45,931 nucleotides of DNA from contig CANQSJ010000020.1 of NCBI GenBank assembly GCA_947626495.1, forward strand, positions 1-45,931, written 5' to 3'. The position numbers were made by a program, and so were the translations under genes. Under the pieces are notes generated by a model. The model ran no database searches and had not been told where the DNA came from. It saw only the letters and a program-made list of their open reading frames with translations. Positions 1-45,931 of this stretch are shown one piece after another (within the stretch, counting starts at the first letter, position 1; each line of letters opens with the position of its first letter). The DNA is from an uncultured Oscillospiraceae bacterium. Its GTDB lineage: Bacteria; Bacillota; Clostridia; Oscillospirales; Oscillospiraceae.

Positions 1-283
1 CCACAGGGCAAGGATAACGGGTAACGCCCGCCGATGGCGACATCAGGACGAGTGCAACAGAAACAGACCGCCGCGCTCCGGCGCGGTAAGGGTGGAAAGG
101 CGGTGTAAGAGACCACCCGGCGATCTGGCGACAGACCGCTGCTGTAAACTCTATCCGGAGCAACACCGTGGAGGGGGAATAGGCCGGCCCGGCTCCCCCG
201 GGGAGGTGGCTGGAGCGCTGCGGCAACGCCGCGCCTAGATAGATGGCCATTTTTAACAGAATCCGGCTTACAGGAAAACTCGT
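1..283 (+). ncRNA. rnpB: RNase P RNA (type A), 5' end cut by window edge
   Basis: This is the catalytic RNA of ribonuclease P, which trims the 5' leader from pre-tRNAs. Hallmarks appear in the usual order: the AGTGCAACAGAAA block near 51-64, GGTAAGGGTGGAAAGG near 85-100, GTAAGAGACC near 105-114, the AAACTCTATCCGGAGCAA block near 146-163, and the late AGATAGATG block near 237-245, followed by the 3' closing strand (ACAGAATCCGGCTTACAG). The first part of the molecule (P1-P4 5' strands) lies left of the window. The 3' end is placed just before the terminator at 291 and is approximate. The family is recognised from conserved blocks; no covariance search was run. Confidence 0.93.
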
Positions 284-290
284 TTATCAA

Positions 291-321
291 AAAAGAGACA
301 GGATCTTTCCTGTCTCTTTTT
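291..321 (+). terminator. Intrinsic terminator after rnpB
   Basis: A 13-bp perfect stem (291-303 with 308-320) closes a TCTT loop. The stem ends in a run of T on the 3' side and A on the 5' side. It follows rnpB directly and precedes the murD promoter. Confidence 0.9.
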
Positions 322-361
322 GCGTGATAACGGCTGATACTGGGTTGTAGTGATTCGTTTC

Positions 362-390
362 TTGTAAACCGCAAAATGCTGTATTATAAT
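362..390 (+). promoter_or_regulatory. SigA-type promoter of murD
   Basis: TTGTAA at 362-367, a 17-bp spacer and a perfect TATAAT at 385-390. Transcription would begin near 397. This rules out the in-frame ATG at 376 as the murD start, because that codon lies inside the promoter. Confidence 0.75.
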
Positions 391-414
391 ATCTCTGATC
401 GTGAGGTGTATACT

Positions 415-1803
415 TTGACGCTGAAGGAATATCTCGCCTCTCTGCGGGGCAAGCGGGTGACCGTGATCGGCGCGGGACTGTCCAACCGGCCGCTCATCGG
501 CCTGCTGGCGGAGGCGGGCGTGGAGACCACGGTATGCGACCGGTCCGACGCCGATGCGCTGGGCGGTTTTTACGAGGATATGTGCGCCAAGGGCGTGGGC
601 TTTCATCTGGGGGAGAGCTATTTGGACGGCCTGGGCGGGGACGTGATCTTCCGCACCCCCAGCGTCCTTCCCACCCGGCCGGAGCTGGCCGCGGCGGCGG
701 CCGACGGCGTGGTCGTCACCAGCGAGATGGAGGTCTTTATGGCCCTGTGTCCCTGCCAGGTGATCGCCGTGACCGGCTCCGACGGCAAGACCACCACCAC
801 CACGCTCATCGCCCGGATGCAGGAGGCGGCGGGACGGAAGGTGTGGCTGGGCGGCAACATCGGCCATCCGCTGCTGGCGGAGGTGGACGGGATGGGGCCG
901 GAGGACGTGGCGGTGCTGGAGCTCAGCTCCTTCCAGCTGCACTCCATGAACTGCTCCCCGGACGTGGCGGTGATCACCAACATCGCCCCCAATCATCTGG
1001 ACATCCACCGGGATTATCAGGATTATATCGACGCGAAAAAGCAGATCTTTCTCCACCAGCGGCAGAATGCCCGCCTGGTGCTGAACCGGGACAACGAAGT
1101 GACTTGCGCCTGCATGGGCGAGGCAAACAGCTTTTTGTGGTGGTTCAGCCGCCGGGAGAGCGTGTCGCCGGGGGTATATCTCGGCCCCGACGGGGTCATT
1201 CGCGCCCGTCTGGCCGGCGGGGAGGAGATCGCCGTCATGGCGGCGGATGAGATCCGCATCCCCGGGATGCACAACGTGGAGAACGTGATGTGCGCCATGG
1301 CGGCGGTGTGGGGACTGGTCCCGGCGCCGGTGATGGCCCGGGTGGCCCGGGAATTTCCCGGCGTGGCCCACCGGCTGGAGACAGTCCGGGTGCTGCGGGG
1401 CGTGACCTATATCAACGACTCCATCGCCTCCAGTCCGGACAGGACCATCGCCGGCCTCGCCTGTTTCCGGGATAAGGTCATCCTTATCGCCGGCGGCAAG
1501 GACAAGGGCGTTCCCTTCGACAAGCTGGGCCCGGCGGTATGCCGGCACGTGAAAAAGCTCTATCTCACCGGCCTGACGGCGGGGAAGATCCGCGCCGCGG
1601 TGGAGGCCGCCCCGGAATATGTCCCCGGCGCGCCGGAGATCTATACGATTGAGGATTTCGCCGACACGGTGAAGGCCGCGGCGGCCGCCGCCGAGCCGGG
1701 GGATACGGTGCTGATGAGTCCCGCCAGCACCTCCTTCGACCGGTTCAAAAACTTTGAGCAGCGGGGCGAGACGTTCCGCCGGATCATCGAAGAAATGGAG
1801 TAA
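415..1803 (+). CDS. murD: UDP-N-acetylmuramoyl-L-alanine--D-glutamate ligase
   Basis: Cytoplasmic ATP-dependent ligase that adds D-glutamate to UDP-MurNAc-L-Ala during peptidoglycan precursor synthesis. The 462-aa length fits the family. The N-terminal Rossmann-like UMAG-binding region (VTVIGAGLSNRPLIGLL) is followed by the Mur-ligase ATP loop GSDGKTTT near residues 121-128, the NIAPNHLDIH segment and the C-terminal domain (GGKDKGVPF; SPASTSFDRFKNFEQRG). I chose the TTG at 415 because GAGGTG at 403-408 gives a good ribosome binding site and the upstream ATG at 376 sits in the promoter. It stands apart from other cell-wall genes here; the next gene is a peptidase. Confidence 0.95.
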   Translation: MTLKEYLASLRGKRVTVIGAGLSNRPLIGLLAEAGVETTVCDRSDADALGGFYEDMCAKGVGFHLGESYLDGLGGDVIFRTPSVLPTRPELAAAAADGVVVTSEMEVFMALCPCQVIAVTGSDGKTTTTTLIARMQEAAGRKVWLGGNIGHPLLAEVDGMGPEDVAVLELSSFQLHSMNCSPDVAVITNIAPNHLDIHRDYQDYIDAKKQIFLHQRQNARLVLNRDNEVTCACMGEANSFLWWFSRRESVSPGVYLGPDGVIRARLAGGEEIAVMAADEIRIPGMHNVENVMCAMAAVWGLVPAPVMARVAREFPGVAHRLETVRVLRGVTYINDSIASSPDRTIAGLACFRDKVILIAGGKDKGVPFDKLGPAVCRHVKKLYLTGLTAGKIRAAVEAAPEYVPGAPEIYTIEDFADTVKAAAAAAEPGDTVLMSPASTSFDRFKNFEQRGETFRRIIEEME

Positions 1804-1810
1804 GCTGCAA

Positions 1811-2833
1811 ATGGATCTTACCGAACTGACCATGACATTGTCGGGCCTGGGAGGCCCGTCCGGCTTTGAGAGCCCGGTGGGGGAGTATGTGTCCGCCTAT
1901 CTGGCGCCCTTCGCCGACGAGGTGAAGACGGATGTGATGGGCAACGTGACGGCCTTCAAGCGCTGCGGCGTGCCCGGGGCAAAGATGGTGATGCTGGATG
2001 CCCATATAGATGAGATCGGCTTTGTGGTCACCGGCGCGGATAAGGGATTTCTCACCATCGACACCGTGGGGGGCGTGGATCTGCGGATGCTGCCCGCCCG
2101 GGAGGTGATGGTGCTCACCGAGTCGCCCCTGTTCGGCGTCATCGACACCATGCCGCCCCATGTGCTCTCGGATGCGGAGCAGGGCCGGGCCATTGAGAAG
2201 AAAAAGCTCTGCGTGGACGTGGGGCTCTCCCAGGAGGAGGCGGTCAGCCGCATTCCCATCGGCACCCCGGTGGTGTACGCCGCCTCCTGCGGGGAGATGG
2301 GTGAGGATAAGCTCTTCGGCAAGGCCTTGGACGACCGCTCCTGCGCGGCCATCATCATGAAGGCCTTTGAGACGCTGAGCGCGGAGAAGCTGCATGTGGA
2401 CCTGTGCTGCCTGGTGAGCACTCAGGAGGAGGTGGGCATGCGCGGCGCCGGGGTGGCTGCCAACGCGGTGGGGCCCGACACGGCCATCGTGGTGGATGTG
2501 ACCCACGCCAAGACCCCCGACGGGCCGGAGGCGCCCTGCCTGTGCGGCAAGGGCGCGGCCATCGGCCTGGGACCCAATATGAACCCGGCTCTGTCCCGGC
2601 AGCTGCGCCAGATCGCGGAGGAGAAAAAGATTCCCTATCAGCTGGAGGCGATCTCCGGCGGGCGCAGCGGCACCGACGCCTTCTCTGTCCAGATCGCCCG
2701 GGAGGGCGTCGCAACGGCGCTGATCAGCCTGCCCATGAAGTACATGCACACGCCTGTTGAGGTGGTGTCCCGCGTGGATATGCAGGCCGTACAGGCGCTC
2801 ATCGAGGCTTACGTGGAAGGATTGGAGGGCTGA
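1811..2833 (+). CDS. M42 family metallopeptidase (glutamyl/leucyl aminopeptidase type), copy 1
   Basis: Predicted cobalt- or zinc-dependent cytoplasmic aminopeptidase of the FrvX/PepA-like M42 family, probably a self-compartmentalising tetrahedral complex that trims peptides. The 340-aa protein shows the metal and catalytic motifs: LDAHIDEIGF (His and Asp ligands), GKALDDRS (bridging Asp), STQEEVGMRGA (Glu pair), VVDVTHAKTPD (Asp), and a C-terminal His in KYMHTPVE. The ATG at 1811 has GGAG just upstream, at the end of murD; a longer reading frame starting at 1754 would overlap murD. It is followed after 3 bp by a paralogue, so the two are co-transcribed. Substrate specificity cannot be read from the sequence. 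Confidence 0.92.
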   Translation: MDLTELTMTLSGLGGPSGFESPVGEYVSAYLAPFADEVKTDVMGNVTAFKRCGVPGAKMVMLDAHIDEIGFVVTGADKGFLTIDTVGGVDLRMLPAREVMVLTESPLFGVIDTMPPHVLSDAEQGRAIEKKKLCVDVGLSQEEAVSRIPIGTPVVYAASCGEMGEDKLFGKALDDRSCAAIIMKAFETLSAEKLHVDLCCLVSTQEEVGMRGAGVAANAVGPDTAIVVDVTHAKTPDGPEAPCLCGKGAAIGLGPNMNPALSRQLRQIAEEKKIPYQLEAISGGRSGTDAFSVQIAREGVATALISLPMKYMHTPVEVVSRVDMQAVQALIEAYVEGLEG

Positions 2834-2836
2834 CCG

Positions 2837-3856
2837 ATGCTGGATACTCTGGAAACACTGTGCTGCCTGGCGGGCGTCACCGGCGGTGAGGACGAGGTCC
2901 GGGATTATATCCTGGAGCGGGTCATGCCCTATGCCGACGAGGTGCGCACCGATCCGATGGGCAATCTGATCATTTTCAAAAAGGGCGCCGTCACCCCGGC
3001 CAAGCGCGTCATGCTCAGCGCCCACATGGACGAGGTAGGCCTGATCGTCACCTCGGTGACGGATGACGGCTATCTCCACTTCGGACAGGCCGGCAGCATC
3101 GACCGCAGGGTGCTCATGGGCAAGCGGGTGTTCGTCGGGCCGGACAGGCTCCCCGGCGTCATCGGCGTCAAGGCCATGCACCTGACCACCGCCGAACAGC
3201 GCAAGGATCTGCCGGAGATGCGGCAGATGTACATCGACATCGGCGCGGACAGCCGCGCCCAGGCGGAAAAGCTGGTGGGCATCGGCGATCTGTGCAGCTT
3301 TGACGACACGGTGGTCCGCTTCGGCGACGGCTTCATCAAGGCCAAGGCCATCGACGACCGCACCGGATGCGCCGCCATGGTGGAACTGATCGAGAGCGAT
3401 CTGCCCTGCGACTGCTGGTTCGCCTTCACCGTCCAGGAGGAGGTGGGCACCCGGGGAGCCACGGTGGCCGCCCGCAGCGTGCAGCCGGACGTGGCGCTGG
3501 TGCTGGAGGGCACCACCGCCGCCGACATCCCCGCCGCCGTGGGGCCCGATCAGGTGTGCAAGGCGGGCGGCGGCGTTGTGATCCCCTTCATGGACCGGGG
3601 CACGATCTACAACCGGGAGCTCTTCAAGCTCCTCGGCCGCCTGGCCGATGAAAACGGCATCCCCTGGCAGACCAAGACCATGATCGCCGGCGGCACCGAC
3701 GGTTCCGCCATCCAGCGCTCCGGCACGGGCGCGGCCGTGGCGGCGGTGTCCGTGGCCGTGCGGAACATCCACTCCCCAGCGTCGGTGGCGAAGATCAGCG
3801 AATGCGAGGACCAGAAGCGCCTGGCGGCGCTTTTCCTGGAAGAAATGGCAAAATAA
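2837..3856 (+). CDS. M42 family metallopeptidase, copy 2
   Basis: Second M42 aminopeptidase, 339 aa, beginning 3 bp after copy 1. The same ligand set is visible: SAHMDEVGLIV, KAKAIDDRTGCA, TVQEEVGTRGA, LVLEGTTAADIP (Glu in place of the Asp of copy 1) and the C-terminal VRNIHSPASV. The pair is diverged enough to suggest different substrate preference or a hetero-oligomer, as known for some clostridial and archaeal M42 sets; that is inference. yunB follows closely, so a murD-M42-M42-yunB-ligA transcription unit is likely. Confidence 0.92.
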   Translation: MLDTLETLCCLAGVTGGEDEVRDYILERVMPYADEVRTDPMGNLIIFKKGAVTPAKRVMLSAHMDEVGLIVTSVTDDGYLHFGQAGSIDRRVLMGKRVFVGPDRLPGVIGVKAMHLTTAEQRKDLPEMRQMYIDIGADSRAQAEKLVGIGDLCSFDDTVVRFGDGFIKAKAIDDRTGCAAMVELIESDLPCDCWFAFTVQEEVGTRGATVAARSVQPDVALVLEGTTAADIPAAVGPDQVCKAGGGVVIPFMDRGTIYNRELFKLLGRLADENGIPWQTKTMIAGGTDGSAIQRSGTGAAVAAVSVAVRNIHSPASVAKISECEDQKRLAALFLEEMAK

Positions 3857-3907
3857 TGTCTTATGGGCCGCCGCCGGCGCATACACTTGCCCGAAGGGGG
3901 CGAGGCT

Positions 3908-4564
3908 ATGTCTGTGAGGTGGCCCAGACGCGCACCGGGCCGATCGCCGGCCCGCCGGGGCGCACGGCGGACGGTACTGCTCCTGCTGGCGGTTGCGCTG
4001 GTGGGAGGGGCGGTATCGGCGGCGCTGGTGCTGCGGAGCATGGTGACGGAATATGCCGCCTCCGCGGCCAGGGATCTGGTGGTGTCCCGGATAAATGCCA
4101 TCGTAAAGGACGTGATGGCGGACCCTGCTTTTGCCCGGCGGCCGCTGGTCAGTCTGGAACGGGACGCCGGCGGCAGCATCACCGCCATATCCGCCGACGT
4201 GGCGGCTGTGAACACTCTGGCGGCGGAGGTGCTGGCCCGGGCCGTGGAGGCGACGGAGCAGGAGGAGCTGACGGTGCGTATCCCCGTGGCGAACCTTCTG
4301 GGCAGCGCGATGCTGATGAACCGGGGCCCGGCCATGGAGGTAGACGTGCTGATGCTGTCCTCCAGCTCGGCCGGTTTTCGCAGCGAGATCACCTCCGCCG
4401 GCATCAACCAGACCCGGCATCAGCTGTTTCTGGATCTGGACGTACAGTTGTCTTTTTTGCTGCCCTGGCGGGACATGGATACCTCCGTACAGACGGAGAT
4501 CCTCATCTCCGAGACGGTGCTCGTGGGGCAGGTGCCGGAGAGTTATTTGAACTGGGAGAATTGA
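3908..4564 (+). CDS. yunB: Sporulation protein YunB
   Basis: Membrane-anchored sporulation protein. In Bacillus subtilis yunB is a mother-cell (SigE) gene whose loss gives a sporulation defect of unclear mechanism. The 218-aa product has a basic N terminus, one transmembrane helix near residues 23-43 (TVLLLLAVALVGGAVSAALV) and a soluble domain with the family pattern ending in DTSVQTEILISETVLVGQVP. The ATG at 3908 is preceded by GGGGGCGAGG; an in-frame ATG at 3863 lacks a better site. It ends 1 bp before ligA, an odd partner for a sporulation gene. The name rests on recognising the conserved C-terminal block. Confidence 0.82.
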   Translation: MSVRWPRRAPGRSPARRGARRTVLLLLAVALVGGAVSAALVLRSMVTEYAASAARDLVVSRINAIVKDVMADPAFARRPLVSLERDAGGSITAISADVAAVNTLAAEVLARAVEATEQEELTVRIPVANLLGSAMLMNRGPAMEVDVLMLSSSSAGFRSEITSAGINQTRHQLFLDLDVQLSFLLPWRDMDTSVQTEILISETVLVGQVPESYLNWEN

Positions 4565-4565
4565 G

Positions 4566-6539
4566 ATGAACTACACGATCGAAGGCTATAACGCCCTGGT
4601 GGAGCGGCTGCTGGAGCTGTCGGTGGCCTATTACGACAACGACGCGCCGCTGGTCTCCGACTTTGAGTACGACCGGATGAACAACGAGCTGAAGGCCATG
4701 GAGGCGGCGCACCCGGAGTGGATCCGGCCCGACTCTCCCACCCAGCATGTGGGCGGCCATGTGAGCGAGGCGTTCGCGCCGGTGGATCACGAGGTGCCCC
4801 TGGAGAGTCTGCAGGACGTGTTTTCCTTTGAGGAAGTGACGGCCTTCGTGGAGCGGATGGACGGCGCCGTGGAGGCGCCCCATGACTACGTGACCGAGCC
4901 GAAGATCGATGGGCTGTCCGTGGCGGTGGAATACCGGGGCGGCCGCTTTTTCCGGGGCGCCACCCGCGGCAATGGTGAGGTGGGGGAGGACGTGACGGAG
5001 AATCTCCGCACCATCCGCAGCCTGCCCAAGACGCTGAAAAACGCCCCGGAGCGCATCATCGTCCGGGGCGAGGTCTATATGTCCCACGAGACCTTCCAGA
5101 CCATCAACGCCCGCCGGGAGGTGGAGGGCCAGCCCCTGCTGGCCAACCCCCGCAACGCCGCCGCCGGCTCTCTCCGCCAGCAGGACCCGGCCGTCTGTGC
5201 CCAGCGGATGCTGGACGTGATCTTCTTCAATGTCCAGCTGGCTGAGGGCGCCCGCTACGAGAGCCACTATGCGTCTCTGGAGGCCATGGCGGCGATGGGG
5301 CTGCCCGTGGTGGCCCACACGCTCTGCAAGACCCCGAAAGATTGTACCGACGCCATCGCCGCCATCGGGGAGGGGCGGGAGAACTATCCCTTCGACATCG
5401 ACGGGGCGGTGGTGAAGCTCAACGACCTGGCCCAGCGGCAGACTCTTGGCAGCACCGCCAAATATCCCCGCTGGGCGGTGGCCTATAAATACCCGCCGGA
5501 GAAGAAGCCCAGCCGGGTGGTGGACATCCTCATCCAGGTGGGCCGCACCGGGGTGCTCACCCCCAAGGCGGTCATCGAGCCCATCCGCCTGGCGGGCACC
5601 ACCGTTACCAACGCCACGCTCCACAACCAGGATTTTATCGAGAACATGGGCGTGAACGTGGGGGATACGGTGCTGGTGCAGAAGGCGGGGGAGATCATCC
5701 CCGAGGTGCTGGAGGTGGTCAAAAAGGACAGCGAGGGCTTTTTCCGCTTCCCGGCGTCCTGTCCCGTGTGCGGCGCGCCGGTGGTCCGGGATGAGGACGG
5801 GGCCGCCATCCGCTGCACCGGCGCGGAGTGCCCCGCCCAGCGGCTGCGCAATATCGTCCACTTTGCCTCCAAGGACGCCATGGACATCGACGGGCTGGGT
5901 CCCGCCGTGGTGGCGGCCCTGGACAGGGCGGGACTGATCAAAACGCCGGCGGAACTCTATTATCTGGACGCCCAGAGCGTGGCGGCCGTGGACCGGATGG
6001 GGAAGAAGTCCGCGGAGAACCTGATCGCCAATCTGGAGGAGAGCAAGGGCAGGGGCCTTGGACGGCTGCTGTGCGCCTTCGGCATCCGGCAGGTGGGCGC
6101 CAAGGCCGCGCGGGTGCTGGCCCGGAATTTCGCCTCTCTGGACGAGCTGATGGCGGCGGGGGAGGAGCGCCTGACCCAGATCGACGACGTGGGACCCATC
6201 ACCGCCAAGTATCTCACCGACTGGTTCGCCTCGGAGCAGAGCCAGCACCAGATCCGGCTTTTGCGGGAGGCGGGCGTGTCCTTTGACAGCCGGGAAGAGA
6301 TTGCCGACACCCGCTTCGCCGGAAAGATCTTCGTGCTCACCGGCACGCTGGAGCGCTTCACCCGGTCTGAGGCGGAGGCGGTCATCGAGCGTTTTGGCGG
6401 CAAGGCCTCCGGCTCCGTGTCGAAGAAGACCTCTTATGTGCTGGCCGGCGCCAACCCCGGCTCCAAGCTCGCCAAGGCGGAGGCTCTGGGCGTACCTGTG
6501 ATATCGGAGGAGGACTTCGCCAAACTCATTGAGGAATGA
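4566..6539 (+). CDS. ligA: NAD-dependent DNA ligase LigA
   Basis: Essential ligase that seals nicks between Okazaki fragments and in repair, using NAD+. The 657 aa are close to the usual 665-670. Domain Ia (YYDNDAPLVSDFEYDRM, NAD-binding) is followed by the nucleotidyltransferase domain with the adenylated lysine K113 in EPKIDGLS, an OB fold, a Cys4 zinc finger (CPVCGAPV ... CTGAECPAQ, near 398-425), the HhH region and a C-terminal BRCT domain (FAGKIFVLTGTLERFTRSEAEAVIE). It starts 1 bp after yunB and ends just before a strong terminator, closing the operon. Confidence 0.98.
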   Translation: MNYTIEGYNALVERLLELSVAYYDNDAPLVSDFEYDRMNNELKAMEAAHPEWIRPDSPTQHVGGHVSEAFAPVDHEVPLESLQDVFSFEEVTAFVERMDGAVEAPHDYVTEPKIDGLSVAVEYRGGRFFRGATRGNGEVGEDVTENLRTIRSLPKTLKNAPERIIVRGEVYMSHETFQTINARREVEGQPLLANPRNAAAGSLRQQDPAVCAQRMLDVIFFNVQLAEGARYESHYASLEAMAAMGLPVVAHTLCKTPKDCTDAIAAIGEGRENYPFDIDGAVVKLNDLAQRQTLGSTAKYPRWAVAYKYPPEKKPSRVVDILIQVGRTGVLTPKAVIEPIRLAGTTVTNATLHNQDFIENMGVNVGDTVLVQKAGEIIPEVLEVVKKDSEGFFRFPASCPVCGAPVVRDEDGAAIRCTGAECPAQRLRNIVHFASKDAMDIDGLGPAVVAALDRAGLIKTPAELYYLDAQSVAAVDRMGKKSAENLIANLEESKGRGLGRLLCAFGIRQVGAKAARVLARNFASLDELMAAGEERLTQIDDVGPITAKYLTDWFASEQSQHQIRLLREAGVSFDSREEIADTRFAGKIFVLTGTLERFTRSEAEAVIERFGGKASGSVSKKTSYVLAGANPGSKLAKAEALGVPVISEEDFAKLIEE

Positions 6540-6547
6540 ATGCAAGC

Positions 6548-6581
6548 GACCGCCCCGGAGAAATCCGGGGCGGTCCTTTTT
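6548..6581 (+). terminator. Intrinsic terminator after ligA
   Basis: An 11-bp GC-rich perfect stem (6548-6558 with 6565-6575), a 6-nt loop and a CTTTTT tail at 6576-6581. It separates ligA from the convergent sulfatase gene. Confidence 0.93.
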
Positions 6582-6595
6582 GCGGGTGTGATCCG

Positions 6596-8596
6596 TCACT
6601 GGCCGAAGAGGTAGTGATAGTAATCCGAATCCAGCACGGCCTTGCAGTAATTGACCTTGTTGGCCACCACGGTGGTCATGGTCTCCGCATAGCCGTCGGG
6701 GATCTGGGCCTCGTCCACGGTGGGATAGAACTTCTGCTCCGAGCTGATGTAATAGCCGTAGGCCGTCTTCCAGCTGTACCAGTCGAACACCAGTGCCTCG
6801 GCGTCGGAGAACACGTCCCGCCCGGGCATGAGCCGGGAGTCAAAGGGGAGGCCGAAGAGATTGCACAGCGTGGGCAGGATATCCAGACTGGAGGTGGGCT
6901 CGTCCACGACGATGGGATCGCCGTCCTCCAGCGAGCCGCACCACAGAATCCAGCAGGACCGGTCCCGGTCGAATTCGTTTTCCACCGGATGGCCGTAAAG
7001 CTCCTCCAGATAGGGCTGCGAGCCCAGGCCCGCGCCGCCGTCCAGACCGTAGGGGAAGTGATCTGCCGTCAGGCAGATGACCGTATCGTCCGCAAGGTCC
7101 CGCGCCTGCAGCTGGTCCATCAGATGGCGCATGGCGGCCTCCAGGTCCAGATTGGCGGCAAAATATCCCTTCACATTGTCCGAATAGGGCAGATCCTGCA
7201 CCTTGTCCCAGTGCTTGCGGGTCATGGCGTTGGTCAGGTAGGAATAGCCGGAGTGGCCGCTGACGGTCATGTAATACACGTTGAAGGGCTGCCGGTCAAC
7301 GTAGGTGGGGAAGGTGCCGGAGATCATCTCGTCGTCGCTCTGGGGCCACTGCTCCTGGACATACGCCTCCATGCCGTTGCCGTAGCCCATAAAGCCGTCG
7401 GAATAGCCCAGACGGGTATGAGTCACGTTCCGGTCGTAGTAGGTGTAGGTGTTGTTGTGGAAGGCCTTGCCGTAATAGCCCTCCTGGGTGAGCAGTCCGG
7501 CGATGGTGACCGCGCCGGGGGACTGGAGGATCTCCGTGAAGGAGCTGCCGCCGTCGATGGGGAGCAGGCCGAAGAGGTTCTGATACTCGCCGCCGGTGGT
7601 ACCAGCGCCGGCGGGCTGGTAGTAATCGGTGAACTGGACGCCCTTCGTCGCCAGCCGGTAGAGGGTCGGCGTCAGCTCGGGATCGATGCAGTAGGGGGAG
7701 AAAGCCTCGGCAGTGATAAAGATCAGATTCTTGCCCTTGAACAGGCCGGTAAATTCGTTTTGCCGGGACGGGGTGAGTCCGGCCACATAGCGATTCAGAT
7801 ACTGGATGTCGCTGCCGGCATCGGCGTCGTCCAGGGGCAGATCGAGCATATTGAGGGCGTATTCCGGCGCCGGCGTCTGCTGCGGCTCGGGCGTGCTCTC
7901 CCCGCCGGCGGCGGGAGGACTGTCGATGGACTGGAAGGTAGCCCGGCCGAAGAGACTTTCCCGGGCGTCCAGTCCCACGCCGGTGAGCAGTCCGAACTGC
8001 TCCACGGCGGCGGGGAAGGTATATCGCTCCCCATAGACCAGGCTCAGCTGGGGAGCCATCCCCACCACCAGCCGGCATATCAGGAAGAAGGCAAGAGACC
8101 GCGCCAGCGCCATGGCGCGCCGCCGGCCGTCGATCCGGTCCGGCCCGGGACGGGAGGACAGCAGAGAATACCCGATCCCCGGCGCCAAATACAGGGCCAG
8201 ACGCAGCAGCCCGCCGGCGCTGAAGAGAAGCCGGAACACATCGCCCGTAAAGCCGGTCAGCATGTCGCCGGCGCCGTTGAAGATGGTATTCAGGCTGTAA
8301 TAGACCTGAAACTGCCAGTAGAGGAAGTCCTCGATCCCGTAGGGGAGGGCGGCCAGCACCAGCAGCGCCGACGCGATGCGCCGGTTGCGCCGGGCGCTCC
8401 TGCTCGCCGTGCTCAGCACGTAGCACACGCCGCCGTAGGCACAGCAGAATCCCAGCGCCAGCGCCGTTCCCAGGCGGAACACGTGGCCGCCTGTGAACAG
8501 CCGGAAAACCAGCTCATAGTAAAACAGCGCAGCCGGAAACAGCCAGGGGAAACCCATTCCCCGGCTCCCGGCCGCCGTTGTCTGTCTCTCCTCCAC
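6596..8596 (-). CDS. LTA synthase family membrane sulfatase (phosphoglycerol transferase-like)
   Basis: Membrane enzyme of the LtaS/OpgB alkaline-phosphatase superfamily, which polymerises glycerol-phosphate (from phosphatidylglycerol) on the outer face of the membrane. The 666-aa product has about five N-terminal membrane segments (residues ~17-180), a Pro/Glu linker (~225-245) and an extracellular sulfatase domain: ITAEAFSPY (metal-binding Glu297), GAGTTGGEY (candidate catalytic Thr333/334), VSGHSGY and TADHFPYG (metal ligands). The start is GTG at 8596 with GGGAGA upstream, downstream of a good promoter. No glycolipid synthesis genes are adjacent, so whether it makes lipoteichoic acid or modifies another glycan is open. 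Confidence 0.9.
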   Translation of the reverse strand: MEERQTTAAGSRGMGFPWLFPAALFYYELVFRLFTGGHVFRLGTALALGFCCAYGGVCYVLSTASRSARRNRRIASALLVLAALPYGIEDFLYWQFQVYYSLNTIFNGAGDMLTGFTGDVFRLLFSAGGLLRLALYLAPGIGYSLLSSRPGPDRIDGRRRAMALARSLAFFLICRLVVGMAPQLSLVYGERYTFPAAVEQFGLLTGVGLDARESLFGRATFQSIDSPPAAGGESTPEPQQTPAPEYALNMLDLPLDDADAGSDIQYLNRYVAGLTPSRQNEFTGLFKGKNLIFITAEAFSPYCIDPELTPTLYRLATKGVQFTDYYQPAGAGTTGGEYQNLFGLLPIDGGSSFTEILQSPGAVTIAGLLTQEGYYGKAFHNNTYTYYDRNVTHTRLGYSDGFMGYGNGMEAYVQEQWPQSDDEMISGTFPTYVDRQPFNVYYMTVSGHSGYSYLTNAMTRKHWDKVQDLPYSDNVKGYFAANLDLEAAMRHLMDQLQARDLADDTVICLTADHFPYGLDGGAGLGSQPYLEELYGHPVENEFDRDRSCWILWCGSLEDGDPIVVDEPTSSLDILPTLCNLFGLPFDSRLMPGRDVFSDAEALVFDWYSWKTAYGYYISSEQKFYPTVDEAQIPDGYAETMTTVVANKVNYCKAVLDSDYYHYLFGQ

Positions 8597-8636
8597 GGGT
8601 GTTCTCCCTTCCGGCGCACAGCGCTGCTCTTTGGGT

Positions 8637-8666
8637 ATTCTACACCCTGCCGTCCGCTCGGGTCAA
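8637..8666 (-). promoter_or_regulatory. SigA-type promoter of the LTA-synthase-like gene
   Basis: On the minus strand, TTGACC (8661-8666), an 18-bp spacer and TAGAAT (8637-8642). A start site near 8630 would leave a leader of about 35 nt before the GTG at 8596. Confidence 0.65.
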
Positions 8667-8749
8667 GGGAGATTTCACCCGCCGGGCCGGTTCGCAGATG
8701 CGGAAAGGGGAGGGCCGGGCAAGGCCAGGTCCTCCCTCCGGGGTACGTC

Positions 8750-9352
8750 TTACTTTTTCCTGTCGAACGCCGGGTTGACGGCGTACACGTTGCGCTGGTC
8801 CATTTTGTCCACCACCAGGCCCATGAGTTCGCCGAAGCGCTGGAAGTGGACCACCTCCCGCTCCCGCAGGAAGCGGATGACGTCGATCACGTCCGGATCG
8901 TCCGCCATGCGCAGGATGTTGTCATAGGTCACCCGGGCCTTCTGCTCCGCGCCCATGTCCTCGGCCAGATCGGCAATGACGTCGCCCTTGACCTGGAAGC
9001 TGGCGGCGTCGTAGGGGAAGCCTGCGGCCGCCTGGGCGTACACGCCGGCGGTGTGATCCACGAAGTAGTCCTGGATGCCGGCCTTTTTCACCTGCTCCAC
9101 GGTCATGTTCCGGGTGAGCTGGTGGACGATGGTGCCCACGATCTCCAGATGCCCCAGCTCCTCCACGCCGATGTCGGTGAGGACCGCCTTGGCCCGGTCG
9201 TAGGGCATGGAATACCGCTGGCTCAGATACCGCAGCGACGCGCTCAGCTCGCCGTCCGGCCCGCCGTACTGGGTGATGATATACTTGGCCATGGCGGGAT
9301 CGGGGTTTTTGATCCGCACGGGATACTGGAGTTTCTTTTCATATACGAACAT
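8750..9352 (-). CDS. cotJC: Spore coat protein CotJC (manganese-catalase family)
   Basis: 200-aa ferritin-like protein of the manganese catalase family, known in Bacillus and Clostridioides as a spore coat component. Four-helix-bundle metal ligands are visible: EELGHLEIVG (Glu and His), AEDMGAEQKAR (Glu) and REREVVHFQRFGELM (Glu and His). Its ATG overlaps the stop codon of the upstream cotJA-cotJB gene by one base, so translation is coupled. It probably detoxifies peroxide or acts structurally at the spore surface. The enzymatic activity is assumed from the family and the retained ligands. Confidence 0.93.
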   Translation of the reverse strand: MFVYEKKLQYPVRIKNPDPAMAKYIITQYGGPDGELSASLRYLSQRYSMPYDRAKAVLTDIGVEELGHLEIVGTIVHQLTRNMTVEQVKKAGIQDYFVDHTAGVYAQAAAGFPYDAASFQVKGDVIADLAEDMGAEQKARVTYDNILRMADDPDVIDVIRFLREREVVHFQRFGELMGLVVDKMDQRNVYAVNPAFDRKK

Positions 9353-9795
9353 TATTTCTTACCCGCCTTTCCGTTGTTCCAGGGCCAGGGATCCTCCGGC
9401 CAGACCCAGGAGTCAAACCGGGCCGTGTCGGCGCGCGTCACGGGCCCGCACATCTCTACATAGCGTTGGCGACCCTCCTTGGCCAGAGCCGTAAAGCTCT
9501 TCCAGGTCTTGAAGGCCTCCTTGTCGCCGGGATGGGTGTCCAGATACAGGGCCAGCTCCTGGCACACGAAATCCAGGGCCATCAGCTCCGCCAGCGGCGT
9601 GTCCTCCACGGGACAGTTGGCCACATAGTCCATAAAGGGCAGATCCAGGCCCGGGAACAGCGTGCCCTTGGCCAGAGCGTCGGCGCTCTCGTATGCCGGC
9701 TCCGCGCTCTGCTGGGCAGCGAGCATGGGGACCGCCAGCGGCGCGCATGCGGGCAGCGGACCCTCTTTATAACTGCAAGATTCTTTGTTAGACAA
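9352..9795 (-). CDS. Fused spore coat proteins CotJA-CotJB
   Basis: A single 147-aa frame contains two coat proteins that are separate genes in B. subtilis. Residues ~19-60 (LAVPMLAAQQ ... KGTLFPGLDLPF) match the CotJA pattern. Residues ~65-140 (LAELMALDFVCQELALYLDT ... CGPVTRADTA ... WVWPEDPWPWNN) match CotJB. The usual order cotJA-cotJB-cotJC is kept, only with A and B joined. Start is TTG at 9795 behind GGGGGAAAG. The first 18 residues are unlike either family. Expression is expected in the mother cell, from the promoter candidate upstream. Assignment is from remembered family patterns. Confidence 0.85.
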   Translation of the reverse strand: MSNKESCSYKEGPLPACAPLAVPMLAAQQSAEPAYESADALAKGTLFPGLDLPFMDYVANCPVEDTPLAELMALDFVCQELALYLDTHPGDKEAFKTWKSFTALAKEGRQRYVEMCGPVTRADTARFDSWVWPEDPWPWNNGKAGKK

Positions 9796-9818
9796 ACGTC
9801 TTTCCCCCTTTGCGAGCC

Positions 9819-9845
9819 ATTCTATGCGGGGGAGGACCGGCTTGT
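9819..9845 (-). promoter_or_regulatory. Candidate mother-cell (SigE/SigK-like) promoter of the cotJ operon
   Basis: On the minus strand, CATAGAAT at 9819-9826 fits the CATA-type -10 shared by SigE and SigK. An AC dinucleotide lies 17 bp further upstream (9844-9845), as in SigK promoters. The SigE -35 is poor. Confidence 0.4.
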
Positions 9846-9865
9846 TATCGGGACAAAAGCGGACG

Positions 9866-9898
9866 TGAAAAAGCGGCAGCCAGTACGGCTGCCGCTTT
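9866..9898 (-). terminator. Intrinsic terminator of the phosphofructokinase gene
   Basis: A 12-bp perfect stem (9870-9881 with 9887-9898), a 5-nt loop and a run of five T in the minus-strand reading direction. It lies 18 bp after the PFK stop codon. Confidence 0.9.
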
Positions 9899-9916
9899 CT
9901 GCTGTTTTGAAAGCCC

Positions 9917-11158
9917 TTACGCCTGGATCTTCTTCAGACGGGCATAGCGGGGCAGAGAGCACTCGGTGGGGCGCTCCGGCTGGCCCTGGATCAGGGGCAG
10001 CACATAGTCAATGAAGTCCTGGGTGACGCCGTTGTGCTCCGGGTTGATCCACTCCAGAGGCACCTTCTTTTCCGCGTTGGCCACGGAGGTGAGGGGAAGG
10101 AGGATGGTCTTGCACACATAGCCGCCCTTCTCGTCGGCGGCCCGCTCGAAGGCCACCATCTTGCCGGTCTCGCCGGCAACGGCGGACTGGACCGCCACGC
10201 GGCCGGCCAGTTCGGCCTCGTCCACGTCGGTCTTGGAGGCCAGGTGAGCGCCGCAGCGCTGCAGCAGACTCAGCTCAATGGCGCGGACCTTGGCGCCGGT
10301 ACGCTCCTTCACCATCTCGCCCAGACGGGACGCCAGTCCGCCCAGCTGGGCGTGGCCGAAGCCGTCGGTGGCGCTGGTCTTGGCCTGGGAGACGAACGTG
10401 CCGTCGGCGAAGTGCAGGCCCTCGGACACGGCCACCAGGCAGGATTTCTTCTCGTTGTAGATCCGCTCCACGTCCGCCAGGAAGGCATCCATGTCAAAGT
10501 CCACCTCCGGCAGATACACCAGATCGGGGCCCGCGCCGAAGTGGGTGGCGAGGGCGGCGGAGGCGGCCAGCCAGCCCGCGTGGCGGCCCATGATCTCCAT
10601 GATGGTCACCTGGCCGGTGGGATAGACCCGACCGTCCTTGGAGACCTCCATGGCGCTGGTGGCGATGTATTTGGCCGCGGAGGCGAAGCCGGGGCAGTGG
10701 TCGGTGCCCCACAGGTCGTTGTCGATGGTCTTGGGGATGCCCATGACCCGGCAGTCCCAGCCGGACTTGGACATGAAGCGGCTGATCTTGTCGCAGGTAT
10801 CCATGGAGTCGTTGCCGCCGTTGTAGAAGAAGTAGCGGACGTTGTGCTTTTTGAACACCTCCAGAATGCGCTTATAGTCGGTGTCGTCTACCTCGGGGTC
10901 GGCCAGCTTATACCGGCAGGAGCCCAGTTCGGAAGCGGGGGTGTTTTTCAGATAGGCCAGCTCCTGGGGGTCCTCCAGACCCATGTCATAGAGCTTGTCC
11001 GCCAGCACGCCGGTGATGCCGTGATCCGCGCCCAGCACCTGGGTGATCTCCTCCGCCTCAAGAGCGGCGGAAATGGCGCCGTACGCACTGGCGTTGATGA
11101 CGGCGGTGGGGCCGCCGGACTGGCCGATGACACATGCGCCAACGAGTTTTTCAGACAT
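9917..11158 (-). CDS. pfp: 6-phosphofructokinase, pyrophosphate-dependent type
   Basis: Glycolytic phosphotransferase converting fructose-6-phosphate to fructose-1,6-bisphosphate. Both residues that distinguish PPi- from ATP-users point to PPi: GGND at 114-117 (Asp where ATP enzymes have Gly) and PKTIDND at 142-148 (Lys where ATP enzymes have Gly). Other family motifs are GQSGGPTAVINAS (phosphate loop), MEIMGRHAGWLA and VSEGLHFADG. The ATG at 11158 has a strong GGAGGAA site; a longer frame to 11212 runs into the promoter. It is divergent from fba, the next step of glycolysis, with overlapping promoters between them. Confidence 0.93.
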   Translation of the reverse strand: MSEKLVGACVIGQSGGPTAVINASAYGAISAALEAEEITQVLGADHGITGVLADKLYDMGLEDPQELAYLKNTPASELGSCRYKLADPEVDDTDYKRILEVFKKHNVRYFFYNGGNDSMDTCDKISRFMSKSGWDCRVMGIPKTIDNDLWGTDHCPGFASAAKYIATSAMEVSKDGRVYPTGQVTIMEIMGRHAGWLAASAALATHFGAGPDLVYLPEVDFDMDAFLADVERIYNEKKSCLVAVSEGLHFADGTFVSQAKTSATDGFGHAQLGGLASRLGEMVKERTGAKVRAIELSLLQRCGAHLASKTDVDEAELAGRVAVQSAVAGETGKMVAFERAADEKGGYVCKTILLPLTSVANAEKKVPLEWINPEHNGVTQDFIDYVLPLIQGQPERPTECSLPRYARLKKIQA

Positions 11159-11197
11159 GATCGTTCCTCCAAAACAAGTATTTATTTCATGTTTTGG

Positions 11198-11229
11198 TTG
11201 ATTATAGCACAAAACTGCGGTAAAATAAA
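11198..11229. promoter_or_regulatory. Overlapping divergent promoters for pfp (minus) and fba (plus)
   Basis: Plus strand: TTGATT (11198-11203), 17-bp spacer, TAAAAT (11221-11226), leading to fba. Minus strand: a perfect TATAAT (plus-strand 11201-11206) with an extended-10 TG, and TTTATT (11224-11229) 17 bp upstream, leading to pfp. The two occupy the same DNA, so RNA polymerase can serve only one direction at a time. Confidence 0.7.
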
Positions 11230-11263
11230 GTCCACGGAAAAATAAAGTAAAGGAGTCTTTATC

Positions 11264-12232
11264 ATGCCTCTAGTAACCTCTACCGAAATGTTCAAGAAAG
11301 CGTACGACGGCGGCTATGCCATCGGCGCTTTCAATGTAAACAATATGGAGATCGTCCAGGGCATCACCGAGGCCTGCCGGGAAGAGCACGCCCCCGTGAT
11401 CCTGCAGGTCTCCAAGGGCGCCCGCGCCTACGCCAACCACACCTATCTGCTGAAGCTGGTGGAGGCCGCCGTGGAGGAGTGCCCGGAGATCCCCATCGTG
11501 CTCCATCTGGACCACGGTCCCGACTTTGAGACCTGCAAGAGCTGCATCGACGGCGGCTTTACCTCCGTGATGATCGACGCCTCTTCCAAGCCCTTTGCCG
11601 AGAACATCGAGATCACCCGCAAGGTGGTGGAGTATGCCCACGACCACGGCGTGGTGGTGGAGGCCGAGCTTGGCACCCTGGCCGGCGTGGAAGACGAAGT
11701 GAAGGTCTCCGCGGAGGATTCCTCCTACACCCACCCCGAAGAGGTGGAGGAGTTCGTTACCAAGACCGGCTGCGACAGCCTGGCCATCGCCATCGGCACC
11801 AGCCACGGCGCTTATAAGTTCACCGCCGCTCAGTGCACCCGCAACGAGAAGGGCATCCTGGTTCCGCCCCCCCTGCGCTTCGACGTGCTGGAGGAGGTCT
11901 CCCGCCGTCTGCCCGGATTCCCCATCGTGCTCCACGGCTCTTCCTCCGTGCCCCAGGACTACGTGAAGATGATCAACTCCCACGGCGGCAAGATGCCCGA
12001 CGCCGTCGGCATCCCCGAGGAGCAGCTGCGCAAGGCGGCCAGCCTGTCCGTGTGCAAGATCAACATCGACTCCGACCTGCGTCTTGCCATGACCGGCACG
12101 ATCCGTCAGTTCTTCGACGAGCATCCCGACAAGTTTGATCCCCGGGAGTATCTGAAGCCCGCCCGCGCCAACATCAAGGAGCTGGTCCGCCACAAGCTGG
12201 TGGACGTTCTGGGCTGCAGCGGCAAAGCCTGA
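11264..12232 (+). CDS. fba: Class II fructose-1,6-bisphosphate aldolase
   Basis: Zinc-dependent aldolase that splits fructose-1,6-bisphosphate into dihydroxyacetone phosphate and glyceraldehyde-3-phosphate. The 322-aa protein shows HLDHGPDFETC (catalytic Asp and metal His), EAELGTLAGVEDEV (Glu), AIGTSHGAYKF (metal His) and VLHGSSSV (phosphate loop and His), then KINIDSDLRLA. The ATG is preceded by AAAGGAG. It faces pfp across a shared promoter region, so two consecutive glycolytic steps are paired. The next gene begins 3 bp after its stop. Confidence 0.97.
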   Translation: MPLVTSTEMFKKAYDGGYAIGAFNVNNMEIVQGITEACREEHAPVILQVSKGARAYANHTYLLKLVEAAVEECPEIPIVLHLDHGPDFETCKSCIDGGFTSVMIDASSKPFAENIEITRKVVEYAHDHGVVVEAELGTLAGVEDEVKVSAEDSSYTHPEEVEEFVTKTGCDSLAIAIGTSHGAYKFTAAQCTRNEKGILVPPPLRFDVLEEVSRRLPGFPIVLHGSSSVPQDYVKMINSHGGKMPDAVGIPEEQLRKAASLSVCKINIDSDLRLAMTGTIRQFFDEHPDKFDPREYLKPARANIKELVRHKLVDVLGCSGKA

Positions 12233-12235
12233 TTG

Positions 12236-13936
12236 ATGGGCTTTCTGCGGGAGATAAAACAGGCAGTGGCCGGTCACGGCCACGACTGCACATGCGACGA
12301 CTGCATGACCGAGCATCACCACGACCATCACGGTTTTGACACCGTGATGGTCTGGCGCTTGGTCACTTCTGCTGTGTTTTTCATTGGCGGAGCGGTGGCC
12401 GGCGACACGTTGCCCTGGCTCTCGCTGGCGCTGAACGCGCTGGCGATCCTGGCGGCGGGCTATGACGTGTTTATCCGCGCCGTGGCCAATATCTTCCGCC
12501 GGAGGCTGTTCGACGAGAGCCTCCTTATGAGCGTGGTGGCGGTGGCCTCCGTCATCATCGGCGAGGCCAGCGAGGGTGCCAGCGTGATGATCCTGTATCA
12601 GCTGGGCGAGCTGTTCCAGGGCTTCGCCGTGGCGAAGGTCCGGCGCAACATCGAGGGGCTGATGGAGAACCGCTCTCCCGAGGCCAGCGCCGCCTTGGTG
12701 GAGGTCCGCTCCGATAGGGGACCCAAGGGCCGCACGGAGGACTTTATCACCCACTTCGCCCGGATCTACACGCCGGTGGTCATCGGCATCGCCTTTGCCA
12801 TTGCGGTGATCTCCCCGCTGCTTTTGAAGACCACCGTCACGGAGGGGATCTACCGGGCGCTGGTGCTGATGGTCATCGCCTGCCCCTGCGCCATCGTGAT
12901 CTCCGTGCCCCTGAGCTACTTCGCCGGCATCGGCGGCGCCACCCAGCAGGGCATCCTCTTCAAAAACACCTGCGCCATGGACAATGTGTCCCGGGCAAAG
13001 ACCGTGATCTTCGACAAGACCGGCGCGCTGGAAGGGGAGGGGCTGCGGGTCACCTCCGTGAAAAGCGAACGGATGGACCCGGAGGTGTTCCTGCGCATCG
13101 CGGCCCACGCCTGCGCCTATTCCGAGAGCCCTTATGCCGAGGCGGTGAAGGCCGCCTATAAGGGCGTCATCTATATCGAGCTCATCGAGAGCTTCCAGCA
13201 GCAAAAGGACCCCTTCGGCATCACCGTGGAGGTGGATGGGGTCAAGATCCTGCTGGGCCCGCTGGAGTTCGTCCGCGGGCAGGGGATCGACCCCGGCGGC
13301 GATGTGCTGGCGGAAAACTGCATCTATCTCTCCATCGACGGGCAGTATGCCGGCCGGATCGTCTTCGGCAGCGTGGCAAAGCCGGACGTGTCCGGCGCCG
13401 TCACGGTCCTCAGCTGGGACAACGACCGCCAGATCGTCATGATCACCGAGGACAGCGCCGCCGCCACGGAGAAATTTGCCCGCCAGGTGGGCATCGGTCA
13501 GTTCTATCCCGACTGTCCGCCGTCGGAAAAGGTGGCGGTGGTGAAGGAGATCAAAAACACCCAGCTCCGCCGCGGGAAGCTGATCTTCGTGGGCGACGCG
13601 GAGACCAGCGGCGACTGTATCCGGGCTGCGGACGTGGGCGTTTCTCTCAACGGCGCTACCTCCGACGCCGCCATTCAGGCCGCGGACGTGGTGATCATGG
13701 GCGCGGAGCCCAGCAAGGTGGTCACCGCCCTGGAGGCCGCCAAGCGCACCCGCACCATCGTCTGGCAGAACATCCTGTTCGCACTGGCCTTCAAGGCCAT
13801 CATTCTGGTGCTGGACATGTTCGGCACCTGCCCGCTGTGGCTGGCCGTGTTCGCGGATGTGGGCGTGGCCCTGCTGGCGGTGCTCAACTCCCTGCGCGCC
13901 TTCGTGCAGCATGAGGCCGTCATCCCCGAGCAGTGA
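12236..13936 (+). CDS. Degenerate P1B-type (Zn/Cd-like) ATPase lacking the actuator domain
   Basis: 566-aa membrane protein related to ZntA/CadA zinc-cadmium pumps. It has an N-terminal Cys/His-rich segment (HGHDCTCDDC, HHHDHH; residues 14-32), six to eight membrane segments, the CPC motif (216-218), DKTG with phosphorylatable Asp260, and VFADVG in the last membrane pair, all typical of P1B-2 pumps. Odd points: the whole actuator domain with TGES is absent (only ~20 residues join the helices at ~148-168, where ~115 are expected), DKTGT is DKTGA, the HP motif reads ESP, TGD reads TED (404-406), and GDGxNDxP is GDAETSGD (453-460). Pumping is unlikely by known mechanism. The frame is intact and follows fba by 3 bp with only a weak ribosome site. 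Confidence 0.85.
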   Translation: MGFLREIKQAVAGHGHDCTCDDCMTEHHHDHHGFDTVMVWRLVTSAVFFIGGAVAGDTLPWLSLALNALAILAAGYDVFIRAVANIFRRRLFDESLLMSVVAVASVIIGEASEGASVMILYQLGELFQGFAVAKVRRNIEGLMENRSPEASAALVEVRSDRGPKGRTEDFITHFARIYTPVVIGIAFAIAVISPLLLKTTVTEGIYRALVLMVIACPCAIVISVPLSYFAGIGGATQQGILFKNTCAMDNVSRAKTVIFDKTGALEGEGLRVTSVKSERMDPEVFLRIAAHACAYSESPYAEAVKAAYKGVIYIELIESFQQQKDPFGITVEVDGVKILLGPLEFVRGQGIDPGGDVLAENCIYLSIDGQYAGRIVFGSVAKPDVSGAVTVLSWDNDRQIVMITEDSAAATEKFARQVGIGQFYPDCPPSEKVAVVKEIKNTQLRRGKLIFVGDAETSGDCIRAADVGVSLNGATSDAAIQAADVVIMGAEPSKVVTALEAAKRTRTIVWQNILFALAFKAIILVLDMFGTCPLWLAVFADVGVALLAVLNSLRAFVQHEAVIPEQ

Positions 13937-13948
13937 CGGATATCGACC

Positions 13949-13978
13949 CGCCCCGGAGTGGTCTCCGGGGCGATTTTC
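13949..13978 (+). terminator. Intrinsic terminator after the P-type ATPase gene
   Basis: A 10-bp GC-rich stem (13949-13958 with 13963-13972), a TGGT loop and an ATTTTC tail. Confidence 0.85.
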
Positions 13979-13987
13979 ATGGGTTGA

Positions 13988-14038
13988 TTTAAGGAAATCT
14001 TAAGAATTTCCCTCTTTTTTCTCTCCGTCTGATATGAT
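13988..14038 (+). promoter_or_regulatory. Likely autoregulated promoter of the response-regulator operon
   Basis: TTAAG occurs twice on the same strand at 13989-13993 and 14000-14004. This is an 11-bp period, typical of OmpR-family operators. A TATGAT -10 lies at 14033-14038, but the -35 position (14010-14015) reads CCCTCT, with no match to consensus. A factor bound just upstream would be expected to activate this promoter. Confidence 0.5.
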
Positions 14039-14067
14039 ACCTTATAGTCGTAAGGGAGGCGAAGAGC

Positions 14068-14754
14068 GTGTATACAGTGCTGATCTGCGACGACGACCGT
14101 GACATCCGGCGTGCGCTGAATATATATCTCACCGGCGCGGGATACAAGGTGCTGGAGGCCGCCAACGGCCGGGAGGCCCTGGCGCTGGCGGAGACCAGGG
14201 AAGTGCATCTCATCCTGCTGGATATCATGATGCCGGAGATGGACGGCGTATCCGCGCTGACGATCCTCCGGCAACGGAGCAATGTTCCGGTGATCCTCCT
14301 CACCGCCAAGAGCGAGGATGAGGACAAGATCATGGGCCTGGAACTGGGCGCGGATGACTATGTGACCAAGCCCTTCAACGCCCAGGAGGTGGTGGCGCGG
14401 GTGCGGGCGCTCCTGCGCCGGTATATGCGCCTGGGAGAGCGGCAGGACAAGCCCTCCATCCTCACCCTGGGGGGCATCGAGCTGGACGATGAGACCAAGA
14501 CCGTCACCGTGGACGGGGAGGAGATCACCATCACCCCCAAAGAATACGACATTCTGAAGTTTTTCATGGAGAATCCGGGTAAGGTATTCTCCAGCCGGGA
14601 GATATACAGCCGGGTCTGGCAGGACAAGCCCATGGGCGCGGAGGGCACGGTGGCCGTGCACATCCGCCATCTGCGGGAGAAGCTGGAGATCGACCCGGCG
14701 GAGCCGCGCTATCTGAAAGTGGTCTGGGGAAAGGGCTACAAGATCGAGGGGTAA
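14068..14754 (+). CDS. OmpR/PhoB-family response regulator
   Basis: 228-aa two-component response regulator. The receiver domain (1-~120) has the acidic pocket CDDD, phospho-acceptor Asp in LILLDIMMP (~residue 52), the conserved Thr in LLTAK and Lys in TKPF. A winged-helix DNA-binding domain follows (~130-228) with TPKEYDILKFF and AVHIRHLREKLE. Start is GTG at 14068 behind AAGGGAGG. It is followed after 6 bp by its histidine kinase. The direct repeats upstream suggest positive autoregulation. The stimulus is not evident from neighbours. Confidence 0.94.
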   Translation: MYTVLICDDDRDIRRALNIYLTGAGYKVLEAANGREALALAETREVHLILLDIMMPEMDGVSALTILRQRSNVPVILLTAKSEDEDKIMGLELGADDYVTKPFNAQEVVARVRALLRRYMRLGERQDKPSILTLGGIELDDETKTVTVDGEEITITPKEYDILKFFMENPGKVFSSREIYSRVWQDKPMGAEGTVAVHIRHLREKLEIDPAEPRYLKVVWGKGYKIEG

Positions 14755-14760
14755 GGGCAC

Positions 14761-16734
14761 ATGAGAGCTGTCATGGAAAAGCTGTGGTTCCGGCTTCTAA
14801 TGCTGGCGCTGTTTCTCGTCAGCGCCGCGGTGGCCCTGCTGTCGGCATCCATGTTCCGCTATATGCTGGTGGACGGCTGGTTCACCGACGATTTTCAGTT
14901 TGAGGACTCGTCCCTGTGCGTGAACTATGTGTCCGAGTGTCTGTACACTGTGTCGGCCAACCTGAACTGGCTGAAGGACCCCAGCAGCACGGATCTGGGC
15001 GGCTACGGCGGGGAGGCCTTCTCCTATCGCATCCTGGAAGGCGACACGGTGCTGGCGGACACCACCAACGAGCGCTCCCACGCCGTCACCAGTCTGTCCA
15101 CGGAGCTGGACAGCGACGCGGAGGTTGCTGTCCTGCCCGCCGCGGCCGTGGAAGAAGATGCATTCTCCAATTATTCGACCCCGGCCCCTTATTCAATACC
15201 GGAGGCCCCGGCTGATAGAGTGGTGGTTTATACCATCGAGGGCTATGTGAACCTGCCTGTGGAGCCCTACGAGGGCTGCTACCGGGAGTATTACATCTTC
15301 CAGCACATCCATCCCATCCGGACGATCTTCCTGCCGCTGGCCATCGTCGGCGCGGTGCTGGCGGCGCTCTCGCTGGCCGTGAGCCTGACGGCGGCGGCAT
15401 TTGAGGGGAGGAAGGGGCGTCTCACCCTTCTGGGCCGGTTCCCCTTCGACGTGATGGCGGTGGGGTTGTATATCCTCAGCGCGCTGGTCGGCGATGTCAT
15501 CGAGAACTGGACGTACGGGCTGAGTATGGGAGTCCTGAGCACGATCGGCATCAGTTACCGGCGCATTGGAAGCGTCTGTCATCTGTTTGCGGCGGCGTTG
15601 GGCGGCTGCTGTCTGGCCAATCAGCTGGGCGGGAGGGTGTTCAAAGAGAAGCTGCTCCTGCGCCGGGTGATCCTGCGGGTGCCCCCGCTGGCCATCGCGG
15701 TGGGTATACTGGCCGCGAACATCGTCGGCGTGATGGCGACGCTGCTGGTGGAGGACGTGATCGCCTTTGCGCTGATTGTGTTCGATCTGGCGCTTATCCC
15801 CTGCGCCGTCAAGTGGGGCCTGGAGGCCCGGAGCATCCGCAAGGCGTCGTCGGCCCTGGCCGCCGGCGAGCTGCGCTATAAGGTGGACACCGGCCGGCTG
15901 CATACGGTATGGAAGGACCTGGGGGAGGATCTCAACAGCATCGGCGACGGCATGGCGCTGGCCGTGGAGGAGCAGATGCGCTCCGAACGAATGAAGACGG
16001 AGCTGATCACCAACGTCAGCCACGACCTGAAAACGCCCCTCACGTCCATTGTCAATTACGTCCAGCTGCTCATGGAGGAGGACCTCCCGGAGAAGGAGCG
16101 GCGGGAGTACCTGGAGGTACTGGACCGGCAGAGCGCCAAGCTGAAAAAGCTCACCGAGGACGTGGTAGAGGCCTCCCGGGCCGTCAGCGGCGCCCTGACC
16201 GTCAGCGCCGAGGTATTCGACGTGCGGGAGCTGCTGGAGCAGTCGGCGGGGGAGTACTCCGAACGCATGGCCGCCGCCGGCATCGAGCCGGTGATGCACC
16301 TTCCCGCCGGCGAGACCTACATCCTGGCCGATCCCCGGCTGCTGGGACGGGTGCTGGATAACCTGACCACCAACGTGCTGAAATATGCTCAGGCGGGCAC
16401 CCGCGCCTACTTCGATCTGGAAGTCGCCGACGGGGAGACGGTCATTGCCGTGAAGAACATCTCCCGGGAGCCGCTGGATATCCCGGCGGATGAGTTGATG
16501 GAGCGCTTTGTCCGGGGTGACAGCTCCCGGAGCACCGAGGGAAGCGGGCTGGGCCTGTCCATCGCCCGGAGCCTGACGGAGCTCATGGGCGGCCGGCTGC
16601 AGCTGACGCTGGACGGGGACCTTTTCAAGGCGGAGATCATCTTCCCGTCGGCGGAGGCCCCGGCACTGCCGGAGATGGAAGCGCCGGAACCGGAGGAAGA
16701 GACGGCAGGGGAGAGCGAGCCCGGGAACGCCTGA
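14761..16734 (+). CDS. Multi-transmembrane sensor histidine kinase
   Basis: 657-aa partner of the preceding regulator. An N-terminal helix (~10-33) leads to an extracytoplasmic region (~35-185). Several membrane segments follow (~187-213, 228-247, 258-288 and 305-350), an unusually large membrane part. A HAMP-like linker, the HisKA box NVSHDLKTPLTS (His421) and a HATPase domain with NLTTNVLKY and GSGLGLSIA complete the kinase. The C-terminal 25 residues are rich in Glu and Pro. The arrangement resembles VanS-type or envelope-sensing Firmicutes kinases, but the signal is unknown. A strong terminator follows. Confidence 0.92.
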   Translation: MRAVMEKLWFRLLMLALFLVSAAVALLSASMFRYMLVDGWFTDDFQFEDSSLCVNYVSECLYTVSANLNWLKDPSSTDLGGYGGEAFSYRILEGDTVLADTTNERSHAVTSLSTELDSDAEVAVLPAAAVEEDAFSNYSTPAPYSIPEAPADRVVVYTIEGYVNLPVEPYEGCYREYYIFQHIHPIRTIFLPLAIVGAVLAALSLAVSLTAAAFEGRKGRLTLLGRFPFDVMAVGLYILSALVGDVIENWTYGLSMGVLSTIGISYRRIGSVCHLFAAALGGCCLANQLGGRVFKEKLLLRRVILRVPPLAIAVGILAANIVGVMATLLVEDVIAFALIVFDLALIPCAVKWGLEARSIRKASSALAAGELRYKVDTGRLHTVWKDLGEDLNSIGDGMALAVEEQMRSERMKTELITNVSHDLKTPLTSIVNYVQLLMEEDLPEKERREYLEVLDRQSAKLKKLTEDVVEASRAVSGALTVSAEVFDVRELLEQSAGEYSERMAAAGIEPVMHLPAGETYILADPRLLGRVLDNLTTNVLKYAQAGTRAYFDLEVADGETVIAVKNISREPLDIPADELMERFVRGDSSRSTEGSGLGLSIARSLTELMGGRLQLTLDGDLFKAEIIFPSAEAPALPEMEAPEPEEETAGESEPGNA

Positions 16735-16744
16735 GCCTGTATCC

Positions 16745-16780
16745 ATAAGAAAGACGCGGCACACGCCGCGTCTTTCTTAT
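16745..16780. terminator. Bidirectional terminator between the kinase gene and dut
   Basis: A 16-bp perfect stem (16745-16760 with 16765-16780) with an ACAC loop and A/T-rich arm ends, able to stop transcription from both sides. It overlaps the stop codon of dut (16777-16779). Confidence 0.9.
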
Positions 16781-17187
16781 TGTCCTGTGCTGCCGAAGCC
16801 GCCGTCGCCCCGCTCAGTCACCTCCAGGGAATCCGTCAGCTCCAGCTCCGGGGTCAGGATGGGCAGGATCACCAGCTGGATCAGCTTTTGGCCCGCCTCA
16901 ATGGTTACGTCCACGTCGCCCTGGTTGTAGAGCTTCACCACGATGGGGCCGGTATAGCCCGCGTCGATGACCCCTTCGCCCAGGATGTTTTTCTTTACAT
17001 TCAGGCCGCTCTTGCTCTTGAGCATGCCCACGTATCCATTCGGGATGGCCACGTGTACGCCGGTGTCCACCGTGGCGTGTCCCCGGGCGGGGATGACCAC
17101 GGCGCGGAGGGCGTACAGATCCAGTCCCGCGTCGGTGGGATGGGCCCGGGTGGGCATGATGGCGCCCGGATCTAAGGTTACCTTCAT
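16777..17187 (-). CDS. dut: Deoxyuridine 5'-triphosphate nucleotidohydrolase (dUTPase)
   Basis: Trimeric enzyme that hydrolyses dUTP to dUMP and PPi, keeping uracil out of DNA. The 136-aa protein carries the five dUTPase motifs: AGLDLYA, KSKSGLN, GVIDAGYTGPI, AGQKLIQLV and the C-terminal GDGGFGSTGQ. The ATG at 17187 has AAAGGAGAA upstream; a longer frame from 17208 begins on the far side of that site and is unlikely. It is followed by the convergent terminator and preceded by the DHHW gene, whose stop is 17 bp away. Confidence 0.96.
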   Translation of the reverse strand: MKVTLDPGAIMPTRAHPTDAGLDLYALRAVVIPARGHATVDTGVHVAIPNGYVGMLKSKSGLNVKKNILGEGVIDAGYTGPIVVKLYNQGDVDVTIEAGQKLIQLVILPILTPELELTDSLEVTERGDGGFGSTGQ

Positions 17188-17204
17188 GGCGTTCTCCTTT
17201 GTGC

Positions 17205-18326
17205 TCACATGGACAGCAGGAACAGGTTCTGGTCTGTGGTGAAATTGGGTACGCTATACAGCACCAGCACGCTGTCAAAGCCGTTGTCGTTGATATACCG
17301 GGTGAGGGAGTCCCGGTAATAGCGCAGGTCCACCAGGTCGATGCGGGAGAAATGCTCCAGCAGGAAGGGGACGAGGCTGTCCGCGTAGGAATCCCGCACG
17401 ATCAGCAACGTGGGGCCGTCGTGGCCGGTGTCGATGCTGCGCAGGGCGGAGTTGCCTCCCAGGAACATGGAGTACTTGTCCTTTACGTCCAAAAAGGACG
17501 TCACATAGAGCGGCCCCTCCTGGGGCGGGTTCTTTTCCAGATTCATCACGGTGACGGACCCGTCGTCGGGCACAAAGGTCTCGATGGTGTCCGGCTTTAC
17601 CCAGGTGAAGCCGGAGGAGGACCAGGTGGTGCCGCAGAAATCCTCGCTGACCGTTTGCCGGTCATAAGCGGACAGGGGGGAGGGGGTCAGGCCCATGCTC
17701 TCACACAAGGCGGTGTAGCCGTAATAGGCCCCCAGGCTGGTCCAGTGGTGGTCGGTGCGGTAGAAGATATACTCGTCCCGGTGGGCGGCCAGGGCGGTCT
17801 GCACGTCCACGTTGCCGGCCGTGGACCGGGTGCGGCCGTAGGCCCAGTCCAGCACCGTCTGCTGGCTGTCGGCGGGGGCGTTTTTGGGCAGGAGAGAGGC
17901 GTTGATCTCCGTGGCGCCGGGAATGAGGCCAAAGTAGACCGGCGTGTCCACATTCTCCGCCAGGGCGTTCACATAGTCCGCCCGGCGGTCGATCTCCTCC
18001 TGGCCGGGGTTGTCGAAGTCCGGCAGGATGGTGTCGCCGCAGTAGTAGGAGCCGTTGTTCTCCTTTTTGCCGCTCAGCAGCTCACACCGGGCTTTCATAG
18101 CGATCCAGCCGTCCCGGAAGGCGAACTGTTCGGTGGTGTAGTCCTCGAAGTCCTTGGTGAATTTCCCGGAAAAAAGCGCCTTGAAGGAGAAGTCCGGCAG
18201 CATCTGCAGGTATTTGTTCTCCTGCGGGGAGAATTCCCGGTCCGGCGTGACGATATTCAGCACGAAGAACCCGCCGATGAACAGCAGGAACACCGCTATG
18301 GCGATGATCTGACAGGTCTTTTTCAT
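17205..18326 (-). CDS. DHHW-family protein (AlgJ/AlgX/DltD-like)
   Basis: 373-aa exported protein with an uncleaved signal or membrane anchor (residues ~6-24) and an SGNH-like extracellular domain. The DHHW motif is in FYRTDHHWTSLGAYYGYTAL, and LIVRDSYADSLVPFL looks like the Ser-containing block of the fold. Such proteins act with MBOAT acyltransferases to move acetyl or other acyl groups onto surface polysaccharides. It directly follows an MBOAT gene (9-bp gap), supporting that role. The acceptor glycan is unknown because no glycan-synthesis genes are nearby. Confidence 0.88.
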   Translation of the reverse strand: MKKTCQIIAIAVFLLFIGGFFVLNIVTPDREFSPQENKYLQMLPDFSFKALFSGKFTKDFEDYTTEQFAFRDGWIAMKARCELLSGKKENNGSYYCGDTILPDFDNPGQEEIDRRADYVNALAENVDTPVYFGLIPGATEINASLLPKNAPADSQQTVLDWAYGRTRSTAGNVDVQTALAAHRDEYIFYRTDHHWTSLGAYYGYTALCESMGLTPSPLSAYDRQTVSEDFCGTTWSSSGFTWVKPDTIETFVPDDGSVTVMNLEKNPPQEGPLYVTSFLDVKDKYSMFLGGNSALRSIDTGHDGPTLLIVRDSYADSLVPFLLEHFSRIDLVDLRYYRDSLTRYINDNGFDSVLVLYSVPNFTTDQNLFLLSM

Positions 18327-18335
18327 CGCGTCACC

Positions 18336-19760
18336 TCAGAAACGGAAGTACAGGAAGGGGTTGTAGGTAGAATCCACCAGGTAGGCGGTGGAGATCACCA
18401 GCACCAGCACGATCAGCGCCGGCACGGCTACGGACCGGAGTTTTTCCGGGAGCCGGGCAAACAGCGTCTTGCCCGCCGGGAGACTGGCAAAAATGGCCGC
18501 CGCCAGCAGCAGTCCGAACCCGGCGAGATAGTAGAGATCCTGCCCGGCGCAGAAGCCCGCCTGGCCGAAGCCGTACATGGCCCGGAAGAACACCAGCGTC
18601 TGGCTGACGCTGGTCTGCTGGAAGATGACCCACCCGGATATGGCCACCAGCAGTGTGTAAACATGGCCCACGATCTTATGCCTGTCCAGCCACTTCAGCA
18701 GGAACATCTTCTCCAGGATCAGGAAAAAGGCGTAGTAGAGGCCCCAAACGAGGAACGTCCAGCTGGCGCCGTGCCAGAGTCCGGTGAGGGCCCACACGAT
18801 CAGCAGATTGAGAAGCTGCCGGGGCAGGCCCCTGCGGCTGCCGCCCAGGGGGATATACACATAGTCCCGGAACCAGGTGCTCAGACTGATGTGCCAGCGC
18901 CGCCAGAATTCGGTGACCGTGCGGGAGATATAGGGATAGTTGAAGTTTTCCAGAAACTCAAATCCCAGCATCTTTCCCAGGCCGATGGCCATATCGGAGT
19001 AGCCGGAAAAATCAAAGTAGATCTGCAGGGAGAAGGCGATGGCCGCCAGCCACGCTCCCACAAAGGTCAACTCCGAAGCCGTGGCGTTGGCGTACACGTC
19101 CCAGAGCATCCCCACGTTGTTGGCAATGAGGACCTTTTTTCCCAGGCCCACCACGAACCGCTGTACGCCGTCGGCAAACTGGTCCAGGGTCTCGTGGCGC
19201 TCGTCCAGCTGCCGGGCGATGTCCTTGTAGCGGACGATGGGGCCGGCGATCAGCTGGGGAAACAGGGCCACGAAGGTGCCGAATTTGATGAAATTCTTCT
19301 GCACATAGCTGTCGCCCCGGTACACGTCGATGGGGTAGCTCATGGTCTGGAAGGTATAGAAGCTGATGCCGATGGGCAGGCTCAGTCCCAGCTTGGGCAC
19401 GCGCACGCCGGGGATCAGGCTCAGCGTATCCGCCACCAGATCGAAATACTTAAAGAAGAACAGCATCGCCAGGTTCAAAACGGTGTTCACGATGAGCACC
19501 GCTTTGGCCCGGGGCCGGTCGCCCTGGGCATGCCTGCCGCCGGTGCCGGCGGACAGGTACCGCGCGATGAGCAGGCCGCTGAAGTAGTTCAGACAGATGG
19601 AGAACAGCATCAGCAGGATATATACCGGCTCGCCCCAGCCGTAAAAGACCAGGTTCACCACAAAGAGCCAGAGGTTCCGCCACCGGCCGGGGACGATGTA
19701 ATACACCGCCAGCACGATGGGCAGATATATAAATAGAAAGAGGATGCTGGAAAAAACCAT
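18336..19760 (-). CDS. MBOAT-family membrane O-acyltransferase (AlgI/DltB-like)
   Basis: 474-aa polytopic membrane enzyme, first gene of a two-gene acylation unit with the DHHW protein. Recognisable segments are WGEPVYILLMLFSICLNYF near the N terminus, FDFSGYSDMAIGLGKMLGF, EFWRRWHISLSTWFRDYVYI and the active-site His region LTGLWHGASWTFLVWG. MBOAT proteins carry acyl groups across the membrane to extracellular acceptors such as alginate, teichoic acid or peptidoglycan. The AGGAGG site for the ATG at 19760 overlaps the end of the recombinase gene, so it probably shares that transcript. Confidence 0.93.
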   Translation of the reverse strand: MVFSSILFLFIYLPIVLAVYYIVPGRWRNLWLFVVNLVFYGWGEPVYILLMLFSICLNYFSGLLIARYLSAGTGGRHAQGDRPRAKAVLIVNTVLNLAMLFFFKYFDLVADTLSLIPGVRVPKLGLSLPIGISFYTFQTMSYPIDVYRGDSYVQKNFIKFGTFVALFPQLIAGPIVRYKDIARQLDERHETLDQFADGVQRFVVGLGKKVLIANNVGMLWDVYANATASELTFVGAWLAAIAFSLQIYFDFSGYSDMAIGLGKMLGFEFLENFNYPYISRTVTEFWRRWHISLSTWFRDYVYIPLGGSRRGLPRQLLNLLIVWALTGLWHGASWTFLVWGLYYAFFLILEKMFLLKWLDRHKIVGHVYTLLVAISGWVIFQQTSVSQTLVFFRAMYGFGQAGFCAGQDLYYLAGFGLLLAAAIFASLPAGKTLFARLPEKLRSVAVPALIVLVLVISTAYLVDSTYNPFLYFRF

Positions 19761-19766
19761 ATCCGA

Positions 19767-20747
19767 TCATTCCTCCTGATCGTCTTTCTTCGGGGCAAAG
19801 CCCGCCAGGGGATTGGCTGCCGCCGCCTTCTTCAGCTCCGCGTTGGCGATGTGGGTGTAGATCTGGGTGGTGTTCAGGCTCTCATGGCCCAGCAGCTCCT
19901 GGAGCGTGCGCACGTCCACGCCGTTTTGCAGCATCAGCGTGGCGGCGGTGTGGCGCAGCTTGTGGGGGGAGATCTGGCCGGCGTCCAATCCCGCCTTCAG
20001 AAGGGTTTTGTGGACCATCACCTGGATGGCGTCCACGCTGACCCGCTTGCGGCGGCTGGAGAGAAAAACGGCGTTTTTATCGGTGGTGGCGATGGTCTTG
20101 CGGACGGCGAGCCATCCGTTCAGCGCCTGGACGCAGGCGTCGTTCAGGTACACCACGCGCTCCTTGTTGCCCTTGCCATGGATGAGGAGGCTGTCCGAGC
20201 GGATGTCCGCCAGATTCAGCCCTACCATCTCCGAGATTCGCAGCCCGCAGTTGAGAAACAGGGTCAAAATGCAGTAATCCCGCTCCCGGTTTTTTCCGTC
20301 CACGGCGTTCAGAAGCCGCTGGCTCTCCTCCAGAGTGAGATAGTGGGGGAGGGACTTTTGCAGCTTGGGGGTGTCCAGGTCCTGGACCGGGTCCACGGTG
20401 AGCTGTTTGGTCTTTACGGTGAGATAGCGGTAAAAGCCCTTCAGACTGGTGATCATCCGGGCGCGGCTGGCGGCGTTCAGCTCCCGATCCCGGGAGAGAT
20501 AGGCCAGAAAGTCGTAGACCTCCGAGAGCGTCACCTGGCCGTAGAAGCCGAGATCCGCACCGCGGATATCCACGTCTTCCAGCGCCGTATCCCTGGGCAC
20601 CAGGCCGCGGGAAATATACAGATATCTTGTGAACGTCCGCAGATCCATAAAATAGGAATCTACGGTGCGCTGGGATTGGCCCTTGATGGTGTCGTGATAC
20701 ACCAAAAACTCCCGCATCACCTGGGGCGCCTCGTCTCGATAGCTCAT
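19767..20747 (-). CDS. xerC: Xer-type tyrosine recombinase
   Basis: 326-aa site-specific recombinase. An N-terminal SAM-like core-binding domain (~8-112) precedes a catalytic domain with the complete set R170 (GLRISEM), K192 (HGKGNKER), H262 and R265 (SPHKLRH), H288 (LLGHES) and nucleophile Y297 (TTQIYTHI). The size and motifs match the XerC/XerD group, which resolves chromosome dimers. A dif-like palindrome lies 72 bp upstream of the start codon. The ATG at 20747 has GGAGGG upstream; a longer frame to 20828 crosses the promoter. No second xer gene is visible. The xerC symbol is a family label; XerD or a single-recombinase type is equally possible. Confidence 0.9.
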   Translation of the reverse strand: MSYRDEAPQVMREFLVYHDTIKGQSQRTVDSYFMDLRTFTRYLYISRGLVPRDTALEDVDIRGADLGFYGQVTLSEVYDFLAYLSRDRELNAASRARMITSLKGFYRYLTVKTKQLTVDPVQDLDTPKLQKSLPHYLTLEESQRLLNAVDGKNRERDYCILTLFLNCGLRISEMVGLNLADIRSDSLLIHGKGNKERVVYLNDACVQALNGWLAVRKTIATTDKNAVFLSSRRKRVSVDAIQVMVHKTLLKAGLDAGQISPHKLRHTAATLMLQNGVDVRTLQELLGHESLNTTQIYTHIANAELKKAAAANPLAGFAPKKDDQEE

Positions 20748-20771
20748 GGAAAAGCCCTCCAACAACACCTT

Positions 20772-20800
20772 ATAATAACAGAGGGGGCAGGGCTTGTCCA
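20772..20800 (-). promoter_or_regulatory. SigA-type promoter of the xer gene
   Basis: Minus strand: TGGACA (20795-20800), a 17-bp spacer and TATTAT (20772-20777), each 5/6 to consensus. It lies between the dif-like palindrome and the start codon, so the palindrome is upstream of the promoter, not in the transcript. Confidence 0.65.
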
Positions 20801-20818
20801 GTGGCAAAATACACAAAT

Positions 20819-20848
20819 AATTCGGCATAATTAATATTATGCCGAATT
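20819..20848. other. Palindromic dif-like Xer recombination site
   Basis: Two 13-bp arms (20819-20831 and 20836-20848) form a perfect inverted repeat. Read as a dif site it is an 11-bp arm ATTCGGCATAA, a 6-bp centre TTAATA and an 11-bp arm TTATGCCGAAT (20820-20847). The inner halves CATAA and TTATG and the 11-6-11 spacing are those of known dif sites such as E. coli dif. It sits between the xer promoter and the stop of the next gene. The full symmetry suggests one recombinase binding both arms. A role as an operator, or as a terminator without a T-run, is less likely. Confidence 0.65.
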
Positions 20849-20858
20849 TAGGGGAGGG

Positions 20859-21542
20859 CTAAACGGGAATGGCGCCCCCGATATCAAATATAGGCCGGTC
20901 TGTAAGGAAAACCGGTGTTTTCCCGTGTTCTGTGATGAATCGCAGAATGCGTTCCCGATCCGGATGATCATCCAGCGTTCCGGTGAAATAAACTGTATTG
21001 CCTATTACAAATGACCCACCGCCAATGAAGCCTGCATCGTATCCGTCCAGCGCGATGTATCCGGGTTCTATATAGAATGTGTCCATCCCGGCATTTTTTG
21101 CGGCTCTGGAGACGCTGGCGTCCGCCGTAACGATGGAGTGTTCATCCACGATCAGCGCAGCGCATTTCGCGTAGCCCTGGCGCACGCGCACCGGTATGCC
21201 GCCGGCAGCGGCCACGGCCGGCGCGTAGGCCGTCGCCTCGTTATATATTGTGTACCTTCCTGTGGCGCAAATACACAACGGCACGTCGGCCGGATAGATC
21301 TTTCCCTGACCGAAGACCGTTTCCACGACGTATCCCCTGTTAGTTAAAAAACTAACAATATAAGGATGTACCTCTGCTCCCGCGAATATACGCATTCCGG
21401 CGCGGAACACACTGAGATCAGCATGCCCGGCCAGACGCGGGTCCAGCGCGGCGTTATCGGGCAGCCAAAACGCCTCTATCCCTTGCGCCGCAAGGCTTTG
21501 CGCCAAACCCTGCCGGTACCTCTCCCCTATCAGGACCGTCAC
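20859..21542 (-). CDS. DUF6873-like protein, possible GME-fold (guanidino-modifying superfamily)
   Basis: 227-aa soluble protein. I recall similar clostridial proteins annotated as DUF6873 with the fold of guanidino-group-modifying enzymes; this is memory, not a search. Visible features are repeated beta-alpha units, an IVDEHSIVTADASVSRAA segment, GYIALDGYDAGFIGGGSFVIG (a Gly-rich block like that preceding the catalytic residue in this fold) and TGTLDDHPD. A catalytic Cys near the C terminus is not obvious. The start is GTG at 21542, overlapping the radA stop by 4 bp, so it is the last gene of the radA transcript. Its function is unknown. Confidence 0.75.
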   Translation of the reverse strand: MTVLIGERYRQGLAQSLAAQGIEAFWLPDNAALDPRLAGHADLSVFRAGMRIFAGAEVHPYIVSFLTNRGYVVETVFGQGKIYPADVPLCICATGRYTIYNEATAYAPAVAAAGGIPVRVRQGYAKCAALIVDEHSIVTADASVSRAAKNAGMDTFYIEPGYIALDGYDAGFIGGGSFVIGNTVYFTGTLDDHPDRERILRFITEHGKTPVFLTDRPIFDIGGAIPV

Positions 21543-22888
21543 AGCGTCTTTTCCACCGCTTCCCGCAGGGTCTTCACCGGGATCAGCTCCAGACCCTTCG
21601 GCGCTTTCAGCTGTCCTCGGATGCGGGACGGAATCACACACTGGGCGAACCCCAGCCGGGCAATCTCCGCCAGACGCAGGTCCATGGCCTGCACGGAGCG
21701 GATCTCGCCGGTGAGCCCTACCTCCCCCACTGCAGCCAGCTTGTCCGGCAAGGGCACATCCCGGAAACTGGAGGCGATGGCGAGACACGCGGCCAGGTCG
21801 GCGGCGGGCTCGTCCAGCGTCAGGCCGCCCACCACGTTCATATAGGCGTCGCAGGCGTTCACATTCATGCCGCCCCGCTTCTCCAGCACCGCCAGCAGCA
21901 GGTACAGGCGGTTATAATCGAAGCCGTTGGAGGTCCGCCGGGGCGCGGAAAAGCTCGTGGGCGCGAGCAGCGCCTGGACCTCCGCCAGGATGGGACGGCT
22001 ACCCTCCATCACACAGGCCACGCACGTCCCCGGCACGCCCACCGGCCGGCCGGCCAGCATCACCTCCGAGGGGTTGGGAACCTCCCGCAGGCCCTCCCGG
22101 ACCATCTCAAACACGCCGATCTCATTGGTGGAGCCGAAGCGGTTCTTCTCCGCCCGGAGGATGCGATAACTCAGACTGCCGTCTCCCTCAAATATCAGCA
22201 CGCAGTCCACCATGTGCTCCAGCACCTTGGGTCCGGCGATGGCGCCTTCCTTGTTCACGTGACCCACCACGAAGGCAGTGAAGCCGTTGGCCTTGGCAAG
22301 CTGCATGATCTCCATGGCGCACTGCTTCACCTGGCCCACGCTGCCCGGTGTGGTGTTGACGCCGGGGTCGTACACCGTCTGGATGGAGTCGATGATGACG
22401 ATGGACGGCTGGAGCTGCTCGATGGCGGCGATCACATCGTTGATGTCTGTGCCCGCCAGTACATGTAAATTGTCCCGGTCGACACGCAGACGCTGCGCCC
22501 GCATTTTGAGCTGGTGCTCGCTCTCCTCACCGGTCACATAGAGGATGGTCTCCTCCGGCGCGATGCTCCCGCAGGCCTGCAGCAGCATGGTGGATTTTCC
22601 GATGCCCGGCGCGCCGCCGAAAAGCACGATGGAGCCCCGGACAGCGCCGCCGCCCAGCACCCGGTCGAGCTCCGCGATGCCGGTGGAAAACCGCAGCTCT
22701 TCCGACTCATCCAGCTCCGCCAGCTTCCGGGGCATGGCCCGGCGCACAGGCCGCGCCTTCTCCGCAGCTTTGGGCGCGGCGGGCGCTTCCACCAGGGTGT
22801 TCCACGCCCGGCAGCTGGGGCACTGGCCCTGCCAGCGGCTGGTCTCATAGCCGCAGGCGGAGCAGAAAAAAACCGTCTTTTCTTTCAT
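21539..22888 (-). CDS. radA: DNA repair protein RadA
   Basis: Hexameric DnaB-like helicase that promotes branch migration of recombination intermediates. The 449-aa length is typical. It has an N-terminal Cys4 zinc finger (CSACGYETSRWQGQCPSC, ~9-27), the Walker A GGAPGIGKST, the RadA-specific KNRFG motif in AEKNRFGSTNEIG and a C-terminal Lon-like domain (ACLAIASSFRD, VGEVGLTGEIRSV). The ATG at 22888 overlaps the cwlD stop by 4 bp. It is part of cwlD-radA-DUF6873. Confidence 0.97.
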   Translation of the reverse strand: MKEKTVFFCSACGYETSRWQGQCPSCRAWNTLVEAPAAPKAAEKARPVRRAMPRKLAELDESEELRFSTGIAELDRVLGGGAVRGSIVLFGGAPGIGKSTMLLQACGSIAPEETILYVTGEESEHQLKMRAQRLRVDRDNLHVLAGTDINDVIAAIEQLQPSIVIIDSIQTVYDPGVNTTPGSVGQVKQCAMEIMQLAKANGFTAFVVGHVNKEGAIAGPKVLEHMVDCVLIFEGDGSLSYRILRAEKNRFGSTNEIGVFEMVREGLREVPNPSEVMLAGRPVGVPGTCVACVMEGSRPILAEVQALLAPTSFSAPRRTSNGFDYNRLYLLLAVLEKRGGMNVNACDAYMNVVGGLTLDEPAADLAACLAIASSFRDVPLPDKLAAVGEVGLTGEIRSVQAMDLRLAEIARLGFAQCVIPSRIRGQLKAPKGLELIPVKTLREAVEKTL

Positions 22889-23583
22889 GCGCTCAAACCT
22901 CTCGTGTATTGCAGATAGCTGCCCAGCAGCACCGCCGCCAGCCGCATCCGGTAGGATCCGGACTGCAGATCCTGCAGGTCCTCCGGATTGGAGAGGAACC
23001 CGCACTCCACCAGCACGGCGGGACACTTTGCGTTTTTCATCAGATAGATATTTTTATCCGCCGGAGCCGCCACCCGGCGATTGCCGGGACAGAGCTGGCC
23101 GGTGAGATTGGCCTGGGTGAGCGCCGCCAGCGCGTCCGAGCCGGCCGCCGCGCCATAAAACACCTGGATGCCGTGGGGCGAGGCGGCGGGATAGTTGTTC
23201 TGATGGATGCTCACCAGCACGGCGCCCTCCGTTCCATTGACCAGGGCGAGCCGGGCGTGCTGGTCGGCCACCTTCTTTTTGGCGATGGAGTCCGCCTCCG
23301 GCGGGTAGTCGATGGTCTCCCCGGACCGGGTCAGCACCGCGTCCACGCCCCAGAAGCGGCACAGCGCCTCCAGGCGCAGGGCGATGTCCAGGTTGATGTC
23401 GCTCTCCAGCGTGCCGTCAGGGGCCACCGCGCCGCCGTCCGCGCCTCCGTGGCCCGGATCGATCAAAAGGACGCCAGGCGTCAGGGCCTGAGCCAGCGCC
23501 CCCGCATCCTGCTCCTGGACGAGCGCCGCCACGGCCAGCAGCACCGCCGCCGCCAGAGGAAACCACCACTTGATAAACCGCAT
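22885..23583 (-). CDS. cwlD: Spore-cortex N-acetylmuramoyl-L-alanine amidase CwlD-like
   Basis: Zinc amidase of the Amidase_3 family. In spore formers CwlD removes the peptide from muramic acid on the way to muramic-delta-lactam in cortex peptidoglycan. The 232-aa product has an N-terminal anchor (~5-22) and motifs LIDPGHGGADGGAV (zinc His), ESDINLDIALRL (zinc Glu), LVSIHQNNY (zinc His) and VECGFLSN (catalytic Glu). There is no cell-wall-binding domain, as expected for CwlD. The ATG at 23583 follows GAGGTGGGG. Neighbouring spoIVA supports a sporulation role, but a vegetative amidase cannot be excluded. Confidence 0.87.
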   Translation of the reverse strand: MRFIKWWFPLAAAVLLAVAALVQEQDAGALAQALTPGVLLIDPGHGGADGGAVAPDGTLESDINLDIALRLEALCRFWGVDAVLTRSGETIDYPPEADSIAKKKVADQHARLALVNGTEGAVLVSIHQNNYPAASPHGIQVFYGAAAGSDALAALTQANLTGQLCPGNRRVAAPADKNIYLMKNAKCPAVLVECGFLSNPEDLQDLQSGSYRMRLAAVLLGSYLQYTRGLSA

Positions 23584-23649
23584 CGTACCACCCCACCTCA
23601 CTGTAACTTATGAGGCGGGCAGGACATCTATTCCCGGCGGGAACGGGCG

Positions 23650-23687
23650 AAAAAAGGGGTATAACGGCGCAATGCCATTATACCCCC
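23650..23687 (-). terminator. Intrinsic terminator after spoIVA
   Basis: Nine-bp outer stem (23656-23664 with 23678-23686) continuing into an inner GGC/GCC stem, followed on the minus strand by a T-run (plus-strand A-run 23650-23655). Confidence 0.88.
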
Positions 23688-23717
23688 AATCGCCCGGCCG
23701 GCGCAACGGTTTTGTTA

Positions 23718-25190
23718 TTATATGATCAGGCAGATCAGACTGTAGCCTCCGTCGTTCACCAGTCGCTGGATGGTGCTCCGCAGGCGGTTGCGGATGTTGG
23801 GCGGCATGCGCTGCAGCTTGGCGGTGAGACCCTCCTCCGCGATGTCGTAGAGGGATTTGCCGAAGATGTTGGATTCCCACAGCCGGTTCATATCTCCGTC
23901 GAAGCCCTGGAGAAGGAAGCTGACGATCTGCTCGGAGGCCTTTTCTCCTCCCACCGCCGGGGAGACCTCTGTCTCCACCTGGGTGCGGAAGAGATGGATG
24001 GCCGGGGCGCTGGCCTTCAGACGGACGCTGTAGTGTCCCGCCCGGTTCACGATCTTGGGCTCCTCCAGCTCCATCTCCTGGGGACCGGGCATGATGATGC
24101 CATAGCCGGTCTGCCGCGCCTGCTCCAGCGCCTCATGGACGTGGTCGTATTCCGTCTTCACCGTCTTGAGCGAGCGCAGCAGCTCCATCAGATCCCCGTC
24201 GTCGGCGATGTCGAAGCCGGACTGCTCGCTGATGGTCTTATAATAGAGCCCGGGCTCCAGTTCGATGACGGCGGAGGCCGTGCCGGCTCCCGGCTGTACG
24301 GCACTGACCCGCGCCGCGCTCACCAGCTCGCTCTGGGACAGAAATTCCACGCAGCGGTAGGCATCCGTCAGCGCGTCCATGGTCTCTCCCGCGCTCATCA
24401 CCATGCCGTACAGGGACTTTTTCAGCTCGCTGTCCTCCGGCAGCGCCTCCGCCCAGGCCGGCAGCCACAGGCTCAGCTCCTGCAGCGGGAATTGAAACAG
24501 CACCGCCTCCATCACCGCGTGGATATCCTCCTCTGTCAGGTCCAGGCAGTTCGCCGCCATGCAGGGCACCTGGTACTGCTGGGACAGCTGTTCTGCCAGG
24601 GCGAGGGCGCTCTCCTCCTCCGGACAGGCGCTGTTCACCAGAACGGCAAAGGGCTTGCCGATCTCCTGGAGTTCCCGTATGACCCGCTCCTCCGCCGCCA
24701 GGTAGTTCTCCCGGGGAATATCCCCAAAGGAGCCGTCCGTGGTGATCACCAGGCCGATGGTGGAGTGCTCGGCGATGACCTTACGGGTCCCCTCCTCTGC
24801 CGCCTGGGTCATGGGGATCTCGTGGTCATACCAGGGCGTGGTGACCATCCGTTCCGCGCCGTCCTCAAAGAGCCCCTCCGCCCCGGGGACCATATACCCC
24901 ACGCAGTCGATCAGCCGCATCCGCGCCGCCGTCCGGCCGCCCAGAGACAGCTCCACCGCCTCCTCCGGGACGAATTTCGGCTCCGCCGTCATGATGGTCC
25001 GGCCGGAGCCGGACTGGGGCAGTTCGTCCCGGGCGCGCTCTTTCTTATATACGTTTTCAATGTTGGGGATGACCAGCGTCTCCATGAAACGCTTGATAAA
25101 GGTCGATTTCCCAGTCCGCACCGGTCCGACGACGCCCAGATAGATGTCCCCGTCCGTCCTGCGGGCAATATCTTCATAGATGCTGTCCAC
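23718..25190 (-). CDS. spoIVA: Stage IV sporulation protein A (spore coat morphogenetic ATPase)
   Basis: ATP-hydrolysing cytoskeletal protein that polymerises on the forespore outer membrane as the basement layer of the coat. The 490-aa length is standard. The N-terminal Walker A is GVVGPVRTGKSTF (~19-31). RLIDCVGYMVPGAEG (switch/Walker B region), TPWYDHEIPMTQAAE and ITTDGSFGDIPRE follow, and the extreme C terminus (GGYSLICLII) is the short hydrophobic tail of the family. Start is GTG at 25190 behind GGAGGG. A SigE-like promoter lies just upstream and a terminator downstream, so it is monocistronic. Confidence 0.97.
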   Translation of the reverse strand: MDSIYEDIARRTDGDIYLGVVGPVRTGKSTFIKRFMETLVIPNIENVYKKERARDELPQSGSGRTIMTAEPKFVPEEAVELSLGGRTAARMRLIDCVGYMVPGAEGLFEDGAERMVTTPWYDHEIPMTQAAEEGTRKVIAEHSTIGLVITTDGSFGDIPRENYLAAEERVIRELQEIGKPFAVLVNSACPEEESALALAEQLSQQYQVPCMAANCLDLTEEDIHAVMEAVLFQFPLQELSLWLPAWAEALPEDSELKKSLYGMVMSAGETMDALTDAYRCVEFLSQSELVSAARVSAVQPGAGTASAVIELEPGLYYKTISEQSGFDIADDGDLMELLRSLKTVKTEYDHVHEALEQARQTGYGIIMPGPQEMELEEPKIVNRAGHYSVRLKASAPAIHLFRTQVETEVSPAVGGEKASEQIVSFLLQGFDGDMNRLWESNIFGKSLYDIAEEGLTAKLQRMPPNIRNRLRSTIQRLVNDGGYSLICLII

Positions 25191-25218
25191 AAAAATCCCT
25201 CCAAGGCATGTTTGCTAA

Positions 25219-25248
25219 AACATACGCCCGGGAGGGTTTCATTATGAC
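25219..25248 (-). promoter_or_regulatory. Candidate SigE promoter of spoIVA
   Basis: Minus strand: GTCATAAT (25241-25248), 14-bp spacer, CGTATGTT (25219-25226). Spacing and the -35 fit SigE; the -10 is a partial match. In B. subtilis spoIVA is a SigE gene. Confidence 0.4.
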
Positions 25249-25260
25249 AAAGTTTTTGCG

Positions 25261-26028
25261 TCAGAGAAACTGCGCCGTCTGGCCATGGACCTGGGACACG
25301 CGCACCTCCGTCTCGGGAAAGGCCTTCCGCAGCCAGCCGCACACCACCGGAACCACCACGTTCTCCGTGCAGAAATGGTCCGCGTCGATCAGGTTGATCC
25401 CCTTGTGGACAGCCTCCAGGAATTGGTGGTATTTGATATCCGCCGTCACGTAGGTATCGCAGCCGGCCGCAGCCGCGAGGCCGATGTCTCCGCCGCCGGA
25501 GCCGCCGCATACCGCCAAATGCCTGACGGGCCGACCGGCGTCATGGTAGCGCAGGCCGTTGCCGTTCAGGGATGCTTTCACCTTTTCCAAAAAGGCTGCA
25601 AAGGGCACCTCCTCCGGCAGCTGCCCCACCCGCCCGATGCGGGTGTCCGGCTCCAGCAGACCGGTGACCATGCCGCCCAGCGCAGCCATCAGCGCGTCGT
25701 TGACGCCGCCCTGCGCGGCGTCCAGATTGGTGTGCATGCAGATGGCGGCGATGCCACTCTCCGCCAGCGAGAGGGCCAACTCGCCCTCCATGGAGCCGTC
25801 CGAGACGGCCTTCAGTTCGAAAAACAGCGGGTGGTGGCTCACGATCAGCTCCGCGCCCCACGCGGCCGCCTCCCGGATGACGGGTCCGGTGATATCCAGA
25901 CTCACCAGCACCCGGCGCACCGGTTTTTCTCCGCGGCCCACCAGCAGCCCCACGTTGTCGAAATCCATCTTCCCCGCCATGGGGGCCTTGCCGTCCAAAA
26001 AGGCAAGGATATCATGTACCGTCGTCAC
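25261..26028 (-). CDS. Nif3-like dinuclear metal centre protein
   Basis: 255-aa member of the Nif3/YqfO (DUF34) family, hexameric proteins with a two-metal site. Their role is still debated; GTP cyclohydrolase I type 2 annotations are often inherited. Metal ligands are seen in IVSHHPLFF (His pair), CMHTNLDAA (His, Asp) and, near the C terminus, INLIDADHFCTEN (His, Glu). The longer insert form is absent. The GTG at 26028 is preceded by GGAGG; a TTG at 26031 is an alternative. The gene overlaps trmK by 17 bp, the usual Firmicutes pairing. Confidence 0.92.
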   Translation of the reverse strand: MTTVHDILAFLDGKAPMAGKMDFDNVGLLVGRGEKPVRRVLVSLDITGPVIREAAAWGAELIVSHHPLFFELKAVSDGSMEGELALSLAESGIAAICMHTNLDAAQGGVNDALMAALGGMVTGLLEPDTRIGRVGQLPEEVPFAAFLEKVKASLNGNGLRYHDAGRPVRHLAVCGGSGGGDIGLAAAAGCDTYVTADIKYHQFLEAVHKGINLIDADHFCTENVVVPVVCGWLRKAFPETEVRVSQVHGQTAQFL

Positions 26029-26683
26029 CAAAAAGCCTCCTTTTTATGCTGCGGTATTCCGCCGCCAGCGCGGCCGCCCCGCCGCTGTACGGCGCGGCCT
26101 TCTCTGTCCGCTGGATGCAGCCGTCCAGGTACCGGGCAAAGAGCGGATCGGCCCCGATCTGCTCCAGCTTCCCCAAATGCAGCTCCGCCGGCGAATAGGC
26201 GTCGCTCGCGCCGCCGGCGGCGGTCAGGATGGGATAGATCCGCCCGGCGTCCTCCACCAGCCGCTCCGATCCGATCCGGTAGCCGCTCTCCCAGAGAAAG
26301 CGGCGCAGCAGAGCCCGCTTGCTGTGGGGAGACAGGATCAGACGCACGCCCTCTCTCGTCCAGGGAGCGGCGGAGAGGATGGAGACCATGGTCTCCCCTC
26401 CCATCCCGGCGATGATCACCGTATCCCATCCGGCGGGGTCAATCCCCGACAGGCCGTCCGTCAGGCGGAGCTCCACGGCTGTCCCGGTGCCCGTCTTTTC
26501 CACCAGCGCCGCAGCGCCGGCCAGCGGTCCGGGGCGGATATCCGTGGCCAGCACCCGCGCGGCCCGGCCGGTCTGGATGAGCCAGACCGGGACCATGGCG
26601 TGGTCGGTGCCCACGTCGATAACCGACGCGCCGGGCTCCACCAGCGAGGCAACCGCCTGAAGGCGGTCAGATAGATGTATCAT
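26012..26683 (-). CDS. trmK: tRNA (adenine-22-N1)-methyltransferase
   Basis: 223-aa class I SAM-dependent methyltransferase that makes m1A at position 22 of some tRNAs. Typical features are LSDRLQAVASLV at the N terminus, the SAM motif VIDVGTDHAMVPVWLI, ATDIRPGPL, and IAGMGGETM, the TrmK signature. It is followed by the Nif3-like gene with overlapping ends, as in many Firmicutes. The ATG at 26683 is only about 8 bp from the end of a terminator and has no visible Shine-Dalgarno, so the transcript and mode of initiation are uncertain. Confidence 0.93.
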   Translation of the reverse strand: MIHLSDRLQAVASLVEPGASVIDVGTDHAMVPVWLIQTGRAARVLATDIRPGPLAGAAALVEKTGTGTAVELRLTDGLSGIDPAGWDTVIIAGMGGETMVSILSAAPWTREGVRLILSPHSKRALLRRFLWESGYRIGSERLVEDAGRIYPILTAAGGASDAYSPAELHLGKLEQIGADPLFARYLDGCIQRTEKAAPYSGGAAALAAEYRSIKRRLFGDDGT

Positions 26684-26690
26684 AAGCAAT

Positions 26691-26718
26691 AAAAAAGCGG
26701 CGGGGTCTCCCCCGCCGC
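26691..26718 (-). terminator. Intrinsic terminator after the DUF1858 gene
   Basis: A 9-bp perfect GC stem (26697-26705 with 26710-26718), 4-nt loop and six T on the minus strand (plus-strand A-run 26691-26696). It sits between the DUF1858 gene and trmK. Confidence 0.92.
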
Positions 26719-26728
26719 GGACGGACGA

Positions 26729-26935
26729 TCAGGCGTTGGCGGCGATGAAGTCGTTGACCTTCTTGACGAAGGGCTCGACCTCCACGCCGTGGGCCATGCA
26801 GGCCTGCTCCACGCTCTCGCCGGTAGCGAAAGCGCAGCCCAGGCAGTGCATGCCGATCTCCAGAAACAGCGGCTGGGTCACAGGCGCATTCACCATGATA
26901 TCATAAACGATGGTATCCTTCGTGATCTGATACAT
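26729..26935 (-). CDS. DUF1858-domain small redox-type protein
   Basis: 68-aa protein that is essentially a single DUF1858 domain: an N-terminal TIVYDIMVNAP segment, a CxxC pair in GMHCLGCAFATGES, and a helical tail. In larger proteins this domain accompanies hybrid-cluster or disulfide reductase modules and is thought to be redox-active. The stand-alone form is common in Clostridia and has no assigned role. The ATG at 26935 has TTGGAGGAA upstream; a longer frame from 26950 lacks this. Strong consensus promoter and terminator make it an independently transcribed, probably well expressed gene. Confidence 0.88.
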   Translation of the reverse strand: MYQITKDTIVYDIMVNAPVTQPLFLEIGMHCLGCAFATGESVEQACMAHGVEVEPFVKKVNDFIAANA

Positions 26936-26970
26936 TTGATCTTCCTCCAATAATGAAATTCGGTGGGATT

Positions 26971-26999
26971 ATTATACCCTCTTGTCCGCGGGATTTCAA
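26971..26999 (-). promoter_or_regulatory. Strong SigA promoter of the DUF1858 gene
   Basis: Minus strand: TTGAAA (26994-26999), 17-bp spacer, TATAAT (26971-26976). Confidence 0.85.
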
Positions 27000-27015
27000 C
27001 AAAAAACTTTGTTGC

Positions 27016-27053
27016 GCAAAAGAAATAGAGGAAGCCGCTCCGGCCTCCTCTAT
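27016..27053 (-). terminator. Intrinsic terminator after the zinc-ribbon gene
   Basis: A 12-bp stem with one mismatch (27025-27036 with 27042-27053), followed on the minus strand by TTTCTTTT. Confidence 0.8.
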
Positions 27054-27074
27054 ATCTTGCTGGCAACCGGGCGA

Positions 27075-27356
27075 TTAGAGCTCGCCGGCGCGCATCTTCG
27101 CAAAGCACTCGCTGCAGTACACAGGACGGTCGCTCTTCGGCTCGAAGGGGACGCGCGCCTCGCCGCCGCAGGCAGCGCACACAGCGGTGAAGTACTCCCG
27201 GGGACCACGGGCAGCGGCCTTGCGGGCGTCACGGCAGGCCTTGCAGCGCTGGGGCTCGTTCTGGAAGCCGCGTTCCGCATAAAACTCCTGCTCACCGGCG
27301 GTAAACACGAACTGCTGTCCGCATTCCTTGCATACAAGGGTCTTGTCTTCGTACAT
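27075..27356 (-). CDS. Small zinc-ribbon protein
   Basis: 93-aa protein with CxxC pairs placed as zinc ribbons: CKECG (9-13), CKAC (38-41), CAACG (~60-64) and CSEC (~80-83). Central sequence is FTAGEQEFYAERGFQNEPQRC, which matches the common Firmicutes zinc-ribbon (zf-trcl-type) domain as I remember it. Function is unknown; such proteins may bind nucleic acid or other proteins. The ATG at 27356 follows GAGAGGAACC. It lies 50 bp downstream of the sigH stop, so it may be read from the sigH transcript; a TATAAT at 27395-27400 (minus) without a clear -35 could also serve. Confidence 0.85.
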   Translation of the reverse strand: MYEDKTLVCKECGQQFVFTAGEQEFYAERGFQNEPQRCKACRDARKAAARGPREYFTAVCAACGGEARVPFEPKSDRPVYCSECFAKMRAGEL

Positions 27357-27406
27357 TTTGGTTCCTCTCTTTTGATAGTTTTCCCATGTGGGTGATTATA
27401 TTGCGA

Positions 27407-28021
27407 TCAGCTTGCGCTGTTTTCGCCGAAGGGCAGCTTTGCCAGCTTGCGCCGTATGCGCTGCACAGCGTTGTCCACGGCCTTGGCATCCCTTCCCGTG
27501 GCGGCGGCGATCTCCGCGTAAGAGAGGCCGTCCAGATACAGGCTCAGGATCCTGGCTTCAAATTTTGACAAGCACCGTGAATAGGCGGAAAGTAATTCTT
27601 TATCGGTCTCTCTGGCTAGAACCTGCTCCTCGGGACTACGCGCATAAAGGTGGGCACCTAGGGACTGGGATTCATCTGAGAGGACTTCATCAAGGGAGAC
27701 GCCGTCGTTCAGCGGAGCGTTTTTCATGCGCTGGTCGCTGCGGACAGCGGATCGGATACGGTTATGGATACACGCCTGGGCATAAGTTTTGAAGGACGCG
27801 CCCTTTGTCTCGTCATACTCCCGAATGGCGGACAGCAGTCCCAGCATTCCCTCCTGGATCAGGTCCTCGCTGTCACCGCCGATGAGGAAGTACGGCCGCG
27901 CACAAATGCGCACGATACGAACGTATCTCTCCGCCAGGGCCTCTTCCGCTCCCGGGACTTGCTCCCTGACAAGAGATTGCAGTTTCTCATCCGTTTCTTT
28001 TGTATAATTATAATAACACAC
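27407..28021 (-). CDS. sigH: Sporulation sigma factor SigH-like
   Basis: 204-aa sigma-70 family factor. Region 2 is seen in YFLIGGDSEDLIQEGMLGLLSAIREYDETKGASFKTYAQACI, shown here as 8 helical turns near residues 44-86. A short linker (APLNDGVSLDEV) and region 4 (LYLDGLSYAEIAAATGRDAK, VDNAVQRIRRKL) follow; both segments are characteristic of SigH, which starts stationary-phase and early sporulation genes. The reading frame opens with GTG at 28021, which coincides with the predicted transcription start of a consensus promoter, so translation may be leaderless. No better-placed start with a ribosome site is visible. Confidence 0.88.
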   Translation of the reverse strand: MCYYNYTKETDEKLQSLVREQVPGAEEALAERYVRIVRICARPYFLIGGDSEDLIQEGMLGLLSAIREYDETKGASFKTYAQACIHNRIRSAVRSDQRMKNAPLNDGVSLDEVLSDESQSLGAHLYARSPEEQVLARETDKELLSAYSRCLSKFEARILSLYLDGLSYAEIAAATGRDAKAVDNAVQRIRRKLAKLPFGENSAS

Positions 28022-28026
28022 CAGTA

Positions 28027-28054
28027 ATTATAGCTTTTTCGCGATAGAAGTCAA
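28027..28054 (-). promoter_or_regulatory. Consensus SigA promoter of sigH
   Basis: Minus strand: TTGACT (28049-28054), 16-bp spacer, TATAAT (28027-28032). The predicted start is near 28020-28021, at the GTG codon itself. Confidence 0.75.
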
Positions 28055-28133
28055 GCATTTTTTACAAATTTTATAGCAGAAATCAGGGAAAAATTGACAG
28101 ATAACAAGGCTTTTTCACCAAAAAGACGCTCGA

Positions 28134-29177
28134 TCAGGTGATATCCATCCTCTGTTGTCCCAAATACTGGATACCGAGGTGCTCGTATGCCTTCTGGGTC
28201 ACGCAGCGGCCGCGCATGGTCCGGGTCAGATAACCCTGCTGGAGCAGGAACGGCTCGTACACATCCTCCAGCGTCACCGCCTCCTCGTTGATGGTGGCAG
28301 CCAGAGCCTCCAGGCCCACAGGTCCGCCGTTATAGAGCTCGATGATGCTGCGCAGCATCCGCCGGTCCACGTTGTCCAGACCCGCCTCGTCTACCTCCAG
28401 GCGCAGCAGCGCCTCGTTGGCGATGTACCGGGTGATGACGCCCTTCCCCTTCACCTGGGCGAAATCCCGCACCCGCCGGAGCATCCGGTTGGCGATACGG
28501 GGCGTGCCCCGGCTGCGGGAGGCGATCTCCACCGCGCCGTCCGGCTCGATCTCCACGCCCAATATGCCTGCGCTGCGCTCCACGATGCGACGCAAATCGT
28601 CGGTGCTGTAAAGCTCCAGCCGAAGCACCACACCGAACCGGTCCCGCAGCGGCGCGGACAGCTGCCCGGAACGGGTGGTGGCGCCGATCAGGGTGAAGTG
28701 GGGCAGATCCAGTCGGATGGAATTGGCGGAGGGCCCCTTCCCCAGGATGATGTCGATGGCAAAGTCCTCCATGGCGGGATACAGGATCTCCTCCACGGAG
28801 CGGTTCAGCCGGTGGATCTCATCCAGAAAGAGGATGTCGTTCTCCTGCAGATTCGTCAGCAGCGCCACCAGATCCCCGGGCTTTTCGATGGCAGGACCGG
28901 AGGTGATGCGCATGTTGACGCCCATCTCGTTGGCGATGACGCCGGCCAGGGTGGTCTTGCCCAGGCCCGGAGGGCCGTGGAGCAGCACGTGGTCCAGCGG
29001 CTCGTTGCGGATCTTGGCCGCCTGGATGAAGACGGCCAGGTTCTCCTTGGCCTTCTCCTGGCCGGTATAGTCCTCCAGCCGCTTGGGCCGCAGGGACGCC
29101 TCCGTGGCGTCCTCCGGCTGGAACGAGGCGGTGGTCAGGACCTGCTCCGGACCCTCGTCGGAAAAGTTGATGCTCAT
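28134..29177 (-). CDS. ruvB: Holliday junction branch-migration helicase RuvB
   Basis: 347-aa AAA+ motor that, with RuvA, drives branch migration of Holliday junctions. Visible: [20 protein letters not shown], Walker [13 protein letters not shown], Walker [11 protein letters not shown], sensor 1 [19 protein letters not shown] with the arginine finger region, and the winged-helix C terminus ([20 protein letters not shown]). It is the last gene of the long rimP-to-ruvB operon, 36 bp after ruvA. No strong terminator is seen downstream; only a short T5/A5 inverted repeat occurs near 28111-28124. Confidence 0.98.
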
Positions 29178-29213
29178 GGATTCACCCGCTCCTCTCGCTC
29201 AGAGTTCACGCTC

Positions 29214-29825
29214 TCAAGCGCGGCTGGAGATATTCCGCAGGGCGGCGCGGATCGCGTCCTCCAGACTGAGGCCCTCCAGCTCCAGGCCCTTCAGCGCGGC
29301 GGTGCACTCCGCCTTGGTATAGCCGAGGGCGGTGAGGGCGCTGACCACATCCGCCAGCTTCCCCGTCCCCTCCGGACCACGGACCGCCGCGGTGTCCATC
29401 TCCGGCAGGGCCATGCCCTCGGTCTGCTTCTGGATCTTGTCCTTCAGCTCCAGGATGATCCGCTGGGCCAGGCGCTTTCCCACGCCCTGGGCGGCGGTGA
29501 GAGCGCGCTCATCGTCGCTCATCACCGCCATGCAGATCTTCTCCGGCGAGCCGGCGGACAGGATGGATACCGCCGCCTTCGGCCCCACGCCGGACACGGA
29601 GATGAGCATGTCGAAGCAGCGCTTCTCCGCCTGCGTGGCGAAACCGTAAAGATCAAAGGCGTCCTCCCGGACCTGCTCGGAGATATAGAGCTTCGCCCTC
29701 TCCCCCAAGCGTAGCTGGCCGACGGTGTAGGCGCTGGTGTTGACCGCGAAGCCCACGCCGCCGCAGTCCACCACGGCCAGGCCGGGCTCCAGGTCGGTGA
29801 CGGTACCGTTCAGATGGTAGAACAT
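29214..29825 (-). CDS. ruvA: Holliday junction DNA-binding protein RuvA
   Basis: 203-aa tetrameric junction-binding protein that recruits RuvB. N-terminal OB fold (MFYHLNGTVTDLEPG ... VDCGGVGFAVN), two helix-hairpin-helix motifs (LISVSGVGPKAAVSIL and LTAAQGVGKRLAQRII), and the RuvB-binding domain III at the C terminus (VSALTALGYTKAECTAAL) are all present. The ATG at 29825 is preceded by AAGGAGAG and overlaps the 3' end of ruvC by 16 bp; the longer frame to 29879 has no support. Confidence 0.97.
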   Translation of the reverse strand: MFYHLNGTVTDLEPGLAVVDCGGVGFAVNTSAYTVGQLRLGERAKLYISEQVREDAFDLYGFATQAEKRCFDMLISVSGVGPKAAVSILSAGSPEKICMAVMSDDERALTAAQGVGKRLAQRIILELKDKIQKQTEGMALPEMDTAAVRGPEGTGKLADVVSALTALGYTKAECTAALKGLELEGLSLEDAIRAALRNISSRA

Positions 29826-30325
29826 GTGTCTGACTCTCCTTCCGCCGCCAGGCGGCTGGTCATGCTCCTGGCGTGGCATATCGCCAGGGCCAGCGCGTCC
29901 GCCGCGTCGTCGGGCTTGGGCGGCGTTTTCATGTTGAGAAGGCGCTGGACCATATAGATGACCTGATTTTTCTTGGCGTTGCCGTAGCCCACCACTGCCT
30001 GCTTCACCTGCATGGGGGTGTACTCAAACACAGGCACGCCGCTGCGGTAGCAGCTGAGCAGGATCACCCCCCGGCCATGGGCCACGGCGATGCCGGTGGT
30101 GATGTTCTTGGAAAAGAACAGTTCCTCGATGGCGATGGCATCCGGGGAAAAGGTGACGATCAGCTCGTTGATGTCGTTATAGATCATATCCAGCCGTGGC
30201 GACAGGTGGGTGTTGGGGGGCGTGGTCACCGCGCCGCAGGCCACATAGTTGTTTTTTCCCTTCACCGCGTCGATGACGCCGAAGCCCACCGTGCCCACCC
30301 CCGGGTCGATGCCGAGGATTCTCAT
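29810..30325 (-). CDS. ruvC: Crossover junction endodeoxyribonuclease RuvC
   Basis: 171-aa resolvase that cuts Holliday junctions symmetrically. The catalytic acidic residues are recognisable: Asp7 in LGIDPGVGTVGFG, Glu in IAIEELFFSKN (~68-69) and the Asp pair in KPDDAADALALAICH. It overlaps ribF by 4 bp upstream and ruvA by 16 bp downstream. This places a complete resolvasome (C-A-B) behind a translation operon. Confidence 0.97.
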   Translation of the reverse strand: MRILGIDPGVGTVGFGVIDAVKGKNNYVACGAVTTPPNTHLSPRLDMIYNDINELIVTFSPDAIAIEELFFSKNITTGIAVAHGRGVILLSCYRSGVPVFEYTPMQVKQAVVGYGNAKKNQVIYMVQRLLNMKTPPKPDDAADALALAICHARSMTSRLAAEGESDTCSTI

Positions 30326-31230
30326 GTGCCGCTCCCCTCCTCCGCCAGCCGTCGCCGGGCGGCGCCGATATCGGAACGGATCTGCTCTGCAAGGGACTGC
30401 TGGTCGGGAAAGCGCATCTCCGGCCGGAGAAAGTCCACAAAGTCGATGCGCACTGTCTGGCCGTAGAGCTGGCCGTCATAGTCCAGCAGATTGGTCTCCA
30501 CGGTGGTCCGGCCGTCCCCGTCGAAGGTGGGCCGCACCCCCACGTTTGTCACCGCGTCCACGCAGCCGGATGCCAGCCACGCCCGGGTGGCGTACACGCC
30601 GTACCGGGGTACGATCACGCCCTCCGGCACGGGGAAATTGATGGTGGGGATCCCCATCCGTCGGCCCCGGGCATGGCCATGCTCCACCCGGTGGCAGACG
30701 CAGTAGGGGTGGCCCAGGAACCGGGCGGCCTGCGTCATGTTGCCGTCGGCCACCAGCGAGCGGATGTAGGTGGAGCTGACCACCACCCCGTCCAGCTTCA
30801 CCTGGTCCACAATGTCGCAGCCCACGCCGTTGGCCAGACCCCAGGCGGCGATGCGCTCGGCCTTTCCCTCGCCCCGCCAGCCGCAGCTGAAGTCCCGGCC
30901 CATCACCAGATGCACCGCGCCCAGATCGTCGACCACCGAGCGGATAAAGTCCTCCCAGGGCGTGCGCATAAATTGTTCGTCAAAGTGGAGCATGACCACA
31001 TCGTCGATGCCCCCCACCCGCCGGATCAGCTCCCGGCGGCCATCGTTATCGCTGAGAAGAGGCGCCGCCTGGCCGCGGACGAAGCGGTCCGGATGGTCGT
31101 CGAAGGTGATGACCGCGGGCCGGGCGCCGGTCTGGGCGGCCCGCTGCCGGGTCAGCTCCATTAGCGCCTGATGGCCCAGATGCACACCGTCAAAATATCC
31201 CAGGGCCACGACGCGCTTTGCGTTTTCCAT
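30322..31230 (-). CDS. ribF: Bifunctional riboflavin kinase/FAD synthetase
   Basis: 302-aa enzyme that phosphorylates riboflavin to FMN and adenylates FMN to FAD. The N-terminal nucleotidyltransferase domain has ALGYFDGVHLGHQAL (HxGH-type motif) and VMGRDFSCGWRGEG plus SSTYIRSLV. The C-terminal kinase domain has GRRMGIPTINFPVPEG and GVYATRAWL, with VETNLLDYDGQLYG. The ATG at 31230 overlaps the truB stop by 1 bp (TGATG); truB-ribF adjacency is classical in Firmicutes. The N terminus lacks the leader residues seen in some homologues but is complete. Confidence 0.97.
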   Translation of the reverse strand: MENAKRVVALGYFDGVHLGHQALMELTRQRAAQTGARPAVITFDDHPDRFVRGQAAPLLSDNDGRRELIRRVGGIDDVVMLHFDEQFMRTPWEDFIRSVVDDLGAVHLVMGRDFSCGWRGEGKAERIAAWGLANGVGCDIVDQVKLDGVVVSSTYIRSLVADGNMTQAARFLGHPYCVCHRVEHGHARGRRMGIPTINFPVPEGVIVPRYGVYATRAWLASGCVDAVTNVGVRPTFDGDGRTTVETNLLDYDGQLYGQTVRIDFVDFLRPEMRFPDQQSLAEQIRSDIGAARRRLAEEGSGT

Positions 31231-31922
31231 CACGTCTGCCCTCCTTGTCCGATCAATTCCACCGGCAGCAGGCAGACCGCCGGGTCGGAACGGATCTCGT
31301 CCAGGGTGTGGGCCATATCCACGGTGAACCGGCCCGCACGCACCCGCCGCAGGGCGCTCATGCACCCGCCGCAGCCCAAGGCCGCGCCGATGTCGTGGCA
31401 GAGGGTACGGATGTAAGTCCCCTTGGAGCAGGTGATCTCCAGCCCCCAGTCCCCCGCCTCGTCCCGGTCGGTGAGCACCAGACGGTGGATGGTGATGGGC
31501 CGCGCCTCGCGCTCCACCTCGCCGCCACGCCGGGCAATCTCATAGAGCTTCTTTCCCTGGCGCTTGATGGCCGAGTACATGGGCGGCAACTGCAGGATCG
31601 GGCCCCGGAACCGGTCCAGCACGGCCTCGATCTCCTCCCGGCTCACCTCCGCCGGTGTCTGACGGAGGACGGTGCCCCAGATGTCCTGGGTATCCGTCTG
31701 AACGCCCAGCCGCAGGCGGGCGTGGTATTCCTTCTCATCGTTCTCAGCGTATTTGGCGGCCTTGGTGCCCTTGCCGGCCAGCACCACCAAAAGCCCCGTG
31801 GCATTGGGGTCCAGTGTACCGGTATGGCCCACATGGCGCTCACGGAGCACCCCCCGCAGGTGGGCGCACACGTCCATGCTGGTCCACTCCATAGGCTTGT
31901 CCACAAGCAGGATTCCGTCCAT
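31230..31922 (-). CDS. truB: tRNA pseudouridine-55 synthase
   Basis: 230-aa enzyme making pseudouridine 55 in the T-loop of tRNA. Motif I is GILLVDKPMEWTSMDV. The catalytic Asp is in GHTGTLDPNATGLLVV (about residue 39). KEYHARLRLGVQTDTQD, QLPPMYSAIKRQGKKLYEIAR and the RTLCHDIGAAL segment follow. At 230 aa it lacks a C-terminal PUA domain, which places it among short forms. ATG at 31922 overlaps the nrnA stop by 1 bp. Confidence 0.96.
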   Translation of the reverse strand: MDGILLVDKPMEWTSMDVCAHLRGVLRERHVGHTGTLDPNATGLLVVLAGKGTKAAKYAENDEKEYHARLRLGVQTDTQDIWGTVLRQTPAEVSREEIEAVLDRFRGPILQLPPMYSAIKRQGKKLYEIARRGGEVEREARPITIHRLVLTDRDEAGDWGLEITCSKGTYIRTLCHDIGAALGCGGCMSALRRVRAGRFTVDMAHTLDEIRSDPAVCLLPVELIGQGGQT

Positions 31923-32866
31923 CAAAGCGCCTCCAGGATGTCCCGGACGATGATCTCCCGGGCCGTTTCCGGCGCTGCCTGGATGGTGCAGCCGGAGGCC
32001 ATTTTGTGGCCGCCGCCCCCATGCAGGGCGCAGACGGCGGAGGAATCGAAATCCTCCCCGCTGCGCAGGCTGATCTTGCTGGCGCCGCTGTTCAGCTCCC
32101 GAACGGTCACGCTCACCCGGCTTCCCGCCACGCGGCCGGCCAGGGACGCCAGATCCTCGCAGTCGTCCTCGGTGGCGCCGCTGGAGCGCATCATCTCCCG
32201 TGTCACCGTCGCCACGGTGACGCACTCCCCCGGCCCATAGCGGCGCATCCCGGCGTAAATCATCCCCTCCAGGGTCAGCCGGGAGAAGGAGAACGTACGG
32301 AAAAGCAGCTTGTTCAGCGCCTTATAGTCCGCCCCGGCCTCCATCAGCTGTGCCGCCGCCCGATGGGTCTCGGCGGTGGTGTTGGCATACACAAAGCAGC
32401 CGCAGTCGGTGCTCACGGCGATATAGAGCAGATCCGCCACGGTCTTGTCCAGCAGCTTAAGCGACTGGGCCAGTTCCAGGATGATCTCCCCGCAGGACGC
32501 CTTCTCCGGCCGGCAGACGAGCCGGCGGGCATAGCGGGAATTGGTGGGATGGTGGTCGATGCACAGCTCCACCTCCCCGCCGGGGAATCCCTCGGGAAAC
32601 AGGTTTTCCGACGCCAGATCCACCGCCAGAAGGGTCTGCGCCACATATCCCGCCGGGGCCAGATAGGGCGCCACAAAGGGCGCGTACTGCGCCGTCACCT
32701 GGGGATTGGGATAGAGATACGCCGTCTTTCCCATCCGCCGGAGGATATGACAAAGGGCGGCGGCACTGCCAAGCGTGTCGCCGTCCGGGCGGATATGCGT
32801 CAGGAGCAGATATCCGTCGCTGCTTTTCAGATAGTTAATGCACTCATTCAGGGTCATCGTCGTCAT
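31922..32866 (-). CDS. nrnA: DHH-family bifunctional oligoribonuclease/PAP phosphatase NrnA
   Basis: 314-aa phosphoesterase that degrades short RNA oligonucleotides and in Firmicutes also dephosphorylates 3'-phosphoadenosine-5'-phosphate. Motifs: LTHIRPDGDTLGSAAAL (motif I), VDLAS (II), CIDHHPTN (the DHH motif), VSTDCGCFVYAN (IV), and the DHHA1 C-terminal GGGGHKMASGCTI. It sits between rbfA and truB, its standard location. The start overlaps the last 23 bp of rbfA. Confidence 0.95.
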   Translation of the reverse strand: MTTMTLNECINYLKSSDGYLLLTHIRPDGDTLGSAAALCHILRRMGKTAYLYPNPQVTAQYAPFVAPYLAPAGYVAQTLLAVDLASENLFPEGFPGGEVELCIDHHPTNSRYARRLVCRPEKASCGEIILELAQSLKLLDKTVADLLYIAVSTDCGCFVYANTTAETHRAAAQLMEAGADYKALNKLLFRTFSFSRLTLEGMIYAGMRRYGPGECVTVATVTREMMRSSGATEDDCEDLASLAGRVAGSRVSVTVRELNSGASKISLRSGEDFDSSAVCALHGGGGHKMASGCTIQAAPETAREIIVRDILEAL

Positions 32867-33212
32867 GTTGAATGTCCAGATCGTTGATCAGCCGGTTGAT
32901 ATAGGCGCCGTGGGCGATGGAGCTGTCCAGCTGGAAGGTCAGCTCCGGGGTATACCGCAGATCCAGGCTGTGGCCCAGCTCCCGGCGCAGATAGCCCGCC
33001 ACGGACTTCAGTCCGCGGACCAGCTGTTTCTCGTCCACCTCGCCCAGCACGCTGATATATACTTTGCAGTGGCGCAGATCGTTGGTGGTATCCGTGCGGG
33101 TGACGGTGAGCATGGCCCCCTGCTGGATGCGGGGGTCCTTCACGTCCCGCAGCTTCTCCGCCAGTACCCGGCGGATGTCGTCGTTGATCCGGTCGATGTG
33201 ATGATTAGCCAT
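32844..33212 (-). CDS. rbfA: 30S ribosome-binding factor A
   Basis: 122-aa KH-like protein that assists maturation of 16S rRNA in the small subunit. Recognisable parts are RINDDIRRVLAEKLRDVKDPRI, VTRTDTTNDLRHCKVYISV and LRRELGHSLDLRYTPELTFQLD, ending in an acidic tail. It overlaps infB by 8 bp, the usual infB-rbfA order. Confidence 0.97.
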   Translation of the reverse strand: MANHHIDRINDDIRRVLAEKLRDVKDPRIQQGAMLTVTRTDTTNDLRHCKVYISVLGEVDEKQLVRGLKSVAGYLRRELGHSLDLRYTPELTFQLDSSIAHGAYINRLINDLDIQHDDDDPE

Positions 33213-35556
33213 TGATCCGCTCCATCACAAAGCACTCGATCACGTCCTGCTCCTTGATGTCGTTGAACTTCTCCACCTGCATGCCGCACTCGTAGCCGGA
33301 GGCAACCTCCCGTACATCGTCCTTGAACCGGCGCAGACTGGCCAGATTGCCCTCGTATACCACCACGTTGTCCCGCAGCACCCGGACCTGGCAGTTGCGC
33401 TGGATCTTGCCGTCCAGTACGTAGCAGCCGCAGACGGTGCCCACCTTGGAGACCTTATAGGTCTGGCGTACCTCGGCGTGACCGATGATCTTCTCCTGGT
33501 ACTTGGGGGCAAGCATGCCCTTCATGGCGGCCTCGATCTCGTTGATGCAGTCGTAGATCACCCGGTACAGCCGGATGTCCACATGGTCCCGGGAAGCGCT
33601 GTCCCGGGCGGCGTTGTCGGGCCGTACGTTGAATCCCACGATCACCGCGCCGGAGGTGGAGGCCAGCATCACGTCGGACTCGTTGATGGCGCCCACGGCG
33701 CAGTGGATGACCCGCACCCGGACCTCCTCGTTGGAGAGCTTCTCCAGGGAGGACTTCACCGCCTCGGCGCTGCCCTTCACATCCGCCTTCACGATGATGT
33801 TGAAGTCCTTCATCTCGCCCTCCTGGATGCGGGCGAACAGATCGTCCAGGGACACCTTCTTGGGAGCGGTACTGGCCGCCAGCTTTTCCTTGGCCTTGCG
33901 CTCCTCCACCAGCTCCCGGGCCATCCGCTCATCGGCCACGGCGTTGAAGTTATCGCCCGCGTTGGGCACCTCGCCCATACCGGCGATCTCCACGGGCACG
34001 GAGGGGCCCGCCTCGGTGACCCGCTGTCCCTTGTCGTTGATCATGGTGCGCACGCGCCCCACGGAGGTGCCGGCGATGATCACATCGCCCTGCTTCAAAG
34101 TGCCGTTTTGCACCAGCACGGTCATGATGGGGCCGCGGCCCTTGTCCAGCCGCGCCTCGATGACGGCGCCGCTGGCGGCCCGGTCGGGGTTGGCCCGCAG
34201 GCCCAGCATCTCGGTCTGCAGCGCCAGCATCTCCAGAAGGTTATCCACGCCCTGGCCCGTCTTGGCGGAGATCTGGCAGACGATGGTATCGCCGCCCCAC
34301 TCCTCGGGCACCAGGTCGTATTCGGTCAGCTCCTGCTTCACCCGGTCGGGGTTGGCGCCGGGCATATCCATCTTGTTGATGGCCACCACGATGGGGATGT
34401 TGGCGGCCTTGGCGTGGTTGATGGACTCCACGGTCTGGGGCTTGATGCCCTCCGTGGCGGCCACCACCAGGATGGCCACGTCCGTCACCATGGCGCCCCG
34501 GGCGCGCATGGAGGTGAACGCCTCATGGCCCGGCGTATCCAGGAACGTGACGGGGCTGCCGCCGATGTCCACCACATAAGCGCCGATGGCCTGGGTGATG
34601 CCGCCGGCCTCGCCGGCTGCCACCTTCGTCTTGCGGATATAGTCCAGAAGAGAGGTCTTGCCGTGGTCCACGTGGCCCATGACCACCACCACGGGGGCGC
34701 GGGGCTGCAGCTCCTCCTCCGTGTCCACATGGTCGTCGATGAGCTTCTCCTCCACGGTCACGACCACCTCGTGCTCCACCTTGCAGTTGAACTCCATGGC
34801 CACCAGCGCGGCGGTGTCATAGTCGATCACGTCGGGCAGGCTCGCCATGACGCCCATCTTGACCAGCTTGCGGACCACCTCGGCGCCGCTCTTTTTCATG
34901 CGCACGGCCAGCTCCTGGACGGAGATCTCGTCGGGGATCTGCACGCGGGTGGGCGCCTTCTTGGCGATCTCGAACTGGAGCCGCTGCATCTTGTCCCGCT
35001 CCTCCTGGCGGCGTTTGGCGCTGGCGGCGGCTGTATTCTGGCGCTGCTTGTTGCGGTTGCCGATCTTCTCCTTGCCCCGCTTCATCTTCTCGGCCTTGTC
35101 GCCGGCCATCCGGTCGAAGCGCTCGTCATACTTGGACAGATTGGTGTTGGCGGTGCCCCGGGTGTCCACCACCTTCTTCTGGGGCATCTGCTTGGGCACG
35201 TGGGGCTTGTCGGGCTTGGGCTGCTTCGGCTGCTGAGGCTGGCTCTGGGAAATGGACGCGCCGCCCTGGGCGGCCGGGGTCTGCTGGGGGCGTTTGTCCG
35301 AAGCGGACTGGGCCGTCTGGTCCTTCTTTTCAGCGGGAGCGGCCGGCGCCGCCGTGTCGGCGAACACCTCGGCGATGCTTTCCACCTGGTTGTGCTGGGT
35401 CATATACTCGAAGATGATGCTCAGCTCCTCGTCCTCCAGCACCTGCATGTGGTTCTTGGGCGTGGTGGCATACGCCGTCAGGATCTCCGTAATGACCTTG
35501 GAGGTGACGCCAAAATCCTTTGCCACCTCATGCACACGGTATTTGATGAAACTCAT
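33205..35556 (-). CDS. infB: Translation initiation factor IF-2
   Basis: 783-aa GTPase that brings fMet-tRNA to the 30S subunit. The N-terminal IF2_N helix-turn region ([21 protein letters not shown]) is followed by a low-complexity Gln/Pro/Lys-rich linker (~65-165), a second IF2_N ([22 protein letters not shown]), the G domain with [27 protein letters not shown] and [10 protein letters not shown], and domains II to IV. The ATG at 35556 is preceded by AGGAGGAGCGAG. It is part of the conserved nusA-ylxR-ylxQ-infB order. Confidence 0.98.
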
Positions 35557-35576
35557 ACTCGCTCCTCCTGTCTTCC

Positions 35577-35885
35577 TCATTCCTTTTGGGCAGCGGCTTC
35601 AAAAGCCTTTGCCAGACCGTCGTCCCAGACGACCGCCATGGCCACGGGACCGCTCCGGCCCAATGCCTGGGCCAGTTCCTGTTTCGTATATCCGCAGTGG
35701 ATGAGTCTGGCCCCTCCTCTGCCCGCCAAGACAGCCGCCTGGCGCAGGGCGTTATCCCCCGCGTCCGACGCCGTCACGATCAATCCGCCGCTCTCCCGGC
35801 GGGACCGCTTTACGCAGTCCTCTGTCCCCACGGTCAGCCGCCCGGCTCTGGCTGCCAGGCCCAGATACCCCAGGGCCTTATCCAT
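35577..35885 (-). CDS. ylxQ: L7Ae-family ribosomal/RNA-binding protein (YlxQ type)
   Basis: 102-aa protein of the L7Ae/L30e fold, presumed to bind kink-turn RNA. The N-terminal [22 protein letters not shown] is the conserved block of the family. Its place between ylxR and infB is the standard position of YlxQ in Firmicutes. The ATG at 35885 overlaps ylxR by 8 bp and has GGAGG upstream; a longer frame to 35984 is an overlap artefact. Precise role is unknown. Confidence 0.93.
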
Positions 35886-36141
35886 CGGCAGCCTCCACGG
35901 CGGCGGCCAGCTTTTCATAGTCTGCTTCGGATATGGATACCTGCAGCGCCCGCTCCAGCGCCCGGCTCTTCCTTGCCTTGGCAAGGCAGGACGCCTTCCG
36001 GCAGATATAGGCGCCGCGCCCGGGCGTCTTTCCCAGAGCGTCCGCCACGATCTCGCCTGTGGGGGTGCGCACGATGCGGATCAGTTCCTTTTTCCCGGCC
36101 CGCTCATGACACCCGACACACATCCGCACAGGCTCCGCCAT
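35878..36141 (-). CDS. ylxR: YlxR-family nucleoid/RNase P-associated protein
   Basis: 87-aa basic protein with the signature [20 protein letters not shown] and [18 protein letters not shown]. YlxR binds RNA, and in B. subtilis it has recently been described as RnpM, a modulator that binds RNase P RNA and lowers its activity; that is family knowledge. Here it sits in the classical nusA operon, 4 bp after nusA. The gene for RNase P RNA is in the same window at 1-283. Confidence 0.95.
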
Positions 36142-36145
36142 CGTC

Positions 36146-37198
36146 TCAGTCCTCGCTCTCCGGCTTGATGTCGATCTTAATGCCGGTCAGCTTCGCGGCC
36201 AGGCGGGCGTTCTGGCCCTCCTTGCCGATGGCCAGGGACAGCTGGTTGTCCGGCACAATGACCCGGCAGCTCTTGCCCTCCTCGTCCATATAGACATGCA
36301 GTACCTCCGCCGGGGACAGGGCCGCAGCCACATATTCCTCGGGGATCTCGCTGTATTTGACGATATCGATCTTCTCGCCGCCCAGCTCGTCTACCACGCT
36401 GGACACACGGCCGCCCCGGGGACCCACGCAGGCGCCGATGGGGTCCACGTCCGGCGCGGTGCTCCACACGGCCATCTTGGTGCGGGAGCCGGCCTCCCGG
36501 GCGATGGACATGATCTCCACGGTGCCGTCGGCAATCTCCGGCACTTCCAGCTCAAACAGCCGCTTCACCAGCACCGGATGGGTCCGGCTGATGAGAACCT
36601 GGGGGCCGCGGGCGGACTTGCGGACTTCGATGACGTACACCTTCATCCGCTTGCCCTCCACCAGCACCTCGTCCCGGATCTGCTCGTTGACGCTGAGCAG
36701 CGCGTCGGTGTACTCGGAGTTGGAGCTGATCTTCAGAGCGGCGTTGCCGGTACGCGGGTCGATGCGGGCCACCTCGCCGGTGAGGATCTCGTGCTCATGG
36801 GTAGTGAACTCGTCGTAGATCAGGCCGCGCTCCGCCTCGCGGATGCCCTGGATGATCACCTGCTTGGCGTTCTGAGCGGCGATGCGGCCCAGCTCCTTGG
36901 TGTTCACGGGGACCTTGATCTGACCGCCCACCTTGGCCCGCTTGGAGATCTTCCGGGCCTGCTCCAGGGTCATCTGGGTGGCGGGGTTCTCCACCTCGTC
37001 CACCACGTCGGTGACCACGAACATCTCGATGCGCTTTTTGTCCTCGTCCAGTTCCACCACCACGTTGTCCGCCGCGTCGGGGTTATCCTTGCGGAAGGCG
37101 GTCAGCATGGCCTGGTTGATCTTGTCGTACATATATTCACGGGGAATGCCCTTTTCCCGCTCCAGATCCTCAATCGCTTCAAAAAATTCGGCGTTCAT
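36146..37198 (-). CDS. nusA: Transcription termination/antitermination factor NusA
   Basis: 350-aa RNA polymerase-binding factor. N-terminal domain ([28 protein letters not shown], here split over residues 4-31), an S1 domain around 132-200, and KH1/KH2 with [22 protein letters not shown] and [18 protein letters not shown] follow in order. There is no long C-terminal acidic repeat, as in other Gram-positive NusA proteins. The ATG at 37198 has GGAGGATAAAG upstream, which places the true start after the frame opening at 37216. The leader terminator of this operon is a plausible autoregulatory target. Confidence 0.97.
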
Positions 37199-37212
37199 AG
37201 CTTTATCCTCCG

Positions 37213-37665
37213 TCACATTTCCAGCCGCAGACGCACGCTGGCGATTTGATTTTTGGAAAACCGGCGCTCTCCGCCGGAATCAACGGTCACATCCCCGTCC
37301 TCGTAGGCCAGGAGCTTTCCCACCCACTGTTTGGCCCCGTCCGCGGCGCTGTAGAGCTTTACCTCCACGTTGGAGCCGAGAAAGCGTTCGAAATCGGACG
37401 GGCGCTTGAGCGATCTCTCGCACCCGGCAGAGCCCACCTCGAAGATGTAGCTGTCCGGTACCGGATCCGCCTCATCCAAAATGGGGTCCAGCTGGCGGGA
37501 GACCCGCTCACAGGCGTCCAGATCCACTCCGTCCGGCCCGTCCAGGAACACGCGCAGATAACGCTGTCCTCCCTCGGTGACGTATTCCACGTCCCAGAGC
37601 TCCAGCCCGGCCTGCTCCACCACCGGCAAAGCCAGGTCCCACACGGTTTTTTCAATACGGTTCAT
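37213..37665 (-). CDS. rimP: Ribosome maturation factor RimP
   Basis: 150-aa protein needed for 30S subunit assembly. Diagnostic parts are WDLALPVVEQAGLELWDVEYV, RYLRVFLDGPDGVDLDACE, YIFEVGSAGCERSLKRPSDF and the SH3-like C terminus (VKLYSAADGAKQWVGKLLAY). It is the first gene of the nusA-infB operon, 79 bp before an overlap-free start of nusA's reading frame. The ATG at 37665 has a weak GGAAAA site. A frame extending to 37776 would include the leader terminator and promoter, so it is not the start. Confidence 0.95.
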   Translation of the reverse strand: MNRIEKTVWDLALPVVEQAGLELWDVEYVTEGGQRYLRVFLDGPDGVDLDACERVSRQLDPILDEADPVPDSYIFEVGSAGCERSLKRPSDFERFLGSNVEVKLYSAADGAKQWVGKLLAYEDGDVTVDSGGERRFSKNQIASVRLRLEM

Positions 37666-37703
37666 ACAGATTTTCCAGTTTCTGACAAATTCTTTTAGTT
37701 CAA

Positions 37704-37729
37704 GAAAAAGAGTGGGACGGTACCCACTC
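37704..37729 (-). terminator. Leader terminator (attenuator) before rimP-nusA
   Basis: Between the operon promoter and rimP, the minus strand has a 7-bp stem GAGTGGG/CCCACTC (37723-37729 with 37710-37716), a 6-nt loop and TTTTTC. Because it lies inside the leader, it would stop transcription before the structural genes unless read through. The stem is short and the T-tract is interrupted, a pattern expected of NusA-dependent termination. Confidence 0.7.
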
Positions 37730-37754
37730 CAGGAATAGGACATTTGCTTCATTG

Positions 37755-37783
37755 AATATACCATATAACCCTGCATAAATCAA
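37755..37783 (-). promoter_or_regulatory. SigA promoter of the rimP-nusA-infB operon
   Basis: Minus strand: TTGATT (37778-37783), 17-bp spacer, TATATT (37755-37760). Start site near 37748 gives an ~80-nt leader containing the attenuator. Confidence 0.8.
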
Positions 37784-37845
37784 GTACTTTTTCGCCTTCC
37801 TGCCATGTTTTGTGGCCTCTTTGCGGACCGGACCACCATATTTTG

Positions 37846-37908
37846 TCACATTCCGTCCTCCAGGTGCTCCCGCAGCTTCTCCAGCGCCCTTTTTTCGATG
37901 CGCGATAC
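37846..37908 (-). pseudogene. sigK: 3' end of sigK (sigma-K), split from its 5' part
   Basis: Minus-strand codons 37908 to 37849 read VSRIEKRALEKLREHLEDGM, then a TGA stop (37846-37848). VSRIEKRAL is the end of region 4.2 of sigma-K, normally preceded by the RSY of the recognition helix. Here the preceding residues are QTRRRK, unrelated to sigma factors, and in frame they run back to the stop codon of the serine recombinase. The sigma homology thus begins abruptly, as in the spoIIIC half of sigK in organisms where skin-type elements split the gene. The 5' part is not in the window. Reassembly after excision in the mother cell would restore sigK. Confidence 0.75.
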
Positions 37909-37943
37909 TTTCCGCCGCCGGGTTTGTAAGCGATGGGGCCTTG

Positions 37944-37963
37944 AAAACGCGCCGTGTGGCGCG
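37944..37963 (-). terminator. Intrinsic terminator of the serine recombinase gene
   Basis: A 6-bp GC stem (37948-37953 with 37958-37963) with a 4-nt loop and TTTT on the minus strand, 12 bp after the recombinase stop. The element-chromosome junction must lie between here and the sigK fragment. Confidence 0.65.
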
Positions 37964-37974
37964 GTGGTTGTGTG

Positions 37975-39552
37975 TCACTGTACGTCGTTCAATTCACAGA
38001 ACCGAAACCGTATAATGATCTGTTTGTTCTCCGTGAGTTCTACCCTTTCAATGAGACTCACCAGCAGTTCCCTGTTGACCCAGGCCGTGTCTATGAACCG
38101 GCGGACAAGTGCCTTTGCCTGCTCCTCCCGCTTCTCCGGCGTGGCATCTGGCTCCTCCATGCTGGCCAGTTGGTCCTCCAGAGAGCGCCGCTCCTGCTTG
38201 ATGCGCCCGTATATACGGTCAAAGTCTGCCTCCGCCAAAAGTCCGTTCAGCTTATCCATGTACGTCCTGTCCAGGTCGGCGGTCAGCTTTTCGATCCTGC
38301 CCCGAAGGGCCTGACGCTCGTTTTCATGGCGTTCTGCTTGTCGTGCTTTTTCAACTTCCGCCTCTGCCACGGGAAGCAAGGCGTCCGCATCCAGATACTT
38401 CTGGCAGACCTTCTGGATTTGGTCGATGACCGCCGCCGTGACTGTACTTTCCTTGATGGCGTGGCTAGTACATACGCCTGCCTTTGTGAACCGTTGATAG
38501 GTCCGGCAGACGAAGTAGAGAACGTCCTCCCCTGCTGCGTTCTTGCGGTTTATCACGCATAGCGGATAGCCGCACTCATGGCAGAAGATGAGTCCTTTCA
38601 GCAGAAAGTCATATTTCCGCACCTGCGTGGTCTTTCGGCTGCGGACAAGCATTTGCACTTTCTGAAACGTCTCCGTGTCTATGATCGGCTCATGAGTGCC
38701 CTCCACCACCACCCATTTATCCCTGGGCTGTTTCACGCATTTCTTGGACTTGTAGCTGATTTTTACCGACCGGCCCTGGACCATGTTGCCGATGTACGTC
38801 TCATTCTGGAGCATATCGGATATGCGCTCACTGCTCCACAGGCCCGTATAGGGGCCAGGATTGGAAATGGTCAATCCTGCATAGGTGGCCGGGGTGGGCA
38901 CATGTTCCTCGTTCAGCCGGGCGGCGATCTGGCGGCAGCTTACCCCCTCCAGGGCCATAGCAAATATCCGCTGCACCAATGGGACGGCCAGCTCGTCCGG
39001 CACGATACGGTTTTTCTCCGTTGGGTGCATTTTATAACCGAACAATGGCTTGCCGCCGATAAACTGCCCCTTGCGCTGTTTGTCGTGCTTGACGCTGCGT
39101 ATCTTTTTGGATATGTCCTTGGCGTACATATCGTTCATAACGGCCCGAAAAGGCGTGATGTCGTTGGCGCTGGATTCAACGCCCGTGTCGATGCCGTCCA
39201 GCAGGGATATGTAGCGGACACGGTTTTCGGGGAAATACCGTTCCATGTAATGCCCGGTCATGATGTAGTCACGGCCCAGGCGGGACAGGTCTTTAGTAAT
39301 TACCATGTTTACCTTCTTGTCCTCGATGTCCCCGATCATGCGTTGAAAGGCCGGTCGGTCGAAACTGGTGCCGCTCCATCCGTCGTCGATATAGGTATCA
39401 TACACGGTCAAGCGGTGCTGCCGGACAAAATCATCCAGCAGCGATCGTTGGTTGGTGACGCTCTCTGACGGTCCCTCGTTCTCATCCTCCTTTGAAAGCC
39501 GAATATAAAGTGCCGCGTGGTAGGCCATTGGGTCGCTTATCTCGAAGTACAT
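37975..39552 (-). CDS. Large serine recombinase (TndX/SpoIVCA-like)
   Basis: 525-aa site-specific recombinase. The N-terminal catalytic domain has nucleophile Ser20 (YIRLSKEDE), the DDGWSGTSFDRPAFQRM block and KDLSRLGRDYIMTG. A recombinase domain (~170-290, GYKMHPTEKNRIVPDE), a zinc ribbon (CHECGYPL ... CRTYQRFTKAGVC, ~320-365) and a long coiled coil (~385-470) follow. This is the architecture of integrases of Tn4451/Tn5397-type elements and of the sigK-element recombinase SpoIVCA. Its stop is 66 bp from the sigK 3' fragment. The ATG at 39552 has GGAGGCGAG upstream. It likely excises the element; mother-cell control, if any, is not evident from its upstream sequence. Confidence 0.95.
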   Translation of the reverse strand: MYFEISDPMAYHAALYIRLSKEDENEGPSESVTNQRSLLDDFVRQHRLTVYDTYIDDGWSGTSFDRPAFQRMIGDIEDKKVNMVITKDLSRLGRDYIMTGHYMERYFPENRVRYISLLDGIDTGVESSANDITPFRAVMNDMYAKDISKKIRSVKHDKQRKGQFIGGKPLFGYKMHPTEKNRIVPDELAVPLVQRIFAMALEGVSCRQIAARLNEEHVPTPATYAGLTISNPGPYTGLWSSERISDMLQNETYIGNMVQGRSVKISYKSKKCVKQPRDKWVVVEGTHEPIIDTETFQKVQMLVRSRKTTQVRKYDFLLKGLIFCHECGYPLCVINRKNAAGEDVLYFVCRTYQRFTKAGVCTSHAIKESTVTAAVIDQIQKVCQKYLDADALLPVAEAEVEKARQAERHENERQALRGRIEKLTADLDRTYMDKLNGLLAEADFDRIYGRIKQERRSLEDQLASMEEPDATPEKREEQAKALVRRFIDTAWVNRELLVSLIERVELTENKQIIIRFRFCELNDVQ

Positions 39553-39601
39553 ATCTCGCCTCCAGCAATAAGCGGCCATTCATCAATATAATTGTACGGC
39601 C

Positions 39602-39748
39602 TCATAGCGCAGTTGTCAAATTTTCGCGGTGCGCTCGGAGTTCTCTCTCAATAAAAACGCGCAGGCTCCTTTTGATGGAGTTTGCCGCGCTCTCCCCTTT
39701 CTCTGCATATTGGCATATCACGTCAAGTTCGCGTTCTTTTTTTGCCAA
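39602..39748 (-). CDS. Small protein upstream of the recombinase (48 aa)
   Basis: A short frame with TTG start at 39748 placed 6 bp after GGGAGGG; an in-frame ATG at 39754 is too close to that site. The product is charged and predicted mostly helical (KKERELDVICQYAEKGES, then SIKRSLRVFIERELRAHR). It ends 49 bp before the recombinase start on the same strand, so the two are probably co-transcribed. I do not recognise the family. A regulator or recombination-directionality partner is conceivable from position only. Confidence 0.5.
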   Translation of the reverse strand: MAKKERELDVICQYAEKGESAANSIKRSLRVFIERELRAHRENLTTAL

Positions 39749-39801
39749 GACCATCCCTCCCATCACAATAGGTTATGTGCCCGGCGGGCTGTTCTTGCCA
39801 G

Positions 39802-39841
39802 AAAATGCGTCTCACGGTGAGACGCATTTTCATCAAGTATA
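39802..39841 (-). promoter_or_regulatory. Inverted repeat and -10 element before the recombinase unit
   Basis: A perfect 13-bp inverted repeat (39802-39814 with 39818-39830) with a CGG loop. On the minus strand TATACT at 39836-39841 would place the start of transcription at about 39829, so the repeat would occupy +1 to +28. No good -35 is seen. It could be a repressor operator, a 5' RNA hairpin, or a weak terminator of the gene upstream (TTTT only). Confidence 0.4.
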
Positions 39842-40190
39842 GGACGCCCGCACAGTTGGATGATATGGACCGACAGAGCCACCATATTTTGAATCCAGGC
39901 AAAACCAGACGGCGGCTGACAAGCCGCTCCATAGGTGGTGAGCCTCCCTCCATGCCCATGGCGGGGCGTCCTACGCTGTGACGCATAGCCGACGCAAGTA
40001 TCTTCTCCGTGTGCGTATCCTGGCCGACAGCTTTGCCAAAGCTGTGTGCGGCGCTGGTGTCTCTCGCTCTGCCCCAGGGGGACGTTTTGGCGCACCCGCC
40101 GCTTGGCTCCTCACACACGGAACGTATCTGGCTGCCCTATACTGCGCCGTCAGTCGCTACGCCGCTTTCTTTGTCAGGTCATGGGCTATG
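39842..40190. other. Apparently non-coding stretch inside the element
   Basis: About 350 bp without a convincing gene. Open frames on the minus strand exist but lack ribosome sites and recognisable sequence. It holds a 9-bp palindrome (40027-40035 with 40037-40045, CTTTGCCAAAG core). Otherwise I see nothing in it. Confidence 0.4.
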
Positions 40191-40429
40191 TCAGGCAGAG
40201 CGCACCTTAAAGCCAGTCAAGATGCTGTGGATCAGCTTCGATTCCAGCCGCAGCCGCATATCTTCATCGACGCGGATGGTGCTGTTCCCATAGGCGTCTT
40301 TGAGGGGCCTTGTGGCGAGGACGCGAATATAGCCCCGGTAGTGTCCCACAACGGCGGCAAGAGCGGCCTCGTCCCCGGCTATGGCGGCCAGGATCACGGG
40401 CACCGGGATGGGCACTCTCGTCCGGCCAT
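40191..40429 (-). CDS. HTH_16-type conjugative-transposon protein, probably frameshifted near its start
   Basis: Small DNA-binding protein of the type found in Tn916-like elements. The uninterrupted frame (40415-40191) gives PVILAAIAGDEAALAAVVGHYRGYI, listed here only as a motif region at residues 6-30, then STIRVDEDMRLRLESKLIHSIL, which matches the HTH_16 family. The best start, an ATG at 40427-40429 behind GGAGGAGGGAG, is in a different frame. One missing base between about 40413 and 40420 would join them into a product starting MAGR. This may be a true mutation or a sequence error. It overlaps the sigma-like gene. Confidence 0.7.
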
Positions 40430-40848
40430 ACTGCTCCCTCCTCCGTCATATATCCGCGCAGCTTTTTCAGCGCCGTGAGCCGCCGCTTGGATATGGTTTG
40501 ATGGGCGACGTTCAGCCGCCGGCCGATCTCCCGGTCTGTCATACCCAGGAAATAGGTCAAGAGGATCACGGCCCGCTTGCCCTCCGGCAGCCGCGCCAGT
40601 GCTCCGGCCAGAATATCGCCGCATACGACCGCGGGGACGCCCAGCACCTCAAAGATGTGTTCGTCCTCAAAGTACCTGTCCACCGCGGCGGTCTGCTCCA
40701 ACTCGGCGGCGGTCATGCCGTCAAGGGACTTCTCCCGGTCATGAAGGTGTGCGTACTCCCGGTAGATGTTCCTGGCCTCGTTCTTCAAGACCTTGGCGCA
40801 GAAGGCTCCAAACTGATTTTGAATACGGGGCTCAGTGGTGTCTTTCAC
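40264..40848 (-). CDS. Sigma-70-like factor of conjugative transposon type
   Basis: Sigma-factor-like regulator of mobile elements. Residues ~1-40 (QNQFGAFCAKVLKNEARNIY) resemble a region-2-like helix. Residues ~85-135 form region 4 (LPEGKRAVILLTYFLGMTDREIGRRLNVAHQTISKRRLTALKKLR, positions 86-130). Start is GTG at 40848 with an excellent GGAGGTGAG site. The last ~55 residues are Arg/Gly-rich out-of-frame translation of the HTH gene; if the single-base loss near 40413-40420 is corrected, this protein would end at a TGA at 40394-40396, about 150 aa, the normal length for the family. Confidence 0.85.
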   Translation of the reverse strand: MKDTTEPRIQNQFGAFCAKVLKNEARNIYREYAHLHDREKSLDGMTAAELEQTAAVDRYFEDEHIFEVLGVPAVVCGDILAGALARLPEGKRAVILLTYFLGMTDREIGRRLNVAHQTISKRRLTALKKLRGYMTEEGAVWPDESAHPGARDPGRHSRGRGRSCRRCGTLPGLYSRPRHKAPQRRLWEQHHPRR

Positions 40849-40849
40849 G

Positions 40850-41158
40850 TTACTCACCTCCCTTCGCGTCCGCAAAGGCGGGGTGGTGTTTATCTCCCGT
40901 TTGCCTGGGTAATGGTAAAAATCCGATTTTGGCAACCGGAAGGGAGAAAACATTTACAAAAGGCTCTCCGCGCCGGAAAAGGCCCTCATAGACAGAAAAA
41001 ACGCCTGTATAGCATGACGCCATACAAGCGAGGGAATTGTAATATGTAGTTATATCCTTGTACGCTTCCGTCCAATAGTTGCAGTAGCCCCGGAGGATGC
41101 GAGAGCTTTTTTGACGATAGCCCTCAAAGCGCCCTGGCCAATATAGTATTGGGATCAC
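40850..41158 (-). CDS. Hypothetical protein before the sigma-like gene (102 aa)
   Basis: A frame beginning with GTG at 41158, placed behind GGGGAGGTAGCTGCC, ends with TAA 1 bp before the GTG of the sigma-like gene, and its last codons form that gene's ribosome site. This geometry is typical of coupled genes. The product is rich in Tyr, Cys and aromatic residues (YCNYWTEAYKDITTYYNSLAC). I do not recognise it. It may instead be a translated leader controlling the sigma-like gene. Confidence 0.35.
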   Translation of the reverse strand: MIPILYWPGRFEGYRQKSSRILRGYCNYWTEAYKDITTYYNSLACMASCYTGVFSVYEGLFRRGEPFVNVFSLPVAKIGFLPLPRQTGDKHHPAFADAKGGE

Positions 41159-41193
41159 GGCAGCTACCTCCCCAAGCCGCCAGACATAGAATA

Positions 41194-41327
41194 ACGCGGC
41201 AGCTTGATCTCTCAAACCGCCGCGTCAGGGTAGATAGGTATGGCAAATGGGCTGCTCGACGGCGGTTTTTTCTTTTCTGCCGTCGGGCAGAGCGCAGTAA
41301 TTGTAACCAATGTGTCACTTTTGTAAC
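41194..41327 (-). promoter_or_regulatory. Structured leader and candidate promoter of the sigma-like operon
   Basis: Between the XRE gene and the 102-codon frame. Minus strand: GTTACA (41322-41327), 16-bp spacer, TACAAT (41300-41305), a candidate promoter. TTGTAAC is repeated on the plus strand at 41301-41307 and 41321-41327, exactly 20 bp apart, covering it. Downstream are two hairpins: 41257-41263 with 41279-41285 (7 bp) and 41194-41200 with 41219-41225 (7 bp). Confidence 0.35.
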
Positions 41328-41337
41328 TTTAACACAA

Positions 41338-41382
41338 ATAATAATGCCTGTGCGCCCTATTAGGTAGCACAGGCATATTTTT
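41338..41382. terminator. Hairpin terminator downstream of the XRE gene
   Basis: A 10-bp perfect stem (41344-41353 with 41367-41376) with a 13-nt loop. The plus-strand tail is ATTTTTTATT and the minus-strand tail TTATTATTTG, so it can act in both directions. Confidence 0.7.
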
Positions 41383-41591
41383 TATTCTTCTCGGCCCACA
41401 AGGTAATCAAGAGACACTTGAAAGAAATCTGCAATCACCTTTAGCGTCTGTATGGACGGTTCCCTGTCTCCGCTCTCATACCTCGCAATCATATTATCTG
41501 ACAATCCGCACAACTCACTCAATGTTCTTCCGCTGAGCTTTTTCGCCTCCCGAAGTTTACGCAGACGGACGGGGAAAAGATCATTACCCAT
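41382..41591 (-). CDS. XRE-family transcriptional regulator
   Basis: 69-aa protein that is a single Cro/C1-type helix-turn-helix domain: LRKLREAKKLSGRTLSELCGLSDNMIARYESGDREPSIQTLKVIADFF spans residues 11-58, with recognition helix around SDNMIARYE. It probably represses element genes; the TTGTAAC repeats ~60 bp downstream are candidate targets. ATG at 41591 is preceded by GGTGA; a GTG at 41600 is an alternative. It follows the phoR-like kinase by 43 bp on the same strand. Confidence 0.88.
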   Translation of the reverse strand: MGNDLFPVRLRKLREAKKLSGRTLSELCGLSDNMIARYESGDREPSIQTLKVIADFFQVSLDYLVGREE

Positions 41592-41634
41592 ATATTTCAC
41601 CAACCATTATTGGCTTGGACAGCCCATTTTTATA

Positions 41635-43287
41635 TTAGCTAAAGCGCACCGTAATGACCGTACCTTTCCCAAGATTGCTTTCCAGACTTATTTCCGCTCC
41701 CAGAACCAGAGCAGCGTGTTTTACGATGGAAAGGCCCAGGCCCGTTCCGCCACTGGCCTTGCTGCGGCTCTTGTCCACTCGGTAGAAGCGCTCAAATATG
41801 CGTTCCTGCTGCTCCGCCGGGATGCCGATGCCGTCGTCGGACACGGTGAGTACCGCCCCCGTGCCATCCCCACGGGCGTCTACGGTCACATGACCACCCT
41901 CACAGTTGTATTTGATCGCGTTGTCGCAAAGGTTGAATACGATGCTGTGAACAAGCTGCGGAATGCCGCTTATGGGAGCCGGTCCGCCGGTGAGCGAGAG
42001 GGCCACGCCCGCCTTGTCTGCCCGTGCTTGTAAGTCCTGGACAACAGCCTCTGACACTGAATATAGGTCTGTATCTTCAAAGTGCATATCTCCCATGCCC
42101 TCGTCCAGATGGGACAGGCTGATGATGTCACTGATGAGCTGCATCATCCGCTGCGCCTCGGAACAGATCTTCCCGGCAAAGGGCTGTACGTCCTCCTGTT
42201 TCGCTATGCCGTTTTGGATGAGTTCCGCATAGCCGGATATGGTCTGAAGAGGCGTTTTCAATTCGTGAGATACATTGGCGGTAAACTCCCGGCGCATCCT
42301 CTCAGCTTCGGCTTTCTCCGTAATATCCAGCAATAGCAGCGCCGCACCGGACACCTTACCCTCAGAAATGATAGGGTTAGCGTTGATCAGATATTGCCGG
42401 TCCCGGATGGTAACAGACTTTTCCTCCCGGAACCCGGACAGCGCCCTGTTCAAAGCGTGTTGGATATCCAAGTCGCGGCTGAGCGAGATCAGGTCTTTCC
42501 CCGTACAGGACCCCTCTGCCCCCAGCAGGTTCATGGCCGCCGGGTTGATGGCCAGAACGCGCCCTGTTTGGTCCAGTAGGATCATACCCTCCGACATACC
42601 GCCAATGATGGCTTCCAGTTCGTTCTGCCGGCGCTGAAGTTCTGTCTGCTGGGCTTTCAGTTGGCTCTGCTGGCCGTCCAGACGGCGCAGCAGGGGGGAT
42701 ATTTCCTCATATCCTTCATTCTCAAGCGGCCTGTCCAGATCCACCGCATTGAGCGGTTGTACGATGCGCCTGGAAAGCCGCCGGGCCAGCAGCACAGACG
42801 CGATTAGTGCGATGACGATGACTGCGGCGAAACCCTGCCCCACTCCCAAAAGCATGGTAAGTACGGTGTTCTGCGCGATCGCAAGGCGAAGCACTGTTCC
42901 ATCTTCCAAACGCTGGGCCGCATAGAGGAACCGCTCCATAAGCGTGGAGGAGTACCGCTGGCTCTCACCAAAACCGCTGGAAAGCGCCTGTTGTACCTCT
43001 GCGCGTTCCAGATGGTTCTCCATAGTATCATTGTCTGCGTCGCTGTCATAGAGGACGCTTCCATCCTCGTCGATCCAGGTGATCCGATAGTCCCGGATGT
43101 CCATATCGTCAAAATACTTCATTCCGCCCAGTTCCACACCTTGAGTGGCAAGCTGGGTCTGCATACGAAGCTGTGTCTGCTCGATGCGGGAAAAATACCC
43201 GTACAGCACTACCATGATGAGGACTACCGACGCAAGAAAAACGGTAAAAGCCACCAAACACAGTGAATGAAATATCTTTTTTGTCAT
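41635..43287 (-). CDS. phoR: PhoR-like sensor histidine kinase
   Basis: 550-aa membrane kinase of the phosphate-sensing type. Two membrane helices (~10-32 and ~150-168) enclose an extracytoplasmic domain. A HAMP region (~169-210), a PAS domain (AIIGGMSEGMILLDQTGRVL, ~226-245), HisKA box NVSHELKTPLQT with His341, and a HATPase domain (NLCDNAIKY, DDGIGIP, GTGLGLSIVK) follow. It is the last gene of a pstA-pstB-phoU-phoB-phoR run, which supports the phosphate assignment. It overlaps the regulator gene by 4 bp. Confidence 0.92.
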   Translation of the reverse strand: MTKKIFHSLCLVAFTVFLASVVLIMVVLYGYFSRIEQTQLRMQTQLATQGVELGGMKYFDDMDIRDYRITWIDEDGSVLYDSDADNDTMENHLERAEVQQALSSGFGESQRYSSTLMERFLYAAQRLEDGTVLRLAIAQNTVLTMLLGVGQGFAAVIVIALIASVLLARRLSRRIVQPLNAVDLDRPLENEGYEEISPLLRRLDGQQSQLKAQQTELQRRQNELEAIIGGMSEGMILLDQTGRVLAINPAAMNLLGAEGSCTGKDLISLSRDLDIQHALNRALSGFREEKSVTIRDRQYLINANPIISEGKVSGAALLLLDITEKAEAERMRREFTANVSHELKTPLQTISGYAELIQNGIAKQEDVQPFAGKICSEAQRMMQLISDIISLSHLDEGMGDMHFEDTDLYSVSEAVVQDLQARADKAGVALSLTGGPAPISGIPQLVHSIVFNLCDNAIKYNCEGGHVTVDARGDGTGAVLTVSDDGIGIPAEQQERIFERFYRVDKSRSKASGGTGLGLSIVKHAALVLGAEISLESNLGKGTVITVRFS

Positions 43288-43964
43288 TGAGGCGCCTCCA
43301 TCCGATACCCTACGCCCCGGACTGTGCGGACATACTCACCGCATGGTCCCAGCTTTAGGCGCAGAGAGCTTACATGCACGTCTACCGTCCGTGTCTCACC
43401 GGCAAACTCCGCATCCCATATATTCTCCAACAAGCTCTCTCGGTCAAAGACCTTCCCAGGGTGGGCCATCATAAGCCGCAACAGCTCGTACTCTTTCAGT
43501 GTCAACGCCACCCGCTCGCCTTGGACCGTCACCGTATGCTCTGATGTGTCAAGCGTAAGGTCGCCCATACGCAGTACGACCGGCTCTTGTTCCGCTCCGG
43601 CCCGACGCAGCACCGCCTTGATCCGGGAGACCATTTCCATCATGCCAAACGGCTTTACAAGATAGTCGTCCGCACCTTGGTCCAGACCAATCACTTTATC
43701 AAATTCTGTGCCTTTGGCTGTTGCCATGATGACAGGAATGCCCGCTGTCGCAGGTTTGGCCCGCAGCTTTTCCAGCACCTGGATGCCGTCCTCACCGGGG
43801 AGCATGATGTCCAGAAGGACCAGCTGGGGCACAGTCTCGCCCATGGCCTTCCAAAAACTCCCGCTCTCACCGAACCCCCGGCTTTCAAAACCGGCAGCGT
43901 TCAATGTGTAGAGGATCAAATTACGGATGGCGTCGTCATCCTCCAGACAGTAGATCAGGCTCAC
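43284..43964 (-). CDS. phoB: PhoB/PhoP-type response regulator
   Basis: 226-aa OmpR-family regulator. The receiver has the acidic pair in CLEDDDAIR, phospho-acceptor Asp in LVLLDIMLPGEDG (~51), Thr in MATAKG and Lys in LVKPFGMMEMV. The winged helix has LTLKEYELLRLMM and VHVSSLRLKLG with RTVRGVGYRME. Start is GTG at 43964 behind GGGAGGTGA, overlapping phoU by 4 bp; a longer frame to 44006 is inside phoU. Context says it controls phosphate-starvation genes. Confidence 0.92.
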   Translation of the reverse strand: MSLIYCLEDDDAIRNLILYTLNAAGFESRGFGESGSFWKAMGETVPQLVLLDIMLPGEDGIQVLEKLRAKPATAGIPVIMATAKGTEFDKVIGLDQGADDYLVKPFGMMEMVSRIKAVLRRAGAEQEPVVLRMGDLTLDTSEHTVTVQGERVALTLKEYELLRLMMAHPGKVFDRESLLENIWDAEFAGETRTVDVHVSSLRLKLGPCGEYVRTVRGVGYRMEAPQ

Positions 43965-44611
43965 GGTGTCACCTCCCTGTCGCCGGTGATGGAAAATACC
44001 ACCCACTTGGCGATATTCACCGCATGGTCGCCTATTCGCTCCAGGTACTTCACGATCATGAGCAGGTCCAGCGCCTGCTCCGCGTCCGTCTCCGCGCTTC
44101 GTACTCGCTGGATCAGCAGCTTTTTTACCTTTGAAAAGTAACCGTCTACCACATCGTCATAAGCGATGACTGCCTGTGCTGCGGCCACATCCTGTGCCAC
44201 AAAAGCGTCCAGGCTGTCCGTTACCATTTTGATAACAGCCCGCGCCATAGCGGAAATGTCCTCCGTCTCATCGGCAGCGGTCAGCTCTGCCACCGTGATG
44301 ATTTCAGCGATGTCGCCGGAATTATCCCCGATGCGTTCCATATCCGTCACCATCTTCAGCGCCGCAGAAATGACGCGAAGATCAGTAGCCACCGGCTGTT
44401 GCTGCAGCAGGAGCTTCAGGCACAGCCCCTCGATCTGCCTCTCCTTCTCGTCGATCTGGACAGACAGATCGGGGACCGAGCGGGCCAGCGCAAGGTCCCT
44501 CTCGGCAAGTGCCTTGGCCGATTTTGCAATAGCATTTTCACACAGCGCGCCCATGGTGATGAGTTCCCGGTTGAGCGTTGACAGCTGTTCGTCAAATTTG
44601 GATCGCATCAT
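43961..44611 (-). CDS. phoU: Phosphate transport regulator PhoU
   Basis: 216-aa protein made of two three-helix PhoU repeats: [24 protein letters not shown] at residues 4-27, and the metal-binding [14 protein letters not shown] and [14 protein letters not shown] motifs. It links the Pst transporter to PhoR and damps phosphate signalling. The ATG at 44611 overlaps the pstB stop; GGGGAGG precedes it. Confidence 0.96.
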
Positions 44612-45363
44612 CCAAACCTCCCCGTGATATAATCCTCCGTCCGTTTATCCACAGGCACAGAAAATATCGTTTCTGTATCGCCGTATTCCACCAACTCCCC
44701 CAGCAGAAAGAACGCGGTTTGATCGCTGATACGCACAGCCTGCTGCATATTGTGGGTGACGATGACAATAGTATATTTCTCTTTCAACGCCGATGCAAGG
44801 TCCTCTATCTTCCCGGTGGAGATAGGGTCAAGCGCAGAAGTCGGCTCATCCATAAGAAGCACCTGCGGCTCTACCGCCAGCGCCCTTGCGATGCAGAGCC
44901 GTTGCTGCTGGCCGCCGGACAGACCCAGCGCGTTTTTCTTCAGCCGGTCCTTCACCTCGTCCCAGATGGCCGCGTCCCGCAGAGACCTCTCCACGATGTC
45001 GTCCAGCTTGGCCTTGCCCTTGATCCCATGGGTCCGGGGGCCATAGGCGATGTTGTCGTACACGCTCATGGGAAAGGGATTCGGTTTTTGGAAAACCATG
45101 CCGATGTCTTTTCGCAGCATGTTCACATCCACGCCTGGGGCAAAGATGTCCTGTCCGGCATACCGTACCTCCCCGGTGATCTTTACGCCGGGGATCAAAT
45201 CGTTCATCCGATTCAGGGTCTTGAGAAAGGTGCTTTTGCCGCAGCCGGACGGTCCGATCAGGGCGGTGATCGCGTGTTCCGGGATGTTGATATTGATATC
45301 CTTCAATGCCTGCGCGCTTCCATACCATAGGCATAAGTCTTTTACTGTAATGATGTCGCTCAT
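44608..45363 (-). CDS. pstB: Phosphate ABC transporter ATP-binding protein PstB
   Basis: 251-aa ATPase of the high-affinity phosphate importer. Walker [10 protein letters not shown] (~33-41), Q-loop [23 protein letters not shown] signature [15 protein letters not shown], Walker [14 protein letters not shown] and the switch His in [27 protein letters not shown] is the PstB-specific stretch. It overlaps pstA by 4 bp. Confidence 0.97.
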
Positions 45364-45931
45364 AGGTCTCTCCTCTTTTTGAAGTACCGTCCTACCAGCA
45401 TGGCCGCCAGCTGGATAATCAGCGTCAGGACCATGAGGATGGCGGCGATGGCAAAAGCCACGCCGAACTCTCCCTGTTCCTTAGCGTAGACATACAGCGC
45501 CACGGTCAGAGTGGCCCCCGCGCTATTCAAGCCCTCAAAGAAGCCGTGGATTGCATGGGCAAAGCCCGCCGTGAACAAAAGCGCCGCCGACTCGCCCAGG
45601 ATGCGCCCCACGGACAGGATGCAGCCGGTGATGATCCCGTCCACGCAGCCGGGCAGCACCACGGTGCGGATGACCCGCCACTTGCCGGCGCCCAGACCGA
45701 AGGCGCCCTCCCGATAGCTCTGGGGCACGGTCTTGAGGCTCTCCTGGGTGGTGCGCAGGACGGTGGGGAGGTTCATGATGACCAACGTCAGCGCCCCTGC
45801 CAGGAGAGATGTCTGCATATCCAGAAAGGAACAGAAAAACAGCATACCCACCAGACCGTAGATGATGCTGGGGATGCCGGACAGGGTCTCGGCGGCATAT
45901 TCGATCACCGCCACCAGCTTTTTGTTCCTGG
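45360..45931 (-). CDS. pstA: Phosphate ABC transporter permease PstA (5' part beyond window)
   Basis: Partial membrane permease of the Pst importer; the reading frame continues through the right window edge. Visible are the coupling EAA-like segment [32 protein letters not shown], at about 75-106 residues into the fragment, and several membrane helices ([52 protein letters not shown]). pstC and pstS are expected further right. Confidence 0.94.

Follow-up and report, generated by a model that had tools for sequence, protein, structure and literature searches.

In the uncultured gut Oscillospiraceae bacterium studied here (assembly GCA_947626495.1, hereafter G000), the sigK gene is split near codon 198 by an integrative element. 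With a probability of roughly 0.8, we consider that this element is excised by its own recombinase in sporulation to restore sigK, in the manner of skin elements, and that it belongs to a spreading family of cassettes. The analysis in silico establishes the two halves of the gene, the attachment ends, the recombinase, the recurrent targeting of a single site by an element that spreads horizontally, and the restoration of the reading frame. The DNA analyzed, hereafter called the window, is the entire contig C20 of G000 (45,931 nucleotides); the assembly has 62 contigs and 2.14 Mb and is 89.8% complete. It was compared with a set of 35 genomes of the genus and a set of 160 genomes from 106 genera of the family. 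SigK proteins were scored with the NCBIfam profile PRK05803 (cut-off 252 bits) and the stricter equivalog model TIGR02846 (cut-off 298.65), and synonymous divergence (dS) was computed by the Nei-Gojobori method.

Two Halves of sigK

The original prediction placed about 20 codons of the sigma-K C-terminal end within 37846..37977, fused in frame to sequence running back to the stop of a recombinase, and both statements hold. The minus strand encodes VSRIEKRALEKLREHLEDGM at 37908-37846 and reads stop-HTTTAPHGAFSRPHRLQTRRRK-VSRIEKRALEKLREHLEDGM-stop over 37977-37846, the first of these stops belonging to a serine recombinase of 534 aa (37975-39579, minus strand). The relevant features of the window are the following.

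37846..37908, minus strand: sigK 3' part, the last 20 codons (VSRIEKRALEKLREHLEDGM) and stop; host-derived 3' of the GT dinucleotide
37900..37908, minus strand: 9-bp core GTATCGCGC, common to the sigK 5' end on contig C17 of G000 (L001 2128-2136)
37213..37776, minus strand: ORF read as rimP, host flank downstream of sigK, in the same order as in relatives
36146..37216, minus strand: ORF read as nusA, host flank collinear with relatives

Searching the genome with the SigK model locates codons 1-198 of sigK at the right end of contig C17, in a frame ending ...GISRSYVSR-RCNCK; the contig terminates 181 bp beyond the 9-bp core. Since the cut falls near codon 198, the 3' piece amounts to only 20 codons. 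The prediction that sigK is split here by a skin-like element had called for a 5' part with the same short core, which could be sought only on other contigs as the window is a whole contig, and for the lack of another intact sigK. It is supported on both counts: the 5' half carries the core, and no intact sigK is found in the G000 assembly (89.8% complete), in which the only other near-full-length match to the SigK model is SigE. Joined in silico, the two halves yield ...GISRSYVSRIEKRALEKLREHLEDGM in a single frame. The joined protein scores 266.4 bits with PRK05803, above the cut-off of 252, as compared with 244.9 bits for the 5' part alone, and lies under the cut-off of TIGR02846 (265.8 vs. 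298.65).

The gene order gdhA-sigK-rimP is found in relatives with intact sigK (G027, L163; G026, L205; G011, L206), all of which have the three genes in one stretch. In the window rimP comes after the 20-codon sigK piece, and the flanks on C17 and C20 agree with the order of the relatives. Moreover, both halves of sigK lie on one contig in G017 (~9.7 kb apart) and G025 (~15.9 kb apart). The match of 20 codons is thus not due to chance, because it is accompanied by the gene order of relatives, by a C17 half with the same 9 bp and by these two genomes carrying both halves together.

Attachment Sites and Crossover

37909..37974, minus strand: right end of the element, attP half-site with arm GCTTACAAACCCGGCGGCGGAAA, conserved in 8 contigs
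Predicted restored sigK junction: TATGTATCGCGCATCGA
Predicted attP junction of the excised element: GGAAAGTATCGCGCCGCTG

The right end is conserved in contigs of G000, G017, G020, G022, G025, G028, G033 (C43) and G034, and the left end (~117 bp) is common to G000 and seven others, that of G025 being diverged. On the left side, G020 and G034 have GTATCGCGCCG as in other elements, and on the right they retain the host's own codons (GTTTCCAGG and GTCTCGCGC). Because of these differences between host and element, together with the point about which the joined ends are symmetric, we infer that crossover occurs inside the GT dinucleotide at 37908-37907. The joined ends form an inverted repeat about this GT, with 17-19 of 25 positions complementary per side in five of the six elements tried, although these five are near-identical and therefore not independent; the sixth, of G022, is without an uninterrupted left end. 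The best other centre reaches 12, and none of 2000 shuffles attains the score in any element. The joined site of G000 combines the left end from C17 with the right end from C20, and these ends are tied together because they form one symmetric site when joined. Removal of the element at GT in silico restores the exact sigK frame.

The attP-like pattern of the sigK element has no match in the viral contigs of IMG/VR. Across the 35 genomes of the genus it retrieves four attR sites and one place in G027, with no excised junction. The G027 match was rejected as an attP, for it lies just upstream of an ORF read as recA-like and has no element sequence in common.

Recombinase and Candidate Directionality Factor

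37975..39579, minus strand: large serine recombinase of 534 aa with Resolvase, Recombinase and Zn-ribbon domains; intact frame
39602..39766, minus strand: small ORF (~50 aa) immediately 5' of the recombinase gene; candidate directionality factor

The recombinase carries the motifs YIRLS (with Ser29) and SRLGRD. Matches of 96-100% identity are present in six other genomes of the genus (partial, 220 aa, in G034), the next match being 37% identical. With the models of the SCC cassette recombinases CcrA/B/C its best score is 114.8 bits, far below the NCBIfam cut-off of 900. A survey of 30 recombinase loci, out of a larger number of matches, shows that several adjoin genes read as encoding a DUF4364-like protein or phosphofructokinase, which are not sporulation genes. 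Given such neighbours, association with sporulation genes is not a general property of the wider recombinase family, and we do not claim from this survey any enrichment of its loci at them.

The small ORF (50-54 aa) is kept in six elements including that of G000, and a protein with a 44% match occupies the same place in L112; it has no match in Pfam. From its position it is a candidate for the recombination directionality factor. In the skin element of Bacillus subtilis, which likewise cuts sigK, the gene of the directionality factor, skr, is immediately upstream of the recombinase gene spoIVCA (PMC6957869, in the portion available).

Element Interior and Cargo

39893..40176, strand not assigned: 284-bp repeat, common to the sigK elements of G017, G020 and G033 (C43) and to an element at G020:C9
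40264..40953, minus strand: ORF with sigma-70 region 4
41382..41603, minus strand: HTH regulator, probably cargo; also next to phoR at G020:C9
41635..45931, minus strand: phoR-phoB-phoU-pstB-pstA; pstA (ORF reading) is cut by the contig end

Similarity of the window to the element on G033 C43 extends to 40827. The phoR-phoB-phoU-pstBA genes farther along are probably cargo of the element, a rearranged or misjoined chromosomal piece being the less probable alternative. The PhoR protein of the window is 97-98% identical to copies in G025 and G020, and the phoR-pst genes lie beside eno in G025, whereas at G020:C9 they follow another serine recombinase accompanied by the 284-bp repeat (gene names being partly readings). 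In G000, pstB is single-copy.

The elements of relatives carry different genes: a response regulator, an FtsX permease, a thioredoxin, an SBF-family permease (read as of arsenite type) and an AriA-like AAA_15 ATPase in G017, and an FtsX-like permease (below cut-off), a response regulator and DUF6034 proteins in G025. A PHROG scan covered ten cargo proteins, a part of the ORFs, from these two complete elements (four of G017 and six of G025), that of the window being incomplete. None of the ten has a phage-structural match; six have no match at all, and four matched families of unknown function plus one of DNA metabolism. On this sample of genes, the elements examined resemble mobile cassettes of variable cargo more than remnants of a prophage.

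Spread in the Genus

We found sigK in 32 of the 35 genomes of the genus. The match reaches residue 210-214 in 22 genomes, stops at codon 198/199 in nine (G000, G013, G016, G017, G020, G022, G025, G028 and G034) and is cut near codon 99 in G014. All nine cut 5' parts are free of internal stops. The corresponding 3' parts were found for seven of the nine, with none found for G013 and G016. Between G000 and six other carriers, the dS of the recombinase is 0.07-0.22, as against 0.49-0.80 when the sigK 5' parts of these genomes are compared (using the intact C1 copy for G033). The element is therefore far less diverged than the sigK gene surrounding it, which indicates horizontal spread between species after their divergence. 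Insertions at sigK are thus recent in the genus, and the conserved halves there are no proof of use after insertion. The presence in G033 of both an intact and a cut sigK was rejected: the 3' codons on C43 differ from those of the intact copy on C1, and contamination is 6%, so that C43 is probably a contig of another organism.

Insertions beyond the Genus

Within the family, SigK-like matches at E 1e-57 occur in 108 of 160 genomes (SigE possibly accounting for the weakest), and 14 of these matches end at residue 198-200. An element-like left end is present in ten of the 11 examined (G000 and nine genomes from outside the genus), G130, G162 and G166 having been left out of this comparison; G176 ends at 198-200 with no similar left end, and counts based on coverage alone are consequently misleading. 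The consensus of the left end across the family is approximately GT[AG]T[AC][CG]CG[AC]C followed by TGTAA. Both sigK halves are available in G181 and G102, with an intervening recombinase 65% and 75% identical and elements of ~6.2 and ~5.3 kb, respectively.

Eight further sigK matches begin near residue 44-48. In the two examined, G104 (L289) and G116 (L290), the first 52 codons (residues 8-52 in G116) are found upstream, with a serine recombinase between the parts and the cut near codon 45-52. The sigK of G014 is cut in CIENEIL by a 2.7-kb insert (L151, G014:C34, about 1943-4722), which seems from its sequence to be a minimal two-gene intervening element, its sole genes being read as those of a MATE-like transporter and a serine recombinase. 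Hence, sigK is interrupted at three or more different positions in the family. The skin site of B. subtilis, which we take to have its core AATGA in IENEIL, differs from that of the window and is of the kind used in G014.

Proposed Mechanism and Alternatives

The sequence data suggest the following mechanism, with excision inferred for the element in G000. By cutting sigma region 4, the element would leave the vegetative genome unable to make normal sigma-K. Integration would need the recombinase alone, acting on attP and attB. In sporulation, the recombinase plus a directionality factor, for which the small ORF is the candidate, would recombine attL with attR in the mother cell; excision would restore sigK and allow late sporulation to proceed. 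The forespore copy would keep the sigK element, and excision in the mother cell would thus cost it nothing. In the available portion of the work on Clostridioides difficile skin, the recombinase alone integrates attP into attB and excision needs the directionality factor (PMC5025042).

We regard it as rather improbable that the element is instead a recent mobile insertion without regulated excision, its carriers being unable to finish late sporulation until they lose the element or die out, and sigK being no more than an expedient attB, conserved and silent during growth. The element is indeed younger than its hosts in the genus, its cargo is variable (SBF-family and FtsX permeases, AAA_15 ATPase and phoR-pst, for example), and the excised form was not found in the 35 genomes of the genus or in IMG/VR. 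However, insertions in nine of the 32 sigK-bearing genomes of the genus, and in other genera too, are hard to reconcile with a lethal block of sporulation. Also against it, the halves of a split sigG remain under purifying selection (ω 0.035 and 0.037) through speciation in one species pair, as presented below.

It is very improbable that the two pieces in G000 are a relic or an assembly artefact, namely unrelated debris or a mis-join, even if they sit on different contigs of a 62-contig assembly and the phoR-pst genes next to the element match the locus beside eno in G025. G017 and G025 have both halves on one contig, eight right ends agree with each other, as do seven of the eight other left ends examined, the left end of C17 and the right end of C20 form one symmetric site, and the recombinase frame is intact. 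That the truncated SigK ending ...VSR-RCNCK is itself functional, excision being needless, is scarcely credible: the loss amounts to just 17 residues and spares region 2, but the score of region 4 drops from 54.3 bits (whole) to 32.8 bits (truncated), the replacement tails vary between elements, with a stop directly after V in G133 and G035, and the cut removes the end of the HTH that forms sigma-70 region 4.2.

Comparison with Known Systems

The reading of sigK as a gene restored by excision of a recombinase-bearing element can be compared with several known systems, cited here for the portions of the published accounts available. The skin element of C. difficile (CD1231 recombinase and CD1234 directionality factor) likewise cuts sigK, which is restored by one site-specific event, and its large serine recombinase lies immediately upstream of the sigK 3' part (PMC5025042). 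This is the layout of the window, and the recombinase adjoining the 3' sigK piece is accordingly the expected end of such an element, as originally proposed. In contrast with that skin, the elements examined here have yielded no recognised phage structural genes. The skin of B. subtilis (SpoIVCA and Skr) is a defective prophage (PMC6957869), whereas our elements resemble cassettes of variable cargo. The gin element, inserted in gerE of Bacillus cereus ATCC10987, is not of prophage type and, like ours, employs serine recombinases, cuts a sporulation regulator and has a shared 9-nt site sequence, showing that phage content is not required of intervening elements; it differs in its target, in having been studied in one strain, in its size of 28.6 kb and in its three recombinases (PMC5595907). 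Other excisable elements in sporulation genes are SP-β in spsM, vfbin in spoVFB, vrin in spoVR, yin in yabG and phi3T in kamA. As far as the available text goes, these five targets are mother-cell genes, SigK-controlled (yabG) or rebuilt in sporulation (kamA), and none is a forespore sigma factor like sigG (PMC4191935, PMC10747680, PMC6957869). Prophages integrated in sigK are described in other clostridia (PMC5025042, in the portion available), and the title of PMC13141910 reports a temperate phage that is identical to a prophage integrated in sigK.

Elements that cut sigK, prophages among them, and the non-phage gin in gerE are thus already known. What appears new, as far as we have seen, is the horizontally mobile cassette family at the sigK site, its breadth in Oscillospiraceae and the interruption of sigG.

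Interrupted sigG

L160 (G000:C13:5000-24900) 1909-18673: split locus of sigG, the forespore sigma gene
L273 (G056) 464-7645 and L271 (G151) 345-7541: split sigG loci of another genus

The sigG gene of G000 is cut at codon 95, with the 5' half at C13:23385-23672 and the 3' half at C13:6911-7411, 16 kb apart on one strand. A different serine recombinase, of 472 aa, lies beside the 5' half (L160 16917-18332), and the insert encodes ParB, NikA-like mobilisation, HepT and HipA-like (below the Pfam cut-off) proteins, a type III restriction-modification pair and SIR2. Since the cut falls within sigma region 2, neither half should work alone. Of the 35 genus genomes, 32 have a sigG match (G002, G004 and G030 have none): the gene is in one piece in 18 (from residue 38 only in G009) and cut at codon 93-96 in 12, G000 included, with matching junction sequences. 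A 13th split gene, in G010, is associated with a recombinase only 33% identical. Both halves are seen in seven of these 13 genomes and one half in the others. The genus element is mobile, given that in six carriers its recombinase shows dS of 0.09-0.19 vs. 0.34-0.63 for the sigG 5' part. Its attP pattern has no match in the 35 genomes of the genus, and its attP-like pattern none in IMG/VR viral contigs. In G012 the split sigG is accompanied by another piece of the gene, which covers residues 112-258, lies at a contig end and possibly reflects an intact copy or a mixture of strains. G007, the remaining one of the 32, is of ambiguous state: on C133 (L267 1090-2649) its sigG fragment starts at about codon 106, adjoins another serine recombinase and has a later frame break that may be due to decay or to a sequence error.

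Split sigK and split sigG occur together in seven of 29 genomes, sigK alone being split in three, sigG alone in five and neither in 14 (Fisher P 0.046; G002, G004, G007, G009, G010 and G030 left out). We do not use this association as evidence, since the species are not independent.

In the family, 133 of 160 genomes have a sigG match, and ten show a 3' half starting from residue 90-95 (a count that leaves out the partial matches in G035, G140, G164, G169 and G172). Nine of the ten (all except G156) were examined, G000 and eight others; six from outside the genus have an upstream recombinase 46-60% identical to that of the G000 sigG element, directly adjoining the 3' half in five and ~3 kb away in G145. 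The recombinase upstream of the 3' half in G038 is 32% identical. G074 was rejected as a case of split sigG, its match extending back to residue 59 through a stop with no clear split. The orientation of the element is opposite in the two groups, the recombinase adjoining the 5' half in the genus (L160) and the 3' half in the loci compared from other genera (L271-L273, L277, L278).

Only G056 and G151, which represent two species of a single further genus, have the 5' half on the same stretch as the 3' half among the examined genomes from outside the genus. They are collinear at 87% over 7.7 kb, in the order sigG 5' half, Fe-alcohol dehydrogenase, aldehyde ferredoxin oxidoreductase, recombinase and sigG 3' half, and each has one sigG match (E 1e-52). 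Their dS is alike across the block (0.29-0.44), so the insertion is most simply older than the split of the two species; the alternative is transfer of the whole block. The ω values of the sigG halves are 0.035 and 0.037 (bootstrap upper limits 0.12 and 0.10), compared with 0.155 for the recombinase and 0.12 and 0.075 for the cargo. In this one species pair, sigG has therefore apparently been inherited vertically and kept under strong purifying selection while split, for which rejoining of the halves would be the simplest reason.

We lean, by a small degree only, toward the view that sigK and sigG, and probably ssp, are interrupted in the family and work only after excision, with the sigG excision taking place in the germ line and the element either being lost at each sporulation or persisting as a spore-borne circle that re-integrates after germination. 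Excision for sigG would have to be in the germ line, because the cell in which sigma-G acts is the one that develops into the spore. The sigG element thus has no evident counterpart to the cost-free exit of the sigK element in the mother cell, and its fate may be read in two ways: loss at sporulation with frequent re-acquisition, which fits the dS values in the genus but not those of G056 and G151, and carriage as a circle with subsequent re-integration.

According to the published portions available, the sporulation genes found interrupted belong to the mother cell or are at least not presented as genes of the forespore; the account given is that, as excision happens in a cell bound to die, the spore retains the element (PMC4191935). 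We found no report of an interrupted sigG among the matches listed in the literature searched, which excluded most subscription journals. A recurrent, apparently vertically inherited and strongly conserved split sigG would break the rule of mother-cell genes only, and poses the question of where the element goes when the spore forms. In practical terms, sigK, sigG or ssp scored as missing or truncated in gut metagenome-assembled genomes may be split and not lost, which bears on predictions of spore formation.

Possible Cuts in ssp

L259 1627-1743 with L260 3093-3252 (G028): putatively cut ssp locus
L261 2255-2371 (G007): putatively cut ssp locus

The α/β SASP gene ssp is found in 28 of the 35 genomes of the genus. 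Two of them, G028 and G007, have a 3' part of ssp that starts at EVGV with a serine recombinase next to it. In G010, G016, G018, G020 and G029 (L262-L266), where no recombinase is seen in the stretches examined, ssp breaks near GGQMVKK into a similar foreign tail, possibly representing a second insertion site in this gene.
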